Assembly (NCBI GenBank): GCA_017461505.1
Contig: JAFTXV010000007.1
Location: forward strand, 186,001-250,000
Direction of reading: 5' to 3'
DNA: 64,000 nt
Source: Paludibacteraceae bacterium
GTDB lineage: Bacteria; Bacteroidota; Bacteroidia; Bacteroidales; Paludibacteraceae
Below the pieces are notes generated by a model, which made no database searches, was not told where the DNA came from, and saw only the letters and a program-made list of their open reading frames with translations. Below, one piece after another: positions 1 through 64,000 of this stretch; position 1 is the first letter of the stretch; each line of letters opens with the position of its first letter. Both the position numbers and the translations under genes were made by a program.

Positions 1-2
1 TC

Positions 3-143
3 ACATACTACAAGATAAAAGAGGGAGATACACTGGGGGGCATCGCTGCCAAGTTCCGGGTCAGCGTCAAGCAACTCAAAGCATGGAACGGACTCCAATC
101 CGACTTCATACGCGCGGGCAAAACATTAAAAATAGGCATATAA
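3..143 (+). CDS. LysM-domain cell-wall protein, C-terminal fragment
   Basis: The window opens inside this gene; 46 codons and a TAA stop are present. The readable part is one LysM module (TYYKIKEGDTL at the start, then AAKFRVSVKQLKAWNG, ending in AGKTLKIGI), the peptidoglycan-binding fold of lytic transglycosylases, amidases and M23 peptidases. The catalytic part lies before the window, so the enzyme class is unknown. It ends 11 bases before the MerR gene on the same strand, so the two are probably co-transcribed. The LysM call is firm; the role beyond wall binding is inference. Confidence 0.85.
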   Translation, partial: TYYKIKEGDTLGGIAAKFRVSVKQLKAWNGLQSDFIRAGKTLKIGI

Positions 144-154
144 CCACACACCAC

Positions 155-478
155 ATGCAACCTACCAAAGTATATTATTCTATTGCCGAGGTCAGACAGC
201 TCACCGAACTGCCTGTTGCTACCCTACGCTACTGGGAGCAGCAATTCGCACAACTCTCGCCATACAAAGACGAGCACGGCAATCGCTATTATACCGAGAA
301 GGATATTGCCCTCATCAAGCAAATCAAGTATATCCGCGACGAACTCCACATCACGCGTATCGAAGCCATACGCAATGAACTCAAAAGCGGTAACCGCAAA
401 ACAGACGTCCGACAACAAGCCAGCGAAATCCTACAACGTGTACGAGAAGAATTGGCTGAAATACGAGCTAATATATAA
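155..478 (+). CDS. MerR-family transcriptional regulator, short form
   Basis: A 107-residue protein with an N-terminal MerR winged helix: VYYSIAEVRQLTELPVATLR, then YWEQQF and the wing segment GNRYYTEKD. The rest is a short helical dimerisation region (residues about 70-107). There is no effector domain and no metal-binding cysteine, so no ligand can be proposed. The frame is open further upstream to an ATG at 83, but that would overlap the LysM gene; ATG 155, just before the conserved HTH, is the better start. Small MerR proteins beside LysM or M23 wall genes are common in Bacteroidales. The DNA-binding role is secure, the target unknown. Confidence 0.9.
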   Translation: MQPTKVYYSIAEVRQLTELPVATLRYWEQQFAQLSPYKDEHGNRYYTEKDIALIKQIKYIRDELHITRIEAIRNELKSGNRKTDVRQQASEILQRVREELAEIRANI

Positions 479-485
479 ACCACAC

Positions 486-1013
486 ATGCCACGCATCTTC
501 CACATAGCATTTCCACTCACGATGCTGCTCCTCAGCATCGCCTTTGCTGCGTGTCAACCGACACCGCAACGAGTCACACATCTCCACCAAGAACAACCTG
601 TGGACTCTGCCCTACTCGCACAGATGCAATTCAACACACGCATGGCGTCAGAGGCAGACAAAGCATGCCTAGCTATCGTCAAGGAGGACACACTACAATA
701 TACATTAGATGACTTCGGGTTTTGGTACACCAAAACCATCAAAGCCCCAACCGACACCCTACAAAAGGGACAAGAGGTCAACGCACACATCTGCATCAGC
801 GAAATCAATGGCGACCTCACCCTCGACACCAAGATACCTGTTGTCGTGGGCGCTGGCGACCTACCTACCGCCATCAATCGCGCACTCAAACTCATGTGTG
901 TCGGCGAACAAATGCGCATCATCTCACCCTGGTATGCTGCCTATGGCATCGAGGGAACTAATAGTATCAAACCATATAGCAATTTAATCATCTTATTAAC
1001 TATAGAACAATGA
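486..1013 (+). CDS. FKBP-type peptidyl-prolyl isomerase lipoprotein (GldI-like)
   Basis: A 175-residue secreted protein. It starts with a signal peptide ending in a lipobox (AFAAC, Cys about 20), so it is probably a lipid-anchored periplasmic protein. The C-terminal half shows FKBP landmarks: KGQEVNAHICISE, then VVVGAGDLPTAINRALKLM, the GEQ..ISPWYAAYG loop and a closing IILLTIEQ strand. This matches the GldI-like FKBPs of Bacteroidetes, which assist folding of envelope proteins. ATG 486 is chosen because it gives the signal peptide; the frame extends upstream but only as antisense-like sequence over merR. It overlaps the next gene by ATGA, suggesting translational coupling. Isomerase activity is inferred from the fold. 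Confidence 0.85.
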   Translation: MPRIFHIAFPLTMLLLSIAFAACQPTPQRVTHLHQEQPVDSALLAQMQFNTRMASEADKACLAIVKEDTLQYTLDDFGFWYTKTIKAPTDTLQKGQEVNAHICISEINGDLTLDTKIPVVVGAGDLPTAINRALKLMCVGEQMRIISPWYAAYGIEGTNSIKPYSNLIILLTIEQ

Positions 1014-1546
1014 AAACAAAGCTAGCTTATCTTATTTTATTAGTAGTTCTAACTTGCTCTGCATGTAAAAACAATAATGTGTATTCTGATCTTCTTAAAG
1101 AAGAGCGGAAGTTAATTGAATCATATATCCAACGACAAGGCATTACTGTCGTCACAGAAGAACCTACCGAATGGGGAGAAAAAGTATATTGGCAGGTACC
1201 TGATGCTGACAACTTCTACTTCCACCTCGTTGCCCGTGGAGATACCACACAAGCGGAATTAGAGGCCAACGAAGACGTGCTGCTCCGTTTCAATCGATAT
1301 ACTTTGAATGACCCTGCCGACACTATCTATAACTGGACCATACTCGATAACCCCAACCCTGTCAAACTCCAATACATGGTCTCTACCGAACAATCATGCA
1401 CGGGGTGGCAAATCGCACTCAAGTATATGAAATATACCGACTCGCAATGCAAAATTATTTGCCCTAGCAAACTTGGTTTTAGCGAAGAAAATAGTGCAGT
1501 CATCCCCTACGGATATGATCTCAAAATAAAAATCAAACGATACTAA
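1010..1546 (+). CDS. DUF4827 lipoprotein
   Basis: A 178-residue lipoprotein: signal peptide with lipobox TCSAC (Cys 19). The mature part starts NNNVYSDLLKEERKLIESYI and has a REGI-like 'RQGITVV' segment typical of DUF4827, a Bacteroidetes family related to FKBP folds. The end, PYGYDLKIKIKRY, fits the family. It begins inside the stop of the FKBP gene (ATGA), so both lipoproteins are probably made together, and it precedes glmM as it does in other Bacteroidales. No biochemical function is established for the family; a chaperone-like role beside the FKBP is only a guess. Confidence 0.82.
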   Translation: MKTKLAYLILLVVLTCSACKNNNVYSDLLKEERKLIESYIQRQGITVVTEEPTEWGEKVYWQVPDADNFYFHLVARGDTTQAELEANEDVLLRFNRYTLNDPADTIYNWTILDNPNPVKLQYMVSTEQSCTGWQIALKYMKYTDSQCKIICPSKLGFSEENSAVIPYGYDLKIKIKRY

Positions 1547-1613
1547 ATCACTAAACACTAAACTCTAAACTCTAATCACTAAACTCTAATCACTAAACTC
1601 TAATCACTAAACA
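1547..1613 (+). repeat. Tandem AT-rich repeat between DUF4827 and glmM
   Basis: The gap from the DUF4827 stop to the glmM start is almost wholly tandem repeat: CACTAAA units, then three copies of a 14-base unit AAACTCTAATCACT. It is dense in TAA stops. The core AATCACTAA is shared with the 11-mer arrays at 31515 and 45504. Confidence 0.85.
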
Positions 1614-1616
1614 ACC

Positions 1617-2999
1617 ATGGCACTTGTTAAAAGTATTTCAGGCATTCGCGGCACCATTGGTGGACGCGTTGCAGAGGGCTTGAGCCCTGTAGATGTTGTA
1701 CGCTTCACCGCAGCTTATGCTACACAGCGCAAAGCGATGATTCCTGACAACAAGACTATCGTCGTTGGACGTGATGCGCGTCTCTCTGGCGAAATGGTGG
1801 ACCAACTCGTTTGCGGCACACTCATAGGTATGGGCTACGATGTCATCAATATCGGACTTGCCACCACCCCTACCACCGAACTCGCAGTTACCGGCCTCAA
1901 TGCAGCGGGAGGTATTATCCTCACTGCTAGCCACAACCCTAAGCAATGGAACGCCCTCAAGCTCCTCAACGAGAAAGGTGAGTTCCTCAATGACCTCGAG
2001 GGAAAAGAGGTATTGGCTATCGCTGAAGCCGAAGACTTCAATTTCGCAGAAGTAGATGACTTGGGCAAAATCACCCATCGCGACTATTTACCTGACCACG
2101 TACAACAAGTCATGGCACTCCAACTCGTGGACAAAGCCGCAATCGAGGCCAAGAACTATACCGTAGCTATCGACTGCGTCAACTCCATCGGGGGCATAGC
2201 TATCCCCGCTATCCTACGTGCTTTGGGCGTGAAGAATATCATTGAGCTCAACTGCGAACCTACAGGTCATTTCGCACACAACCCAGAGCCTATTCCACAA
2301 AACCTCACCCAAATCTCAGACCTCATGCGCGAGGGCAAAGCAGATGTCGGTTTCGTGGTGGATCCTGACGTTGACCGCCTAGCCATCATCTGCGAGAATG
2401 GAGAGATGTTCGGCGAGGAATATACACTCGTTTCTGTGGCAGACTACGTGCTCAGCCATACCCCTGGCAATACGGTCAGCAACATGTCTTCCACACGCGC
2501 ACTCAGCGATGTCACCATCAAGCACGGTGGCTCCTACAGCGCCAGTGCCGTAGGCGAGGTCAATGTCACTACCGAGATGAAGCGCACCAATGCTGTTATC
2601 GGTGGCGAAGGCAATGGCGGTGTCATCTATCCTGCTAGCCACTACGGCCGCGACGCACTCGTAGGTATTGCACTCTTCCTCAGCAGCCTCGCTCAAAAGG
2701 GATGCAAGGTAAGCGAGCTACGTGCTACCTTCCCTGACTACTGCATCTCCAAAAACCGCATCGACCTCACCCCAGAGATCAACGTAGATAAGGTGCTCGA
2801 AGCGGTCAAAGGCCAATTCGCTGGCGAACGTATCAACGACCGCGACGGCGTCAAGATTGACTTTGCCGACGGATGGGTACACCTCCGCAAGTCCAATACT
2901 GAGCCCATCATCCGCGTCTATTCCGAAGCCGCCACCATGCAGCAAGCCGACGAGCTAGCTCAAAAAGTAATCGACGTAGTCTGGACCGTTGTAGGCTAA
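1617..2999 (+). CDS. glmM: Phosphoglucosamine mutase
   Basis: A 460-residue alpha-D-phosphohexomutase. GlmM converts glucosamine-6-phosphate to glucosamine-1-phosphate on the way to UDP-GlcNAc, feeding peptidoglycan and lipid A. Visible motifs: the phosphoserine loop TASHNP at 103-108 (Ser105 is the phosphorylated residue), the Mg-binding loop DPDVDR at 249-254, the sugar-specificity loop GGEGNGG near 325, and the phosphate-binding loop RKSNTEP near 425. All four domains are complete. Other phosphohexomutases (PMM/PGM) share these motifs; GlmM is preferred from the length and Bacteroidales neighbourhood. It sits 70 bases after the DUF4827 gene, separated by tandem repeats. Confidence 0.93.
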   Translation: MALVKSISGIRGTIGGRVAEGLSPVDVVRFTAAYATQRKAMIPDNKTIVVGRDARLSGEMVDQLVCGTLIGMGYDVINIGLATTPTTELAVTGLNAAGGIILTASHNPKQWNALKLLNEKGEFLNDLEGKEVLAIAEAEDFNFAEVDDLGKITHRDYLPDHVQQVMALQLVDKAAIEAKNYTVAIDCVNSIGGIAIPAILRALGVKNIIELNCEPTGHFAHNPEPIPQNLTQISDLMREGKADVGFVVDPDVDRLAIICENGEMFGEEYTLVSVADYVLSHTPGNTVSNMSSTRALSDVTIKHGGSYSASAVGEVNVTTEMKRTNAVIGGEGNGGVIYPASHYGRDALVGIALFLSSLAQKGCKVSELRATFPDYCISKNRIDLTPEINVDKVLEAVKGQFAGERINDRDGVKIDFADGWVHLRKSNTEPIIRVYSEAATMQQADELAQKVIDVVWTVVG

Positions 3000-3015
3000 C
3001 ACCTAATATAAACTT

Positions 3016-3062
3016 CTTTGTGGGTTGCTAATGCGCACCGCGCATTCTTTCAACCCACAAAG
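3016..3062 (+). terminator. Long hairpin after glmM
   Basis: A perfect 12-bp stem, CTTTGTGGGTTG (3016-3027) with CAACCCACAAAG (3051-3062), enclosing a second small stem ATGCG/CGCAT. It lies 17 bases after the glmM stop. It lacks a T-run on the + side, so termination is likely but not textbook. Confidence 0.6.
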
Positions 3063-3130
3063 GAAAAAATCATATAATTGACTCTAATTGACAATATAAT
3101 TGACAATCATTGTCTTTATAAATTAACTAA

Positions 3131-3889
3131 ATGGAAATCCTAATCACCAACGACGACGGCTGGGGAGCCAAAGGCATCCTTACCCTCGTACGCATACTCA
3201 CCCAACTGGGGCACGTCACAGTCGTTGCCCCAGATGGACCACGCAGTGGCATGAGCAATGCTATCTCCGTACAGCAACCCATGTATCTCCGTCCACTCAA
3301 CGACCCCAATTGGGGCTCCGAAGACTGGCATAGCAACGCTACGGTCTATACCACCAATGGCACACCAAGCGACTGTGTCAAACTGGCCATCGACGTCATC
3401 TTCGAAGGCGACCCTACGCGCATCAACCTCCTCGCTAGCGGTATCAACCATGGCTCCAACGCGGGCATCAATGTCATCTATTCGGGCACTATGGGAGCTT
3501 GCTTCGTCGGAGCAGAACATGCCATACCATCCATCGGCTACTCCATCGACGACCACAATCCCGAGGCCGACTTCAGTTTCTTCGAACCCTATATTCTCGA
3601 GCTTACACGACACCTACTAGAGGAAGGTATGCCCTATGGCGTATGCTACAACATCAACGCGCCTGTTGGACCACTCGAAGGTGTACGATGGACACGTCAA
3701 TGCCGCGGATTTTGGCAAAAAGAGATGGAAGAGCGAACCGACGACAATGGCAACAAATACTACTGGCTCACCGGGGAATTTGTCAATATCGAACCCGAAG
3801 AAGAGGGCACCGACATTTGGGCAATGACCCACCACTATATCAGCGTGCATCCTTGTACCATAGATCAAACCGCCTACGCAGAGATTTAA
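3131..3889 (+). CDS. surE: 5'/3'-nucleotidase SurE
   Basis: A 252-residue cytoplasmic metal-dependent nucleoside monophosphate phosphatase. The N-terminal signature MEILITNDDGWGAKG holds the metal-binding DD pair (Asp8-Asp9), followed by VAPDGPRSGMSNAI (phosphate site) and the SGINHGSNAG / YSGTMGA segment, all diagnostic. Length matches the family. ATG 3131 directly precedes the conserved strand. The order surE, small membrane protein, lpxB is seen in other Bacteroidales. Confidence 0.95.
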   Translation: MEILITNDDGWGAKGILTLVRILTQLGHVTVVAPDGPRSGMSNAISVQQPMYLRPLNDPNWGSEDWHSNATVYTTNGTPSDCVKLAIDVIFEGDPTRINLLASGINHGSNAGINVIYSGTMGACFVGAEHAIPSIGYSIDDHNPEADFSFFEPYILELTRHLLEEGMPYGVCYNINAPVGPLEGVRWTRQCRGFWQKEMEERTDDNGNKYYWLTGEFVNIEPEEEGTDIWAMTHHYISVHPCTIDQTAYAEI

Positions 3890-3911
3890 CACATATTGGC
3901 TTGGTATCCTC

Positions 3912-4157
3912 TTGGGGCTGATACTCCCTGCCCTTGTAGGATATGTCTATATCGAACGTTTCAACCTGGCATACACATTCGAGGCGTTCGATTTGGACTT
4001 GATGGGCGGTATCCTCAGCAAGATCTTGCAAGTCGGCATCTTCCCCAATCTGGCACTGCTGTTCGTGTTCTACACCCTCGAACTCTGGCGCACGGCCAAG
4101 GGCATACTCCTCGCCACCATCCCCTATCTCCTCGCAAGCATCATCCTCATGACATAA
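3912..4157 (+). CDS. Small membrane protein between surE and lpxB
   Basis: A hydrophobic protein of about 81 residues from TTG 3912, with two likely membrane helices: LILPALVGYVYI and a C-terminal pair running PNLALLFVFY and GILLATIPYLLASIIL. Between them is a polar loop ERFNLAYTFEAFD. The protein-like frame runs on upstream without a stop to 3864, inside the surE end (reading NTYWLGILLG before the TTG), but contains no ATG, GTG or TTG there. Either an unusual start such as ATC at 3864 is used or the first helix is shortened. The function is unknown; the conserved place before lpxB hints at the envelope. Confidence 0.6.
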   Translation: MGLILPALVGYVYIERFNLAYTFEAFDLDLMGGILSKILQVGIFPNLALLFVFYTLELWRTAKGILLATIPYLLASIILMT

Positions 4158-4162
4158 CCCCT

Positions 4163-4190
4163 ACACCATACACCATACACCATACACCCA
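4163..4190 (+). repeat. Four 7-mer repeats ending on the lpxB start
   Basis: Three exact copies of ACACCAT and a fourth variant copy fill the gap to lpxB; the last base is the A of the lpxB ATG. No Shine-Dalgarno-like sequence is visible, as is usual in this phylum. Confidence 0.75.
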
Positions 4191-5425
4191 TGAAATACTT
4201 CCTCATATCCGGCGAAGCTTCAGGCGACCTACACGCCTCCAACCTCATCCGAGCCTTGCGTACCAGAGATGCGCAAGCTACGTTCGTCGGATTAGGGGGC
4301 GACAAGATGCGTGCAGAGGGCTGCGACATTCGGGTGGACTACCGAGATATGGCGTATATGGGGTTCGTGGCGGTCTTGAAAAATCTCGACAAAGTCAAGC
4401 GTAATTTCCGCATTGCCAAACAATCGCTCTTGGACGAGCAACCCGATGTGCTCCTACTCATCGACTATCCATCCTTCAACCTGCGTATGGCCAAGTTCTG
4501 CAAGCAGCACCTGCCCAATACCCGCATCATCTACTATATCCCGCCTAAGGTATGGGCGTGGAAGAAAAGGCGCGTACATAGCATCGCCAAGTACTGCGAC
4601 GAGATTCTTGGTATCTTCCCCTTTGAGCCATCATTCTATGCCAAGTATGGCTACCAATGCCGCTACATCGGCAACCCCACCGCCGACTCCATCCGCACCT
4701 TCCAACTACAGCGAAGCGATCTACCATCTACAGCGAGCAACGCGAGCGATCTACCATCTACAGCGAAGCGATCTACCAACCCCAGCGAAGCGTACTCCAG
4801 CGCAGCGTACTCCAGCGAAGCGTACCCCAGCGCAGCGTACTCCAGCCCAAAGGGCGATCTATTACCCACCATCGCCCTCCTCCCCGGCTCACGCCGCAGC
4901 GAGATCAGCCATTGCCTACCTACCATGCTTCAAGCTGCAAGACAGGTAGCCAAGGACAACTACCAAATCATCGTCACAGCTGCCCCAGGTATTGAGGACG
5001 ATTTCTACCGCCCCTTCCTCCAGCAGGGCGAAACCCTCACGCGCGATACCTATAATATAGTAGCGCAAGCCAAAGCAGCCATCGTCAACTCAGGTACCGC
5101 TACACTCGAAACAGCACTCATCGGCTGCCCTCAGACTGCGGTGTACCATGTCACAGGCAGCAAGTATCTCGAGAAACTCTTGCGACCTATCATGTTCACC
5201 ATACCTCATTTCACACTAGTGAATATCATTCCTCAACAGGAGGTCATACAAGAACTCATCGCCAGCCGCTTCACCGCAGAGAACGTCGCACACGAACTCA
5301 ACCGTTTGCTCCACGACAAACCCTACCGCCAGACCATGCTCACCCGCTACCAGCAACTCTGGCACATCCTCGGCTCCCAATCCGCAGCCGACAACGCCGC
5401 CAAAATCATTGGAGGATCTAACTAG
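4190..5425 (+). CDS. lpxB: Lipid-A-disaccharide synthase with low-complexity insert
   Basis: A 411-residue GT19 glycosyltransferase that condenses UDP-diacylglucosamine with lipid X to the lipid A disaccharide, at the inner membrane. Motifs: SGEASGDLHAS at 7-17, GLGGDKM at 34-40, IDYPSFNLR at 91-99, IYYIPPKVWAWK at 114-125, GNPTADS at 161-167, LPGSRRSEI at 231-239, and SGTATLETAL with P..VYH further on. ATG 4190 places the GEASGD motif correctly. Residues about 173-224 are a repetitive, Ser/Ala/Asp-rich stretch (SDLPSTA, EAYSS units) between the two Rossmann halves, where relatives have a short linker. This insert keeps the frame and leaves every motif intact, so the enzyme is probably active. 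Confidence 0.93.
   Translation: MKYFLISGEASGDLHASNLIRALRTRDAQATFVGLGGDKMRAEGCDIRVDYRDMAYMGFVAVLKNLDKVKRNFRIAKQSLLDEQPDVLLLIDYPSFNLRMAKFCKQHLPNTRIIYYIPPKVWAWKKRRVHSIAKYCDEILGIFPFEPSFYAKYGYQCRYIGNPTADSIRTFQLQRSDLPSTASNASDLPSTAKRSTNPSEAYSSAAYSSEAYPSAAYSSPKGDLLPTIALLPGSRRSEISHCLPTMLQAARQVAKDNYQIIVTAAPGIEDDFYRPFLQQGETLTRDTYNIVAQAKAAIVNSGTATLETALIGCPQTAVYHVTGSKYLEKLLRPIMFTIPHFTLVNIIPQQEVIQELIASRFTAENVAHELNRLLHDKPYRQTMLTRYQQLWHILGSQSAADNAAKIIGGSN
4706..4861 (+). repeat. In-frame short repeat cluster inside lpxB
   Basis: About 156 bases of repeated units in the lpxB frame, of two kinds: AGCGATCTACCATCTACAGC-type units (peptide SDLPSTA) followed by AGCGAAGCGTACTCC-type units (peptide SEAYSS). The first unit recurs with one mismatch in 27 bases near the end of ftsH (49405-49431). 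The cluster length is a multiple of three and has no stop in the coding frame. Confidence 0.8.
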
Positions 5426-5578
5426 TCAGGTTGTAATGGTCGATTACTGGGGATCATTTTGCATCTACATTGTGTATATATTAGACAGGTCCATCACATA
5501 TTTTTCGCATTGGAATTGTATTACCATACGAAAAAGTGTATTCCCTTCCTCAATGGGAAGATAGGTTGTTGGAGAGAA

Positions 5579-6895
5579 TTAGCTTAAGTCGCTGACTAGG
5601 ATGTCGTCGGAGGTGTTGGATTCGCACATTTGTAGATAACGCTGCCAAAAGATTTCCATCTCGGGAGGGGTGTGCTGTAAAAACTCTTCGGTACCCTGTG
5701 CAGAGATGCGACCAATGACCATCTCAACTGTGATTTGACGTGTGTCTAATGCTGGTACAAAAGTTTCATCTTCGGACTGCCCAATATACACACGGTGAAG
5801 GATATTTGTTTCTTCTAGACGGCTCAGAAGTTGCTGCACTAAACGAATGGGCAATTGGTTGTTGTATGCCATTTGCTGTGCAGTCTCGGGCGTTTCGCCT
5901 TGCTCGAAACGGCGAACGATAACCGAGAGAAGATACAACATCACATAGTCCTTATAGCGACGCGACATCGTTTCTAGATCGCGCTCGTAAGCAAACATGT
6001 CGTTGTTTTGGATAGCAAACCCAAGTTCTGCGCCAATCAACAGCAGCCAACAAGTGATATGCAACCAAACTAATATCAATGGAATAGCCGAGAAAGCACC
6101 ATATACCACACTCATGCGCGTGAACAGCATCACTAGATAGACACTAAACATCTGAACTAGTTGAAATAAAATACCCACTATCACACCTGGGATAATGGCA
6201 GAAAGGAAACGCACCTTGGTATTGGGGATAGCGATAAAAATCCACGTAAATACACCCGATGCCACCACAAAAGGTATCAATCGCAACAGCACACGACGGA
6301 TAGGTTCAATCGCTTGCAACACGGGCGATGCGGAGGCAGCAGAGTTAAGAAAAATAGAGATACCCGAACTCAAAATAATCATGATAGGTACCAATAACAA
6401 CACTACCATGTAATTGGACAATCGCCTGCCAAACGAACGCGATTGCTTGACATTCCAGATATTGTTGAAAGACAATTCCAACATATTAAAGAACGCATAC
6501 ACCGCCCAAATCAGCACCACCAAACCTATACCTAAGAACAATCCACCGCGAGCAGTCTCTAGATAGCGCTCCACCCATTCCATAATCGTAGGGGCGATAT
6601 TCGCCTCTGCCAAGAAACTGGTGGAGAGACGCTCTTTGAGCAACTCTTCAAAACCAAAACCACGTGCCACAGCAAACACACCCGCTACAATAGGCACAAA
6701 TGCAAATAACAACGAGAATGACAAGGAATTGGCACGCACATTCAGTGCCTTATCCTTAAAACCACGAACAAATAGAATAATTGTCTGCAATATCCGATAC
6801 CATATTCGTTTCTTGGGAGTATGTACCGCTACATCGGACTGACGCCAAAGATCATACTGAATAAATTCACGTATTTGTTGTAAACGTCGTTTCAT
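5579..6895 (-). CDS. YihY/BrkB-family inner-membrane protein
   Basis: A 438-residue protein. Residues about 35-300 are the YihY/BrkB domain with six membrane helices; visible landmarks are FVRGFKDKALNVRANSLSFS, the A-YAFFNMLELSFNNIWNV segment, and the SVVYGAFSAIPLILVWLHI helix pair. The C-terminal 130 residues are soluble and helical, ending in acidic residues. The family was once annotated as ribonuclease BN by mistake; its real role is unknown, probably in the envelope. It follows ctpA by 20 bases and is probably in that operon. Confidence 0.9.
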   Translation of the reverse strand: MKRRLQQIREFIQYDLWRQSDVAVHTPKKRIWYRILQTIILFVRGFKDKALNVRANSLSFSLLFAFVPIVAGVFAVARGFGFEELLKERLSTSFLAEANIAPTIMEWVERYLETARGGLFLGIGLVVLIWAVYAFFNMLELSFNNIWNVKQSRSFGRRLSNYMVVLLLVPIMIILSSGISIFLNSAASASPVLQAIEPIRRVLLRLIPFVVASGVFTWIFIAIPNTKVRFLSAIIPGVIVGILFQLVQMFSVYLVMLFTRMSVVYGAFSAIPLILVWLHITCWLLLIGAELGFAIQNNDMFAYERDLETMSRRYKDYVMLYLLSVIVRRFEQGETPETAQQMAYNNQLPIRLVQQLLSRLEETNILHRVYIGQSEDETFVPALDTRQITVEMVIGRISAQGTEEFLQHTPPEMEIFWQRYLQMCESNTSDDILVSDLS

Positions 6896-6915
6896 GCCTT
6901 CTTAATTCCTAATTC

Positions 6916-8529
6916 TTAATTCAAAATCACCTCTACTGCTTTTTGAGTAATATCATCATCCCTCTCAAAAAGTGGAAAGAAACCTTCATCGTTCAATATA
7001 TTGCGCACAATATAGGCATTTACCAATCGAACCAACAATGGTTTTGACTTCGCCAACTGCTCTGCATTAGGTTCTACACCTTTCTCCTTGGCAAATGCCA
7101 CAAACTCGGGCACCCAGTTCGCCTTCAGTAGGTGCTTCTCCAGCGATTGCCAGTCTTTGTACTGGCTCAACTCCTTGCGATGGCGGTCGGTATATTGATA
7201 CGCAAATTGATACGTATACGCACGATTGACTACGATATTGAAATATGGGGTATTGAGCGTCGTATCTCGACCAACAAACACATCTGGCATGATTCCGCCG
7301 CCACCACGTACTATGCGACCATTCTTAGTATAATATACGGTAGAATCGGCGATTTGTACACTATCCGCCGAGTAGAACTCGCCATGCTCAAAGCGGTTAA
7401 GGAGGTCCATTGCATAGTCCTCACCCTCGCCCATCTTATAGGGTTTTTGGATAGAACGTCCCGATGGTGTATAGTAGCGGGCCACAGTCAGACGGATGGC
7501 ACTACCATCAGCAAATGGTATCTGCTGTTGCACTAGTCCTTTGCCAAACGAGCGGCGACCAATGATAGTAGCGCGGTCGTTGTCCTGCATAGCACCTGCG
7601 AAAATCTCACTGGCAGAGGCAGAGAAATTATCTATCAGCACCACCAACGAATCGCGTTGGAATCGGCCCGAACCGTTAGCTCTCGCCTCATAACGAGGAT
7701 AAGCGCGACCTTCCGAATAGACAATCAAATCGCCCTTACTTAGGAACTCATTGGCCATCTTAATAGCTTGATCCATATAGCCTCCAGAATTCTCTCGCAA
7801 GTCCACAATATAGGCAGTAGCACCTTGTCCTTTCAGCGATGCCAATGCAGCGATAAACTCGTTATACGTATTCTCGCCAAAACGATTCACACGTACAAAA
7901 CCTATCTTTTGTCCTTTCTCTTCGATAATAAACTTCGCATCTACCGAGTGCACAGGTATATCGCCACGGGTGATGGTGAAATCATACACCTCATCCGAAC
8001 CGCTACGCATCACGCCAATCTTTACTTCGGTGCCTTTAGGACCACGCAAGGCATGCATAACCTTTTCATTGGTGATAGTTTTGCCCGTGAAGTTTGAGTC
8101 GTTAACCATCACAATCTTGTCGCCAGCCAACACACCCACGCCTTCGCATGGACCGCCCGATATGACTGCCACCACTTGTACGGTGTCGTTTTGGATAGAA
8201 AACTGCACGCCAATGCCAGAGAAAGATGCAGAAAGTTCGGAATTGACCATCTCCAAATCTTCTTTAGGGATATAGGCAGAGTGTGGGTCAAGGCGCTTGA
8301 CCATCTCTTTCATCACCTCTTCGGTAATGCTATCAACATCAATAGGGTCCACATACGCCTGATTCATCAACTGAAGCAGTTGATCTACTTTTGACTCGGG
8401 TTGCTGAAAGAGTTGACCGTTTTGAATAAAGAAGCGTTGCGCATTCACCTTATTGGAAATAGCATTTCCTATAAGGAAGCCTACCAAGAGACAGACAATA
8501 GTCAGGGTTGGAAATAAATACTTTTTCAT
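6916..8529 (-). CDS. Carboxy-terminal processing protease, S41A family
   Basis: A 537-residue secreted serine protease. An N-terminal membrane anchor or signal (residues 7-30) is followed by an N-terminal helical domain, a PDZ domain (starting near FSGIGVQFSIQ, with GDKIVMVND) and the S41 catalytic core. The catalytic serine lies in NFSASASEIFAGAM near residue 310 and the lysine in GRRSFGKGLVQ about 25 residues later; both are present. CtpA-type proteases trim or degrade periplasmic proteins after PDZ recognition of a C-terminal tail. It lies 25 bases after the deaminase gene in one operon. Confidence 0.93.
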   Translation of the reverse strand: MKKYLFPTLTIVCLLVGFLIGNAISNKVNAQRFFIQNGQLFQQPESKVDQLLQLMNQAYVDPIDVDSITEEVMKEMVKRLDPHSAYIPKEDLEMVNSELSASFSGIGVQFSIQNDTVQVVAVISGGPCEGVGVLAGDKIVMVNDSNFTGKTITNEKVMHALRGPKGTEVKIGVMRSGSDEVYDFTITRGDIPVHSVDAKFIIEEKGQKIGFVRVNRFGENTYNEFIAALASLKGQGATAYIVDLRENSGGYMDQAIKMANEFLSKGDLIVYSEGRAYPRYEARANGSGRFQRDSLVVLIDNFSASASEIFAGAMQDNDRATIIGRRSFGKGLVQQQIPFADGSAIRLTVARYYTPSGRSIQKPYKMGEGEDYAMDLLNRFEHGEFYSADSVQIADSTVYYTKNGRIVRGGGGIMPDVFVGRDTTLNTPYFNIVVNRAYTYQFAYQYTDRHRKELSQYKDWQSLEKHLLKANWVPEFVAFAKEKGVEPNAEQLAKSKPLLVRLVNAYIVRNILNDEGFFPLFERDDDITQKAVEVILN

Positions 8530-8554
8530 ACGAATTTAGGTTAGAGGTTAGAGT

Positions 8555-8989
8555 TTAAAGGTTAGAGGCTGGAGAATCAGGCATAAAGTCCACTTGTACG
8601 CCTGCGCGCTCGAGGAGTTCTACGCCGTCCATGATGCGGTATTTCTCGCCATAGACTACGCGCTTGATACCCGATTGGATAATCAGTTTGGCGCACTCCA
8701 TACATGGCGAAGCGGTCACATACAAGGTTGCGCCCTCGCTGCTGTTATTGCTGCGTGCCACTTTGGTCAGGGCATTGGCTTCTGCGTGCAAAACGTAGGG
8801 CTTAGACACATTATTCTCATCCTCACACACATTCTCAAAGCCACTGGGTGTACCGTTGTAGCCGTCGGAGATGATCATTTGGTCTTTCACTAAGATGGCT
8901 CCCACTTTGCGGCGCACGCAGTAGCTATTCTCTGACCAGGTACGCGCCATGCGCATATAGAGGTAATCACGTTGTGTTTGTTTGTCCAT
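8555..8989 (-). CDS. Deoxycytidylate (dCMP) deaminase family protein
   Basis: A 144-residue zinc deaminase. The motifs are HAEANAL (zinc His and catalytic Glu, near residue 68) and TASPCMECAKLI (PCxxC zinc cysteines, near 95). The N-terminal part (RTWSENSYCVRRKVGAILVK, YNGTPSG) is that of dCMP deaminase/ComEB, which gives dUMP for thymidylate synthesis. The active-site residues are complete. It is the first gene of the operon reading into ctpA and yihY, with its own promoter at 9045-9076. Confidence 0.9.
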   Translation of the reverse strand: MDKQTQRDYLYMRMARTWSENSYCVRRKVGAILVKDQMIISDGYNGTPSGFENVCEDENNVSKPYVLHAEANALTKVARSNNSSEGATLYVTASPCMECAKLIIQSGIKRVVYGEKYRIMDGVELLERAGVQVDFMPDSPASNL

Positions 8990-9044
8990 ATTTTTCGTTT
9001 CTATCTTTATTCCAGACTCATTGTTCTAGCTCCTATTACGCCTG

Positions 9045-9076
9045 CAAAGTTACAATTTTTTCTTCACATGGGCAAA
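9045..9076 (-). promoter_or_regulatory. -33/-7 promoter for the deaminase-ctpA-yihY operon
   Basis: On the minus strand: TTTG (9073-9076), 20 bases, TAACTTTG (9045-9052). Transcription would start a few bases on, about 45 bases before the deaminase ATG. Confidence 0.7.
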
Positions 9077-9218
9077 TGTATGCCCGAAAAAGTGTGATTT
9101 TTCGAATATCGCCTGCTGTTTTAGCATATACTTCGACGGTAACGATACAAATTCTATACCAACGCGAATCTTATCTAAGGGCAAGAGGTGTAAGGTAAAA
9201 ATATAGGATATGGAGAGG

Positions 9219-10094
9219 CTACAAATAGCGCTTAATCTGCACCAGATAGTGTGACAGTTCGCCGTTGGCGAGGCGGATACCCGTTTCGTCGATCTTATCC
9301 ACATGCACGCAGCCCGAGCAATGGATGACCTCCGTCGGACTAATCAACATACCCACATGCGTTATCCTCGTAGCCTCTGGAGCACGATCTAAATGGTCGA
9401 AGAACACTAAGTCACCTGGTTGCGCTTCTGCCAGTGAGCCCACCACTTGACCCTGAGTGACCTGTTCGCGGGCATTGCGTAAGAGGTTAATGCCAAACAC
9501 GCTATACACCGTTTGTGTGAAGCCCGAGCAGTCGTAGCCCATTATGTTCTTTCCGCCCCATAGATATGACACATTCAGCAGCGATTGTGCCACGCGCACG
9601 ATATCCTTACCTTTAACCTCTTCTAACCTCTCACCTTTAACCTCATACACACAACGAGGATTAATCTTATATTTCTTTCCCAGCACTTCGAAGGTGCCTT
9701 TTTTATAGTACGGCAATCGTGTACCGATAGTAAGTATCAGTTGCTCGCCGGTCTTTGTGTCGGTTGCCACCGCCATAGGTGTAGCCACTACGCCTTCACC
9801 ATTCGCCTCACGCCTTTCGCCCAATAACCTAATCGCCTCCTCGCTCACAGGTGTCAGCATCTTAGATACGACCCAGCCTACTTGTCCATCCATAGTAGAG
9901 CGGATCTTGGTCCAACTGGAGTGACGGTCCACCACTTCACATACTTCGCCAAAGAGCAGTTGGGTAGCTTGTTCGGCTGCATGGGCTGGTTCCTCGCGCA
10001 CAGGGGTGACGGGGCAATGGTTAATGACATATTCGGTGCTATGGGCAAGGCTAGTAGTTGCTATCAGGGTGAAGAGAAGGATGAGTTTCTTCAT
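9219..10094 (-). CDS. NlpC/P60 gamma-D-glutamyl peptidase with SH3 domains
   Basis: A 291-residue secreted cysteine peptidase: signal peptide (about residues 1-20), SH3b-like region around residues 25-90 (VREEP, WTKIRS, GWVVSKML), then a C-terminal NlpC/P60 domain. Catalytic residues are visible: Cys in YDCSGFTQ, His in THVGMLI, and the third polar residue in VIHCSG. Such enzymes cut the L-Ala-gamma-D-Glu to diaminopimelate bond of muropeptides. It follows the hydrolase-epimerase fusion gene by 37 bases, so it would release the very dipeptide that enzyme acts on. Residues around 150-165 (EVKGERLEEVKG) are an internal repeat coded by GAGGTTAAAGGT units. Confidence 0.92.
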   Translation of the reverse strand: MKKLILLFTLIATTSLAHSTEYVINHCPVTPVREEPAHAAEQATQLLFGEVCEVVDRHSSWTKIRSTMDGQVGWVVSKMLTPVSEEAIRLLGERREANGEGVVATPMAVATDTKTGEQLILTIGTRLPYYKKGTFEVLGKKYKINPRCVYEVKGERLEEVKGKDIVRVAQSLLNVSYLWGGKNIMGYDCSGFTQTVYSVFGINLLRNAREQVTQGQVVGSLAEAQPGDLVFFDHLDRAPEATRITHVGMLISPTEVIHCSGCVHVDKIDETGIRLANGELSHYLVQIKRYL

Positions 10095-10131
10095 ATGCGG
10101 ATGGTTGTTTGAGAGAAAATATTTTTAAGTA

Positions 10132-12348
10132 TTAGCGCAGTGTGACACCCGTGCCAGGTTTGTTGACTAGTGTCAGTTTGCCATCCACCAGTTGAATACC
10201 ATCGTATGGGTCATTAGCAAGCAGTACATGACCATCCAAGTCGGCATAATCCACCAAAGGACTGAGCGTTGTAGCCGCAGAGATACCTGCACTTGTCTCC
10301 GTCATACAACCAATCATCACCTGCATACCCAACTCACGCGCCAAAGTAATCATCTTACGCGCTTCCGCCACGCCGCCACACTTCATCAGTTTGATATTGA
10401 TACCATCGTAGTAGGGTTGCAGCCCCGCTACATCGGCATAAGTTTGGCATGCCTCGTCGGCGATAATAGGCAGTTCTACCCGCTCGCAAAGCCAGGCATG
10501 TTCCTCGTTCATATGCTTAGGCATAGGCTGCTCGATAAGTACCACACCCTGCTCAGATAACCATTGGCACATCTTCAGCGCGTGCTCCTTGGTGGGCCAA
10601 CCTTGGTTGGCATCTACATAGATAGGTTTGTTGCTAATACTACGGATGAGGCGAATCATACGTTTGTCCTCCGCTTCCTCGCGACCGAGTTTGACTTTGA
10701 GAATCTTCGCCCAGTCTGCTTCGCGCACTTTATGCAGCACTATCGAATCGTTGGCATCGTAGCCAATCGTATAACTGGTGCAAGGGGTAGCAGCAGGATC
10801 GATGTTCCACATCTGCCATAGGGGCTGGTTGTGCAGCTTGCCATAGAGGTCGTGCAAAGCAATATCGATGCTCGCCTTTGCTGCATGATTGCCTGGTGCC
10901 AAGACATTGACTACCTGCATGATACTATCCACATTCAGCGGCTCACGGCAGCTATTGATGACAGGCTGAGCCAACTGGAGAAAAGCGCAGACCGACTCCT
11001 GTGTCTCTTTGAGATAAGGGGGCAACGCCGCTTCGCCGTATCCCGTCTGGTCGCCCAGCGTGATGCGGGTGAGCACGATAGGGGTCGTGGTGCGCGTGTT
11101 GGTGGAGATACCAAAAGCGTGGCGTAATTCGCCAGTAAATGGTTCGTAAGTCAATTGGGCAGTCTTGTTGCACGGCTGAGATATACCAAAATACGCCTTA
11201 TAGATGGCATTGGCCAATGCTTCTAGGACATCTTTCTCGGGATTGTACACATATCCATTGGTGATGGCTACGATACCCCAACCATCCGCTGGGCTCCACA
11301 TCATGATACTGCGCAATCCGTAGGCATCGCCAGTATGTCCCACAGGGTAGTTACCTGGCGTATTGTAGTAAGGATCATCCAGAAAATCCACAAACTCCAT
11401 GAGGCATAATCCGTATTGGTCCTCGTAGTAGTCATCCGTTAGTTTGATCCATACGGGTGTCTGCATGGTTTGGGCACTCTTCTCGGAGATGATACGCACG
11501 CCATTGAGCTCGCCATAGTTCATGTGCATCATCATATAGGTAGCCAAGTCGTGCGCCGAGATCTTCACGCCGCCAGTAGGCGAGAACATAGGAGCTGAGT
11601 AGCCCATGGTATAATCATCGAGTCGGTCTGCTACGCTGCCGTAGGCATTGGACGCTACGTATTGGCCGTCGCGATAACGGTAGATGGAAGCGCATTTGCT
11701 CATGTCTAGTTCGTCGATATTATGTCCAGCATGCAAGCCAAGTGGCGTGATCACGCTATCCTTCACATAGCGGTCGAAACGCACACCAGACACTTGCTCG
11801 AGGATAGCGCCTGCGAAGTTGAGGCCCAGATTCGAGTAGTTATAGCCAGTACCTGGCGCATAATCGTAATAAGTGGCTCTGCAGTCGCCATTCACAGCAG
11901 GATTGATATGATCGAGCGTGGAATAATTCTCAGGGTCGCGGAAACTGGCGGTGTGTGAGAGCACCATGCGCAATGTGATAGGCACCTCTGGGTGATATGG
12001 GTTGCGCACTTGGAAGCCGATGAGATTGCTCACATCATCGTCGAGCGAGATGATACCTTTCTCCACAAGCTGCATCAAGGATGTAGCGGTGAAGGACTTG
12101 GAGATAGATGCGATACGCATGAAATGATTAGTAGTCAAAGGCGTTTGACTGTCGAGATTGGCATGGCCAAAGGCCTTTTCATAAACGATCTGCCCATCTT
12201 GGACAATGACAGCAGCGATGCCAACTGCTTGGTAGTCGTTCATCACTTGCTGAATAGCTTGGTCGGTGCGTTTCTCCGCGCTGGGAGCGCAACTCATCAT
12301 CACTTGCATCATAGCTGCTAAAAACATAAAAACACGATTGTTTCTCAT
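10132..12348 (-). CDS. Fusion of serine beta-lactamase-like hydrolase and L-Ala-D/L-Glu epimerase
   Basis: A 738-residue two-domain lipoprotein or secreted protein (N-terminal signal with MMSCA lipobox near residue 20). The N-terminal domain, about residues 30-390, is a class C beta-lactamase/D-peptidase fold: SISKSF (SxxK nucleophile), YNYSNLG (YxN) and HTGDAYG (KTG equivalent). The C-terminal domain, about 395-738, is an enolase-superfamily dipeptide epimerase: KVKLG (KxK), YVDANQGW, IEQPMP, IADEACQ for the three metal ligands, and NIKLMKCGG for the second lysine. All key residues of both domains are present. Together with the NlpC/P60 next door it should harvest and epimerise L-Ala-D-Glu from cell wall. 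A TTG two codons upstream is possible, but ATG 12348 is preferred. Confidence 0.92.
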   Translation of the reverse strand: MRNNRVFMFLAAMMQVMMSCAPSAEKRTDQAIQQVMNDYQAVGIAAVIVQDGQIVYEKAFGHANLDSQTPLTTNHFMRIASISKSFTATSLMQLVEKGIISLDDDVSNLIGFQVRNPYHPEVPITLRMVLSHTASFRDPENYSTLDHINPAVNGDCRATYYDYAPGTGYNYSNLGLNFAGAILEQVSGVRFDRYVKDSVITPLGLHAGHNIDELDMSKCASIYRYRDGQYVASNAYGSVADRLDDYTMGYSAPMFSPTGGVKISAHDLATYMMMHMNYGELNGVRIISEKSAQTMQTPVWIKLTDDYYEDQYGLCLMEFVDFLDDPYYNTPGNYPVGHTGDAYGLRSIMMWSPADGWGIVAITNGYVYNPEKDVLEALANAIYKAYFGISQPCNKTAQLTYEPFTGELRHAFGISTNTRTTTPIVLTRITLGDQTGYGEAALPPYLKETQESVCAFLQLAQPVINSCREPLNVDSIMQVVNVLAPGNHAAKASIDIALHDLYGKLHNQPLWQMWNIDPAATPCTSYTIGYDANDSIVLHKVREADWAKILKVKLGREEAEDKRMIRLIRSISNKPIYVDANQGWPTKEHALKMCQWLSEQGVVLIEQPMPKHMNEEHAWLCERVELPIIADEACQTYADVAGLQPYYDGINIKLMKCGGVAEARKMITLARELGMQVMIGCMTETSAGISAATTLSPLVDYADLDGHVLLANDPYDGIQLVDGKLTLVNKPGTGVTLR

Positions 12349-12388
12349 AATCAATATATAATTTTAAGATTAATTCGTTTTCGTTATC

Positions 12389-12505
12389 TTACCTCACTAC
12401 GACAAGTATCACTCTTTCTTCATAGCGTGCAAAGTCTGCATAATGGGCCTCAATTTGCGTTCCAAAGTCGCGTCTAAGTATCTGCCGTATCTCGCTGCAC
12501 ATCAT
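12389..12505 (-). CDS. Possible 38-residue leader ORF upstream of the fusion gene
   Basis: ATG-initiated frame of 38 codons reading MMCSEIRQILRRDFGTQIEA and on to ARYEERVILVVVR. The composition looks protein-like, but nothing is recognised. It overlaps the end of the 30-codon frame at 12474-12566 in another frame, so the two may be pieces of one broken gene or separate leader peptides. It ends 40 bases before the fusion gene and lies downstream of the 12611 promoter. Confidence 0.3.
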   Translation of the reverse strand: MMCSEIRQILRRDFGTQIEAHYADFARYEERVILVVVR

Positions 12506-12566
12506 ACTGCACAATAGTACCTCCGCCCACCGCATCCAAAAATCGTATTTTATCACCCTTATGCAT
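12474..12566 (-). pseudogene. Possible DUF2027-like N-terminal remnant
   Basis: A 30-codon frame reading MHKGDKIRFLDAVGGGTIVQ then ten more residues and a stop. The segment GDKIRFLDAVGGG resembles the opening of Bacteroidetes DUF2027/Smr proteins (GDKVRFLNEVGGG-like), recalled from the family and not searched. The frame is cut by a TAG after QRDTADT, so it is either a remnant or a true micropeptide. It begins about 40 bases inside the transcript from the promoter at 12611-12642. Confidence 0.35.
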
Positions 12567-12610
12567 TAAATATGTGTTATCCCCTTGGAATAGAAAACCT
12601 TTATCCGCTG

Positions 12611-12642
12611 CAAAGGTAGTATATTTTTCTGACATTTGCAAG
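12611..12642 (-). promoter_or_regulatory. -33/-7 promoter upstream of the fusion-NlpC operon
   Basis: Minus strand: CTTG (12639-12642), 20 bases, TACCTTTG (12611-12618). It implies a leader of about 255 bases before the fusion gene, containing the two small frames. The gene-free gap 12349-12747 otherwise holds only the hairpin at 12690. Confidence 0.68.
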
Positions 12643-12689
12643 ACTTTAGGATATAAAAGAGAAGTTATTCGCAGGCTAAACGACCTAAG

Positions 12690-12711
12690 GGAGTGCGATT
12701 CATCGCACTCC
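12690..12711 (-). terminator. Hairpin after mpl
   Basis: GGAGTGCGAT (12690-12699) and ATCGCACTCC (12702-12711) form a 10-bp inverted repeat about 35 bases past the mpl stop; the innermost pairs must open to make a loop. It lies between mpl and the next minus-strand promoter, where a terminator is expected. Confidence 0.55.
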
Positions 12712-12747
12712 TTTAGTTTACGTAACTCATAAAAGATTGGTTAACTA

Positions 12748-14067
12748 TTATTGGATTAGTTCCCTTGCAAATTCGGGGATGTTGATGCCATCGAAAGTGC
12801 CCGAAGTCATCATCAAAAGTGCACTGTTTTCGTACGTAATGGAACGAAGACGATGTTGCAGCATTTGACTATCTGTATACACCTCCACATTTTTCGTGCC
12901 AAACGCATCACGGACAGCTTCGGCGGTGATAGGTGTGAGTTTCTTGTGCTCAATCACTTTCGGATTGAAATACACCAATGCCACATCCGCATTCTCCATA
13001 CAGCCCTCGTACTGAGGCAAGAAGTCTGCCATCAAACTGGAGAAAGTGTGCAACTCCATGGCTGCCACCAGTTGCTTTTCGGGGTAACGTTCACGTACTG
13101 CATTAACCGTGGCACGGAGTTTACTTGGAGAGTGAGCGAAGTCCTTGTACGCTACGTTTTCGCCGATTTCATCGATAAGTTCGAGGCGGTTGCTCGCTCC
13201 CGTAAAGGTGGCTATCTCGCGGTAGAAGTCATCCAACGACACGCCAATCTGCTGGCAAGCCAATGCGGCCGCTTGTAGGTTCTCCATATTGTGCTTACCA
13301 AAGATTTTCATATCCACATCACCCTGATATGCCTCATATGGAAGTTGCAGTATATCGGCTCGTGCGTGAGAGGCGATCTCGCACAAGTTGGTGTCGTGTT
13401 TATAGTAGATAAATGTACCGTTTTCTTCGATTCCATCAACAAATTTGCGGAATGTATCCACGTATTCGGGGAAAGTAGGGAATACGTTGATATGGTCCCA
13501 CGCAATGCCTGTGAGTATCGCCACATGGGGATGATACCATAGGAATTTAGAGCGCAGGTCAAGGGGCGAAGTTAGGTATTCGTCGCCCTCAAAGACTGCG
13601 TACTTAGCGGTGTCTGATAGGCGTACCATACGCTCGAAGCCCTCAATCTGTGCGCCCACCATATAGTCGGCTTCAATACCGAGGTGCTGAAGCACATAGA
13701 GAATCATAGAGGTGGTAGAGGTCTTACCGTGGCTACCGCCTACTACGATACGAATCTTGTCTTTCGTTTGTTCGTATAGGTACTCGGGGAAAGAATATAT
13801 CTTAATCCCCAACTCGCGTGCGCGCACCAATTCGGGGTTGTCCTCGCGCGCGTGCATACCTAAAATAATAGCATCAATATCAGAGGTGATATTCTCGGGA
13901 TGCCATCCCATCTCTTTGGGCAGCAGACCTGCCTCAAGAAGGTGAGTACATGCAGGATCGAAGATTTCGTCATCCGACCCTGTCACGATATATCCTGCTT
14001 TGGTAGCCACCGCCATAGCCAAGTTGTGCATGGCTGCGCCGCCGATTGCGATAAAGTGTATACGCAT
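12748..14067 (-). CDS. mpl: UDP-MurNAc:L-Ala-gamma-D-Glu-mDAP ligase (Mpl-type Mur ligase)
   Basis: A 439-residue Mur ligase family protein. The N-terminal Rossmann part starts IHFIAIGGAAMHNLA and has the GSD motif (VTGSDDEIFD); the ATP loop is GGSHGKTSTT near residue 110; further Mur signatures are EGDEYLTSPLD, AWDHINVFPT and the C-terminal KDFAHSPSKL. Mpl reattaches recovered tripeptide to UDP-MurNAc in wall recycling; MurC is the main alternative, but the IGG-AAMHNLA start and the DFAHSP motif favour Mpl. It stands just upstream of the recycling genes at 9.2-12.3 kb, with its own promoter. Confidence 0.9.
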   Translation of the reverse strand: MRIHFIAIGGAAMHNLAMAVATKAGYIVTGSDDEIFDPACTHLLEAGLLPKEMGWHPENITSDIDAIILGMHAREDNPELVRARELGIKIYSFPEYLYEQTKDKIRIVVGGSHGKTSTTSMILYVLQHLGIEADYMVGAQIEGFERMVRLSDTAKYAVFEGDEYLTSPLDLRSKFLWYHPHVAILTGIAWDHINVFPTFPEYVDTFRKFVDGIEENGTFIYYKHDTNLCEIASHARADILQLPYEAYQGDVDMKIFGKHNMENLQAAALACQQIGVSLDDFYREIATFTGASNRLELIDEIGENVAYKDFAHSPSKLRATVNAVRERYPEKQLVAAMELHTFSSLMADFLPQYEGCMENADVALVYFNPKVIEHKKLTPITAEAVRDAFGTKNVEVYTDSQMLQHRLRSITYENSALLMMTSGTFDGINIPEFARELIQ

Positions 14068-14094
14068 AGTTCTTTATTGCTGTTAATTAGACTG

Positions 14095-14126
14095 CAAAGG
14101 TAGTGAAAAGTTTTGAGTTGTGCAAG
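14095..14126 (-). promoter_or_regulatory. -33/-7 promoter for mpl
   Basis: Minus strand: CTTG (14123-14126), 20 bases, TACCTTTG (14095-14102), about 28 bases before the mpl ATG. Confidence 0.7.
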
Positions 14127-14159
14127 ATTTTGGAAATTTTTCCGTTATGTAATGAAGTG

Positions 14160-14996
14160 TCACTCCTCTTTAGACTCTATTGGGAGAATATAATCGCTAG
14201 CTTTTTCGCTTGATATGATTGTTCTTCCTAATTGTCGTTCCAATTGTTTACGAGCAGCTTTGGCTACACTACCACCATCTTTTGCGACATGCGTTTGTTG
14301 TCTAAATCCCTTTGGATTGCGTTGTTTAGACAGTTCTGTTGCCGAAGCTTCTGCCAAAGTATTCAACGCTATCTCAAGGTTAGTCATGTTATCTCGTAGG
14401 TTTTCTTTCTTTAGTCCTTTTAGATGTTTGTACTGTTTGGTGGTCATTCCGCTCCATTCTTTGGTGATAATGTCAGTCAAAGAAGCGTATTCCATACCCA
14501 CATTTACTCCTGTTCTTTGCCACTCATCTGTTAATTCCTTTCGCACTTCAATAGACTTGATACGTTGGTTGATCCAAGCATCAGAATACCCCAGACGCTT
14601 ATAGTCTAATATAGCTTGCTCTATAGAAAGTTCTGGGTCTTGCATTTGATCCAACCGTTGCGCAGCCACCATCGCCATCCATTGTTTGAAAGGTTCTGCT
14701 TTGGACGAAGGGATGGATTGGATGATACGGAAAATAGTTTGAGCGTCGCCAACTAAAGTTTTACGTCTTTTTCCCGAATCGCCACTCATTAGTACCTGGG
14801 GACAATTTGTCCCCACGAAGGATGCGAGTTGTTCATCCCTTTTGCGCATCTTCTTGAAATAGTCAGTAGGATTTACACTATCAGCAAGAACTTGAATAAC
14901 ATCTAATACCGAGAAATACCATTTCTCTTGCACATCATCCCAGATAGTTCTAACCTTTTTCTCCTCAAAATGTTTTATTGCTTCGCTTTGTCCCAT
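14160..14996 (-). CDS. BRO-N / phage antirepressor-like protein
   Basis: A 278-residue protein. Residues about 10-110 form a BRO-N type domain (KKVRTIWDDVQEKWYFSVLD, then VLADSVNPTDYFKKMRKRD), found in phage antirepressors and DinD-like proteins. The middle is helical with GYSDAWINQRIKSIEVRKEL; the C-terminal part is Lys/Arg-rich (KAARKQLERQLG). Versions of this protein occur singly in Bacteroidales chromosomes, usually as phage or island cargo. DNA binding is inferred from the domain; the regulatory target is unknown. It stands alone with its own promoter and marks the left edge of the AT-rich region. Confidence 0.75.
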   Translation of the reverse strand: MGQSEAIKHFEEKKVRTIWDDVQEKWYFSVLDVIQVLADSVNPTDYFKKMRKRDEQLASFVGTNCPQVLMSGDSGKRRKTLVGDAQTIFRIIQSIPSSKAEPFKQWMAMVAAQRLDQMQDPELSIEQAILDYKRLGYSDAWINQRIKSIEVRKELTDEWQRTGVNVGMEYASLTDIITKEWSGMTTKQYKHLKGLKKENLRDNMTNLEIALNTLAEASATELSKQRNPKGFRQQTHVAKDGGSVAKAARKQLERQLGRTIISSEKASDYILPIESKEE

Positions 14997-15018
14997 AACA
15001 TTAACTGAATTTACCCTG

Positions 15019-15050
15019 CAAAGGTACGGAAAAATTTGCAGATATGCAAG
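15019..15050 (-). promoter_or_regulatory. -33/-7 promoter for the BRO-N gene
   Basis: Minus strand: CTTG (15047-15050), 20 bases, TACCTTTG (15019-15026), 23 bases before the ATG. The rest of the gap 14997-15411 holds a hairpin at 15215 and AT-rich sequence with no convincing gene. Confidence 0.7.
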
Positions 15051-15214
15051 TTATGGTTGGCGAAATGATGATTTATTGGTGAGATTTGTATAAAAAGTCT
15101 GGGAATAAATATGCTACTAGTTAGGCGACCACTATAGGAGATCTGTGGGACTTCTGTGGGCTTTCTGTGGCTTTTGTGTTTCAAGTATTTGTGTCTCTAT
15201 AATAATGATGCAAA

Positions 15215-15250
15215 AATCTTCGGCACGGAAGGGATTTTGTGCCGAAGATT
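15215..15250 (-). terminator. Hairpin after the lipoprotein pair
   Basis: A perfect 12-bp stem, AATCTTCGGCAC (15215-15226) with GTGCCGAAGATT (15239-15250) and a 12-base loop, followed by TTTTGC on the minus strand. It fits a terminator for the genes at 15412-16804, though 160 bases past the stop. Confidence 0.55.
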
Positions 15251-15411
15251 TGTAAATTTGTAGGGTAAAGTGGTATATATAACATGCGGGAAGTGTAGTA
15301 TTTACAGGGCTTCCAGCGTGAGTGTATTTTTTTTGCAAAAAGTTTCTTCGCGCGAAGATTGTGCCGAAAATATTATTTTGTGCATGTATTTATGACATTA
15401 CGCAAACTATA

Positions 15412-15900
15412 TCAGTTAATATAGTATTCATATTTTGTTTGTTGTTCAGCAAAATCGTAACTAAGCCATAAAGATGTTTTTCCTATCATCCAAGAACAAT
15501 AGTTACCATATTCAGTAATATCATGGTATCTTACACGCCCATATATGCGTTCGGATGCGTGCTGGATGGCTTTAAAATCGGTTTCTGACATATCAAGGGT
15601 ATAAGAAAATTGTTTAATTTTCTCTTTTTCTAATTCAATAGTGATATAGATAGAATCGACTTTTACACTATCTTCATTTAGATCAATTACCTCTGTAGAA
15701 TAGGCTTTTATTGAAATTTCACTTTCAGAAAGATGCTGAATAGTGTCAATGTTTATTGGACATTTCCATGGCTCTTTATCCAAATCTTTTAAGAACTGTT
15801 CAAAAGTACCATCAATATAAACGCCAAATACTTGTGGGCGTTGCTGGCATGAAGTAAAAAGTGCAAATACTGATACAGCAAGAATGATTAGTTTTTTCAT
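15412..15900 (-). CDS. Hypothetical lipoprotein
   Basis: A 162-residue protein with a signal peptide and lipobox (FALFTSCQQ, Cys 18), so probably lipid-anchored in the envelope. The mature part is acidic and predicted beta-rich (VKVDSIYITIELEKEKIKQF) with no motif I recognise. It follows the 291-residue lipoprotein at 15929 by 28 bases on the same strand; both are AT-rich and lie at the edge of the accessory island. Confidence 0.65.
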   Translation of the reverse strand: MKKLIILAVSVFALFTSCQQRPQVFGVYIDGTFEQFLKDLDKEPWKCPINIDTIQHLSESEISIKAYSTEVIDLNEDSVKVDSIYITIELEKEKIKQFSYTLDMSETDFKAIQHASERIYGRVRYHDITEYGNYCSWMIGKTSLWLSYDFAEQQTKYEYYIN

Positions 15901-15928
15901 TGTTTTGAGAGAGAATTAGAGGGTTGGC

Positions 15929-16804
15929 TTACCACCATTTTACGACTTCATGCAAGTATGCAGGCATTAGGTGGATGTTGCAACGATGGTTTGTGTTGTA
16001 CTGATGGTAGATAGAATCCACAAATTGATTGGTGCTTCTGCTTCTATTTCTCGTTTTGGACAAGGATAACATATAGCTTGATTCGGAGATATGTCGTCCA
16101 CAACAATCGGCATCAGATAATACTAATATAAAATTGTCTATAAGTGCAGTATAATAAGTATTTAAACACTGATTATCATCTTCTATCTCCGAAATTTTGG
16201 CACTGACTTGAGGAATAAAAGCTGTTTTACGATTATAGATGTTTATATATGCATTTTTATCAGCAGGATTGGTTCCTATTAGACATATTAGCAGAGTAGA
16301 ATCTATGGATAGATAGCATGCTTGCGGTGCATTAATATCATTCTTATCAAGACCTATTATTTTTCGCTCAATTTTTCGCAAACTATCTAATGCTGCATCT
16401 CGCAGAGGATTTGGACAATTGATTGCGTACAACTTATAACCTTCAGAACTATCTGTGGTGTCTTCCTCCATTAGACTTTTGTCACGAATCCAAATCTTTC
16501 CATTTTTGAAATATACACCTCGCCATGACTTTTGATGCCAGTCTTCCGCTGTGGAATTTTGTAATTCTTTGCACAAGTCAGGACTAATAATTCGGTCGTA
16601 GTACTGAATAAACTCCTGCTCGTTTAGAATAGGCTTGAGGGGATAAGGTTGTGGGAATGGGTATTCTACAAGTTTGGCAACGGAAGCTTTGTCGTTATGG
16701 AAGATTGCATTTGTTATTCTGTCTTGTGTGGTTAAATTTTTACTTGTGACACAAGAGATTATAATTAAAAGAATACTAATAGTGTAAAACATGAAATGTT
16801 TCAT
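15929..16804 (-). CDS. Hypothetical lipoprotein
   Basis: A 291-residue protein with a hydrophobic N-terminus and lipobox (LLIIISCVTS, Cys about 18). The first 100 residues (NAIFHNDKASVAKLVEYPFP, then ILNEQEFIQYYDRIISPDL, WRGVYFKNGKIWI) resemble SnoaL/NTF2-like periplasmic domains, recognised only by pattern. The C-terminal half has LLICLIGTNP and FILVLSDADCCGRH. No known function. It pairs with the downstream lipoprotein gene and is AT-rich like the island. Confidence 0.65.
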   Translation of the reverse strand: MKHFMFYTISILLIIISCVTSKNLTTQDRITNAIFHNDKASVAKLVEYPFPQPYPLKPILNEQEFIQYYDRIISPDLCKELQNSTAEDWHQKSWRGVYFKNGKIWIRDKSLMEEDTTDSSEGYKLYAINCPNPLRDAALDSLRKIERKIIGLDKNDINAPQACYLSIDSTLLICLIGTNPADKNAYINIYNRKTAFIPQVSAKISEIEDDNQCLNTYYTALIDNFILVLSDADCCGRHISESSYMLSLSKTRNRSRSTNQFVDSIYHQYNTNHRCNIHLMPAYLHEVVKWW

Positions 16805-16833
16805 AAATATGGTTGTTAAAAGTCATGGATAAG

Positions 16834-16904
16834 AAACAGCATTAGTTATAATACATCCAAACAAATCCGTAGTAAAAAGTATGTAGTTATAACTAATGTT
16901 GTTT
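16834..16904. repeat. 18-bp inverted repeat at the 3' side of the four-gene operon
   Basis: AAACAGCATTAGTTATAA (16834-16851) and TTATAACTAATGTTGTTT (16887-16904) pair in 17 of 18 positions around a 35-base loop. It lies between the DUF1848 stop (17009) and the lipoprotein start (16804). It could be a terminator for the operon or a scar or recognition site of a mobile element. Confidence 0.7.
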
Positions 16905-17008
16905 CGGTTTTCTCATATCAATTTCAAGTTAATAAGCAATATCTTTATACAGTATGCATAGAAACTTGTTTAATCGGAAGATTTTCTTTTGTCATAAAGA
17001 TGGAAGAT

Positions 17009-18061
17009 TTATCCAATTATGCTTTCTGAATCTATATTGAATTTTGATAGATTTTTTGCAACCACTTCTTTGCTTGTATTTGCATAGCAATAAACACAAA
17101 GATGATTACATGTATTGTACATGCCAATATCTTTGCTTACCATGCAACCACAAATTTTTCTCTGTCCCTTGTCTTTTAAGTTCTTTCGAGAAGCAGGTAT
17201 TTCTGGTATCTCTCCAAACAAATCAGGTGTAGGTAACTGCCCTGTTCTCAAATAATAGACCAATTCCTTATCCTCGCTCCAAAGTTTTTCCATTAACTCT
17301 CCATCTATACAGCGATTATGTTCTATGCCGTATTTATCATAATCAAACTCTTCTGCACATGTTGCGAATTGTAGATCCCAACCTTGATTATTCCACTCTT
17401 GGCGGATTTTACAGAGTCCATCTATGATTTCACCGCGTTGCACTTCTGTAGGTTCTGCCATTTCAATCGTTTCACGAGTAAAACAGGAGGTTTCTTTTAC
17501 TAAATTATTTTGCACTTTACGATATGATTTAACATCCACGAAACTAAATACTAGTTTATCCGTAAAGTTCTTAAGCTGATTTCCTATATTCGCAATTCGT
17601 TTAAGATGTTCTTTAGGAGTCAAAGTCTTGGTAATAATGATAGGATCATATCTCCATATGACACGCTCTTTTCCTATTAATTTAGATAATTCTTTAAAGG
17701 TTTCTATGCGTACTGAAAGTGATGGTACATTTGGCTCAAAACCTTCAGCAACATAGTCATTTAAAGTTACTTGAAAATAATAATGTATTCCTTGTTTGTC
17801 TAATTCGTAGAGATATGGTATAATGGGTTTGGGATTTTTTGTCCAAAACACAATTACTTTGCATTTTGCAAATGATATATACATTGGCTTTTGATTGAAT
17901 GGATTATACCAAACACAATAGCCTTTCTCCAATCGATTGAAGAACCATTCCGCATAGAACGCAGGAATATCCGTTGATCGGCTTGCAGATATTATGACAG
18001 GAGTAGATGCTTCTACAACTAGTCCTGCATCTATTTTTATTTTCAGGCTATCTATTGGCAT
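17009..18061 (-). CDS. DUF1848 protein with C-terminal radical-SAM-like cysteine motif
   Basis: A 350-residue protein of the DUF1848 family. The N-terminal part reads like the barrel strands of SPL-type radical SAM enzymes without their opening motif: VIISASRSTDIPAFYAEWF, then KVIVFWTKNPKPIIPYLYEL, YYFQVTLN, WRYDPIIIT and LVFSFVD. The cluster-type cysteines instead lie at the C-terminus: CNHLCVYCYAN (Cys318, 322, 325, spacing CX3CX2C), with a further CGC at 304-306. So it looks like a circularly permuted radical SAM protein; substrate unknown. Its start overlaps the end of the 699-residue orphan by 14 bases, indicating coupled translation. Base composition is AT-rich like the rest of the operon. 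Confidence 0.85.
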   Translation of the reverse strand: MPIDSLKIKIDAGLVVEASTPVIISASRSTDIPAFYAEWFFNRLEKGYCVWYNPFNQKPMYISFAKCKVIVFWTKNPKPIIPYLYELDKQGIHYYFQVTLNDYVAEGFEPNVPSLSVRIETFKELSKLIGKERVIWRYDPIIITKTLTPKEHLKRIANIGNQLKNFTDKLVFSFVDVKSYRKVQNNLVKETSCFTRETIEMAEPTEVQRGEIIDGLCKIRQEWNNQGWDLQFATCAEEFDYDKYGIEHNRCIDGELMEKLWSEDKELVYYLRTGQLPTPDLFGEIPEIPASRKNLKDKGQRKICGCMVSKDIGMYNTCNHLCVYCYANTSKEVVAKNLSKFNIDSESIIG

Positions 18062-20147
18062 ATATCCGTTGTAAATAGTCTATAATTTTTTCTATGGGAA
18101 CCTTTTCGTAAATAGGCATCAGCCAATTCATATTAACCTTTTTATCAGGATTATATCTCCTTTTTTCGCAATATTCTTTTATATGCACTATAATATCAGC
18201 ATTAGATTTACTTCGTCCAACATACTGCCCTGTTAATTGTTTTTTCTTTTTCTGATCATAGTAGTTTTCTTTGTAATTGTCAATTAGCCAATCCATATCC
18301 TCTTCGAATTGTTTTTTTGCCTTTTCGTCAATAATAAGTTTTTTGCATTCTCCAATCCACGAAGTATCATCCAAAAGATTGTTACTAAACAGGAAAAGCG
18401 ATTGAATTGGTGTTATTTGATGTTCTTGAGTTTCAGGAGTAAAAAACGATTTAATGTATTGATATGCTTTGCTCGTTTCCTTTTTGAATCCTTGTTCCTT
18501 TTTCAATCCTTTCAAAAACTGTTGCTCATTTACATTGCCACAACTATTAAGATATGCATTAAAAATAGCATCATCTTTTTTACTTGATTTATATCCTTTC
18601 CAATATTGAAGAATATCATCATAAAAATGAGGTTTTAAAGATAATGGCGAATCTGTTTCTTCGAGTTTAATATTAATATCTATCTTTGATTTTAAAGATG
18701 TGTCTAATTTTTTATTGAATAATTGCCCATAAAATTCAGAATAAACCTCCGTTACATACTTACTATCTTGTTCCAACAGTATATCTGTAAAATCTCTTGT
18801 TAAGTTGGCGAATCCGTTTAGTACACCATATAATGCAAAGGCTAAACGATAATCGTTCATTTCTTTATATCGCATAAATCGTAGTAGTTGCTCCCAGTCG
18901 TCACCTTTTGCTAATACTGCGGCTAAAGAAGACAATAATCCATTCGAGTATTGATAGTCAAATTTATCTCCATTTAAATGACGCCTTAGTGCGTTTAAAA
19001 ACAATTTTTCTTGCGAAGTTTCCCATTCTTCTTTGAAATATTCATTGCGAGAGAGTAGGGTCAATTCATTCGCAATTTCCATTTTTATGGGACTTATTTT
19101 TCCATTGTATTTAGAGGTTCTCAATACCTTATTTACCCAAAGGATAAATAATTCTTTATCTACTTCGTTATCACACTTTATATAGTGCAGATTTAAGTCT
19201 GTTGAAACTACTTCACTAGCATCTGTTGATAATGCATTATTTTGTATATGCGTCAATAAAGTCAACTGAGATAGAAATCTTTTTATGGTTAAACTATTAT
19301 CTAACGACTCAAAACTCAAAGTTGTCAAAATAGAGTTGCAAGTATCAAAGGGTAATATTATGTTGTACTGATTCAATATTCTTAATAATCTCTCTACTTT
19401 TGTACTATCATTATCTTCCTGTTGTAATAAAGCGCGATATAGGGGATGAGTATTATTTACGACAGATAAATATTCTGTCAAGTTTTCTGCTTGGAAATCA
19501 GTAGCTGTTTTTTCAGGATTAGATAAGATTGCGGAAACAATATCATTAATTTCTAACAAAGCATGAATATGTCTTACATTATCAACAGATGTAGATAATG
19601 AAGCCCCTATGTAATACCCATATAACAATCCTTTAATTTTATTCACAAAAATATCCTTTTCTACTTCTGCACGAGAAATAGGTATATTATCATGATGTGT
19701 AACTACAGAATATTTTTCACGCGGCGTGTTTTCTGCTACAAACATTTTCTTTTTGTATAGGCGTAGCATTTTTGTTTCAAGACTATGTTCAGACAAGGAT
19801 AATACTACAGACTTATCTTGCTCAGTGAAAAAGTACACTTTTGTATGCCAAGGGTCTAAATATATCGTATGGGTTGAGTAAAATACCCCTTCTTGCAGTG
19901 CAGGAAAATCCTCATCAGTCTGAATTTCGATCACCATAGGATGATCTTCAACATTGGAAATAGGTCGCACAAAAGATTTGAGAGTATCATATAGTAATAT
20001 CACTCCTTCTAAAGCGTTCTCTGGGATGTTTACCCAATTTGAATAACCAAACTTTCTCTCAGGGTAAAATCCGAGAGGAGATATTGACTCAGAAGAAAAT
20101 ATATTATTAAAATTGAGCGAACTTGTAGGTATATAAAATGTTTTCAT
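18048..20147 (-). CDS. 699-residue orphan protein of the helicase/methyltransferase operon
   Basis: A large soluble protein I do not recognise. No signal peptide or membrane helix is visible. The first 150 residues are beta-rich (FYIPTSSLNFNNIFSSESIS, GFYPERKFGY, YLDPWHTKVYFF); the rest, to about 600, is mostly helical. The C-terminus is basic (QKKKKQLTGQYVGRSKSNAD, CEKRRYNPDKK), which would suit nucleic-acid contact. No Walker, HNH, PD-DExK or other catalytic motif could be picked out. It starts one base after the helicase stop and overlaps the DUF1848 gene. Its size and place suggest it is the specificity or effector part of the system; that is inference. Confidence 0.8.
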   Translation of the reverse strand: MKTFYIPTSSLNFNNIFSSESISPLGFYPERKFGYSNWVNIPENALEGVILLYDTLKSFVRPISNVEDHPMVIEIQTDEDFPALQEGVFYSTHTIYLDPWHTKVYFFTEQDKSVVLSLSEHSLETKMLRLYKKKMFVAENTPREKYSVVTHHDNIPISRAEVEKDIFVNKIKGLLYGYYIGASLSTSVDNVRHIHALLEINDIVSAILSNPEKTATDFQAENLTEYLSVVNNTHPLYRALLQQEDNDSTKVERLLRILNQYNIILPFDTCNSILTTLSFESLDNSLTIKRFLSQLTLLTHIQNNALSTDASEVVSTDLNLHYIKCDNEVDKELFILWVNKVLRTSKYNGKISPIKMEIANELTLLSRNEYFKEEWETSQEKLFLNALRRHLNGDKFDYQYSNGLLSSLAAVLAKGDDWEQLLRFMRYKEMNDYRLAFALYGVLNGFANLTRDFTDILLEQDSKYVTEVYSEFYGQLFNKKLDTSLKSKIDINIKLEETDSPLSLKPHFYDDILQYWKGYKSSKKDDAIFNAYLNSCGNVNEQQFLKGLKKEQGFKKETSKAYQYIKSFFTPETQEHQITPIQSLFLFSNNLLDDTSWIGECKKLIIDEKAKKQFEEDMDWLIDNYKENYYDQKKKKQLTGQYVGRSKSNADIIVHIKEYCEKRRYNPDKKVNMNWLMPIYEKVPIEKIIDYLQRIYANR

Positions 20148-20148
20148 A

Positions 20149-21276
20149 TTAGAAATCGTCTATCGTGGTTATTTCTTCTGTTTCGTATAATTCTTTGGGA
20201 ATATTTGATAAAAAATCAGGTTCGTAGTCAGACCACATCATATAAAGATACTTATAAGTTCTTGTTGCTGCAACATAGAGAGATTTTTGTTGAGAGTCAT
20301 CGAAATCTTCTAACTTAGGCATGAATATTGCTTCAAACTGCAATCCTTTCGCACTATGATAAGTCATAATTTTGGGATTAGAACTGTTGAAATTCAAGGT
20401 GTCTTTGCTATTGTGCCAATCTTCCTTGTCAGTATATCTTACTTCATAATTTCCTCCTAATTGATTTAACTTATTGTACACATAACGCACATCATTACTG
20501 TGAGGCAGTAAGATTGCGACATCTGTTAAGTTCTTAGTTTCTATAACTCTGTGAATCGCCTTAATTTGCTCATCAAAAGATTCGTACTCTATAATTCGTG
20601 GCGCCTCAATTTCGGTACTTTTATATATAGAAGGTATAAATGGGGGCAAACCAACGCCTATTCGATGAGTTAACTTTGCGACAGGTAATGGCAATCGATA
20701 ATTATTGTATAAATCAAAACGTTTTGCGGTTCTTGCTTCTTCGATGTTAAATTGAATATCTTCAACGCTAATAGTATCTTTCAAATTCTCGAATATTGAT
20801 TGTGCCGTATCGCCAAAGAAGTAAAAGTTTTTACGGGCTGCTTGTATAAATTCTCTTATTTCTTGTTCTGTAAAATCTTGAATTTCATCAACTATAATAT
20901 AGTCAGATTTTGGCATATTGGGCACTTTATTACCCTCTTCATCCCTTTTATATACCATATATGAAACTCCATTTGCATATGTCTTCATCTCCTTCTTCCA
21001 ACGCCATTCTTCATGGTAATAAAAATCTTTTCTCAATCCAAGAGATTCCCGACCCGATTTCATGTAATTGCATAGTGCTTTGGTGAAGACAATGATTTGA
21101 TAATCATCTCCTTTTTCTCTTTGGATACGTTGCGCCTTTACTAAAGCAAGAATCGATTTACCACTACCTGCACACCCAGATACTATGCATGATTTATCAA
21201 GAGTTGCCATCAAAACGGCTATTTGACCACCATCTTTCTCTAACTCTGATTCTTTAATCATCCAATCTTTTTTCAT
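20149..21276 (-). CDS. Compact superfamily 1A (UvrD/Rep-like) helicase
   Basis: A 375-residue ATPase with the SF1A motif set in order: Walker A GCAGSGKS near residue 36, Ia (IIVFTKALCNYM), Walker B/DExQ as DEIQDF near 132, III (FFGDTAQSIF), IV (NNYRLP), V (TYHSAKGLQFEAIF) and VI (LYVAATRTYKYLYM). It is about half the size of UvrD (700+ residues) because the 1B and 2B insertions are small. There is no nuclease domain. The ATG overlaps the methyltransferase stop (ATGA), and the orphan gene begins one base after its stop. DNA or RNA translocation is well supported; the biological job is not. Confidence 0.9.
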   Translation of the reverse strand: MKKDWMIKESELEKDGGQIAVLMATLDKSCIVSGCAGSGKSILALVKAQRIQREKGDDYQIIVFTKALCNYMKSGRESLGLRKDFYYHEEWRWKKEMKTYANGVSYMVYKRDEEGNKVPNMPKSDYIIVDEIQDFTEQEIREFIQAARKNFYFFGDTAQSIFENLKDTISVEDIQFNIEEARTAKRFDLYNNYRLPLPVAKLTHRIGVGLPPFIPSIYKSTEIEAPRIIEYESFDEQIKAIHRVIETKNLTDVAILLPHSNDVRYVYNKLNQLGGNYEVRYTDKEDWHNSKDTLNFNSSNPKIMTYHSAKGLQFEAIFMPKLEDFDDSQQKSLYVAATRTYKYLYMMWSDYEPDFLSNIPKELYETEEITTIDDF

Positions 21277-22094
21277 GATCTCTTAGTTTTCAAGATTCTC
21301 CAAGCAATTTTACTGATATCATTTTGCTTGTGAGAATGAGTTATGTAAAATGTTTCGTTGTAATTTTCGTTTTTACAAATAACATCCATAGGAGTAGAAT
21401 TGATACCATTGTCTATAATGCTTGGTAACCAATTATGCGCCACATCGCTATATGAAGTAACATCTGCAAGGCATATAATACCATTGTCGGAGAGATGTGG
21501 TAATAGCGTGTTTATTAAGTATGCATAAGGATTTTTTTCTTCTAGCTCTTGTTTTGTTACAAATTCACAGATTGCTTTAAACGATATGGCGATGTCGTAT
21601 GTTCTAAGTTTAAGGCACTCATTTTCAACTAGAGATAAATCATAGAAATCTTCAATTACAACAGGGATAACTTGGTGAAGAATATCAAAATGAAGATATT
21701 TTTTAGACTCAGATAATATCAACTCTAAGTAACGTAACGAATGATTGTTTCCATCTAAAGCATAAATTTTCACTTCTTGTAGATTTTCCAAATTTTCATT
21801 GAGAGCAGCGATTAATCCTATTAACTCACCACCAGTTCCACATCCAAAATCAAAGATGGTTAGTTCTGTTTGAGAATCATAATCATTTCTATTTTTTTGA
21901 AAATATTGACTAAAAATGCCATAGGATTCAGCGAATGAGCGAGGGAAATATGTACCAAGGTAACATTGTATATCTGTTGCCTCCCAATTTAGGACAACAA
22001 GATCCTTACATTTTTTTTCGAAAGTAGCGGATAATGTATTGAAAATGTAATCATCTAGCCACTTGGGTAATATTATATGATTTTTTGTAGGCAT
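21273..22094 (-). CDS. Class I SAM-dependent methyltransferase
   Basis: A 273-residue protein with a SAM-binding motif I, FDFGCGTGGELIG, near residue 82, an acidic end of strand 2 (IYALDGNNHSLRYL) and a motif IV-like region (YDIAISFKAICEF). The upstream segment YFPRSFAESYGIF is reminiscent of the Rsm22 family of rRNA methyltransferases. There is no DPPY/NPPF motif, so it does not look like a DNA adenine or N4-cytosine methylase, nor PC motif of a C5 methylase. It is first in the operon, about 100 bases after the promoter at 22202-22233. Substrate unknown: RNA or a small molecule are both possible. Confidence 0.85.
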   Translation of the reverse strand: MPTKNHIILPKWLDDYIFNTLSATFEKKCKDLVVLNWEATDIQCYLGTYFPRSFAESYGIFSQYFQKNRNDYDSQTELTIFDFGCGTGGELIGLIAALNENLENLQEVKIYALDGNNHSLRYLELILSESKKYLHFDILHQVIPVVIEDFYDLSLVENECLKLRTYDIAISFKAICEFVTKQELEEKNPYAYLINTLLPHLSDNGIICLADVTSYSDVAHNWLPSIIDNGINSTPMDVICKNENYNETFYITHSHKQNDISKIAWRILKTKRS

Positions 22095-22201
22095 CTTTGT
22101 TTTTCTTTGGTATATATATTAATGGTTATTTTCTATACAAAAATACAATTTTATAATTGGTTATTCATCTATAAGCATATACGAAATGTCAAATTTCGTT
22201 G

Positions 22202-22233
22202 CAAAGATACAAAATTGTTTTGAGTTATGCAAA
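22202..22233 (-). promoter_or_regulatory. -33/-7 promoter of the four-gene operon
   Basis: Minus strand: TTTG (22230-22233), 20 bases, TATCTTTG (22202-22209). It leaves a leader of about 100 bases before the methyltransferase ATG and is the only recognisable promoter for the four genes down to 17009. Confidence 0.72.
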
Positions 22234-22278
22234 TAAATGTGACTTTTTGTTGGATAAATGGGTACTTAATGTAAAATA

Positions 22279-22309
22279 GAGGCAATGCTTCTGATTTTAG
22301 CATTGCCTC
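22279..22309 (-). terminator. Terminator of the small minus-strand transcript
   Basis: A perfect 10-bp stem, GAGGCAATGC (22279-22288) with GCATTGCCTC (22300-22309), loop 11 bases, followed on the minus strand by TATTTTACATT. It separates the transcript starting near 22898 from the operon promoter at 22202-22233. Confidence 0.65.
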
Positions 22310-22508
22310 TAGTAACCAAGCCTTATCACTCTTAATACTTAGCATAAATATATTGTTGTTAGTGATGATGGAGTCTTGGGGTATTAATATTACCTTTTGC
22401 ATTTTCTCTAATATTTGAAATGCTACATAATATCGCATTTCTTATCATTTATTTCAGCATGATAAGCAGTATCTGCTTTTACTGAAATAGCGTAGTAGGG
22501 TTAAATCC

Positions 22509-22601
22509 TTAATGTTTCAGCAAATTCACTCCAATGGATAAAATCACAAAAAGTGACTCTGCTATTCCCACATACCAATAAATTTCTTCAATTGTTAGCA
22601 T
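22509..22601 (-). CDS. 30-residue single-pass membrane micropeptide
   Basis: ATG-started frame of 30 codons: an acidic, aromatic N-terminus (MLTIEEIYWYVGIAES) followed by a hydrophobic run LFVILSIGVNLL and a basic end KH. That layout is a single transmembrane helix with charged ends, as in type I toxins and other membrane micropeptides. It lies inside a transcript bounded by a promoter (22905-22936) and a terminator (22279-22309). No family is recognised and a chance frame in AT-rich DNA cannot be excluded. Confidence 0.4.
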   Translation of the reverse strand: MLTIEEIYWYVGIAESLFVILSIGVNLLKH

Positions 22602-22623
22602 GAGAGTTGTATTTAATTGTTTT

Positions 22624-22671
22624 TACCGCTACAATGTTGTTTACTTTGAGTAAATGTTAAGTGTAGCGGTA
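22624..22671. other. Nested hairpin in the gene-poor segment
   Basis: TACCGCTACA (22624-22633) pairs perfectly with TGTAGCGGTA (22662-22671); inside is a second stem TTTACT/AGTAAA. A further compound hairpin with arms TTTCAG/CTGAAA and AAGCAG/CTGCTT lies near 22452-22488. The whole gap 22095-23468 has no large gene: it holds these structures, the micropeptide, two promoters and two terminators, and a purine-rich patch at 23230-23285. Confidence 0.6.
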
Positions 22672-22904
22672 TAGCAGAAACATCTACTCGCATTATAGAA
22701 GCAACTAACATTTGTTGCTGCAATCAATATTACCAATAAAAGAATCAACGCTACTCGTTTGTTTATTGGCAAAATCAGTATAATTAGTAGCAAATTAATA
22801 TAAACTAACTCTCAAAATAGATCCTCGTAATAGAATAAGAGTTCGTCAATAAGGTTTAGCATCACTATCTTTAATAAGTACTATCTTAATCTTCGAAGAC
22901 GCCG

Positions 22905-22936
22905 CAAAGGTATTGTTATTTTTTGATATGTGCAAA
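22905..22936 (-). promoter_or_regulatory. -33/-7 promoter of a small structured transcript
   Basis: Minus strand: TTTG (22933-22936), 20 bases, TACCTTTG (22905-22912). No gene of ordinary length follows before the terminator at 22279-22309, so it drives a transcript of about 620 bases. Confidence 0.7.
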
Positions 22937-23359
22937 TATTTTGCGGAATATTTTTATTCTTTTTGATAGCAAAGCTAATAACAGCTTCGGTAGAAGAATG
23001 CTCTTGGTGAGAAGGATAATATTCTGTATTTTTTAAACGGGAATTTGATTTTCAACGGATTTTTGAATTGAGCAAGAGAAATCGCTTTTGAGGTGATTTT
23101 TTCTTTAAATAGATAAGTCAACCTTTTCAGGAACATAGGAAACCTTTTTAGGGAGCCAATCTTAACAAAAAGCACTTTTTGGTTGCGGGGAGTTGATGCG
23201 GAGTTCTCTCGGTCTTCTCCCGCTCGTCGGTCGGTAAAATGAGGGAAGGTATAAGAGAGGTAAAAGAGAGGTAAAAGAGAAGGCAATCTTAATATTTGTA
23301 CTGTTTAGAGGACGGTGCAGAGCACCTACAGTTTAGAGATTAGAGGCGAGGAATATACA

Positions 23360-23393
23360 AAAGACATCGATAGGATTTCCTACCGATGTCTTT
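23360..23393 (-). terminator. Terminator of typA-tig
   Basis: AAAGACATCG (23360-23369) and CGATGTCTTT (23384-23393) plus an inner TAGG/CCTA stem, followed on the minus strand by TTGTATATT. It lies 76 bases past the tig stop. Confidence 0.72.
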
Positions 23394-23468
23394 GTGTTTT
23401 GTATTGTCGGCTACTGCCGAGGTTGTGTGCCCATTGGGCAGGTTGTGTCGCTTCGCGAGGTTTGGCTA

Positions 23469-24803
23469 TTATGCGAAGAGTTTGCCGAAGTCAGCGTGGC
23501 TGATCTCTTTCTCCTCGATCTTAGCTACGCCCTTGAGTGCAGCGTAGATCTTGTTCTCAGCTACGCGCTCAACGATACCACGCAATTGCTTCTCGTCCTT
23601 GAGCATTTGCTCTGCGTAGTTAGCCAAGTAGCTATCCTCTACGTGCATCAAACCGTATTGCATGAACTGCATGCGAGCTACCTCTTTAGCGTATGCCTCT
23701 ACGTCCTCTTTCTCTACTTGAACGTTGAAGTGCTTAGCCAATTGGTCTTTCGCCAAGTGCCAACGGAGCTCGTCCACCATAGCAGGGAAGTCTTTCTCCA
23801 ACTCTTCGTCGGTCATCTTCTCGTTGGTAGCTTTCACCCAGCGTTTGAGGAATGCCTCTGGGAATTCAACTTTAGCCATTTTCTTCATCACAGCCTCTTT
23901 AGCGTCCAAACCGAACTTGTACTTGGCGTCCTCAGCCATGTTTTGCTCAATCTCAGCCTTGATACGTGCGCGGAAGTCAGCCTCGTCAGCGATATTGTTC
24001 TCGCCGTAAACCTTAGCAAAGAGCTCGCCATCGATAGCCGCAGCTTGGTGACGGGTAATGCCTTGGAGCTCGAAAGTGAAGTCGCTGGTCAATGCCTCAG
24101 CCTCCTCTTTGCTGATGCCGAGCATTGAGCTAACCTCTACAGAGTTGCCGTATGCTTTGGTTGGGTTGAAAGTGATTACATCACCCACCTTTGCGCCAGC
24201 GAACAACTTAGCTTGCTTTTTGTCTGACATATAAGCAGGAGTCAACATGCCGTTCTCCTTCACGATACCGTTCTCCTTTTGCTCGGTGAGAAGACCCTTT
24301 ACTACATCGCCTTCCTCTACAACCTCAGCTTGTACATAGTCGCCAAAGCGTTGAGCGTAGCTCTTCACTTGGTTGTCAACCATCTCGTCGGTAACGGTGA
24401 TGGTGTATTGGGTGAGTTTGTTCTTGCCGTTGAGCATAGCGTCGAACTCTGGAGCCACAGCAATGTCAAATGCAAAAGAGAAAGTGTCTTGTGTGTCGAA
24501 GTTTACCTCTGGAGTGAGTTCCTCATTTGGCAATGGATCGCCAAGGAGGTTGAGGTTGTGCTCCTCAATGTACTTGTTGAGACCTTCGCCGATAACCTTG
24601 TTGATTACCTCAGCGAGGATGCTCTTGCCGTACATCTTTTGCAACATACCCTTAGGTGCCATACCTGGACGGAAACCTGGGATGTTAGCTTTCTTACGAA
24701 TTTGGATAAGTTCTTTTTGAACTGCCTCTTGATAGTCTGCTGGCTCCACAGTGAGAGTGATAACCGCTGTGAGGTCTTTGATTTCTGATTGTTCAATTTT
24801 CAT
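23469..24803 (-). CDS. tig: Trigger factor
   Basis: A 444-residue ribosome-associated chaperone. The N-terminal ribosome-binding domain is clear, with the signature GFRPGMAPKG near residue 43. A PPIase-like middle domain (about 150-245, VEEGDVVKGLL onwards) has diverged from FKBP consensus, and a long helical C-terminal arm domain follows (from about 260). Length and order match the family. It is 55 bases downstream of typA, presumably in one operon, with the terminator at 23360. ATG 24803 directly precedes the conserved start MKIEQSEI. Confidence 0.93.
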   Translation of the reverse strand: MKIEQSEIKDLTAVITLTVEPADYQEAVQKELIQIRKKANIPGFRPGMAPKGMLQKMYGKSILAEVINKVIGEGLNKYIEEHNLNLLGDPLPNEELTPEVNFDTQDTFSFAFDIAVAPEFDAMLNGKNKLTQYTITVTDEMVDNQVKSYAQRFGDYVQAEVVEEGDVVKGLLTEQKENGIVKENGMLTPAYMSDKKQAKLFAGAKVGDVITFNPTKAYGNSVEVSSMLGISKEEAEALTSDFTFELQGITRHQAAAIDGELFAKVYGENNIADEADFRARIKAEIEQNMAEDAKYKFGLDAKEAVMKKMAKVEFPEAFLKRWVKATNEKMTDEELEKDFPAMVDELRWHLAKDQLAKHFNVQVEKEDVEAYAKEVARMQFMQYGLMHVEDSYLANYAEQMLKDEKQLRGIVERVAENKIYAALKGVAKIEEKEISHADFGKLFA

Positions 24804-24858
24804 ATAACTAAATTTTTAATTTGATTTCTTTTTTGAGTCAGGATTCGGGAATTGAGAG

Positions 24859-26658
24859 TTAAGATTTATTCGCGCGTTTGCGTTCGAGTTCGTCAAGGAT
24901 GATTTTGCGGATACGCATGTAGTTTGGTGTTACCTCCACGTATTCATCTTCCTTGATATACTCCAATGCCTCCTCCAGCGAGAAGATCACAGGTGGTGGC
25001 AATACCGCCTTGTCATCTGCCGATTTCGAGCGCATATTGGTCAGTTTCTTCGACTTGGTTACATTGATAACAATGTCGCCCTCTTTCGAGCTCTCGCCTA
25101 CTACTTGACCCGCATACACCTCGTCTTGTGGTGAAATGAAGAATCGTCCGCGGTCTTGCAGTTTATCCAAGGCATATGCGTAGGCAGTTCCACTCTCCAT
25201 GGCGATGAGCGAACCATTGTTGCGCTTCACGATCTCGCCTTTGTATGGTTGGAACTCCAAGAAACGGTGTGCCATGATCGCCTCTCCTGCTGACACATTC
25301 AACACATAGGTACGCATACCGATGATACCACGGCTTGGAATCTCGAACTCGAGTTGTACGCGGTCGTTGATCATCTCCATACGAGTCATCTCGCCCTTGT
25401 GGGTGGATACATACTCGATAATCTTGCCTGAGCACTCCTCTGGGGTGTTCACCGTCAGTTGCTCCACAGGCTCGCACTTCACGCCATCAATCTCCTTGAT
25501 GATGACTTGTGGCTGACCCACTTGCAACTCATATCCCTCACGGCGCATGGTCTCTACGAGTACGCTAAGGTGCAACACACCACGGCCAAACACATTCCAC
25601 GATGTCTCGTCTATACCACGCTCCACACGGAGGGCAAGGTTCTTCTCAAGCTCTTTGTTCAAGCGGTCTTGGATATGGCGTGAAGTCACAAACTTACCGT
25701 CCTTGCCAAAGAATGGCGAGTCGTTGATGGTAAATACCATCGACATCGTTGGTTCGTCGATTGCAATTGGATCAAGTGCCTCTGGATTTTCGTAATCGCA
25801 GATAGTATCGCCAATCTCAAAGCCCTCAATACCGATGAGTGCGCAGATATCGCCTGATTTCACTTCTTCCACTTTCATGCGACCCATGCCCGAGAAGGTG
25901 TGCAGCTCTTTGATCTTGCAGCGGACTTTGCTGCCGTCTTTCTTTGCGAGGGTCACATTCTGACCGTTCTTCAAGGCACCACGGTGTACGCGTCCCACGG
26001 CGATACGACCCAAGTATGGGCTATAATCCAAGCTGGTAATCAACATCTGTGGTGTACCGTCCAACATCTCTGGGGCAGGCACATGCTCAATGATAGTGTC
26101 CATCAATGCGGTGAGGTCGGTCGTTGGCTTGTGCCAATCGGTGGACATCCAGCCGTTCTTAGCCGAACCGTAGATGGTTTGGAAGTCCAATTGCTCCTCG
26201 GTCGCATCAAGGTTGAGCATCAGGTCAAACACTTCCTCTTGTACCTCGTCTGGACGGCAGTTGAGTTTATCTACTTTGTTGATGACTACGATTGGTTTGA
26301 GATTGAGCTCCAAGGCTTTTTGTAGCACAAAGCGAGTCTGTGGCATAGGGCCTTCGAAGGCATCCACCAACAGCAGCACACCGTCTGCCATGTTGAGTAC
26401 GCGCTCCACCTCGCCACCGAAGTCGGCGTGGCCCGGAGTGTCAATCACATTAATCTTGCAGCCCTTGTATTCAATGGCTACGTTCTTCGCCAAGATGGTG
26501 ATACCGCGCTCGCGCTCGAGTTCGTTGTTGTCGAGGATAAGCTCGCCTTTCTGCTCGTTCTCACGGAAGAGGTTGGCGGTGTACAACATCTTGTCAACCA
26601 GGGTGGTTTTACCGTGGTCAACGTGTGCGATGATAGCTATATTTCTGATGTTTTGCAT
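24859..26658 (-). CDS. typA: Translational GTPase TypA/BipA
   Basis: A 599-residue translation-factor GTPase. G1 is AHVDHGKTTL (residues 10-19), G2 lies around GITILAKN, G3 is DTPGHADFGGEVER, and G4 is NKVD near residue 128. Domain II, the EF-G-like domains III and V and the BipA-specific C-terminus (GTAYAYALDKLQDRG, QDEVYAGQVVGE) are all present. BipA assists late 50S assembly and stress adaptation. It heads the typA-tig operon from the promoter at 26715-26746. Confidence 0.95.
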   Translation of the reverse strand: MQNIRNIAIIAHVDHGKTTLVDKMLYTANLFRENEQKGELILDNNELERERGITILAKNVAIEYKGCKINVIDTPGHADFGGEVERVLNMADGVLLLVDAFEGPMPQTRFVLQKALELNLKPIVVINKVDKLNCRPDEVQEEVFDLMLNLDATEEQLDFQTIYGSAKNGWMSTDWHKPTTDLTALMDTIIEHVPAPEMLDGTPQMLITSLDYSPYLGRIAVGRVHRGALKNGQNVTLAKKDGSKVRCKIKELHTFSGMGRMKVEEVKSGDICALIGIEGFEIGDTICDYENPEALDPIAIDEPTMSMVFTINDSPFFGKDGKFVTSRHIQDRLNKELEKNLALRVERGIDETSWNVFGRGVLHLSVLVETMRREGYELQVGQPQVIIKEIDGVKCEPVEQLTVNTPEECSGKIIEYVSTHKGEMTRMEMINDRVQLEFEIPSRGIIGMRTYVLNVSAGEAIMAHRFLEFQPYKGEIVKRNNGSLIAMESGTAYAYALDKLQDRGRFFISPQDEVYAGQVVGESSKEGDIVINVTKSKKLTNMRSKSADDKAVLPPPVIFSLEEALEYIKEDEYVEVTPNYMRIRKIILDELERKRANKS

Positions 26659-26714
26659 ATTCTTTTTGTGTGCCTATATGTACGCGCACACTGCGCACAT
26701 TACGAAAAAGCCTG

Positions 26715-26746
26715 CAAAATTAGTAAAATTTCGCGACATATGCAAG
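26715..26746 (-). promoter_or_regulatory. -33/-7 promoter of typA-tig
   Basis: Minus strand: CTTG (26743-26746), 20 bases, TAATTTTG (26715-26722), about 55 bases before the typA ATG. Confidence 0.68.
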
Positions 26747-26767
26747 TTTTATGAAAAAAAGTTTATT

Positions 26768-27733
26768 TTATCCCCACTTCTCTACGATGTCATCCATGAT
26801 TTGGAAGACTTCGGCTTTGGTGTCTGCACGGAGAAGTGCGATGCGCGTTTGACGGAAGTCGAATAGTCCTTTGAATGCTGGCGAAGCCGCAAAATGGCGA
26901 CGGCTATGCACAATACCTTTGCGCTCATCACCTATCCATTCAATACTGCGCTCCACGTGTTCTTTCAGTATATCTACACACCATTGCATCGTTCGTGGCG
27001 GCAGCAATTCGCCTGTTGAGAGATAGTGCTGCATGTCTTCGAATATCCAAGGACAACCAAACGTAGCACGTCCTACCATAATAGCATCTACTCCGAATTC
27101 ATCGAAACATTTCTTTGCTTGTTCAGGAGTAGTCACATCCCCATTACCAATAATAGGAATATGTATATGCGGATTGTTCTTCACCTCACGAATCAGCGAC
27201 CAATCCGCATCTCCACGGTACATCTGCGAACGCGTACGCCCATGGATAGCGAGTTCGACAATACCACAGTCCTGCAAAGGTTCGGCTATCTCGGTGATAA
27301 TGCGGTTATTGTCATCCCATCCTAGGCGTGTCTTCACCGTAACAGGGGTGTTGACCGCTTTCACTACAGCACGAGTAATATCCAACATCTTGGGGATATC
27401 CTTCAACAAGCCTGCGCCAGCCCCTTTACCAGCGACTTTCTTGACGGGACAGCCAAAGTTTATATCGATAAAATCGGGCTTTGCTTGTTCCACAATACGT
27501 GCTGCATCCGCCATACTCTCTGGGTCACGACCATAGATTTGTATTGCCACAGGACGTTCTTCATCGCTGATCTGCAGTTTGCGCGTAGTAGAAGCCACAT
27601 CGCGCACCAATGCGTCGGCATTTACAAACTCGGTATATACGCGTGCCGCACCAAATCGCTTACAAAGTAGGCGAAAAGCAGGATCGGTAACATCCTCCAT
27701 GGGAGCAAGGTATAGTTTAGAATTGTGTGGCAT
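26768..27733 (-). CDS. dusB: tRNA-dihydrouridine synthase (DusB type)
   Basis: A 321-residue FMN enzyme that reduces uridines in tRNA D-loops. The opening YLAPMEDVTDPAFR, the IDINFGCPVKKVAGKGAGAG catalytic loop with its cysteine (Cys of GCP, near residue 100), the TVKTRLGWD segment and FMN phosphate site (IGNGDVTTPEQA, DAIMVGRATFG) are all clear. ATG 27733 is chosen over the upstream TTG 27772, which would overlap the HD gene. It is the last gene of the gldD operon. Confidence 0.93.
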   Translation of the reverse strand: MPHNSKLYLAPMEDVTDPAFRLLCKRFGAARVYTEFVNADALVRDVASTTRKLQISDEERPVAIQIYGRDPESMADAARIVEQAKPDFIDINFGCPVKKVAGKGAGAGLLKDIPKMLDITRAVVKAVNTPVTVKTRLGWDDNNRIITEIAEPLQDCGIVELAIHGRTRSQMYRGDADWSLIREVKNNPHIHIPIIGNGDVTTPEQAKKCFDEFGVDAIMVGRATFGCPWIFEDMQHYLSTGELLPPRTMQWCVDILKEHVERSIEWIGDERKGIVHSRRHFAASPAFKGLFDFRQTRIALLRADTKAEVFQIMDDIVEKWG

Positions 27734-27755
27734 TGTATAGGGTTGTGTAGAATTG

Positions 27756-29666
27756 TTATTTATTTTCGTCAATAGTAGGATACATGATACGATGGTGATT
27801 AATCTCTATGAGTTTTTGTTTGAAGATAGCACGAATATCCTCTAAGTCTTTGAAAGACAAGACCGTCTCCGAGAATTGACCATCCGCTACTTGCGCATCA
27901 ATCATTTGATCTACCATTTGGTTAATCGACTGTTCGGTGAGTTCGCTTAGCGAACGTGAGCGGGCTTCAATAGCATCAGCCATCATAAGAATAGCCGCCT
28001 CCTTAGTAGATGGTTTAGGACCTGGGTATGCATAATCTTTCTTATTGACATCGGCAGCTGTTTTTCCATCAGAAATTGCCGCATTCACCGCAGTATTATA
28101 AAAATAACGAGTAACGGAAGTACCGTGGTGTGAACGAATAAAATGCACGATAAGTTCGGGCAAACGATGCTTTCTAGCAATGCGTTCGCCATCTTCGACA
28201 TGACTAATAATTACTTTGGCAGCTTCTGCATATGACATAGATTGCAGCGGATTTACACCTGTCTGATTCTCAATAAAATACTCTGGATGCACCATCTTAC
28301 CTATATCATGGTACAACGCACCTGTACGAACAAGCAACACCTTAGCACCAATACGTTTAGCCGCCTCCGTTGCAAGATTGCTCACCTGTAACGAGTGTTG
28401 GAAAGTGCCAGGAGCTTTCTCTGCAAACTCCAACATTAGATTGGAGTTGACATTAGTGAGCTCCACCAATGTGATATTGCTAACTAATCCAAAAGTACGT
28501 TCAAATAGGAAGATCAAGCCATATGCGCAAATTACAAGTACTGCGTTGATTGCAAAATACAGATAATAGCGGTACTCCACATTCATGATGCTGCCAGTCA
28601 CCAACATGGTAGTGGCAGTATATAGAACACTATACATCAATAAAATGAACAAGGCTGTTTGCGCTAACTGTGCACGCTGAGTCATATCGCGCAAACTAAT
28701 CACCGCAATAACACCTGTAATGACTTGCAATAGAATAAATATATAAGGTGCTGGTGCCGCGATAGACACAATGAGTACTGTAATTAAGTGGATGAAAATT
28801 GCAGTACGAGAATCATAAAACACGCGCGTAATGATAGGCACCCAAGCAAACGGTATCAAGAAGATATAGCCAATTGGCACATGGCGCAATACCACAAAAG
28901 CAGTCGTAATCACGAGCGCCATAAGAATACTAAAGAAAAGGACATGTCGCAAACCATCTAATAGTTTACGACGATAGGTGTAAAGATACAACGCAAAGAC
29001 CAGAACAAGGATGATAATATACAACCCCACCCCAATAGTGGATGTCAACGATTGACGATGCGATATATTCTGTTCTTCAATATTTCGACGAAGCGACTCT
29101 AAAATTTGATATTTTTGCTCGGATACTATTTCTCCCGTGTCAATGATTTTCTCCCCTGCTTGCACCATACCTTGAGTAAGGGAAATGGACGATAAGAGAT
29201 TCTGGCGCAAGCTCTCCGATGTAATCGAATCATATCGCAGATTAGGCACTATATTTTTGTGCATCACCTCATACACCTCTTTCGGAGTATATAATTCATT
29301 TACAGACACTTGCGTCGCAACACGATTATTCAAGATTGACACCTTGGCGCAGCCCAAGGCTTGCAAGCGTTCCATTTCAGCAAGTGACACTACGTAGATA
29401 TTGCTCTGTAGCGTTGTGGAATCTGCCACATAGTATGGAGCATAATCGCGCAAAGCCTGCTTATACTCAGAGTTCAATTGTGCGTCGGTCTTATAGATAG
29501 CAAAATTTGACTTAGCAGTTACCAAACCATATGCCCATGGTTGTCCGACCTCAAAATGGTATTTAAAAGGGTTGCTATACTTTGGCGCTAAATAAATAGC
29601 CAACGCTGCCAAGGCCACAAAGGAAAATGCTTGAAGTGTTGTTCGGATAGCTGGTTTCATACTCAT
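27756..29666 (-). CDS. 7TM-HD family phosphodiesterase (PgpH-like, c-di-AMP)
   Basis: A 636-residue membrane protein: N-terminal membrane helix (12-28), an extracytoplasmic 7TMR-HDED region (about 45-200, PYYVADSTT), seven membrane helices (about 210-400), then a cytoplasmic HD domain. The HD signature is LYHDIGKMVHPEYF, with upstream HSLQVSNLA and downstream ISHVEDG and SHHGTSV supplying the remaining metal ligands. This architecture matches PgpH, which degrades cyclic di-AMP in other phyla; substrate here is by homology. It follows tadA by 11 bases. Confidence 0.92.
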   Translation of the reverse strand: MSMKPAIRTTLQAFSFVALAALAIYLAPKYSNPFKYHFEVGQPWAYGLVTAKSNFAIYKTDAQLNSEYKQALRDYAPYYVADSTTLQSNIYVVSLAEMERLQALGCAKVSILNNRVATQVSVNELYTPKEVYEVMHKNIVPNLRYDSITSESLRQNLLSSISLTQGMVQAGEKIIDTGEIVSEQKYQILESLRRNIEEQNISHRQSLTSTIGVGLYIIILVLVFALYLYTYRRKLLDGLRHVLFFSILMALVITTAFVVLRHVPIGYIFLIPFAWVPIITRVFYDSRTAIFIHLITVLIVSIAAPAPYIFILLQVITGVIAVISLRDMTQRAQLAQTALFILLMYSVLYTATTMLVTGSIMNVEYRYYLYFAINAVLVICAYGLIFLFERTFGLVSNITLVELTNVNSNLMLEFAEKAPGTFQHSLQVSNLATEAAKRIGAKVLLVRTGALYHDIGKMVHPEYFIENQTGVNPLQSMSYAEAAKVIISHVEDGERIARKHRLPELIVHFIRSHHGTSVTRYFYNTAVNAAISDGKTAADVNKKDYAYPGPKPSTKEAAILMMADAIEARSRSLSELTEQSINQMVDQMIDAQVADGQFSETVLSFKDLEDIRAIFKQKLIEINHHRIMYPTIDENK

Positions 29667-29677
29667 ATATTTATGGA

Positions 29678-30118
29678 TTATTTATTTCGTTTTCGAGCAA
29701 AGAATGATTGCATGAGTTCGCGGCATTCTAATTCTAAAACCCCCGATGAAACCGTACACTTTGGATGTAATGCTTTCGGTGCAAAGACCGTAAAACCACG
29801 TTTTTCATCAGCAGCTCCATATACCACACGCTTTACTTGCGCCCACCCTATCGCACCTGCACACATTACGCAAGGTTCAACGGTGACATATAGTGTGCAT
29901 TGCGTAAGATATTTCCCCCCGAGTGTGTTCGTAGCAGCCGTTATTGCTTGCATTTCGGCATGGGCAGTCACATCATCAAGTGTTTCGGTCAGGTTGTGTC
30001 CTCGCCCTACGACTTGTCCATCCGCCACAATCACACACCCTACAGGTACTTCACCCATAGCAAATGCCTTTTTTGCCTCCGCTAGCGCAAGTTGCATATA
30101 TCGGATATCATTCTCCAT
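29678..30118 (-). CDS. tadA: tRNA-specific adenosine deaminase
   Basis: A 146-residue zinc deaminase that makes inosine at the wobble base of tRNA-Arg(ACG). Motifs: GEVPVGCVIV, AHAEMQAI (His and catalytic Glu, near residue 53), and TVEPCVMCAGAI (zinc cysteines, near 83), then RVVYGAADEKRG. The ATG at 30118 overlaps the pcrB stop by 11 bases and fits the usual TadA start; an ATG 13 codons upstream lies deeper in pcrB. A guanine deaminase of the same fold is the alternative, less likely from the PCVMCAGAI motif. Confidence 0.9.
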   Translation of the reverse strand: MENDIRYMQLALAEAKKAFAMGEVPVGCVIVADGQVVGRGHNLTETLDDVTAHAEMQAITAATNTLGGKYLTQCTLYVTVEPCVMCAGAIGWAQVKRVVYGAADEKRGFTVFAPKALHPKCTVSSGVLELECRELMQSFFARKRNK

Positions 30119-30836
30119 ATCTTTCCTGTTTAATTCGTACAAACTCGTCGATTTCATCGGGATTTTGTTCGAAATGATTACCTATCACCACAACGTCTGC
30201 TCCTGCATCAAAGGCGTGAAGCATTGCCTCAGGAGTAGTAATACCACCTCCAACAATAAGTGGTACACTCAACTGCGCACGCACCGCATGAATAATCTCC
30301 GCTGAGATTGGTGTTTTCGCTCCACTACCTGCCTCAAGGTATATTAGTTGCTTACCTAAAAGCTGCCCCGCTATAGCCGTAGAAACGATTTCACGAATAT
30401 TACTTTGGGGTATGGGAGTGCACTTTGTTGCGATTTCAACACTACTTTTTCGATCTCCATCAATAAGAATATATCCCATCGGAATGGTCTCTATTCCTGA
30501 TTGCAAGACTTGTTGAGCGATATGGATATGTGGCTGAATTAAAACATCTGGAGTACGCGCATTGAGCAACGAGAGGAATAGCAACGCATCAGCAGTTGGG
30601 GTAAATTGTGCGATATTTCCTGGGAATAGCATAATGGGACGCTCTGTCGTCTGACGTAGTTGCGCAATACAAGTCTCGCATTGATCACCCGTACTACCGC
30701 CTATAAAAATCATATCGGGTAACGAGAGATAAGGACACACCGCCTCTACCGCAGCAGGTTTATCTGGATCAATAAGCACAACCAACAATTTTCGTGATTG
30801 AGTTTTTGCGGATACTATCTGTTGAATTATTGCCAT
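30108..30836 (-). CDS. pcrB: Geranylgeranylglyceryl/heptaprenylglyceryl phosphate synthase
   Basis: A 242-residue (beta-alpha)8 prenyltransferase of the GGGPS/PcrB family, which joins a polyprenyl chain to sn-glycerol-1-phosphate. Visible: LVVLIDPDKP at the N-terminus (Mg-binding Asp), IGGSTGD, LFPGN, YLEAGSGAK, VGGGITTPEAM and GADVVVIGNHFEQ, the phosphate-binding loops. Bacteroidetes carry a group II form; the final lipid in these bacteria is unsettled. It overlaps both neighbours (gldD by 10 bases, tadA by 11), so translation is coupled. Confidence 0.92.
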   Translation of the reverse strand: MAIIQQIVSAKTQSRKLLVVLIDPDKPAAVEAVCPYLSLPDMIFIGGSTGDQCETCIAQLRQTTERPIMLFPGNIAQFTPTADALLFLSLLNARTPDVLIQPHIHIAQQVLQSGIETIPMGYILIDGDRKSSVEIATKCTPIPQSNIREIVSTAIAGQLLGKQLIYLEAGSGAKTPISAEIIHAVRAQLSVPLIVGGGITTPEAMLHAFDAGADVVVIGNHFEQNPDEIDEFVRIKQERYGE

Positions 30837-31399
30837 TTCATCGACTCCATTAAGACACGGACATCTTGTCGCATATAATCATAAATAGGAACTAATGAGT
30901 CTTGATTAGGGATATCGTTGCAATAGACTGATCCCCGGAAGAAATGTTCGATGGAATCGGTCAAAACGAACTGGATAGGAGTAGCTGTATTACCTTTCAA
31001 TTCAAAATACAATCCCCATACATCATTCTCTGGGTTCGCAAATTCCTGGACAGGTATTGCGGATGCCACTGTGGAATGCTTATACAAGAATTCTTGAGCG
31101 TCTTGAGCAAGTAAACGAAAATTATCGCGTACAGGTTTATAACTACAGTGAATGGTAGTATTGAGAGATGGATATACAATATCTATCCAATAGTTCTCCC
31201 CCTCAAATAAATGCGGCACAACTTGCGCATTATCAGAAAGTTTGAAAGTATATGGATAGTTAGCCAACGATGCGTAATGGTAGGCGGTATCGGGTGTATC
31301 GATACGAAAATACCCATATGGTTTTGGGGTGGCATGGCGTTGGCACGACGAGAGAGTTAGTGCAAGCAACAAAAAGAGTATGATGTATTGTTTTCGCAT
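30827..31399 (-). CDS. gldD: Gliding-motility lipoprotein GldD
   Basis: A 190-residue lipoprotein with lipobox LTLSSCQ (Cys 19) and the GldD signature after it: PKPYGYFRIDTPDTAYH, then YPYTFKLSDNAQV, ENYWIDIVYPSLNTTIHCSY and ENDVWGLYFELKGNTATPIQ. GldD is required for gliding and type IX secretion in flavobacteria and persists in many non-gliding Bacteroidales. ATG 31399 is chosen because the frame extends 29 codons further but that part covers the promoter at 31419-31450. It heads the operon gldD-pcrB-tadA-HD-dusB. Confidence 0.92.
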   Translation of the reverse strand: MRKQYIILFLLLALTLSSCQRHATPKPYGYFRIDTPDTAYHYASLANYPYTFKLSDNAQVVPHLFEGENYWIDIVYPSLNTTIHCSYKPVRDNFRLLAQDAQEFLYKHSTVASAIPVQEFANPENDVWGLYFELKGNTATPIQFVLTDSIEHFFRGSVYCNDIPNQDSLVPIYDYMRQDVRVLMESMKWQ

Positions 31400-31418
31400 A
31401 TTCACACAGATTAGCAGG

Positions 31419-31450
31419 CAAAGGTACAAAATATTTACGAGATATGCAAA
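31419..31450 (-). promoter_or_regulatory. -33/-7 promoter of the gldD operon
   Basis: Minus strand: TTTG (31447-31450), 20 bases, TACCTTTG (31419-31426), 20 bases before the gldD ATG. It fixes the gldD start. Confidence 0.72.
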
Positions 31451-31514
31451 TTTTTGTTTAGAGTTTCGTGTATAGTTGTGCGACATTACGGTAATCCTAC
31501 GGTAAAGACTGCTT

Positions 31515-31569
31515 AATCACTAACTAATCACTAACTAATCACTAACTAATCACTAACTAATCACTAACT
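31515..31569 (+). repeat. Five tandem copies of an 11-mer
   Basis: Five exact copies of AATCACTAACT in the divergent gap between gldD and manC. The reverse complement of the same unit forms the array at 45504-45569. Confidence 0.95.
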
Positions 31570-31575
31570 ATATGT

Positions 31576-31665
31576 ATGTGAAAGGTGAAAGGTGAAAGGT
31601 GAAAGGTGATGAGGTGATGAGGTGAGAGGTGATGAGGGGATGAGGTGATGAGGTGAGAGGCGAGA
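31576..31665 (+). repeat. Purine-rich GTGAAAG / GATGAGGT repeats
   Basis: Four tandem GTGAAAG 7-mers pass into GATGAGGT 8-mers and degenerate AG-rich units. With the 11-mer array it fills most of the gap 31451-31730; no gene is seen there. Confidence 0.85.
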
Positions 31666-31732
31666 GAATATTGGTGGGAGAGGAGGGAAATAAATGTTTT
31701 ACAACATATTATAAAAAATAAGGGAGAAAAAA

Positions 31733-31764
31733 GTTGGAGAAATAAAAAAAAAGTTGTATCTTTG
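31733..31764 (+). promoter_or_regulatory. -33/-7 promoter of manC and the glucan genes
   Basis: GTTG (31733-31736), 20 bases, TATCTTTG (31757-31764), about 60 bases before the manC ATG. Confidence 0.68.
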
Positions 31765-31826
31765 TCGGCTGGAAGGAACATGCCTTCACATATACATAAA
31801 TATAGTATTTTTTAAAACGACATATC

Positions 31827-32927
31827 ATGAGAGAAAACAATTATTGCGTTATCATGGCTGGTGGTGTAGGGAGTAGATTTTGGCCATTCAGTCGCAATGA
31901 AAAACCCAAACAATTTTTAGATTTCTTTGGCACAGGGCGTAGTCTTTTGCAGATGACTATTGATAGATTTCGTCCGATTGTACCGATAGAAAACATCTTG
32001 ATAGTAACTAACATCTTGTATCGTGATCAAGTATTAGAGCAAATCCCTGATTTACAGTCTAATCAAGTGCTATGCGAGCCAGCCCGCAGGAATACAGCTC
32101 CATGTATAGCGTATGCTGTAGCCCGCATCAAAGCAATGAGACGAGGCATGGCTGACAAAAATGCCAATATTGTGGTAGCCGCAAGTGATCACTTGATTCT
32201 ACAAGAGGATAAATTTAGAGAAACCATCATCAATTGTTTCGATTTTATCGAGAAAAATGATGCGTTATTAACATTAGGCATGAAACCTACACGCCCTGAG
32301 ACGGGATATGGTTATATCCAAAAAGGCGATGAGGTTAAAGGCAATGAAGATATATGCAAAGTAAAAGCCTTTACAGAAAAGCCGAATCTGGAAATGGCAA
32401 AGGTCTTTTTGGACAGTGGTGATTTCTTGTGGAACTCGGGTATTTTCATCTGGAGTCTAGAATCCATCGAGGCTGCGTTACAGAAACATATGCCCGAGCT
32501 GGCGCAAAAGTTTGCACAAGGCGGCGACAAGATGGGTACTGTAGGTGAAGATGCTTTTATCCAAGAGATGTTCCCCACATGTCCAAGTATATCAATCGAT
32601 TATGGGATGATGGAGAAGGCGCAAAATGTGCATGTAATGCCTAGTGACTTTGGTTGGAGCGACTTAGGAACATGGGGCTCGCTGTATGATTTGAGCACAA
32701 AAGATGAGGCGGAGAACGTAACCTTGCATTGTGATGCCACCTACTATGATAGTCATGGCAATATCGTCACATTGCCCAAGGGTCGATTGGCGGTCATTCA
32801 AGGTTTGGAAGATAGCATTGTAGCAGAATCAAACGGCGTGCTGCTCATTTGCAAGCGCAATGACGAGCAGCAAATACGTCAATTCTACATGGATGCCGAG
32901 GTAAAATACGATGGAAAATTTAATTGA
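31827..32927 (+). CDS. manC: Mannose-1-phosphate guanylyltransferase
   Basis: A 366-residue nucleotidyltransferase making GDP-mannose from mannose-1-phosphate and GTP. The pyrophosphorylase signature is at the N-terminus, MAGGVGSRFWPFSR (residues 10-23) with EKPKQF; further landmarks are PARRNTAP, ASDHLI, the TGYGYI segment, FTEKP near 185, and LWNSGIFIW. It lacks the isomerase domain of bifunctional ManC/AlgA, as is usual in Bacteroidetes. GDP-mannose feeds surface polysaccharide and fucose pathways. The debranching-enzyme gene follows after 17 bases. Confidence 0.92.
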   Translation: MRENNYCVIMAGGVGSRFWPFSRNEKPKQFLDFFGTGRSLLQMTIDRFRPIVPIENILIVTNILYRDQVLEQIPDLQSNQVLCEPARRNTAPCIAYAVARIKAMRRGMADKNANIVVAASDHLILQEDKFRETIINCFDFIEKNDALLTLGMKPTRPETGYGYIQKGDEVKGNEDICKVKAFTEKPNLEMAKVFLDSGDFLWNSGIFIWSLESIEAALQKHMPELAQKFAQGGDKMGTVGEDAFIQEMFPTCPSISIDYGMMEKAQNVHVMPSDFGWSDLGTWGSLYDLSTKDEAENVTLHCDATYYDSHGNIVTLPKGRLAVIQGLEDSIVAESNGVLLICKRNDEQQIRQFYMDAEVKYDGKFN

Positions 32928-32944
32928 GTTACACACTATAAGTT

Positions 32945-34885
32945 ATGAGTTACTTGAATTTTGACAAGACATTATTGATCAATCTTGAGCGGAGTTTAAG
33001 CAAGGAGATGATTCGTACCAATCGTGCGGGCGCTTACAACTCTACGACACTGATTGATTGCAACACGCGTAAGTATCACGGGTTATTGGTGTTGCCTTTG
33101 AGTGACGAGCTGCCAGAAGATAACTACGTATTATTGAGCAGTTTGGATGAAACTGTAATTCAACATGGTGCTGAATTTAACTTGGGTTTGCACAAATATG
33201 GCTGGAATAATTTTTCGCCTAACGGACACAAGTATATTCGTGAGTTTGATTGTGAGGTGATTAGCAAAACAACCTATCGTGTAGGCGGTGTTATTTTGGC
33301 CAAGGAGCGCATGTTGGTTAGTTTTGAGCCACGTGTATTAATTCGCTATACTCTGGTGGAGGCACACTCACCCACAACTTTGCGTTTGAAACCCTATCTA
33401 GCATTCCGCAGTGTACATGAGTTGGCAAAAGAGAACAACGAAGCCAACACGGATATGCGTGAGGTAGAGAATGGTCGTGTTAATCGTATGTACGATGCTT
33501 TCCCAGAATTGTATATGCAATGTTCAAAGAAAGTAGAATACGCCCACGCACCTACTTGGTATAAAAATATACAATATTATAAGGAAGAAGAACGTGGTTT
33601 TGACTACAAAGAAGACCAATTGGTGCCTGGCTACTTTGAGATGCCAATGAAGAAAGGCGAGAGTGTAATATTCTCAGCAGGTATAAGCGAGATTAATCCA
33701 AAGAAACTCAAGTCATTGTGGGAAAAAGAGTTAAAACGCCGCGAAGGAAGAAAAGATATGTATAGTAGTTTGAGAATTGCGGCTCAACAATTCTACAAAC
33801 GCGAAGGCGACAAATGCTACTTGTTGGCAGGTTATCCATGGTTCAAAGCCTCAGCTCGTGAAGAGTTTATGGCCATGTCCGCTTGTACAATGGGTATCGG
33901 TCGTCCAGAGTACTGGGATGCTATTGTCAATAAAACTGCGGTAGAGGAAGTGCGCAACTTCATGGAAGGTAAGCCATGTAAATTGGTAGGAATGGACGAA
34001 CCAGATGCATTATTGTGGTTTATCCGTGCGCTACAAGAATATGCCAACTATACTTCATTGGAAGAAGTGACCAAAGTGTATGGTCAACTCATTATAGACA
34101 TTATGGTGTTCATTCGCGGGCAACAACACCCACGTTTGTTCTTGCACAATAATGGTCTTTTGTGGGTGGATGGCAAAGAGCGTCCTGCTACATGGATGAA
34201 CGCAGTAGAAGATGGTCGTCCTATCACACCACGAACAGGTTATGTAGTAGAAATCAATGCGTTGTGGTATAACGCACGACTCTTTACAGCCGCAATCCAA
34301 CGTTGCCTTGGCAAAGAACATATTGCAGATTTGATGGAATATCAAGCAGAGATTACCAAGGATAGTTTCATAAAGACCTTCTGGAATGGCATGTATCTCG
34401 ATGATTACGTGGACGGAGACTATCATAACAAGGAAGTTCGTCCTAATCAGATCATCGCAGCATCGCTACCTTACTCTCCTCTAGACCGTCGTCAATGTAA
34501 AGCCGTAGTGGATATATGTACTAAGGAACTTTACACACCTAAGGGTTTGCGTACGATATCGCCAAAGAGTGGCAATTATCGTCCTGTTTATATCGGCGGT
34601 CAGTTGGAGCGCGATAGGAACTTCCATAACGGTCCTGTATGGCCTTGGACCATTGCAGCTTATGCGATTGCTTACCTGAAAGTATATCAACACTCGGGTG
34701 AGAACTTTATCCGCCGTTTGTTGACTGGTTATGAGGCAGAGATGAGCGAATTGTGTATCGGTACACTCAACGAATTGTACGACGGCAACCCTCCATTCAA
34801 AGGACACGGCGGTATGAGTTATGCGCCTAGTGTAGCTAGTGTGATTGAAGTATGTAACACCCTTAAACAATACGAAGAGAAATGA
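32945..34885 (+). CDS. Archaeal/Bacteroidetes-type glycogen debranching enzyme
   Basis: A 646-residue protein with an N-terminal GDE_N domain (about 15-240; NRAGAYNSTTLIDCNTRKYHGLLV is split here as NRAGAYNSTT and TRKYHGLLV) and a C-terminal (alpha/alpha)6 amylo-alpha-1,6-glucosidase domain. Conserved parts include AGYPWF (near 302), GLLWVDGKE, TWMNA, GYVVEINALWYNA and the closing GHGGMSYAPSVASV-like segment. It trims 1,6 branches of glycogen-like glucan. Its stop overlaps the GT4 start by ATGA, so the two are coupled. Confidence 0.92.
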   Translation: MSYLNFDKTLLINLERSLSKEMIRTNRAGAYNSTTLIDCNTRKYHGLLVLPLSDELPEDNYVLLSSLDETVIQHGAEFNLGLHKYGWNNFSPNGHKYIREFDCEVISKTTYRVGGVILAKERMLVSFEPRVLIRYTLVEAHSPTTLRLKPYLAFRSVHELAKENNEANTDMREVENGRVNRMYDAFPELYMQCSKKVEYAHAPTWYKNIQYYKEEERGFDYKEDQLVPGYFEMPMKKGESVIFSAGISEINPKKLKSLWEKELKRREGRKDMYSSLRIAAQQFYKREGDKCYLLAGYPWFKASAREEFMAMSACTMGIGRPEYWDAIVNKTAVEEVRNFMEGKPCKLVGMDEPDALLWFIRALQEYANYTSLEEVTKVYGQLIIDIMVFIRGQQHPRLFLHNNGLLWVDGKERPATWMNAVEDGRPITPRTGYVVEINALWYNARLFTAAIQRCLGKEHIADLMEYQAEITKDSFIKTFWNGMYLDDYVDGDYHNKEVRPNQIIAASLPYSPLDRRQCKAVVDICTKELYTPKGLRTISPKSGNYRPVYIGGQLERDRNFHNGPVWPWTIAAYAIAYLKVYQHSGENFIRRLLTGYEAEMSELCIGTLNELYDGNPPFKGHGGMSYAPSVASVIEVCNTLKQYEEK

Positions 34886-36141
34886 AAGCATTGATGTTTG
34901 GTTGGGAGTTTCCTCCTCATATCTTAGGTGGTTTGGGAACAGCGAGTTATGGTTTGACTCGCGGCATGGCTCAACAGGAGGACATGGAGATTACCTTTGT
35001 CATTCCGAAACCATGGGGCGATGAAGATCAATCGTTTTTGAAAATTATCGGTGCTAATAGTGTGCCAGTGGTATGGAAAGATAATCACTACGACTACGTT
35101 CGTCAACGCATGGAAGGCAAGATGTCGCCAGAGGAATATTACCACTTGCGCAATAACATCCATTACGATTATTCTCGTATCGGTACTGACGACCTGGGTT
35201 GCGTAGGATTCTCAGGACGTTATCCCGACAACTTACTCGAGGAAATCGGCAACTATGAGGCAGTGGCAAGCGTATTAGCACATGCTTTGGACTTTGATAT
35301 TATCCATAGCCATGACTGGTTGACCTATCCTTCGGGAGTATTTGCAAAGCAGATTTCTGGCAAGCCATTGGTGATTCACGTGCATGCAACTGACTTTGAC
35401 CGCAGTCGTGGTAACGTCAATCCAACCGTATATGCAATAGAGAAGCGTGGTATGGACGAGGCCGATCACATCATGTGCGTAAGTGAGCTCACCCGACGCA
35501 CGGTGATTGAGAAATATGGTCAGCCACCTCATAAGGTTAGTACCGTGCATAATGCAGTGGAGCCACTGGCTAATCCAGACGAGTTTGTGAAACATTCACG
35601 CAAAGATAAACTGGTAACCTTCCTCGGCCGTATCACTATGCAAAAAGGTCCAGAATACTTTGTGGAAGCCGCAGCACGCGTATTGGCAAAGACCGATGGT
35701 GTACGCTTTGTAATGGCAGGTAGCGGTGATATGATGAATAAGATGATTGATCTCGTAGCACAACGCGGCATAGCAGATAGGTTCCACTTTCCTGGCTTTA
35801 TGCGCGGACGTCAAGTGCAAGAGGTATTGGCAGACTCTGATGTATATATCATGCCAAGTGTGAGCGAACCATTCGGTATCTCTCCATTGGAGGCAATGCA
35901 GGTGGGCTGTCCATCTATTATCTCACACCAATCGGGCTGCGCTGAGATTCTCTCCCACGTCATCAAAACCGACTATTGGGATATTGATGCTATGGCAGAT
36001 GCCATTTACGCAATCGTAAAATACCCTGCCATGTACAAATCATTACGCGAACTTGGTCGCGACGAGGTAAACAACATCAAGTGGTATGACGTAGGGTTGA
36101 AAGTACGTCATATCTATGACATGGTAATCAATGGATTTTGA
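34882..36141 (+). CDS. GT4/GT5-like glycosyltransferase, glycogen synthase type
   Basis: A 419-residue GT-B glycosyltransferase. The N-terminal Rossmann part begins MFGWEFPPHILGGLGTASYG (acceptor loop GGLGT), with HSHDWLTYPSG near 135; the C-terminal part has TFLGRITMQKGPEYF, and the donor-site EPFGISPLEAMQVG with the paired glutamates. In Bacteroidetes this gene lies between the debranching enzyme and a GH57 protein and is annotated as glycogen synthase; GDP/UDP/ADP-glucose preference cannot be read from sequence. Confidence 0.9.
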   Translation: MKALMFGWEFPPHILGGLGTASYGLTRGMAQQEDMEITFVIPKPWGDEDQSFLKIIGANSVPVVWKDNHYDYVRQRMEGKMSPEEYYHLRNNIHYDYSRIGTDDLGCVGFSGRYPDNLLEEIGNYEAVASVLAHALDFDIIHSHDWLTYPSGVFAKQISGKPLVIHVHATDFDRSRGNVNPTVYAIEKRGMDEADHIMCVSELTRRTVIEKYGQPPHKVSTVHNAVEPLANPDEFVKHSRKDKLVTFLGRITMQKGPEYFVEAAARVLAKTDGVRFVMAGSGDMMNKMIDLVAQRGIADRFHFPGFMRGRQVQEVLADSDVYIMPSVSEPFGISPLEAMQVGCPSIISHQSGCAEILSHVIKTDYWDIDAMADAIYAIVKYPAMYKSLRELGRDEVNNIKWYDVGLKVRHIYDMVINGF

Positions 36142-36177
36142 TAATTGAATTATGAATTTTGAAAATATAATAAAGTC

Positions 36178-37482
36178 ATGAAAAATATTTGTTTTTGCTT
36201 TCAAATGCACGCGCCTTACACTTTGAAGCGCTATCGTTTTTTTGAGATTGGTCAAGACCATTACTACTACGACGACATGCAAACAGAGGACAATGTAGCA
36301 TCGCTCATTAACACCTCGTATATGCCACTCTGCAAGACATTGGCAGAAATGATTCGTCTTTCTAAAGGTCGTTTTCATTGCGCCTTAAGTGTATCAGGTA
36401 TTATGTTGGAGATGTTTGAGCAATTTGCTCCAGAAATGATTGATATGCTCAAAGAGTTAGCCGCCACAGGCTGTGTTGAGTTTGTAGTGACACCTTATGC
36501 ATATTCGCTCGCAAGCGTATATAGTGAGACTGAGGCTGTAGAGCAACTCCAAAGCCAACAAGCACTGGTTAAACAACTTTTGAGTGTTGAGTCCACTACG
36601 GCCGGATTAACAGAACTACTTTATTCTGATGAGATTGCAATTCAACTTCATAAGATGGGCTTTAAGGCAGTGATGACCGAAGGCGCAAAGCATATTCTCA
36701 GCTGGAAGAGTCCAAACTATGTATATAGTAGTAGTGCTGCACCAAAATTGAAAGTGTTGCTCCGCAATACCACACTCAGTGATGAGTTGGCCTTCCACTT
36801 CTCAGATTCTACATGGCACAATTTCCCAATGGATGCAGAGAAGTTTGCTACCGCTTTGGCCACCCTACCAGAGGAAGAGCAAGTAGTTAACATTTGGGTT
36901 GGTGCAGAAACATTTGGCATTCGCCAATCAGCTGCCAGTGGTATTTTTGATTTCCTGAAAGCATTACCCTACTATGCTATGGAGCAAGAAATGGGCTTTA
37001 TGACCCCTAGCGAAGTAGCCAAGAAGTTTGCCGCCAGTGATGCTGTAGTAGTGCCATATCCATTGACATGGGCTGGAGAAGGAAAAGACTTGAGTACCTA
37101 CAATGGCAATGATCTGCAACAAGAAGCCGTGCAGAAACTCTATGCTGTGGCTGAACGCGTACACCTGTGTAAAGACAAACAACTCAAACACGATTGGCTC
37201 ATATTGCAAGATGTTAACTATCTTCATTTTATGAATCATATAGACCAAGGTGCTACCCAATTTGAGTCAGCCTATGATGCATTTATCAACTATATGAACA
37301 TTCTCTCTGATTTTCTCCAACGCGTAGAGGAGCAATATCCTACAACTATTGAGAATGAGGAGTTGAACGAATTGCTCAAGACAATCCAAAACCAAGAGAA
37401 GGAGATTGCTAAACTGGAGAAACAACTTAAAGAAGCAAAGAAAACCACAAAGAAAACTTGCGCTAAGAAAGCAGAAAAGTAA
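36178..37482 (+). CDS. GH57-family protein with altered acid/base motif
   Basis: A 434-residue GH57 protein, the third member of the glucan cluster. Family features are present: the N-terminal MHAPYTLKRYRFF (region 1), the nucleophile region LTELLYSDEI with Glu, TEGAKHILSWKSPNYVY, and the C-terminal VPYPLTWAGE. In the region that carries the catalytic aspartate (MDYETFG in relatives as I recall them) this protein reads VGAETFG, so the acid/base Asp is replaced by Gly. It may be weakly active or non-catalytic. The last 60 residues are a Lys/Glu-rich coiled coil (EKEIAKLEKQLKEAKK). Confidence 0.87.
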   Translation: MKNICFCFQMHAPYTLKRYRFFEIGQDHYYYDDMQTEDNVASLINTSYMPLCKTLAEMIRLSKGRFHCALSVSGIMLEMFEQFAPEMIDMLKELAATGCVEFVVTPYAYSLASVYSETEAVEQLQSQQALVKQLLSVESTTAGLTELLYSDEIAIQLHKMGFKAVMTEGAKHILSWKSPNYVYSSSAAPKLKVLLRNTTLSDELAFHFSDSTWHNFPMDAEKFATALATLPEEEQVVNIWVGAETFGIRQSAASGIFDFLKALPYYAMEQEMGFMTPSEVAKKFAASDAVVVPYPLTWAGEGKDLSTYNGNDLQQEAVQKLYAVAERVHLCKDKQLKHDWLILQDVNYLHFMNHIDQGATQFESAYDAFINYMNILSDFLQRVEEQYPTTIENEELNELLKTIQNQEKEIAKLEKQLKEAKKTTKKTCAKKAEK

Positions 37483-37503
37483 ATCTGGTTGGCATACATA
37501 TTC

Positions 37504-37534
37504 ATCCCCTTGGCTGCTTACGAGCCAAGGGGAT
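37504..37534 (+). terminator. Terminator of the glucan operon
   Basis: A perfect 12-bp stem, ATCCCCTTGGCT (37504-37515) with AGCCAAGGGGAT (37523-37534), followed by TTTATATATA, 22 bases after the GH57 stop. Confidence 0.8.
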
Positions 37535-37591
37535 TTTATATATACATATTGCTTAATTGATAACGCAAAGATTATATTTTCGCTCAATTTG

Positions 37592-37623
37592 CTTGCGTAT
37601 GTGCTTTTTTTGTTGTACCTTTG
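37592..37623 (+). promoter_or_regulatory. -33/-7 promoter of the porin gene
   Basis: CTTG (37592-37595), 20 bases, TACCTTTG (37616-37623). Right at the expected start point is a perfect palindrome CCCCAATT-ATA-AATTGGGG (37626-37644), which would put a hairpin at the 5' end of the mRNA. Confidence 0.7.
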
Positions 37624-37675
37624 CACCCCAATTATAAATTGGGGAAGTATTGATTAAAGATATATATACGTATAA

Positions 37676-39700
37676 TTGAAGAAATACAGGTACATATTAT
37701 TGCGTTGTGTATGTGGTTGCATAGTTGCATTATGCAATATCATGTTTGTGCAAGCAGCAGAAAAGGCTGTTCCCACAGTTATGCGTGCCTGGCAACTGGA
37801 TTTGTGGACGGGTGTTGCAGACACACTGAGTGGCATTGATTCTTCGTATATGCACCTACCTATGCGAAATAGATTAAACGACTACTCTATATCCAATATA
37901 AGCAACTCTAACCTAATTTCACCTAGTCTATCGCGTATCTATTTTGACCGTCAAAAAACAGTGGACTTTTTGTTTGCAGATGCATATACTCCCTATATCA
38001 TCACGCCGCAACAAGTTAAATATTATCACACAACTACCCCCTACTCTACTGTAGCGTATAAAAAAGGATTTGTAAGCAATCTTGACCAAAACGAAATTAA
38101 TTTTTCGTTTACTGGAAATGTCTCTCGCCGTACTAATTTAGGCATAACTATCGATTACTTAAACTCATACGGTCGTTTTGCCAATCAGGAAGGTAAGACT
38201 TTTTTAGGCTCGGTATTCGGATCATATAATGGCGACCACTATTCGCTGCAGTCTTCCTTCTCTTGGAATACACTCAGCAACTTCGAGAATGGAGGGTTGC
38301 AAAATATAGCAGACCTGCAAGGTGTACTAAAACCAGAGGATATGCCCGTGAGAATGCAAGGTATGTCAGCTTTTCGCTATCTGGCTGGTTATCTCAATCA
38401 CTACTACAGTATTTGCGTGGAGCGGGAACGAAAAGTAAACTATCGTGAACGTGACGAAGAAGGAAACTGGATCAAGAAAGACTCCATTAAGATAGAATAT
38501 GTGCCTGTAACGACGTTCCGCCATATTTTCGAAGTAAATGATGCTAGTAAACGTTACATAGAGAAGTCCGCCACCCAAAGCATACTGCCCAATATTTACC
38601 GTAACCCCACTGCTACGAATGACTCTGCATCGTGCCTAACAATTAAAAACACATTGGCAGTAACCTTCGAAGAAGAGTTCAATACTTTATTGCATTTTGG
38701 TGCTATGGTATATGTTATGAACGAATGTCAACGTCATACCTCAGCCGTTGGACAAACGGAAAACATCATCAACCTAGAACCTTTTGGAAACTCATATAAC
38801 GATGTGATCAGTAATCCATTACACTTAATGCCTGATACACTCTATGGCACGGTGTGGACCAACAATACCTATATTGGTGGTGCGTTATACAAACATCGTG
38901 GTAATCATATCCGTTATGGCTTTGATGGAAACGTATGTTTATTGGGATACAAACTTGGCGAATTTCAGGTAAATGGACATGTGGATGCTGGATTCCAATT
39001 AGGAAAAGATTCGATGACAATTACTGCAAAGGCTTTCTTCCGTAGCGAGACACCAGACTACTACTTACAACATTACCTTAGCAATCACTACCGTTGGAAC
39101 AATGATTTTCAAAAGACGCTACGCCTGCGTGTGGGTGGAGAAATTGCATACCCTACCCAATGGGTAAAGCCAAAACTGAACATCATGTTCGAGAATATAA
39201 CTAAACATATCTATTTTAACAACCAAGGAACACCCCAACAGTTGGATGGTAGCATACAGGTGCTAGCTGCTGATTTGCAAGTTAACCTCACAACTCCATG
39301 GGTCAATCTAGACAACCATATCATTTACCAACACTCATCGTCGGAGTACCTTCCACTACCTACACTAACACTGTACCACAATCTATACTATCACGATTGC
39401 TGGTTTAAAGCATTAGATGTGCAAATTGGTGTCGATATGCGATTCTTTACAAAGTATTACGCACCTATCTTGAACCCGGCACTGGGACAATTCTGCGTAC
39501 AGGACATAGAGCAAGTGGGCAATTACCCTGTGATGAATGTATATGCAAACTTCTATGTTAAAAGTTTGCGCCTGAAACTATTCGCACAATACCAACACTT
39601 CAACGCATCATTTATGAACAAACGATACTTCGAAATGCCTGGATATCCGATGGCGCCAGATATGTTCCGTGCAGGATTGGCTTGGCATTTCTATAAATAA
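37676..39700 (+). CDS. Putative outer-membrane porin (Porin_10 type)
   Basis: A 674-residue protein with a signal peptide (residues 1-27, cleavage near VQA-AE) and a long beta-barrel pattern of alternating aromatic strands, ending in a C-terminal aromatic FRAGLAWHFYK as outer-membrane barrels do. Segments such as YFDRQKTVDFLFADAYTPYI, FSFTGNVSRRTNLGI and the KTFLGSVFGSYNGDHYSL strand fit the Bacteroidetes 'putative porin' family. The start is TTG 37676, needed for the signal peptide; the next ATG (37742) would remove it. The cargo is unknown. Confidence 0.88.
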   Translation: MKKYRYILLRCVCGCIVALCNIMFVQAAEKAVPTVMRAWQLDLWTGVADTLSGIDSSYMHLPMRNRLNDYSISNISNSNLISPSLSRIYFDRQKTVDFLFADAYTPYIITPQQVKYYHTTTPYSTVAYKKGFVSNLDQNEINFSFTGNVSRRTNLGITIDYLNSYGRFANQEGKTFLGSVFGSYNGDHYSLQSSFSWNTLSNFENGGLQNIADLQGVLKPEDMPVRMQGMSAFRYLAGYLNHYYSICVERERKVNYRERDEEGNWIKKDSIKIEYVPVTTFRHIFEVNDASKRYIEKSATQSILPNIYRNPTATNDSASCLTIKNTLAVTFEEEFNTLLHFGAMVYVMNECQRHTSAVGQTENIINLEPFGNSYNDVISNPLHLMPDTLYGTVWTNNTYIGGALYKHRGNHIRYGFDGNVCLLGYKLGEFQVNGHVDAGFQLGKDSMTITAKAFFRSETPDYYLQHYLSNHYRWNNDFQKTLRLRVGGEIAYPTQWVKPKLNIMFENITKHIYFNNQGTPQQLDGSIQVLAADLQVNLTTPWVNLDNHIIYQHSSSEYLPLPTLTLYHNLYYHDCWFKALDVQIGVDMRFFTKYYAPILNPALGQFCVQDIEQVGNYPVMNVYANFYVKSLRLKLFAQYQHFNASFMNKRYFEMPGYPMAPDMFRAGLAWHFYK

Positions 39701-39720
39701 ACCTATACCTTATATATAAT

Positions 39721-41976
39721 ATGCAACAAACAAACAACCTACACACGATTCTCCTATACGCCCAACAAGAAGCACAACGACTGGGCAATAGCGAAGTGTC
39801 TCCCGACCACTTAATGTTGGGAATATTACGTTTGGGCGACGGCAAGGCGTTTGAGCTACTCATGCAAGCAGGACTCAATCCCGTTGAACTCAAGCGCTCA
39901 ATTGACGAACGACTAATGCAAACTGCCACTAGTGAGGCAACAAAGATGTCTCGTGCTAGCGAACGAATACTTCGACTTATGCTCATTGAGGCTAGATTAT
40001 ACCATGCAGAAGAGTGTGGATCAGTACACCTATTGCTAGGTATATTACGCGAACGCGTGAACTATCCTGCGATGTTTGTTGAGCAGCAATTTGGCATTGA
40101 TTATGAGCGTATTGAAGGACTATATCCGAAGCCACAGCCATTACCTCAAGATGGTAGCAACCTTGATTCAGAATTCGAAGGAGACCAACCATTCTCGTGG
40201 GAAAAACGAGAGGTAAAAAGCGAAAAGAGAGATTCTAAAACAGGTACACCTGCATTGGATAAGTATGGTCGTGATTTAACTGCACAAGCACGTAATGGCG
40301 AGTTAGACCCTGTGGTAGGACGTCAAGCAGAGATTGAGCGCGTGGTGCAGATTCTATCAAGAAGGAAGAAAAACAACCCTATTTTGATTGGTGAACCTGG
40401 TGTGGGTAAGTCCGCTATTGTAGAAGGATTAGCATTGCGTATTGAGAATGGCGAAGCTGGTGCACTGCAAGGCAAACGAATTGTATCATTGGATATCGCT
40501 TCGATGGTAGCAGGTACTACATACCGTGGACAGTTTGAGGAGCGAATGAAATCTGTCATAAACGAACTGCACAAGCACCCAGAGATCATCCTCTTTGTCG
40601 ATGAGATCCACACTATTATGGGCGCGGGTAATGCACAAGGTTCGTTGGATGCAGCTAATATACTAAAACCAGCTCTAGCACGTGGAGAAGTACAATGTAT
40701 AGGCGCTACCACCATTACTGAATACCGCAAATCAATCGAAAAAGATGGTGCGTTAGAACGTCGTTTCCAAAAGGTAATGGTACTACCCACATCTGCGGAC
40801 GAGACATACGCAGTACTCACGCGCATAAGCGAAGTATATGGCGCATTTCATCATGTGCAGTATACCGAAGAAGCACTGCGCGCATGTGTAAAGTTGACAG
40901 ATAGATATATCACCGACCGCTTCTTCCCAGACAAAGCAATAGATGCTATGGACGAAGCTGGAGCTTGGAAAGGTGAGAAGAGGCAGGAAGCAGATACCAA
41001 GAATATGGTAACAGAGGCAGATGTGGCATTTGTGGTGAGCCGTATGTCAGGAGTACCTGTGCAACGTGTGGCACAAGCTGAAGGCGAGCAACTGCGACTA
41101 ATGAACACAACACTCAAACAACGCGTTATCGGACAAGACAAAGCGATTGACACCATTGTCAAGGCTATCCAGCGTTCGCGTATGGGACTACGCAATCCTA
41201 ACAAACCGATTGGCACATTCTTCTTACTTGGTCCAACAGGTGTAGGCAAGACGCATTTAGCACAATGTTTGGCGGAAGAGATGTTTGGTAGCCGCGATGC
41301 TATAGTGCGTTTTGATATGTCGGAATACATTGAGAAACATACTGTTAGCTTGCTCGTTGGAGCCCCCCCAGGCTACATAGCTCACGAAGAAGGTGGCAAA
41401 TTGACTGAGGCTGTTCGCCGTAAACCTTATTCTATTGTGCTGTTTGATGAAATTGAGAAAGCTCATGCCGATATATTCAATATCCTATTACAAGTGATGG
41501 ATGAAGGGCGACTGACAGATCGTCAGGGGCGCGTAGTGGATTTCCGCAATACCATCATCATTATGACCAGCAATGTGGGCACTCGTCAATTAAATGAATT
41601 TGGTAGCGGAATAGGTTTTAATGCCGATGAAATCGACGAAAAACAAACGGAACATATATTGACAAAGGCATTAAATCGTACCTTTCCGCCTGAGTTTGTC
41701 AACCGATTGGATAATGTTGTAGTTTTTCACCCTCTCAACGACGAGGCTTTGGCACAAATTTTGACGATAGAAATGCACCCATTAAAACTGCGTTTAGAGA
41801 CAATGGGTTACAAACTGCAACTGACGAAAAAGACCAAAGACCTGTTGCTTGCACAATCTCATGACCGAAAATACGGTGCACGACCTCTAAAGCGTGCAAT
41901 CCAAACATTAGTGGAAGATCCTATTACAGACATATTGCTATCAGGCAAGATAGAAAATAACACAATAAAAATATAA
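39721..41976 (+). CDS. ClpA/ClpC-type AAA+ unfoldase lacking the M-domain
   Basis: A 751-residue Hsp100 ATPase. It has an N-terminal Clp-N repeat domain (1-145), a linker with a repeat-like REVKSEKRDS, the first AAA+ domain (Walker A GEPGVGKSA near 224, Walker B LFVDEIHT) and the second (GPTGVGKTH near 503, LFDEIEKA). Between them, after AIDAMDEAGAW, there is only a short stretch where ClpC of relatives carries the coiled M-domain and UVR motif; this makes the architecture ClpA-like. It would feed substrates to ClpP. It follows the porin by 20 bases and precedes thioredoxin by 6. Confidence 0.88.
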   Translation: MQQTNNLHTILLYAQQEAQRLGNSEVSPDHLMLGILRLGDGKAFELLMQAGLNPVELKRSIDERLMQTATSEATKMSRASERILRLMLIEARLYHAEECGSVHLLLGILRERVNYPAMFVEQQFGIDYERIEGLYPKPQPLPQDGSNLDSEFEGDQPFSWEKREVKSEKRDSKTGTPALDKYGRDLTAQARNGELDPVVGRQAEIERVVQILSRRKKNNPILIGEPGVGKSAIVEGLALRIENGEAGALQGKRIVSLDIASMVAGTTYRGQFEERMKSVINELHKHPEIILFVDEIHTIMGAGNAQGSLDAANILKPALARGEVQCIGATTITEYRKSIEKDGALERRFQKVMVLPTSADETYAVLTRISEVYGAFHHVQYTEEALRACVKLTDRYITDRFFPDKAIDAMDEAGAWKGEKRQEADTKNMVTEADVAFVVSRMSGVPVQRVAQAEGEQLRLMNTTLKQRVIGQDKAIDTIVKAIQRSRMGLRNPNKPIGTFFLLGPTGVGKTHLAQCLAEEMFGSRDAIVRFDMSEYIEKHTVSLLVGAPPGYIAHEEGGKLTEAVRRKPYSIVLFDEIEKAHADIFNILLQVMDEGRLTDRQGRVVDFRNTIIIMTSNVGTRQLNEFGSGIGFNADEIDEKQTEHILTKALNRTFPPEFVNRLDNVVVFHPLNDEALAQILTIEMHPLKLRLETMGYKLQLTKKTKDLLLAQSHDRKYGARPLKRAIQTLVEDPITDILLSGKIENNTIKI

Positions 41977-41982
41977 CTAATT

Positions 41983-42297
41983 ATGGTAAAAGAGATTACA
42001 GATGCTAACTTTCAAGAATTGTTAGCAGAGGGAACACCCCTCGTAGTTGATTTTTGGGCACCTTGGTGTGGTCCATGTAAGATGATGTTGCCTATCGTTG
42101 ATGAGTTGGCAGCAGAATATGAAGGCAAAATCACAGTTGGCAAGTTGAATGTAGATGACAATGACGAGACTTGCTCTGCGTATGGCATTATGAACATCCC
42201 AACCATCTTGTTCTTCAAGAATGGTGAGTTGGTAAATCGCAGTGTAGGAGCGATGCGCAAACCTGATTTGCAAAAGTATTTTGAAGAACTTTTGTAA
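41983..42297 (+). CDS. trxA: Thioredoxin
   Basis: A 104-residue thioredoxin: the redox motif WCGPC at residues 27-31 in DFWAPWCGPCKMM, the buried Asp (VVDFW), and the cis-proline loop GIMNIPTILFF. No signal peptide, so it acts in the cytoplasm as a disulfide reductase. It is coupled to the Clp ATPase gene six bases upstream. Confidence 0.95.
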   Translation: MVKEITDANFQELLAEGTPLVVDFWAPWCGPCKMMLPIVDELAAEYEGKITVGKLNVDDNDETCSAYGIMNIPTILFFKNGELVNRSVGAMRKPDLQKYFEELL

Positions 42298-42313
42298 GAA
42301 TTTTGCAAAATTA

Positions 42314-42345
42314 TTTGCATAATTTAAAAAAAAGCAGTACTTTTG
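42314..42345 (+). promoter_or_regulatory. -33/-7 promoter of tRNA-Arg and rpoD
   Basis: TTTG (42314-42317), 20 bases, TACTTTTG (42338-42345). The leader of about 165 bases before the tRNA holds two small stems (AGGCAC/GTGCCT, TGTCGC/GCGACA). Confidence 0.68.
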
Positions 42346-42512
42346 CACCCAAATTGCCTTTGTAGGCACTTATTAGTGTGCCTGCATGGGTAATTTCGCG
42401 TGTGTAAGCGTAAAAAAATAACGAAGACTTCGTAAGTCCGAGTTAGGAGCTAAGGCTTTGAGTGCCCATTGTCGCAAAGCGACAGTTTTAGCACGAGATT
42501 GCCGAAAGCGAG

Positions 42513-42586
42513 GGTCTGGTAGCTCAGCTGGATAGAGCAACAGCCTTCTAAGCTGTGGGTCTCGGGTTCGAATCCCGACCGGATCA
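42513..42586 (+). tRNA. tRNA-Arg (anticodon UCU)
   Basis: Cloverleaf of 74 bases: acceptor GGTCTGG/CCGGATC with two G-U type pairs, D-stem GCTC/GAGC, anticodon stem ACAGC/GCTGT around loop CTTCTAA (anticodon TCT), T-arm CGGGTTCGAATCCCG, discriminator A. The CCA end is not encoded. It reads AGA codons. Confidence 0.96.
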
Positions 42587-42672
42587 CAAAGCAATGATAG
42601 TTCTGATTTATGAATTAAGTGTTGCTTTTCATATTAACTATTAACTATTTATTTAATCATTAACTGTACTAC

Positions 42673-43533
42673 ATGCGTCAGTTAAAAATTACAAAATCCA
42701 TTACCAACCGTGAGTCGGCTTCACTTGACAAGTATCTTCAGGAGATTGGTCGTGAGGCGCTCATTTCGGTGGACCGTGAGGTAGAGTTGGCTGGTCGTAT
42801 CCGCAATGGCGATAGAGCTGCCCTTGAGGAGTTAACACGTGCCAATCTACGCTTCGTTGTCTCTGTAGCAAAACAGTATCAAAATCAAGGACTTAGCCTT
42901 CCTGACTTGATTGACGAAGGCAACCTTGGGCTTATCAAAGCAGCAGAAAAATTCGATGAGACACGTGGCTTCAAGTTCATCTCATATGCTGTATGGTGGA
43001 TTCGCCAATCTATCCTACAGGCACTTGCAGAGCAAGCACGTATCGTGCGCTTGCCACTTAACCAATCCGGCTTGCTCAACAAAATTAACAAAGCGTACCA
43101 ACGCTTTGAACAAGAACACGAGCGCAAACCAAGCGCAGAAGAATTAGCGGAAATTCTTGACTTACCAGTTGACAAGATTGCTGACACACTCAAGATGTCA
43201 GGACGCCAAGTAAGTGTAGATGCTCCTTTTGTCGAAGGCGAAGACAACAGCTTGATTGATGTGATGGTGAACGAAGATTCTCCAAATGCAGACTACAAAC
43301 TGATTAACGAATCACTTTCACGCGAGATTGACCGCGCTTTAGAGCAACTGCATCCTCGCGAGGCCGACATTCTTCGCAACTTCTTTGGTATCGGTGTACC
43401 CGAGAAAACGTTAGAGGAGATTGGTATCGAACTCAATTTGACACGTGAACGTGTACGACAAATCAAGGAGAAAGCTATCAAAAAGTTGAAACATAATCCA
43501 CAAAGTAGTATCCTCAAAACATATCTAGGATAA
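42673..43533 (+). CDS. rpoD: Primary sigma factor (Bacteroidetes RpoD/SigA)
   Basis: A 286-residue sigma-70 protein without region 1.1, the standard housekeeping sigma of Bacteroidetes. Region 1.2 begins at [10 protein letters not shown], region 2 has [19 protein letters not shown]-like residues and [14 protein letters not shown], region 3 follows, and region 4 has [17 protein letters not shown], the -33-binding HTH. It lies 86 bases after the tRNA and is probably read from the same promoter. Its presence matches the sixteen -33/-7 promoters found in the window. Confidence 0.95.
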
Positions 43534-43542
43534 AACCTTGGA

Positions 43543-44142
43543 TTATTGGTAAATCAAATACCCAGCAACACCTGCTAAAACTATCAAGGTGATTGGGTGA
43601 GAGATAACATTGAGTGCGGATTGTAATAGATTCGCACTCTTTTTTATAAACATGGGTACAAGGGTTAGGATGCAAACCACAGAAAATATCACCCAACTTT
43701 TCCAATCAATAAAACTAACCGAAGGCTGTCCCATCGGTCTGATGAGCAACAAAGCAGCTGCTCCAATCATACCCAGCACCGAGAGGCGCAATGTATGCAT
43801 CGTATTTTGAAAGTAAATATTCCGTTGGAATCGGCTACGTATGACGAAATACACCTTACAAATACTGAGCATTATCACCAAACTAGGAATCACAATTGCC
43901 ACAGTAGCCAATAAGCTCCCCCACACATTGCCCGTAGCAGTATAACCCACATAAGTGGCACAGTTGATGCCAATCGGCCCCGGAGTAACTTGGCTCACTG
44001 CCAAAATATCCACAAACTCTTCTTGAGTCATCCAACCATGCACCTCTATCTCGTGTTGAATTAGCGAAAAAATCGCCAATCCACCGCCAAAACCAAACAA
44101 ACCTATTTTTAAGAAACTGAGAAACAATTGCAAGTAAATCAT
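43543..44142 (-). CDS. Chromate transporter half, ChrA family
   Basis: A 199-residue membrane protein with one CHR domain: YLQLFLSFLKIGLFGFGGG at the N-terminus, the EEFVDILAVSQVTPGPIGIN motif and about five or six membrane helices. Short CHR proteins act in pairs, and the partner lies directly upstream with an ATGA overlap. Chromate efflux is the family function; the natural substrate is uncertain. ATG 44142 is chosen over an upstream extension lying inside the partner gene. Confidence 0.9.
   Translation of the reverse strand: MIYLQLFLSFLKIGLFGFGGGLAIFSLIQHEIEVHGWMTQEEFVDILAVSQVTPGPIGINCATYVGYTATGNVWGSLLATVAIVIPSLVIMLSICKVYFVIRSRFQRNIYFQNTMHTLRLSVLGMIGAAALLLIRPMGQPSVSFIDWKSWVIFSVVCILTLVPMFIKKSANLLQSALNVISHPITLIVLAGVAGYLIYQ
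43612..43645 (+). terminator. Probable rpoD terminator inside the 3' end of chrA
   Basis: GAGTGCG (43612-43618) and CGCACTC (43633-43639) followed by a run of six T on the + strand. It lies 80 bases past the rpoD stop, within the convergent chrA coding end. Confidence 0.6.
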
Positions 44143-44681
44143 GCTTTCCTCCTTTCTTTCAACCAAGTATAGAATAATGTTACTAGTGCAGTAACCAATA
44201 TTATCCACACAGGCGACAACCCTCCTAACCAAATCAATAAGGCACCTGCAATAGGAATGATAGCAGTTGCCCAAGTAATCTTAGCAGCATATGCCATACG
44301 GCACAACGGTGCCGCAATCAATGCCACTACTGCAGGACGAATACCCTTGAATACCGCCTCCACTGCTGGCAAGTCTTTGTAGTCTTGAAAAACCATTGCT
44401 ATTGCTAAAATTATCAAGAATGAAGGCAATACGGCACCTAGTACAGTGGCAACCACTCCGCGCCATCCTCCGATACGCCAACCTATAAAAATTGCCGAAT
44501 TCACCGCAATAAGTCCTGGCGCAGCTTGAGCCAAAGCAATCATATTCATAAACTCCTCACGGTCAATCCAACCCTTGCGATCCACAATCTCGCGCTCAAT
44601 CATGGACAACATCACATATCCTCCACCAATAGTGAAGGTACCAATCTTGAGATATGTCCAAAACAATTGGAGATAGAGCAT
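44139..44681 (-). CDS. Chromate transporter half, ChrA family
   Basis: A 180-residue single CHR-domain protein: LYLQLFWTYLKIGTFTIGGG, then DREEFMNMIALAQAAPGLIAVN and the FIGWRIGGWRGVVAT helix. Pairs of N- and C-type half ChrA proteins form an antiparallel transporter. It begins immediately after the udk stop (TAA-ATG) and overlaps its partner by ATGA, so the three genes are one translation-coupled operon. Why udk is linked with chrA is not evident. Confidence 0.9.
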   Translation of the reverse strand: MLYLQLFWTYLKIGTFTIGGGYVMLSMIEREIVDRKGWIDREEFMNMIALAQAAPGLIAVNSAIFIGWRIGGWRGVVATVLGAVLPSFLIILAIAMVFQDYKDLPAVEAVFKGIRPAVVALIAAPLCRMAYAAKITWATAIIPIAGALLIWLGGLSPVWIILVTALVTLFYTWLKERRKA

Positions 44682-45299
44682 TTATTTCTTCTCTTTCAGC
44701 TCTTGCTTGATAAATTTCATCAGCATATTGATGGCAGCATTATTATGCCCACCTTGCGGAATAATAACATCCGCATAGCGTTTACATGGCTCAATAAACT
44801 GCTCATGCATAGGCTTCAAAACGCGTTGATAGCGCTCCATGACAGCTTCTATTGTACGTCCGCGTTCCACAATATCGCGTTGCGCAACGCGTATCAAGCG
44901 GTCATCTGCATCGGCATCTACGAATATCTTAAGATCCATTTGTTGGCGCAAATGATAGTCGCGTAATGCCATGATACCCTCTACAATGATTATCTCGCGC
45001 GGCTCCACATGAATGGTCTCTTTTTGACGGGAAGAAGTGATATAATCATAGATAGGTTGCTCGATGGATTCGCCATTTTTCAGCATTTCTATGTGTTTTG
45101 CAAGCAAAGGCCATTCGAATGCATCTGGGTGGTCAAAGTTGATGTTTTGTCTCTCTTCCGCTGGCACATGACTACTATCTTTGTAGTACGAATCTTGAGG
45201 AATGACTACCACTTCACCTTTAGGAAGGCGCTCAATCAGTTTACGTACCACGGTTGTTTTTCCAGAGCCGGTACCGCCCGCAATGCCAATGATAAACAT
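44682..45299 (-). CDS. udk: Uridine kinase
   Basis: A 205-residue P-loop kinase phosphorylating uridine and cytidine. The P-loop GGTGSGKTT is at residues 9-17; DSYYKD and NFDHPDAFEW are the nucleoside-site motifs; RDIVERGRT is the lid region. Full length. It is the first gene of the operon from the promoter at 45354-45385. Confidence 0.95.
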   Translation of the reverse strand: MFIIGIAGGTGSGKTTVVRKLIERLPKGEVVVIPQDSYYKDSSHVPAEERQNINFDHPDAFEWPLLAKHIEMLKNGESIEQPIYDYITSSRQKETIHVEPREIIIVEGIMALRDYHLRQQMDLKIFVDADADDRLIRVAQRDIVERGRTIEAVMERYQRVLKPMHEQFIEPCKRYADVIIPQGGHNNAAINMLMKFIKQELKEKK

Positions 45300-45353
45300 A
45301 CTTTTGAGGTTATTGGATGCCCTATCGGGCTATTCGTTGTTGATTATCGACTG

Positions 45354-45385
45354 CAAAGGTACAATTTTTTTTGCAAATATACAAA
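45354..45385 (-). promoter_or_regulatory. -33/-7 promoter of udk-chrA
   Basis: Minus strand: TTTG (45382-45385), 20 bases, TACCTTTG (45354-45361). It overlaps the divergent + strand promoter at 45370-45401 by 16 bases. Confidence 0.72.
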
Positions 45386-45401
45386 TATTGTAGTATCTTT
45401 G
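45370..45401 (+). promoter_or_regulatory. -33/-7 promoter of the ECF sigma operon
   Basis: TTTG (45370-45373), 20 bases, TATCTTTG (45394-45401). It implies a leader of about 215 bases containing the 11-mer array at 45504. No gene is seen in 45300-45624. Confidence 0.72.
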
Positions 45402-45503
45402 CAAAATATTTAAAAAAAACATCATTTTCTTGTAGCATATCCTACCGCCCCTGCGTCTAATAAGAAAAACGACATATACAACAACTATCAATCACATATC
45501 TTT

Positions 45504-45569
45504 AGTTAGTGATTAGTTAGTGATTACTTAGTGATTAGTTAGTTATTAGTTAGTTATTAGTTAGTTATT
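45504..45569 (+). repeat. Six tandem 11-mers in the ECF sigma leader
   Basis: Units AGTTAGTGATT (two exact copies), ACTTAGTGATT, and AGTTAGTTATT (three copies). The first unit is the exact reverse complement of the 11-mer at 31515-31569. Confidence 0.95.
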
Positions 45570-45624
45570 AATAGACAATTAGCTTACCATCACCGTAATA
45601 TTAAGTACAAATGACAAAATAAAT

Positions 45625-46098
45625 ATGAAGCAAAACGAAAAAGAATTTGCAGCCCTGGTCAAGGAGCAGAAAAGCACGATATACAGTATCTGCTTTATGT
45701 TCGCCAAGGACAAGGATGAAATAGATGATCTCTTTCAAGAGACATTGATTCATCTGTGGCAAGGCTTTGAGAAATTCAGAAACGAGAGTAAGATTGAGAC
45801 ATGGGTATATCGCGTGACGATGAACACCTGTATCTCGATGGACAGAAAAGAGAAACGCCGTGGCGAGCGTATTCCGTTGGCGATAGATATTGATTTGTTC
45901 GATGAAAACGACAAGGATATGGAGCAAGTGCAGATGCTCTACAAACGGATTCAGAAACTAGGTGTATTTGACAGAGCGATTATTATGCTTTGGTTGGAGA
46001 ACCTAAGTTACGATGAAATCGGGGAAATTGTGGGTATTAGCGCGAAAAATGTGTCGGTACGACTAGTTAGAATTCGCGAACAACTTAAGAAACAATAA
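45625..46098 (+). CDS. ECF-type sigma factor
   Basis: A 157-residue sigma-70 family protein with only regions 2 and 4. Region 2 has SICFMFAKDKDEIDDLFQET and the WVYRVTMNTCI segment; region 4 is LSYDEIGEIVGISAKNVSVRL with the recognition helix. It lacks extra domains. The next gene, 29 bases on, codes a membrane protein, a common place for an anti-sigma factor, though that partner has no recognised anti-sigma domain. Promoter at 45370-45401 with a long repeat-bearing leader. Confidence 0.92.
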   Translation: MKQNEKEFAALVKEQKSTIYSICFMFAKDKDEIDDLFQETLIHLWQGFEKFRNESKIETWVYRVTMNTCISMDRKEKRRGERIPLAIDIDLFDENDKDMEQVQMLYKRIQKLGVFDRAIIMLWLENLSYDEIGEIVGISAKNVSVRLVRIREQLKKQ

Positions 46099-46127
46099 AT
46101 ATCTAACCTTACTAAATACAAAATATT

Positions 46128-46730
46128 ATGGACGAATTGCAAGAAATGCGCGGGCAAATGGCTGCGCTGAAAGAGAAATTGAATAAGCAGGAGATTATCA
46201 CAGAGCAAAATTTACGACACGTAATCAGCAAACAATTACGTATCTGGAAAGTCACTACAACACTTACGTTTTTGGCGGTTCCTACCCTAGTTTTATTTAC
46301 ATATTATTATGCAGACGGAAGAATATTCCAACCTATTGCTTGGGCAATTTGGGGGATAACTTTTATAATCTATAACATTCGATCAATGCTATTGCTAAAA
46401 AAGCAAGACATTATGTCAGGTAATCTAAGAGATGTATTACATAAACTACATCAAATGAGAACAAGAGAAAAAGGACCACTTACTTACATATGGGCAATAG
46501 CTCTACCAATTATATTTTCGGGAGATGCATTAATTGAGATATGTCAAACTGGAAAAGCATTTGGCAAACACTACCTTCTGCTTATTGCTTTTGGGATTGT
46601 ATGTGTTCTTATTTACGCATTAAGTCACAAATATATTTTCCTTAAGCAACCTTCACAATGGGACGAATACATCCGCCAACTGGAAGAATTGTCCGAATTA
46701 GACGAAGAAAAAGCAGATGACAAGAAATAA
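46128..46730 (+). CDS. Membrane protein encoded with the ECF sigma factor
   Basis: A 200-residue protein: a helical cytoplasmic N-terminus (MDELQEMRGQMAALKEKLNK, coiled-coil like, to about 40), four membrane helices (about 42-60, 68-86, 118-135 and 145-165) and an acidic helical tail (LEELSELDEEKADDKK). No anti-sigma motif (zinc HxxxCxxC or FecR) is visible, but its place after the sigma gene and its N-terminal soluble helices suit a membrane-anchored regulator of it. That role is inference. Confidence 0.7.
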   Translation: MDELQEMRGQMAALKEKLNKQEIITEQNLRHVISKQLRIWKVTTTLTFLAVPTLVLFTYYYADGRIFQPIAWAIWGITFIIYNIRSMLLLKKQDIMSGNLRDVLHKLHQMRTREKGPLTYIWAIALPIIFSGDALIEICQTGKAFGKHYLLLIAFGIVCVLIYALSHKYIFLKQPSQWDEYIRQLEELSELDEEKADDKK

Positions 46731-46762
46731 AAGAATAACGACTTAAATATAGAAAAATAGGA

Positions 46763-46800
46763 AAAAACGCATTTCTCTTGCAGAACTGCGTTTTTTTTTG
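46763..46800 (+). terminator. Terminator of the ECF sigma operon
   Basis: AAAAAACGCA and TGCGTTTTTT arms around CTTGCAG-containing loop, then a long T-run. The loop carries the -33 element of the next promoter, so terminator and promoter overlap. Confidence 0.72.
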
Positions 46801-46808
46801 TACCTTTG
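46777..46808 (+). promoter_or_regulatory. -33/-7 promoter of rsfS-ftsH
   Basis: CTTG (46777-46780), 20 bases, TACCTTTG (46801-46808), about 95 bases before the rsfS ATG. Confidence 0.7.
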
Positions 46809-46907
46809 TCCCCAAATTGCCTTAATATATGCCAAAATGGCAGAGTTATTGCCTTTGGCAAGGATTTTGTAGAGATAACTAATAAGAAATAAAAGATAAC
46901 GACAATA

Positions 46908-47273
46908 ATGAAAAAGGAAGTATCAACAAAGAAATTAGTAGAGACGATTATCGAAGGTATTCAAAATCGTAAGGGGCAACGCATTGTGACTGTGGATTTG
47001 CGTAAACTTAAAGAAGCTCCTGCGGAGTATTTTGTGATTGCAGAGGGTGGTAGTAATACTCAAGTAGCTGCTATCGCAGACGAAGTGGATAGTTTTGTAC
47101 GCACCGAAACACACGTACACCCTCTCTTCGTGGACGGACGCGACAATGCAGAATGGATTGTACTGGATTACGGAAATATCTTTGTACATATCATGCAACG
47201 CGAGCCACGTGCCTATTACGATATTGAGCACCTGTGGGCAGATGGTAAAATTACAGAAATCCCTGAGGTGTAA
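46908..47273 (+). CDS. rsfS: Ribosomal silencing factor RsfS
   Basis: A 121-residue protein of the Iojap/RsfS family, which binds L14 on the 50S subunit and blocks subunit joining in starvation. Signatures: IVTVDLRKLKEAPAEYFVIA, EGGSNTQVAAIAD, and WIVLDYGNIFVHIMQREPR, then YYDIEHLWAD near the end. Full length; followed by ftsH after 49 bases, an order also seen in other Bacteroidetes. Confidence 0.95.
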   Translation: MKKEVSTKKLVETIIEGIQNRKGQRIVTVDLRKLKEAPAEYFVIAEGGSNTQVAAIADEVDSFVRTETHVHPLFVDGRDNAEWIVLDYGNIFVHIMQREPRAYYDIEHLWADGKITEIPEV

Positions 47274-47322
47274 CCCCTTTTAAACTATTAGAACTCTTAA
47301 AACTTTTTAACTTTCAAAGCAC

Positions 47323-49449
47323 ATGGCAGAACAAAAACCTAAACAACCCAACCCATCTAACAAACAGAACAAAAAGCCAAAGCGTTCACCGCTGACATGG
47401 CTTTATTACGCTCTTATGATAGGTCTACTGATCTTTTTCTTCTTCCCCGTGGGAGGCGAGAAAGGTGCAAACAAAGACCTGAGTTATACCAAGTTTACAG
47501 CGTATATTGAAAATAACGCTGTAGCATCGGTATTGGTGTATGATGACAATAGTGCCGAAGCAAAGATTCGTCCTGAGAGTTACGCACTTGTATTTGGCGA
47601 CCAAGAGGCAGGTGAAGATGTAAAGGGCAAACTAAACGCTCAAGTACCCTCTGTGGAAGAGTTTGCGAAATACATTGATAATGTAAATACTACTCGCAAA
47701 GAGAATGGAAAAGCAGCAATCGACGTAAGCTATGCCAAGTCAAAGAACCACTGGTATATGATATTGGTTAATATCTTACCCATAGCACTGATTGTGTTGT
47801 TCTTTGTATGGATGAGTCGTGGTATGGCGAATGCTGCAAATGGAGGTCCTGGAGGTATTTTCAATGTAGGTAAAGCCAAGGCAGAGGTGTTTGATAAGGA
47901 TAAAAAGAATAAAGTAACCTTCAAAGACGTAGCTGGTTTGGCTGGCGCTAAGCAAGAAGTAGAGGAGATTGTTTCCTTCCTCAAGAACCCAACCAAATAT
48001 ACCAACTTGGGCGGTAAGATTCCTAAAGGCGTGTTGTTAGTAGGTCCTCCTGGAACTGGTAAAACATTGTTAGCCAAGGCTGTAGCAGGCGAAGCGAATG
48101 TTCCTTTCTTCTCGATGTCGGGTAGCGACTTCGTGGAAATGTTTGTAGGAGTAGGTGCAAGTCGCGTGCGTGACCTATTCCGCCAAGCAAAGGAGAAAGC
48201 ACCCGCAATTGTATTTATAGACGAGATTGATGCTGTAGGTCGTGCTCGTGGAAAGAACAACATGATGGGAGGAGGTAACGATGAGCGTGAATCTACCCTC
48301 AACCAATTGCTCACTGAGATGGATGGCTTTGGCTCCAACTCGGGTGTAATCATCTTGGCAGCCACCAACCGCGCTGATGTATTGGACGCAGCGTTGTTGC
48401 GTGCTGGTCGCTTTGACCGCCAGATACATGTGGAGTTACCTGACTTACAAGAACGCAAGGAGATTTTTGGTGTGCACATTGCAGGTATCAAAATAGATAA
48501 AGACTTGGATATCAATTTCCTCGCCAAGCAAACGCCTGGATTCTCGGGGGCTGATATTGCGAATGTCTGCAACGAAGCAGCATTGATTGCAGCGCGTAAT
48601 GACCACAAGTCTGTTACCAAACAAGACTTTATGGACGCTGTGGATCGCATCATCGGTGGCTTGGAGCGCAAGAACAAGATTATGACCGAGGAGGAGAAAC
48701 GTTCGGTGGCGTATCACGAGGCTGGTCACGCAACAATATCTTGGCTGCTGCGTTGGGGTAATCCATTGGTGAAAGTAACCATTGTGCCTCGCGGTATGGC
48801 ACTAGGCGCAGCATGGTACTTACCAGAAGAGCGACAATTGACCAACAAAGACCATATCATGGATAATCTCTGCTCCCTATTGGGTGGTCGCGCTGCGGAG
48901 GAAGTGTTCTTAAAGCAAACTTCTACGGGGGCATTGAATGACCTTGAACGTGCTACCAAACAAGCATACGCAATGGTAGCATACTATGGTATGTCCGACA
49001 AACTGAAGAACTTGAGTTACTACGATTCTACCGGTAGATACGACATGGGAATCACTAAGCCATACTCTGAAAAGACGGCAGAAGTGATTGATAGTGAGAC
49101 AAGGACGATTATTGCTGAGCAAATGGCGCGTGCGAAGAAAATCCTTGAGGAGAATGCTGAAGGTCACAATAAGTTGGCTCAGATGCTGATTGAGAAAGAG
49201 GTGATTACCTCTGATGATGTAGAAGCAATCTTGGGTCCTCGTCCTTGGGTAAGTCGTACAGACGAGATTATAGAAGCGAATGAGGCGATGAGGGTAAAAG
49301 GTGAAGAGGAAACACCAAAAAAGAAACGTGCCCCTCGCAAAAAGAAAGAGAAAACTACTCCTACCACAGTCGAAGCCGAACTACCATCTACAGGCGAAGC
49401 AGATCTACAGCGCAGCGATCTACCATCTACAAGTGAAACGATCCAATAA
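47323..49449 (+). CDS. ftsH: ATP-dependent zinc metalloprotease FtsH
   Basis: A 708-residue membrane AAA+ protease: two membrane helices (about 24-44 and 146-166), AAA+ domain with Walker A GPPGTGKT near 241, Walker [10 protein letters not shown] and the second region of homology (LLRAGRFDR), then the M41 protease with HEAGH near 465. It degrades misassembled membrane proteins. The C-terminal 40 residues are a Lys-rich tail followed by [18 protein letters not shown], coded by the same short repeat that is inserted in lpxB. The M16 protease gene follows after 13 bases. Confidence 0.95.
49405..49431 (+). repeat. Copy of the lpxB coding repeat at the ftsH 3' end
   Basis: This 27-base segment differs from 4706-4732 in lpxB at one base. 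Both read LQRSDLPST in frame. A diverged second copy (ELPSTG) lies just before it at 49378-49393. Confidence 0.85.
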
Positions 49450-49462
49450 AATATATAAGGTT

Positions 49463-52261
49463 ATGAAAAGATTTATCTTAAGCACTCTCGTGCTGGCGTT
49501 GTCGCTCACGATGGCAGCGCAACAACCACAACCACTGCCAATTGATTCGGCAGTTCGCGTGGGTAAGTTAGAGAATGGTCTGACTTATTACATTCGTCAC
49601 AATGAATATCCAAAACAACGTGCAGAATTTCATATTGCACAAGCAGTAGGTGCTATCCTCGAAGAAGACCACCAAAATGGTTTGGCGCACTTCTTGGAGC
49701 ACATGGCGTTTAACGGAACTGAACACTTCGCAGGCAAAGGTATCATCGAGTACTTCGAGTCTATCGGTGTGAACTTCGGTGGCAATATCAATGCCTATAC
49801 TTCGCTCGACGAGACTGTTTATCGCCTCAGTGAGGTGCCTACTACCCGCGAAGGCATCATCGACTCTGCCTTGCTTGTGATGCACGACTGGGCATGCGGT
49901 TTGTTGCTACTGCCAGAAGAGATTGATGCAGAGCGTGGCGTTATCCGCGAGGAGTGGCGTACTGGTGCACAAGCCGACCGCCGTATGTGGAAAGCTATCA
50001 ACCCACTGAAATACCCAGGCAGCCAATATGCTAAACGCGATGTGATTGGTGATACGGCTGTGATCAATAACTTTGCTTACGATGCACTTCGTGACTACTA
50101 TAAGAAATGGTATGGTCCAGACAACCAAGCGATTATCGTGGTCGGTGATATTGATGTAGATCAAGTTGAGCAAAAGATTAAAGCTCTCTGGGCAGATGTG
50201 CCTGCTCGCGAGAACCGTGGCGAGCGTCCATTGTATTCAGTAAACGACAATGAGCAACCAATCGTAGCTATCGTGCGCGATAAGGAGGCACAATACACCC
50301 GTATTGAATTGGAGTTCAAGAAAGAACAGTTGCCAAAGCAATTGCGTGGAACCAATGTAGATTACCTACAAACTATTGCTATTGAACTTGTATGCGATAT
50401 GTTCAACAATCGTCTTTCTGAGTTAGCCATGAAACCAGAGGCGACGTTCGTAGGTGCAGGGTCATATTATGGCGAGTTGGTAAAGGAGAAAGATGCGTTT
50501 ATTGCTATTTATTTGGCTAAGCAAGGACAAGAGGTGCAAGCATACAAAGACCTACTCACCCAATTGGAGAAGATGCGCCGATATGGCTTTACATACGCAG
50601 AGTTAGACCGTGTGAAGAAAGAGACCTTGGCTGCTTATGAGAAATCCTACAACGAGCGCAACACCGTTCGTAATATCGCGCACGCGCAAGAGTATATCCG
50701 CCACTACTTGGACGGCTCACCTATTCCTGGCATCAAGTGGGAATATGAGATGATTCAACAAATCCTGCCCATGCTCAACGTAGATATGCTCAACCAGATT
50801 GCACAGCAATTGGTTACTGACCACAACTTGATTATCTCTTTCCAAGCGCCAGAAGATGAGAATGTCGTTCTTCCTACCGAGGCAGAGGCAATTGAGATGT
50901 TGGCTGCGGTGAAAAACGAGGCAATCGAAGCACCAGTGGAAGAAGAGATTCGCACCACATTGGTAGAGGATGCACCTAAAGCAGGCAAAATCCGCAAGAC
51001 AGCATACAACGAGATTCTGGGTACTACCGAGTGGACACTCTCCAACGGGGTGCGTGTCATTATTAAACCTACCGACTTCAAGCAAGATGAGATTCTATTC
51101 TATGCCACTTCTTTGGGTGGCCACTCACAAGTTAAGACCGAAGATTTGCCTTCTGCACTATTGGCAACAGATGTCGTGGAATTGGCAGGTTTGGCGGATA
51201 TGAACGTTACCGACTTGCAAAAAGCATTGACAGGCAAACGTGTATCACTCTCGCCAAGCATTGGTGGTAATTCAGAAGGCCTATCGGGTTCTTCAACCGT
51301 AAAAGATTTGGAAACATTGCTCCAACTCAACTACCTGTACTTCACTGCTCCACGTCGTGATGAGGAGTCTTATCAAACATTGATGAGTATCTTGGAATCG
51401 CAATTGGCTAACCGCGATAAGAATCCTAAAGTAGCGTTCAACGATTCTATCCAAATGATGACAAGCAACAATTCTGAACGTACCGTTATTTTCACTAAGG
51501 AACTTCTTGAAAAAGTGTCATTGGATAAGGCGTTGGAGGTGTATAAAGCACGTTTTGCTAATCCTGCTGACTTCACGTTCTTCTTTGTGGGCAATGTAAA
51601 TCCAGAGGATGCTACTTTCAAAGCGCAAGTGTGCCAATGGTTGGGTGGGCTCAAAGCCAATAAGAAAAAAGAGAAAGTAGTGGATCATCAAGTGCGTGTT
51701 CCTCTGGGTAAACAACAAAATTATTTCACCCAAAAGATGGAAACTAAGACTGCAAGCAACCGTATTCAATACACTTCATACAATATGCCATATACCTTGG
51801 CTAACGACTTGAATATGGAGATGATTGGTCGTATCCTTTCTACTCGCTATTTGGAGTCTATCCGCGAGCGTGAGGGTGGTTCGTATGGCGTAGGTTGCGC
51901 AGGATGGATGAATATCCGCCCTGTGCCAAGTGCAGTACTGATTATGCAGTTTGATACCGACCCAGAGAAGCAGACTAAACTCATGAGTATTATTCACGAG
52001 GAAGTAATGACTATTGTCGAGAATGGTCCTTTGGCAAAAGACCTCAACAAAGAAAAAGAATCCATGCTCAAAGACTTTGAGGAGAACCTCGAGAAGAATG
52101 GTTATTGGTTGCACGCCTTGGATAGATACTATGTAAATGGTATCAACTATATTGCTGATTATAAGGCTGCTGTAGAGGCTATTACTGCTGAGACCGTTCA
52201 ATCGACCTTAAAGAAACTGGTAGATGCAGGCAACGTATTCGAAGTAGTTATGTTACCTTAA
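49463..52261 (+). CDS. M16 family zinc peptidase (pitrilysin-type), secreted
   Basis: A 932-residue periplasmic protease with a signal peptide (1-19). The inverted zinc motif HFLEH is at residues 76-80 (HxxEH), with the distal Glu expected in the DAERGVIREEW segment about 70 residues on. A second, inactive M16 half with the usual RLGGSYGV-like substrate loop (REREGGSYGV near 815) completes the clamshell. ATG 49463 is chosen because it gives the signal peptide. It may clear peptides released at the membrane together with FtsH; that is inference. Confidence 0.93.
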   Translation: MKRFILSTLVLALSLTMAAQQPQPLPIDSAVRVGKLENGLTYYIRHNEYPKQRAEFHIAQAVGAILEEDHQNGLAHFLEHMAFNGTEHFAGKGIIEYFESIGVNFGGNINAYTSLDETVYRLSEVPTTREGIIDSALLVMHDWACGLLLLPEEIDAERGVIREEWRTGAQADRRMWKAINPLKYPGSQYAKRDVIGDTAVINNFAYDALRDYYKKWYGPDNQAIIVVGDIDVDQVEQKIKALWADVPARENRGERPLYSVNDNEQPIVAIVRDKEAQYTRIELEFKKEQLPKQLRGTNVDYLQTIAIELVCDMFNNRLSELAMKPEATFVGAGSYYGELVKEKDAFIAIYLAKQGQEVQAYKDLLTQLEKMRRYGFTYAELDRVKKETLAAYEKSYNERNTVRNIAHAQEYIRHYLDGSPIPGIKWEYEMIQQILPMLNVDMLNQIAQQLVTDHNLIISFQAPEDENVVLPTEAEAIEMLAAVKNEAIEAPVEEEIRTTLVEDAPKAGKIRKTAYNEILGTTEWTLSNGVRVIIKPTDFKQDEILFYATSLGGHSQVKTEDLPSALLATDVVELAGLADMNVTDLQKALTGKRVSLSPSIGGNSEGLSGSSTVKDLETLLQLNYLYFTAPRRDEESYQTLMSILESQLANRDKNPKVAFNDSIQMMTSNNSERTVIFTKELLEKVSLDKALEVYKARFANPADFTFFFVGNVNPEDATFKAQVCQWLGGLKANKKKEKVVDHQVRVPLGKQQNYFTQKMETKTASNRIQYTSYNMPYTLANDLNMEMIGRILSTRYLESIREREGGSYGVGCAGWMNIRPVPSAVLIMQFDTDPEKQTKLMSIIHEEVMTIVENGPLAKDLNKEKESMLKDFEENLEKNGYWLHALDRYYVNGINYIADYKAAVEAITAETVQSTLKKLVDAGNVFEVVMLP

Positions 52262-52282
52262 AGCAACACGATTGAGTGACAA

Positions 52283-52310
52283 AAAAAGGCTGCTTAAACG
52301 CAGCCTTTTT
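52283..52310. terminator. Bidirectional terminator between the M16 and MATE genes
   Basis: AAAAAGGCTGC (52283-52293) and GCAGCCTTTTT (52300-52310) around a 6-base loop, with T-runs on both strands; it serves two convergent genes. Confidence 0.85.
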
Positions 52311-52320
52311 TATTGGAAGA

Positions 52321-53688
52321 TTATTTGAATGTTTTATATTTTCTACGGAAACGGATATGAAAACAAGTAGCAGCTAGTGCCAGCCCACAAATGAAACCTA
52401 TCCAAATTCCCACAGTTCCCATTTGTAATGGGAAAGCGCATAATAATCCGACCGATAATCCTACAACTATATAAGCTACAAACGCTATTATCATTGGTAC
52501 TTTGACATCCGTTATACCACGCAACATAGCAGCACCAACAGCTTGCAGTCCGTCAGCATATTGAAAGAGTCCTGCAACCACAATGAGTTGAGAAGCAATT
52601 GCAATAACTTCTTTATCTTCAGTAAATAAAATAGGTATATAATCACGCAATCCTATCATCAGCGCAGCACCAATCGTATTCATCAATAGTACAAGGTGAA
52701 TACTGGCGTTACTAGCCATACGCACACCAAGAATATTACCCTCGCCCAATTGATGCGAAACACGAATCGTAGTGGCAGAACCAATGCCAAGCGCCAGCAT
52801 GAAGGTCATATCGGCAATCTGATTGGCTACTTGATGCGCCGCTAATGCTTCTTTGCTAATCCATCCAATAATCACAAAAGAGGCGGTAAAGAGGAATGTC
52901 TCCAATAAGGTCTGACCACCGATAGGGAAGCCTATCTTAGCTAGTTCGCAAATACGTTGCCACGAGAAACGATTCCATGCTATAGATAGGTATTGTTTCC
53001 ACTCCTTATGAAAAGCCATAACCACCCAAAAACAGAGAGGCATACCGATACGAGAAATGAGTGAACCTAGACCTGCTCCTGTGGCTCCCATTGCTTCTAA
53101 TCCCCAGTTGCCGTAGATAAAAACCCAGTTGAGCAGGATATTGAGTCCGTTCATCAGCAAGGTAATAACCATAGCTACCATGGTATTACCCAATCCTTCT
53201 AGAAACTGTTTAAAGAACGAAAAGAAAAGAAATGGTACTAACGAAATAACTATGAGAATATAGTAAGGTCTTGCTACCTCTATCACTTCTGGATCTTGAC
53301 CAAAGCGGTCAAGAAATGGGATACATACAGATAATAAGATGAGCATTATAGCACTCAACAAGACCGTAAATAATATTCCGTTTTGGAATAAAGACGCTAT
53401 GCGTTTATAGATAAAATTCTTATTATCAGTAGTTTGTGCTAATTCTCCAACCTGAATACCTACAAGTGGTGTGATACCCATCAAGGCTCCCATGGCAAAA
53501 ACCATGACAGTAAAGAAGATTGCATTGGCAAAACTTACCGCAGCCAAATCCACCGTAGCATAGTGCCCGACCATGATGGAGTCAAAAAAGCCAACTAGCG
53601 ATGCTCCCAACTGGGTCAACATCACTGGCAGAGCAACTTTGAGGTTGCGTTTATAATATGGGAGATACTCCTTAAAACGCACAATCAC
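52321..53688 (-). CDS. MATE family multidrug/metal-ion antiporter
   Basis: A 455-residue NorM-type transporter with twelve membrane helices in two repeats. Landmarks: VMLTQLGASLVGFFDSIMVG at helix 1, FKQFLEGLGNTM, and GFPIGGQTLLETFLF in the second half with AAHQVANQIADMTFML. The start codon is GTG 53688, nine bases after the HMA gene stop. As the last gene of the feoB-TonB-HMA group it may export a metal chelate or drug; the cargo cannot be told from sequence. Confidence 0.92.
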   Translation of the reverse strand: MIVRFKEYLPYYKRNLKVALPVMLTQLGASLVGFFDSIMVGHYATVDLAAVSFANAIFFTVMVFAMGALMGITPLVGIQVGELAQTTDNKNFIYKRIASLFQNGILFTVLLSAIMLILLSVCIPFLDRFGQDPEVIEVARPYYILIVISLVPFLFFSFFKQFLEGLGNTMVAMVITLLMNGLNILLNWVFIYGNWGLEAMGATGAGLGSLISRIGMPLCFWVVMAFHKEWKQYLSIAWNRFSWQRICELAKIGFPIGGQTLLETFLFTASFVIIGWISKEALAAHQVANQIADMTFMLALGIGSATTIRVSHQLGEGNILGVRMASNASIHLVLLMNTIGAALMIGLRDYIPILFTEDKEVIAIASQLIVVAGLFQYADGLQAVGAAMLRGITDVKVPMIIAFVAYIVVGLSVGLLCAFPLQMGTVGIWIGFICGLALAATCFHIRFRRKYKTFK

Positions 53689-53697
53689 ACCAAGTTA

Positions 53698-54054
53698 TCA
53701 ATGAGCATGATTATGATGCTCGTGATGATTGTGACCTTCGTGCTTATGCTCAGGAGGAGTAGTCGTAGCGGGCTTACCAATCTTAGCAAACGCCTTTTGA
53801 AGCGCAGGAACGTCTGTTTTGTTAGCATCATAAGTCACAGTAACAGTCTGGGCCTCCATATCAAAGACTATGTCCTTTACAGCATTCTTCAACTCCTTGT
53901 CAAAAGGAATATTCTTCATAATCTTGTCGCAACAATCTTGGCAATGCAGATACACATACAACACAACTTTTTGTTTGTTTGGCTTTGCTTCTGCAGTAGA
54001 GAGCACAAATGCCATTGGCAGAATTGCCAGTAAAAATAAAATAATTCGTTTCAT
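53698..54054 (-). CDS. Secreted HMA-domain protein with histidine-rich tail
   Basis: A 118-residue protein: signal peptide (about 1-22), one heavy-metal-associated domain with the metal loop LHCQDCCDK (CxxCC, near residue 38), the ferredoxin-like pattern FDMEAQTVTVTYDANKTDV, and a C-terminal tail rich in histidine (EHKHEGHNHHEHHNHAH). Periplasmic copper or zinc capture is likely. ATG 54054 is chosen because it begins a signal peptide. It lies between the TonB receptor and the MATE gene, all one strand. Confidence 0.9.
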   Translation of the reverse strand: MKRIILFLLAILPMAFVLSTAEAKPNKQKVVLYVYLHCQDCCDKIMKNIPFDKELKNAVKDIVFDMEAQTVTVTYDANKTDVPALQKAFAKIGKPATTTPPEHKHEGHNHHEHHNHAH

Positions 54055-54083
54055 ATTCATCATTCCTAATTCATAATTCAAAA

Positions 54084-56411
54084 TTATTCTGCACGCTCCA
54101 ATGCCCAACGGAAACCAAGGTAAAGTTTCCAACCATGGATCGGCGCCCAAATCATAGACGCATCATAGTTCGCCGATTCAGGATTAACAAATCCTCCCTG
54201 CCTCTCACCTACTATCGGATTGTCCTGCGTAAAGTTTGTCATATTCTCTGCTCCGAGGTATATCGACCATGTGCGGAAATATTTGGTCACTTGTCCCAAC
54301 AATTGAGGATACCATTTGTGATGAATTTGTCCGATTTCATCGGTAAAATACTGATTGCTTCCTTCTGGTATCGCAAAGCCATCTGGCATACGACCAGCGC
54401 CATTAAACTGCGCAGTCAGATCAAACTGCCATGTCTTGAGTGGCGTTTGATAACTAGTGGTGATAATACCCTTGAACTTATTCTGCAATAGCTTATCGCG
54501 CAACTGATATTTGCCCACTGCGCTGTTGAAGGAGGTCTGCTTTACATCCGTATAACGGAAGGCTGCTGTCATAGTCCATCCACGCAAAATCTCCATGGTG
54601 GCTTCTACTTGCCAGTTGTGCGAGAAATACTGCACACCATCCACATCGTGCATATTATATAGGGTAATCCCTTGCAAACTGCGATCCATATCGGCTACCA
54701 CGCCGTCTAAGAATTTCGTATAGTAGTATTCGCCTGAAAGTTGCAATTCACGTTTCCCTATTGGGATATAAAACACCGTTGAAAGTCCTGTATTCATCGA
54801 ACGCTCTTGTGCTAATTGCCCATCGCCTATCACCAATTGCTCATCGCCAAAATAATATATTCGGTTGCTAGCCAAGTAAGCTGCATTATCTGCTATAGCG
54901 TTAGGTGAACGATAACCCAAACCTACACTTCCGCGCAATGTCCACCACTCAAATGGCGCATAGCGTAAATTCATACGAGGAGTAGTAAAGAAACCATAAC
55001 GCGTAGAATAATCCTCACGAATACCCATAAGCAAGGTGACTTTATCCTTATAGGTGTAGGTATATTCGGCAAATATACCAGATGTCACTTCCCAACGATT
55101 GAGGTTATAAGTTAGAGGCGAATGGTTAGGTGCGAGGAACAACGCCTCGTTATACCCATCATAGTTAAAACTCAAACCAGTAGATAGATTATGATGGTGA
55201 TCATCCCATAAATCGGTAGCCGAATCATCAAACGATGTTTGGAAAATCGCATTCAGATAGGCATTGGTCTGTGCAGCATTCCATTGGCGCGAGCCGTAAG
55301 TGTTTTGCTGATTGTGATAGGATGCAGAAGTGATAATACCAATCGATGTACCCAAATCAGCATCATACACATAACCATTCTTCATAAATCCATCCACTCG
55401 CCATGTGTTCAGATCAATCTTGTATGGCGACAGGGCACTTGTTGCCTCTTTAGTTAAACCTCCCTGACGGCGGTCATAGAGACCACGTACCAAGAATTGC
55501 CCTGTATAATCACCCGTCTTCACATACCATCGATTCAGCAAATTCACATTCGTATTCTTGGGCATATCCAAGAATCCATCATGGTTGTGATCAAGCTCCA
55601 GCGACATGTTTTGCGCATGGAATAATATTCCTGTAGCAACCTTATCGTTCAAATCCCAACCGCCAGTCACATTCACTTCGGCATGTGTCTCAGTACTTAT
55701 CATAGCGTTGAGTGCGATAGGATCTTGAGTTTGTGGTTTAAGATACTCCACGTTAATTTGTCCTGCGATAGCTTCATAACCATTGAGTACGGACGACGTG
55801 CCCTTACTTACCTGTATCGCATCCATCCAAGGGCCAGGGATATACTCCATCCCAAACGACTGTGCCAATCCGCGGATATTAGGGGTATTTTCCGTGAGGA
55901 GTTGCACATAAGTGCCACTCAATCCGAGCAAACGGATCTGTTTTGCACCTGTTGCAGCATCGGAGTATGCCACGTCCACCGAAGCACTAGTCTCGAAACT
56001 CTCGCTCAGATTGCAGCAAGCTGCCATACAAAGAGCTTCACCAGTAAGCGTTTCTGTAGTAAGAGGAGAAATGCGCGAACGAAGCACAGCCATCTTGCGT
56101 TCTACAATATCTACCTCTTCAAGCAACAAATCGCTCACCAATACAATAGTGAGTTCGCTATGTGAAGTAACTTCGGTCGTGTCATTGTGAAAGCCCATAA
56201 AACTGGTAACCAATAGATTAGTACTCTTTACGGGCTCTAATTGGAATCGACCATCTATATCAGTTGCTACACCAACACTAGTTCCTGCCCAATACACATT
56301 CGCTCCCACCAAGGGATCACCCTTATCATCCAGCACCGTACCCCACGCATGTGCCTCTGCCCATACAAAGGGCAAGACAATGAATAATACTGCTAATATA
56401 ATCTTTTTCAT
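54084..56411 (-). CDS. TonB-dependent receptor, heavy-metal uptake type
   Basis: A 775-residue outer-membrane receptor: signal peptide (1-20), a CarboxypepD_reg-like domain (GTVLDDKGDPLVGANVYWAG, residues about 24-100), a plug with the unusual cysteine-bearing segment MAACCNLSESFETSASVDV near 130 and IRGLAQSFGM, and a 22-strand barrel ending in KLYLGFRWALE. Receptors with the ACCNLSESF plug commonly accompany HMA proteins and are thought to import metal, often copper; that link is from neighbourhood. It lies about 20 bases from feoB, before the HMA gene. Confidence 0.92.
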   Translation of the reverse strand: MKKIILAVLFIVLPFVWAEAHAWGTVLDDKGDPLVGANVYWAGTSVGVATDIDGRFQLEPVKSTNLLVTSFMGFHNDTTEVTSHSELTIVLVSDLLLEEVDIVERKMAVLRSRISPLTTETLTGEALCMAACCNLSESFETSASVDVAYSDAATGAKQIRLLGLSGTYVQLLTENTPNIRGLAQSFGMEYIPGPWMDAIQVSKGTSSVLNGYEAIAGQINVEYLKPQTQDPIALNAMISTETHAEVNVTGGWDLNDKVATGILFHAQNMSLELDHNHDGFLDMPKNTNVNLLNRWYVKTGDYTGQFLVRGLYDRRQGGLTKEATSALSPYKIDLNTWRVDGFMKNGYVYDADLGTSIGIITSASYHNQQNTYGSRQWNAAQTNAYLNAIFQTSFDDSATDLWDDHHHNLSTGLSFNYDGYNEALFLAPNHSPLTYNLNRWEVTSGIFAEYTYTYKDKVTLLMGIREDYSTRYGFFTTPRMNLRYAPFEWWTLRGSVGLGYRSPNAIADNAAYLASNRIYYFGDEQLVIGDGQLAQERSMNTGLSTVFYIPIGKRELQLSGEYYYTKFLDGVVADMDRSLQGITLYNMHDVDGVQYFSHNWQVEATMEILRGWTMTAAFRYTDVKQTSFNSAVGKYQLRDKLLQNKFKGIITTSYQTPLKTWQFDLTAQFNGAGRMPDGFAIPEGSNQYFTDEIGQIHHKWYPQLLGQVTKYFRTWSIYLGAENMTNFTQDNPIVGERQGGFVNPESANYDASMIWAPIHGWKLYLGFRWALERAE

Positions 56412-56423
56412 AACCTCTTCCAT

Positions 56424-56449
56424 TAAACACTAAACACTAAACACTAAAC
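56424..56449 (-). repeat. 7-mer repeats at the feoB-TonB junction
   Basis: About three and a half tandem copies of TTTAGTG (minus strand). They code the last FeoB residues (LVFSV) and supply its stop. Confidence 0.75.
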
Positions 56450-58160
56450 CAACCTGATATATTACAAAACTCACCACCCATGCCAGCAGCATCGACTGCA
56501 CCAAACTATACCATGCCCATTTTCTGCCCAGTTCCTTGCGCAATGTGGTAATCGTTGCCACGCAAGGGAAATACAACAGCACAAAAGCCATGAATGCATA
56601 TGCCGTCAACGGTGTGAATGCCGACAATGCAGCATCCGAGGGGTACAGAATACCCATCGTAGACACAATTGCCTCCTTCGCCGGTAAGCCAGTCAGCAGG
56701 CAAACCGACATCTTCCAGTCGAAACCTAATGGGCGTACCACAGGCTCTATCCAATGACCAATCATGGCCAAATAACTATGCTCCATATCCGACATATTGC
56801 CCGTAGGGAAATACGTCAATGCCCAGATAATCACGCTCGCCCAGATAATCACTGCAGGGATCTTTTGCAAATAATCGGCTATACGCTCCCATATGTGCAA
56901 CCCCGTATTACGCAAGGTCGGACGACGATAGGGGGGCAACTCGCTCACGTAGTCGTGCTTAGGTTGGCGGAACGCTTTGGTGTGTTGCATAATCCAAGCA
57001 AACAATATACTCAACACCACTCCTAATACATACAGCGACATCATTACCAACGCTTTTTGCTCTGCAAAGAATGCTCCCACAAACAGCATATACACTGGCA
57101 GACGAGCCGAACAACTCATGAATGGAACCATCAGCATCGTCAGTGCACGATCTTTCTTATTGGTAATATCCTTAGCTGCCATGATGGCAGGCACATTACA
57201 TCCAAAACCCATCAGCATGGGAATAAACGAGCTGCCGTGCAAACCGATTCGGTGCATCCATTTATCCATCGTATATGCCACACGCGCCATGTAGCCAGAG
57301 TCCTCCATCAAACTCAAAAAGAAGAACATGATGATGATATTCGGCAGGAATGCCAATACCGCACCTATACCCAATAGCACGCCGTCCAGAAGCAAACTGC
57401 TCCACCATACTACGGGCATCATTCCGCGCAACCATTCCGCCAATGCCTCCACGCCCATAGTAATCCATTCCTGTGGATAAGCTCCTAACGTAAAAGTACA
57501 TTCAAACACGCCATACAGCACCAAGAGCAACACGGGCAAACCTATCCATCTGTTGGTCAGCACTTTATCTATCTTGTCTGCCACAGAATGTCCCGAGTCA
57601 TGCTTCGCGTGGGTCAGTGTCTCCTCCAATGCACCATGCACAAAGCCGCGACGTGCTTGTGCAATCACTTCCTTGGCTGTCTTACCATATTCGTATAGTA
57701 GTCGTGCTCTCTGTTCGGCTGCCACGCGAATCAGTTCCTCGCTATGTGGCAACAGTGCCAACATCTCATCAGGACGCTCCAGCATACGCACTGCCATATA
57801 ACGTTTGGAGTATTTCTCACGCACATTCGGCAAGGTGACAATCACGTCTATCACACGGGCTATCGCCTCCTCTACATCCTTTCCATAACTCACATGCACA
57901 TGGCGAAAGCTATCTTCCTCTGCCAAAATCGCAGCTTTTTCTTCCACCAAACCAATGCGTACACCCAGCAGTTTGCCTAGCAACTCATAATCCAACTTAT
58001 GCTCGGTCTGCACCAACTCATCGTAATGCGTCAGCAATACCACGAATGGCTGATGCCTATCCATCAGCGCTGCGGTACGCACCAATTGCAACTCCAACTC
58101 ACGAGCATCTACCTCCTGAATCTGCACTCCACGCTCTATGTACTCACTTCCTAATTGCAC
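56430..58160 (-). CDS. feoB: FeoB-like transporter lacking the first half of its G domain
   Basis: A 576-residue protein; FeoB is normally 700-800. The membrane core is intact, with GFGCNVPAIMAA and LTGLPAKEAIVSTMGILY gate motifs and about ten helices from residue 205 onward. The N-terminus begins where a normal G domain has already passed the P-loop: no GNPNxGKT, no switch I, no DLPG. The position of the NxxD guanine motif reads LTHYDE (44-48). The GTG start overlaps the regulator stop by one base (TAGTG), so translation is coupled and no upstream G domain exists in the operon. The frame is otherwise clean, so this may be a working variant rather than a dead gene. Confidence 0.85.
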   Translation of the reverse strand: MQLGSEYIERGVQIQEVDARELELQLVRTAALMDRHQPFVVLLTHYDELVQTEHKLDYELLGKLLGVRIGLVEEKAAILAEEDSFRHVHVSYGKDVEEAIARVIDVIVTLPNVREKYSKRYMAVRMLERPDEMLALLPHSEELIRVAAEQRARLLYEYGKTAKEVIAQARRGFVHGALEETLTHAKHDSGHSVADKIDKVLTNRWIGLPVLLLVLYGVFECTFTLGAYPQEWITMGVEALAEWLRGMMPVVWWSSLLLDGVLLGIGAVLAFLPNIIIMFFFLSLMEDSGYMARVAYTMDKWMHRIGLHGSSFIPMLMGFGCNVPAIMAAKDITNKKDRALTMLMVPFMSCSARLPVYMLFVGAFFAEQKALVMMSLYVLGVVLSILFAWIMQHTKAFRQPKHDYVSELPPYRRPTLRNTGLHIWERIADYLQKIPAVIIWASVIIWALTYFPTGNMSDMEHSYLAMIGHWIEPVVRPLGFDWKMSVCLLTGLPAKEAIVSTMGILYPSDAALSAFTPLTAYAFMAFVLLYFPCVATITTLRKELGRKWAWYSLVQSMLLAWVVSFVIYQVGLVFSV

Positions 58161-59032
58161 TATTCTAACGCATCCAAATTTATCAACTTATTGACTATCG
58201 CATAAATTGTCAATCCTGCTGTTGAGTGTATATTTAACTTACGCGTAATATTCTTACGATGGGTAATAACCGTATGGGTCGAAATACACAACACATCCGC
58301 TATCTCCTTATTACTCAGTCCTTTCACCACTTGAATTAATACGTCCAATTCACGCTCACTCAAAGCCTCGAGCTCTTGTTTCGTCACTTGCGACGGTTGA
58401 TTTTCTTGCGCATTACTTAACGCTGGGCGCAATATATCATCTTCTATCGCACAATGATCCGCGAAATCTTGCTCCGTATGCCACAAATCACTCATCACAC
58501 TAATCAGCGTATAGGTTACAGCCCCTTTCTGAGTGGTAGTATTAGACGGATAATACTTGATTATCAGGTTCTTAATCTCACTCAGTTTATCCGTAATGCG
58601 TTGATCATCATGCGTATGTTCCTCAAACATACCCGCATTTTCGTGCTCTATATGCGTACGAATTTCCTCAGCAAACTCATCATAACATCGCAATATAAGC
58701 ATCGGTATTTTCGAACTCGGATCAGCTGGAATAATCGCCTCTATCAACGAACGACGCAAATAAGGCAAACGAAAATCTAAAAAGTAGGTATGCGCATTAT
58801 GCAAATAGCGTTGCAAAGTAGCAATATCAATATCCGCTGGCAATGCACGGTGTTTAAACACCTTGTAGTTAATCACCGCAAGAAAAGTGGGGGTATGCAC
58901 TCCATGGTTTTCGCATGCCTCAGCAATAGTCTGTTCGCCAACGCCCATAGTCAAACCAAACCGACTAATAACATGTATCGCATCTTCTTCATGCGACATC
59001 AAATCACATATTTTATCCGTAGCTTTATACAT
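58160..59032 (-). CDS. Hemerythrin-domain LuxR-type regulator
   Basis: A 290-residue regulator. Residues 1-60 resemble the ScdA N-terminal module (VGEQTIAEACENHGVHTPTF); 70-195 form a hemerythrin-like four-helix region with His/Glu/Asp ligands in HNAHTYFLDFR, HIEHENAGMFEEH and HTEQDFADHCAIEDDIL, as in the di-iron repair protein YtfE/RIC. The C-terminus is a LuxR HTH: LSERELDVLIQVVKGLSNKE followed by IADVLCISTHTVITHRKNI. A di-iron sensor of oxygen, nitric oxide or iron that controls the following iron gene is the natural reading, but not proven. ATG 59032 is used; the frame extends to a TTG at 59041. Confidence 0.88.
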   Translation of the reverse strand: MYKATDKICDLMSHEEDAIHVISRFGLTMGVGEQTIAEACENHGVHTPTFLAVINYKVFKHRALPADIDIATLQRYLHNAHTYFLDFRLPYLRRSLIEAIIPADPSSKIPMLILRCYDEFAEEIRTHIEHENAGMFEEHTHDDQRITDKLSEIKNLIIKYYPSNTTTQKGAVTYTLISVMSDLWHTEQDFADHCAIEDDILRPALSNAQENQPSQVTKQELEALSERELDVLIQVVKGLSNKEIADVLCISTHTVITHRKNITRKLNIHSTAGLTIYAIVNKLINLDALE

Positions 59033-59097
59033 TCTCCACAACCATACGAATTCGTCCCCTCATTAGAGAAGGGAATAACTCTATTCTAAAAACGCTG

Positions 59098-59129
59098 CAA
59101 AGTTACTGAAAAATATCTACATATGCAAA
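59098..59129 (-). promoter_or_regulatory. -33/-7 promoter of the regulator-feoB operon
   Basis: Minus strand: TTTG (59126-59129), 20 bases, TAACTTTG (59098-59105), about 65 bases before the regulator start. Confidence 0.7.
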
Positions 59130-59231
59130 TAGTAATTTTAAAAATACCTATTTCTAGGGACTACAAATACATATTGTATTCCGCACATGTACATATTCCT
59201 ATCCCAAATAATGGAGAAAGTGTTTCTAATA

Positions 59232-59263
59232 TTTGTCTAATCCACTCAAAACCACTACCTTTG
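59232..59263 (+). promoter_or_regulatory. -33/-7 promoter of the His-rich TonB receptor
   Basis: TTTG (59232-59235), 20 bases, TACCTTTG (59256-59263). The leader is about 210 bases and holds the tandem 11-mers at 59339; no gene is seen in 59130-59480. Confidence 0.72.
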
Positions 59264-59338
59264 CACTCGATTTCTTCGGACTAACCCTTTATCTTCATAC
59301 CTTGTGTGCTATCGTTGTACTATCTTTATGCTATCAAT

Positions 59339-59404
59339 TACGTAGCATATACGTAAGATACACGTAGGATATACGTAGGATACACGTAGGATATACGTAG
59401 GATA
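59339..59404 (+). repeat. Six tandem 11-mers in the TonB receptor leader
   Basis: Units TACGTAGCATA, TACGTAAGATA, then alternating CACGTAGGATA and TACGTAGGATA. The unit differs from the AATCACTAACT family but has the same 11-base period and the same place in a leader. Confidence 0.95.
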
Positions 59405-59480
59405 ATCGGGTTATTAATATAGGTATACCGAAGAAATACCGTCATTATTCCGATACATTGTTATAAAATAAACCAACTAT

Positions 59481-61817
59481 ATGAACAAAAAAACACTCAT
59501 TTTCCTCTCTTTCATAGCTTGCCTCTTGGTGAGCAATATGCCTATTTTAGCGCAAGATCATCACCGTCATCACCACCATCACAACCACGAGAAGAAGTCC
59601 GACGCCCATATTGCGGGACACGTCCTAGATGCTCACACCCGAGAGCATCTTTCTTTTGTGAATGTACAAGTGGAAGGTACCGCCCTTGGTTGTCTGACCG
59701 ATGAATCTGGACACTTCTATCTCAAGAACCTTCCCGAAGGTGAACTCACCATCGTCTTCTCAATGATGGGATACGAGACTGAGAAACGTACTGTTACCCT
59801 TCGCCGAGATACCCTTATCGAAATGAATGTGGCAATTGCCGAAACATCCTTTATGATTGATAATGTGGTGGTTACTGCTAATAAATACGAAACCAAACAA
59901 CGCGAAGTAGCGACCATTGTCAATGTCATTCCGCCACTTATTATTGAGTCCACTACCTCCAATTCCATGGCAGATGTGCTCAATTTCCAAACGGGCTTGC
60001 GCGTGGAAGAGACTTGCTCCAACTGCGGTGTACCACAGATTCGTATCAACGGCTTGGAAGGACAATACACCCAAATCCTCATGGACTCCCGCCCAATTTT
60101 CTCTTCCCTCGCTTCTGTCTATGGCTTGGAGCAACTGCCCGCAGGTATGGTGGATCGTATCGAAGTGATTCGTGGCGGCGGTAGCGCACTCTATGGTGCC
60201 AATGCCATCGCAGGTGTCGTGAATATCATCACCAAAGAACCGAGCCGTAATTCATTCAATATCAGCAATACAAGTGCTTTTACTCAGACTGGCACCTACG
60301 ATATCAATACCAATATGAACGCCAGTGTCGTGTCTGAAAATCAAAAAGCAGGACTCTTCCTCTTTGGCGTACAACGCAACCGCCAGCAATACGACCGAGA
60401 CAACGATGGCTATTCCGACATCCCACACCTCAACTCCACAACGGTTGGCTTCCGCTCTTATTTCAAGACATCCGACTACTCCAAGATTACAGCGGAATAC
60501 CACCATACTACCGAGTTCCGCCGTGGCGGTTATGGTATTGATAGCCTCCAACCACACGAGTCGCCACTCACCGAGCAACTCAAGCATAACATCGACGCGG
60601 CTACAGCCAAATGGGACATGTACAGCGCTGATAATAAGCACTTTGTAAGCGTCTATACCAGTTTCCAACATATCGCTCGTGATAGCTATTTCGGCACCAA
60701 CTACAATCCCAATGCCTATGGCAAATCTACCGATATCGTGTCTGTGACTGGTGCACAATACCGCTTCTCTTATCCATGTGGCATCATGAATGCCGACCTG
60801 AGCGCAGGTGCGGAATACTCCTACAACCAACTCCGCGACCAGATTCTTGGCTACGACCGCAATACTCTCCAACGCGTACATCTCGGAGGAGGATACGTTC
60901 AAAACGAGTGGAAAAACAAACAATGGTCTATCCTCGTAGGTGGTCGATTGGAGCAGCATTCTCTCTTGGACAAACCCGTCTTCTCGCCTCGTGCCAATAT
61001 CCGTTACACACCTATCGATCCAATTATCCTGCGCCTGAGCTACGCCAGCGGCTACCGCGCACCACAAATCTACGAAGAGGACTTGCACGTAGGTGCAGTA
61101 GGTGGCGAGGTATCGCTTATCTCATTGGACGAAAACCTCAAACCCGAATACAGCCACTCCATCAGCGGAAGCATTGACATGTACAAGCGATTTGGCAAGT
61201 GGGATCTCAACCTTACCCTTGAGGGCTTTTTTACCCAACTCAACGATGTCTTTACCCTCGTGGAAAACGGACATGATGCACACGGCAACCTATTATTAAC
61301 GCGTACCAACGCGAGCGGCGCACGCGTGGCGGGTATGAATATCGAAGCCAAAGTGGGATTTGGTCACTTGCTTACTTTCCAAGCGGGTTATACCTACAAC
61401 CATAGCCGCTATATCGAACCATTGCAATGGAGCGAGAATCCAAACATTGCACCTCAACGCCGCATGTTCCGTACCCCAGACCACTATGGCTATTTCCTCT
61501 GTAATATCGAACCTGTGGAGCATTTCCACATTGTCACCAACGGCAAGGTAACAGGCAATATGCTGGTGCAACACTTTGCAGGATATGTGCCAGAAGATGA
61601 AGAAGTTACCACGCCTACTTTCTTCGAATGGGATATCAAACTTTGCTACGATATTCCGCTCTACAAACACTATACATTGGAGATTAACGCAGGTGTAAAG
61701 AACATCCTTGACCAATTCCAATCCGACCTTGATAAGGGCATGGATCGCGATGCAGGATTCATCTATGGTCCCGCTACCCCACGCACTTTCTTTGCTGGTA
61801 TCAACCTGAAGATATAA
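59481..61817 (+). CDS. TonB-dependent receptor with histidine-rich N-terminus
   Basis: A 778-residue outer-membrane receptor. The signal peptide (1-24) is followed by a metal-binding-like stretch DHHRHHHHHNHEKK (25-38), then a CarboxypepD_reg domain (IAGHVLDAHTREHLSFVNVQ), plug with EETCSNCGVPQIRINGLEG and VIRGGGSALYGANAIAGV, and a barrel ending in TFFAGINLKI. The CSNCG plug cysteines and the His cluster point to a metal or metallophore ligand. It is divergent from the regulator-feoB operon and may share its regulation. The 5' leader carries 11-mer repeats. Confidence 0.92.
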   Translation: MNKKTLIFLSFIACLLVSNMPILAQDHHRHHHHHNHEKKSDAHIAGHVLDAHTREHLSFVNVQVEGTALGCLTDESGHFYLKNLPEGELTIVFSMMGYETEKRTVTLRRDTLIEMNVAIAETSFMIDNVVVTANKYETKQREVATIVNVIPPLIIESTTSNSMADVLNFQTGLRVEETCSNCGVPQIRINGLEGQYTQILMDSRPIFSSLASVYGLEQLPAGMVDRIEVIRGGGSALYGANAIAGVVNIITKEPSRNSFNISNTSAFTQTGTYDINTNMNASVVSENQKAGLFLFGVQRNRQQYDRDNDGYSDIPHLNSTTVGFRSYFKTSDYSKITAEYHHTTEFRRGGYGIDSLQPHESPLTEQLKHNIDAATAKWDMYSADNKHFVSVYTSFQHIARDSYFGTNYNPNAYGKSTDIVSVTGAQYRFSYPCGIMNADLSAGAEYSYNQLRDQILGYDRNTLQRVHLGGGYVQNEWKNKQWSILVGGRLEQHSLLDKPVFSPRANIRYTPIDPIILRLSYASGYRAPQIYEEDLHVGAVGGEVSLISLDENLKPEYSHSISGSIDMYKRFGKWDLNLTLEGFFTQLNDVFTLVENGHDAHGNLLLTRTNASGARVAGMNIEAKVGFGHLLTFQAGYTYNHSRYIEPLQWSENPNIAPQRRMFRTPDHYGYFLCNIEPVEHFHIVTNGKVTGNMLVQHFAGYVPEDEEVTTPTFFEWDIKLCYDIPLYKHYTLEINAGVKNILDQFQSDLDKGMDRDAGFIYGPATPRTFFAGINLKI

Positions 61818-61821
61818 TAAC

Positions 61822-61851
61822 AAAAATAGCACCTCATAAGGTGCTATTTTT
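61822..61851. terminator. Terminator of the TonB receptor gene
   Basis: A perfect 12-bp stem AAAAATAGCACC (61822-61833) / GGTGCTATTTTT (61840-61851), loop 6, five bases after the stop. It could serve the convergent gene as well. Confidence 0.88.
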
Positions 61852-61863
61852 ATCATACATATT

Positions 61864-62595
61864 TCAATTCGTTATTAGTATCCATATTCCACTTACTGTG
61901 ACGGCTACTACACTGGTTAAATACAAAACGCCCGTTGCTATCGTCTTTGCACGTAAAGGAAAATAGGTAATCACACTAACAAGAAGCATCACCGCTATTT
62001 CCGTCCATGCATACCATCCATTATCTATCACACCAGCATTCCACGGAAATTGTATCCACCCAAAATAAAAACAGATTCCCCCGTACAAAACCACCACTAA
62101 TACTGCTATAATAGAAGCCAACCAACTGCGCCACGAGAGAGCACGTCTACCCAACAAATACAGCCATATTACCACAATTCCTACCGCAGTTTGCCAAATC
62201 AACATGGACACCACACTTATGATTAAGGTAGAGAGAAAACTCTCTTCCACTGCATCTTGGTGATGGCGCCCTACTCCACCTAATATCAATAAAGCAATCC
62301 ATATGCTTGCCACCAACACCTGTCCTTGCCAATAAGCATGTAACATAGGCATAGAGGATACTACCAACCAGTACGTAGTTGCAACAAAAAACGAAGGCAG
62401 ATTAGTTATATCCAGCCGACTAAATACCATAGCCAATAGAATGGCATTACATATAGTCAAACCACAGGTGATAATAGTAGGTAATAGCGCATCAGTCTGT
62501 ATAAACGAATATATCCAAAAACCCAACCCAAGAACAATGCTCAGCACTGTTCTTGGGAGAGTGGATTGAGATATATTTCGTAGGAAATACTTCAA
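61864..62595 (-). CDS. Hypothetical polytopic membrane protein
   Basis: A 243-residue protein with about seven or eight membrane helices and very short loops (LSIVLGLGFWIYSF, TCGLTICNAILLAMVF, SFFVATTYWLVVSSMPM, and so on). An R/H-rich cytoplasmic loop GGVGRHHQDAVEE lies near 105. I recognise no family. The start is a TTG directly after the M3 peptidase stop (TAG-TTG); the next ATG is far inside, so coupling is likely. Confidence 0.75.
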   Translation of the reverse strand: MKYFLRNISQSTLPRTVLSIVLGLGFWIYSFIQTDALLPTIITCGLTICNAILLAMVFSRLDITNLPSFFVATTYWLVVSSMPMLHAYWQGQVLVASIWIALLILGGVGRHHQDAVEESFLSTLIISVVSMLIWQTAVGIVVIWLYLLGRRALSWRSWLASIIAVLVVVLYGGICFYFGWIQFPWNAGVIDNGWYAWTEIAVMLLVSVITYFPLRAKTIATGVLYLTSVVAVTVSGIWILITN

Positions 62596-64000
62596 CTAAA
62601 ATCCTTTCTTTTCCAATAAATGCTTAGGATCTGCTGGTTTACCACGGAACTCTAAATACAACTCTTGAGCATCTCTTGTACCACCTTGCTCCAACAAATG
62701 CAAATAGCGCTTTGCCACTTCAGGATTTAAGATATCGCCGGTCTCCACAAATGCAGCAAAAGCATCTGCATCCAACACTGCTGACCAAGTATAACTATAA
62801 TAGCCCGCAGCATAACCGGTTGTGAAGATATGATTATAGAAAGTTGAGCGATAACGTGTAATAATCTCCGGAATCATCTGCATATTCTTCATAGAAGCCT
62901 CTTCAAAAGCATTTACATCAAACGCATCTGTGGTAGTCATCTTGTGATAATCCATATCCAAGATAGAAGCAGACAACAACTCAGTCATCACAAAGCCCTC
63001 GTTGAAAGTGCTTGCGCGGTTAATCTTCTCTATCAACTCGTCAGGCATCACCTCACCTGTTTGATAGTGGAAGGCATATGTCTTCATGATTTGTGGATGA
63101 TAGCAGTAGTTCTCCATAAACTGTGATGGCAACTCCACAAAGTCACGTGGTGTGTTAGTACCAGCCAACGATTTGTAAGTAGCCTTGGATAGCAAACCAT
63201 GCAACGCATGACCAAACTCATGGAACAATGTCTCTACATCATCCATAGAAAGCAGAGATGGATTGCCTTGAGTTGGCTTATTAAAGTTACCCACATTGAT
63301 GATTACTGGGCGATGATCTACACCATTTGCATCCACATATTGGTTGCATATATTGTTCATCCAAGCGCCTGGACGCTTGCCTGCGCGTGGGAAATAGTCC
63401 GTATAAAGAATACCCACCAAACTTCCATCAGCATAAGTCACCTTAAACACTTCAACTTCAGGGTTATACACAGGCATACCCTCCAGTTTCTCAAAGTTGA
63501 TACCAAACAACTCATGCGCCAATTGGAATGCACCATTGCGTACATTGTTGAGCTCAAAATAAGGTTTCAACTCCTCCTCATTCAAATCATATTTAGCCTC
63601 ACGTAACTTCTCGGTGTAGAACCACCAATCCCATGGTTGCAATTTCTCGCCTGGTAAATCTTCACTCAATAGTTTCTGCAGTTCTGCCGCTTCACGCTTT
63701 GCAGCTTTCAAACTTGGTTCCCAGACCGACTCCAAGAAAGCATCCACAGTCTTTGCATCCTTTGCCATGCAATCTGCCAAGATATAATCTGCAGGATTGG
63801 TATAGCCAAACAATTGTGCTTTCTCCACGCGCAATTGCATCGTCCTCACAATAATATCCTTATTATCATTTTCATTGTCATGATTGCCACGGGTAGTATA
63901 TGCCATAAGCAGTTCCTTACGTAAATCGCGATTCTCACAATATTGTAGTACTGGAGTGAAACTCGTACGTTTTGGGGTAAACAGCCACGCATCTGGACGA
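62596..64000 (-). CDS. M3 family oligopeptidase (Dcp/OpdA-like), partial
   Basis: At least 468 residues; the gene runs off the window, and the frame reads DAWLFTPKRTSF upstream of MAYTTRGNHDNEN without a stop, so the N-terminus lies outside. The M3 zinc motif is HEFGHALHG (HExxH, from near nt 63220), with the family's ETLFHEFGHALH and downstream ELPSQFMENY (third ligand region) and TGYAAGYYSYTWSAVLDAD. It hydrolyses oligopeptides; dipeptidyl carboxypeptidase versus oligopeptidase A cannot be separated from this part. It is coupled to the membrane protein downstream. Confidence 0.93.
   Translation of the reverse strand, partial: RPDAWLFTPKRTSFTPVLQYCENRDLRKELLMAYTTRGNHDNENDNKDIIVRTMQLRVEKAQLFGYTNPADYILADCMAKDAKTVDAFLESVWEPSLKAAKREAAELQKLLSEDLPGEKLQPWDWWFYTEKLREAKYDLNEEELKPYFELNNVRNGAFQLAHELFGINFEKLEGMPVYNPEVEVFKVTYADGSLVGILYTDYFPRAGKRPGAWMNNICNQYVDANGVDHRPVIINVGNFNKPTQGNPSLLSMDDVETLFHEFGHALHGLLSKATYKSLAGTNTPRDFVELPSQFMENYCYHPQIMKTYAFHYQTGEVMPDELIEKINRASTFNEGFVMTELLSASILDMDYHKMTTTDAFDVNAFEEASMKNMQMIPEIITRYRSTFYNHIFTTGYAAGYYSYTWSAVLDADAFAAFVETGDILNPEVAKRYLHLLEQGGTRDAQELYLEFRGKPADPKHLLEKKGF

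Follow-up and report, generated by a model that had tools for sequence, protein, structure and literature searches.

A recurrent helicase gene cassette, probably of defense type, on an AT-rich island of a Paludibacteraceae bacterium

Four coupled genes on the reverse strand of the window (the whole stretch of 64,000 nucleotides analyzed here) belong to a conserved cassette, the reality of which we regard as close to certain. Its best explanation, to which we assign a probability of about 0.6, is a horizontally moving cassette of the defense type, and a defense role taken by itself appears likely. Relatives of the cassette are located within known anti-phage systems or next to them, and it therefore probably represents an immunity system not described before, best read from its sequences as a putative anti-phage helicase/ADP-ribosyltransferase-like system with an SAM-dependent module.

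Results

The genes occupy positions 17009 to 22094 in the order MT, HEL, ORP, and DUF1848. MT (21273 to 22094) encodes a class I SAM-methyltransferase-like protein of 273 amino acids, HEL (20149 to 21276) encodes a compact SF1 (UvrD/HelD-like) helicase of 375 amino acids, ORP (18048 to 20147) encodes the 699-amino-acid partner of HEL, with a variable C terminus, and DUF1848 (17009 to 18061) encodes a radical-SAM-like protein of 350 amino acids. The first-pass annotation had described a four-gene operon with a single promoter, and all four open reading frames were recovered on the reverse strand together with the junctions that it gave, namely, an ATGA overlap between MT and HEL, a 1-base gap between HEL and ORP, and a 14-base overlap between ORP and DUF1848. 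The promoter-like site at 22202 to 22233 (reverse strand) matches the Bacteroidetes promoter consensus TTTG-N19..21-TAnnTTTG, which has 11 exact matches across the window against 0.90 expected from shuffles, and a further consensus site lies at 22905 to 22936. Between the window and the related locus L003, pN was 0.06 to 0.22 versus a pS of 0.27 to 0.81 for the cassette genes, as expected of genuine coding sequences.

The cassette lies on a 9.4-kb segment (14068 to 23467) with a G+C content of 33.9%, compared to 48 to 51% in five flanking stretches. The earlier description of an AT-rich segment beside a BRO gene was accurate, the BRO-N gene (14160 to 14996, reverse strand; PADLOC candidate PDC-S13, 1.1e-120; Bro-N, 1.3e-7) being located on the same island. 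The neighbors of the island are presumably an Mpl-like ligase gene on one side and a trigger-factor-like gene on the other. These two genes abut or nearly do so in three of the four sister genomes read: the island is missing from G014 and G005, of the same genus, where they abut, and from G009, where about 10 bases separate them, while in G017 they are apart, unlike in the other sister genomes. Judged by composition and by this empty site, the window cassette is inserted on an AT-rich island.

ORP was found at 15 loci, the window included, with a HEL homologue directly upstream at every one of them at a spacing of -20 to +15 nucleotides. HEL and ORP vary together in pairwise identity across loci (Mantel r = 0.855, p = 0.0001, 9999 permutations), for which shared descent alone could suffice. 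MT and DUF1848 join the pair at 8/15 loci (seven intact and one, L021, with a broken copy), and HEL-ORP stands without them at the other 7; L020 has the alternative order MT-DUF1848-HEL-ORP, giving two orders overall. Since MT and DUF1848 join at only these eight loci, we describe the cassette as a HEL-ORP core with an optional part. The expectation that the genes would be found together elsewhere thus held for HEL and ORP and failed in part for MT and DUF1848. The fixed four-gene complex that had been proposed is not supported, in view of the same counts, of the silent divergence of DUF1848, which is far below that of the other three genes, and of the frequent occurrence of DUF1848 without the core: of 24 DUF1848 loci read among those returned, each with at most about 1.5 kb on either side, only 3 had a clear HEL, ORP, or 2CompART gene.

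The spread of the cassette is patchy, with 8/393 Bacteroidales genomes (one weak match later dropped) and 4/395 genomes phylum-wide. The dropped match (G340, E of 9e-4) lay on an 18.4-kb stretch, L023, without HEL or ORP by profile. ORP was absent from the plasmid collection and present in one phage-labeled record of the phage collection, and copies of the cassette occur in three IMG/VR contigs (L016, L029, and L030) and in the phage-labeled L004, where we read the genes flanking both sides as recombinase-like.

As a separate observation, a covarying noncoding RNA was seen upstream of 4 of the 15 loci (L003 and L017 among them, and not at the window locus); it is absent from Rfam at gathering score. 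Its alignment holds 18 of 22 excised regions, L167, L171, L179, and L030 having been omitted as incomplete or failing anchors. A structured stretch also precedes the cassette in the window, but the idea that it is a copy of this RNA was rejected, nhmmer giving no match in the window; Rfam returned two microRNA-model matches, far under gathering score, in positions 8900 to 24900.

Strong PADLOC matches (E ≤ 1e-20) were obtained near 6/15 loci, with neighbors partly scanned and L003 left out. At L031, HEL-ORP lies inside a BREX operon, preceded by BrxC and PglX and followed by PglZ and BrxL. Elsewhere, the pair is found near HsdM/S/R (type I restriction-modification) and a GajB-like helicase (L020), a HamB-like helicase (Hachiman-like; L032), a retron-type reverse transcriptase (L005), and a PDC-M01A/B pair (PtuA-like, Septu-like; L004). 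The neighbors of L017 (four) and L018 (five), scanned singly, gave no PADLOC match. At the 1e-20 threshold, 76 neighbor proteins of seven loci matched 108 models, compared to 2 models for 95 control proteins, although the 108 models are redundant, and the matched proteins accounted for number at least eight, in three of the seven loci. The control consisted of seven other stretches of the same seven genomes (of eight chosen, that of G149 did not exist, and L196 was short), and the test set took open reading frames of at least 150 amino acids from the seven loci. The suggestion of an anti-phage or nucleic-acid system accordingly retains the support of these neighborhoods and of the constant HEL-ORP pair, having lost the fixed complex and the Rsm22 label that went with it.

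HEL matched the Pfam families Viral_helicase1 (2.3e-12) and UvrD_C_2 (1.1e-7), and its profile relatives with solved structures include HelD, UvrD, PcrA, Rep, and GajB. The earlier view of a UvrD-like helicase with all motifs was upheld, the motif residues being invariant in an alignment of 11 sequences. The match to GajB models (1.4e-12) had partial coverage, and NERD+UvrD (1.8e-13) and HelD (4.8e-12) scored alike. For MT, a glycine-rich SAM-site motif and a GTYFPRS block are kept in six aligned sequences, and CheR and Methyltransf_31 matched weakly, below cutoff (E of 0.0012 to 0.0016). Its label as specifically Rsm22-like was not supported: PF09243 had no match at E ≤ 1, and in the hhalign comparison with six PF09243-drawn proteins (six of the loci returned; E of 4e-6), most of these were weak matches resembling generic methyltransferases. 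Neither MT nor DUF1848 had a convincing match among PDB sequences.

ORP (575 to 807 amino acids across loci; 15 sequences aligned) had no match above cutoff in Pfam, PADLOC, NCBIfam, or PHROGs, and these searches linked it to no known housekeeping family. The statement that it has no known domain holds at these cutoffs and gives way below them to a weak relationship with PF22546 (2CompART, named as the 2-Component system ADP-ribosyltransferase domain). With hhalign, the N terminus of ORP aligned with that of 2CompART at an E of 0.001 and a probability of 9 to 21%, compared to an E of 0.32 to 0.73 for five of six controls; one control was not clean because DarT scored 0.012 against the 2CompART family. 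Direct HMMER comparison gave a best E of 0.001 in a four-sequence search. One of eight ORPs scanned, that of L022, touched PF22546 (E of 0.044; 14.4 bits versus a cutoff of 27), and the window ORP had no match to it at E ≤ 1. PF22546 proteins above cutoff have a HEL homologue directly upstream in 4/4 cases (L190 to L193), and DUF1848 precedes that helicase in 3/4, with one DUF1848 gene cut by the contig start; the fourth locus has just 137 bases upstream of the helicase. The ORP of L020 matched a topoisomerase-type zinc ribbon below cutoff (3.1e-6). The lone match among PDB sequences (E of 3.3) was not credible, and a DarT-like identity was ruled out for DarT specifically (hhalign probability of 0.1% against a profile from nine of the loci returned). 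That ORP is ART-like is a tentative assignment, with somewhat less than an even chance of being correct.

DUF1848 matched PF08902 over the full profile (1.3e-94; 1 to 262 of 262) and PADLOC RTasDUF1848 at 3.8e-40, and the residues of its C-terminal CxxxCxxC motif (C318, C322, and C325) are invariant in 21 sequences. Its body aligns colinearly with radical-SAM members (nine of the loci returned) only after circular rotation: 27 columns aligned without rotation and 222 to 224 when rotated at residues 285 to 303, the score rising from 59 to 87, or to 90 once the tail was removed. Against the radical-SAM profile it scored 42, compared to 13 to 21 for five control profiles. By these alignments, DUF1848 is a protein that behaves as a circularly permuted radical-SAM member.

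Discussion

Among the closest known systems is the 2CompART arrangement, with its helicase directly upstream, the DUF1848 gene in most loci, a similar protein size, and weak N-terminal similarity to ORP. It differs in that the window ORP falls under every Pfam threshold and in that the 2CompART operons continue with an extra gene of 483 to 517 amino acids and have no MT match in the stretches read. To our knowledge, there is no functional test of PF22546/helicase systems. HEL offers a possible link to Gabija (GajAB), as GajB-type UvrD helicases rank near the top of its PADLOC and PDB matches; however, a GajA-type OLD ATPase/TOPRIM nuclease was not found among the four genes, and HEL is shorter. 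The RTasDUF1848 system shares DUF1848, but the cassette has no reverse transcriptase and the partners are a helicase and ORP. DarTG would share ADP-ribosylation defense if ORP is ART-like, but the profile comparison speaks against DarT, and no macrodomain partner was found among the four genes. Likewise, PglZ, PglX, DrmB, and reverse transcriptase of BREX, DISARM, and DRT were not found among them, and BREX genes surround HEL-ORP in L031 only. In the accessible parts of the open-access literature searched, including PMC10853773, PMC12839542, PMC7159879, and PMC9503650, we found no description of this cassette and no match to the Pfam name 2CompART; the term DUF1848 had no match in the open-access literature searched either.

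In the anti-phage reading, HEL would recognize or remodel phage nucleic acid and ORP would be the effector, with an N-terminal domain that is perhaps ADP-ribosyltransferase-like, of the 2CompART kind, and a variable C terminus that may bind nucleic acid. Given two such ends, ORP once activated would act on nucleic acid, or on some bound target, by modifying it, and would thereby halt phage growth. MT and DUF1848 would most likely place a modification on that substrate or remove one from it, which would serve either self-protection or the licensing of the effector; that they are protective is nonetheless rather unlikely. Just as speculative is the idea of a novel class of immunity: an SF1 helicase would deliver an ART-like effector to phage nucleic acid, and MT and a permuted radical-SAM protein would write or erase a self/non-self mark.

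A DNA/RNA repair or stress-response cassette, in which HEL would unwind nucleic acid that has been damaged and MT and the permuted radical-SAM protein would repair the lesions, would fit the resemblance of HEL to HelD and UvrD and the alignment of DUF1848 with PA0069-like radical-SAM proteins, a group near spore photoproduct lyase. We consider it improbable, as the patchy spread, the low-G+C island with an empty site, and the BREX and restriction-modification surroundings suit mobile defense better, and almost half of the loci carry HEL-ORP without the presumed repair enzymes. We judge it no more probable that HEL-ORP and MT/DUF1848 are two unrelated accessory units, merely cotranscribed as island cargo. 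Each is found alone, core genes are rare in the short flanks of DUF1848 that were read, and the DNA identity between the window and L003 is 86 to 95% in DUF1848 versus 44 to 84% in the rest, changing abruptly near position 18,000; however, more than half of the ORP loci have both units, arranged in two gene orders, and most of the sister HEL-2CompART pairs likewise have DUF1848 ahead of their helicase. Least probable is counter-defense or superinfection-exclusion cargo of prophages or conjugative elements, which the IMG/VR copies and the phage-labeled copy with its recombinase-like flanks would suit, but 11/15 loci come from genome assemblies, although some of these may be prophage, and such carriage is compatible with anti-phage action and merely changes the beneficiary.

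The horizontally moving defense-type cassette that we favor has a well-defined core of two genes and an extended version of four, and both can be tested for phage protection. For the DUF1848 family, the findings provide a testable fold and a recurrent set of partners and tie it to the ART-named family PF22546.

RESULTS

The first-pass annotation had described four coupled genes, and the open reading frames and junctions are present at the positions it named, all on the minus strand: MT (21273-22094), HEL (20149-21276), ORP (18048-20147) and DUF1848 (17009-18061). The upstream promoter-like site is a good match to the Bacteroidetes-type consensus, and in comparison with L003, the nearest relative found, pN is well below pS for all four genes. 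By its sequence, HEL is a compact SF1 helicase, with the Pfam domains Viral_helicase1, AAA_19 and UvrD_C and with HelD, UvrD, PcrA, Rep and GajB among its PDB relatives by profile. MT classifies as a class I SAM-methyltransferase-like protein; its Pfam matches are weak and generic only, and the Rsm22-like label given to it earlier finds no support there. The DUF1848 protein matches PF08902 across the full profile. For the 699-residue ORP, searches of Pfam, PADLOC, NCBIfam and PHROGs gave no match that passed a cut-off. A 19-nt inverted repeat, 95% complementary, lies just downstream of the cassette (16833-16905).

Relatives of ORP are patchily distributed. They were found in 2 of 101 close genomes, 8 of 393 genomes of the order (one later dropped) and 4 of 395 genomes of the phylum, these samples overlapping, and also at one genome_contigs locus (L003), in one phage-labelled record (L004) and on three IMG/VR contigs, giving 15 loci with the window counted. 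HEL is directly upstream of ORP at all 15, and both MT and DUF1848 are present at eight. They are intact alongside the HEL-ORP core in the window, L003, L004, L017, L018, L020 and L029; at L021 (8114-12760), a second cassette copy in the genome that also holds L018 (G326), HEL and ORP are open, MT is a fragment and DUF1848 is split over two ORFs. The gene order is MT-HEL-ORP-DUF1848 at every four-gene locus except L020 (MT-DUF1848-HEL-ORP), with one additional gene between ORP and DUF1848 at L017 and the MT part contained within a 703-residue protein at L029. The core stands without MT and DUF1848 alongside at L005, L016, L019, L022, L030, L031 and L032. Conversely, an MT-like gene and DUF1848 occur with the core absent from the stretch examined on five IMG/VR contigs (L047, L051, L053, L055 and L059), where the methyltransferase nature was judged by eye from sequence, and at L202 and L226 (profile E-values of 1.9e-46 and 9e-4).

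ORP is probably a distant relative of the PF22546 (2CompART) family, which is named for ADP-ribosyltransferase, and we do not class it as a member because it missed the family cut-off. One of eight ORP homologues scanned (L022) matched PF22546 at an E-value of 0.044, and profile comparison aligned the extreme N-termini of ORP and 2CompART at E-values of 0.001-0.004 (probability of 9-21%), against 0.32-0.73 for five controls and 0.012 for DarT. Four proteins in 198 Bacteroidales genomes exceed the PF22546 cut-off, and each is encoded immediately behind a HEL homologue. DUF1848 precedes that helicase in L191 (G125) and L192 (G216), sister operons of the order DUF1848, SF1 helicase, 2CompART and a gene of 514-517 residues; in L193 (G077), the contig begins with the C-terminal end of DUF1848, ahead of the helicase, and the fourth contig has 137 bases upstream.

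At the sequence level, DUF1848 resembles a radical-SAM protein in circularly permuted form. Its CxxxCxxC motif is C-terminal and invariant across 21 aligned sequences. For comparison we used nine radical-SAM proteins retrieved with NF033668 (PA0069 family); each scores below the curated cut-off of that family. Against this set, the unrotated profile aligned over 27 columns with a score of 59; rotation at residue 60 brought no change (58), rotation at 120, 180, 230 and 270 gave 69, 82, 84 and 87, and rotation at 285-303, which places the motif first, gave 222-224 colinear columns and a score of 87 (90 with the tail cut), these scores and the E-values being single comparisons. The pre-motif part alone scored 42 against the radical-SAM body, compared to 13-21 for five unrelated profiles.

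The cassette lies on a 9.4-kb insertion with 33.9% G+C (14068-23467). The genes flanking it abut in the same-genus genomes G014 and G005, are about 10 bases apart in G009 and are apart in G017, and the L003 cassette has different flanking genes. The adjacent stretch 8990-12742 is likewise absent from G014, in which its flanks join directly (L132). DUF1848 was probably exchanged alone, as a single gene, since its DNA identity to L003 (86-95%) is higher than that of MT, HEL and ORP (44-84%), the identity changing abruptly near 18,000, and its pS is lower (0.27 versus 0.67-0.81).

Genes matching defence-system models lie near 6 of the 15 loci. At L031, the pair sits within a BREX operon (BrxC, PglX, HEL-ORP, PglZ, BrxL). 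Neighbours elsewhere are type I restriction-modification genes and a GajB-like helicase (L020), a HamB-like helicase, a capP-like protein and a GajB-like helicase (L032), a retron-type reverse transcriptase and a WYL regulator (L005) and the PDC-M01A/B pair (L004). The window's island carries a BRO-N gene (14160-14996, minus strand; PHROG 15286) matching the PADLOC candidate single-gene system PDC-S13 at 1.1e-120. At seven ORP loci, 76 neighbour proteins matched 108 PADLOC models at 1e-20, while 95 control proteins from seven other stretches of the same genomes matched 2, counts that refer to redundant models matched by few proteins and not to systems. No match reaching 1e-20 came from the proteins scanned singly at L016 (2), L017 (4), L018 (5), L019 (4), L021 (1), L029 (2) and L030 (1).

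A structured RNA (~300 nt) is found upstream of the operon at 4 of the 15 loci: as covarying copies at L003 (7740-8068, plus), L017 (13523-13847, minus) and L019 (6259-6546, plus) and as an 83-nt 3' part at L030 (8538-8620, plus). An alignment of 18 copies (L003, L017, L019 and 15 further loci) shows strong compensatory change: both sides had changed in 15 of 40 pairs, with 68 compensatory cells versus 20.7 in shuffles and a covariation score of 0.334 versus 0.07-0.11 for slid structures, scores that are favoured by the structure having come from the same alignment. The RNA has no Rfam 15 match at gathering score: at that threshold Rfam returned only tRNAs at six loci (two with the RNA), and at E<=1 it returned only microRNA models below gathering score at six RNA loci. 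The RNA had no match in the window; blastn located one to five matching pieces in each of 10 genomes, including the window's, out of 149 Bacteroidales genomes, and some Bacteroidales carry several copies. A promoter-like motif often precedes it (TAnnTTTG in 16 of 22 regions), a terminator-like hairpin is often present at its 3' end, and in 16 of 17 stretches a same-strand ORF begins less than 1,500 nt downstream, a count without control. The operons behind it are varied and by eye resemble defence, kinase or lipoprotein genes; the RNA is present at L033 too, where the cassette is absent. This RNA may be among the thousands of candidate RNAs that PMC8040213 reports from human microbiomes.

In the window, the stretch upstream of the cassette (22240-22900, minus strand) folds better than shuffles (z of -5.2, 20 shuffles), has its own promoter-like site (22905-22936) and contains a 30-codon hydrophobic ORF that by eye resembles a type I toxin peptide.

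DISCUSSION

Our analysis documents the association of these genes, the permutation at the sequence level, the mobility of the cassette and its neighbourhood. No described system corresponding to the cassette was found in PADLOC 2023, Pfam, NCBIfam, PHROGs or the open-access papers searched. As a working model, HEL would be the sensor or motor and ORP the effector, and MT and DUF1848 may form an optional modifying module.
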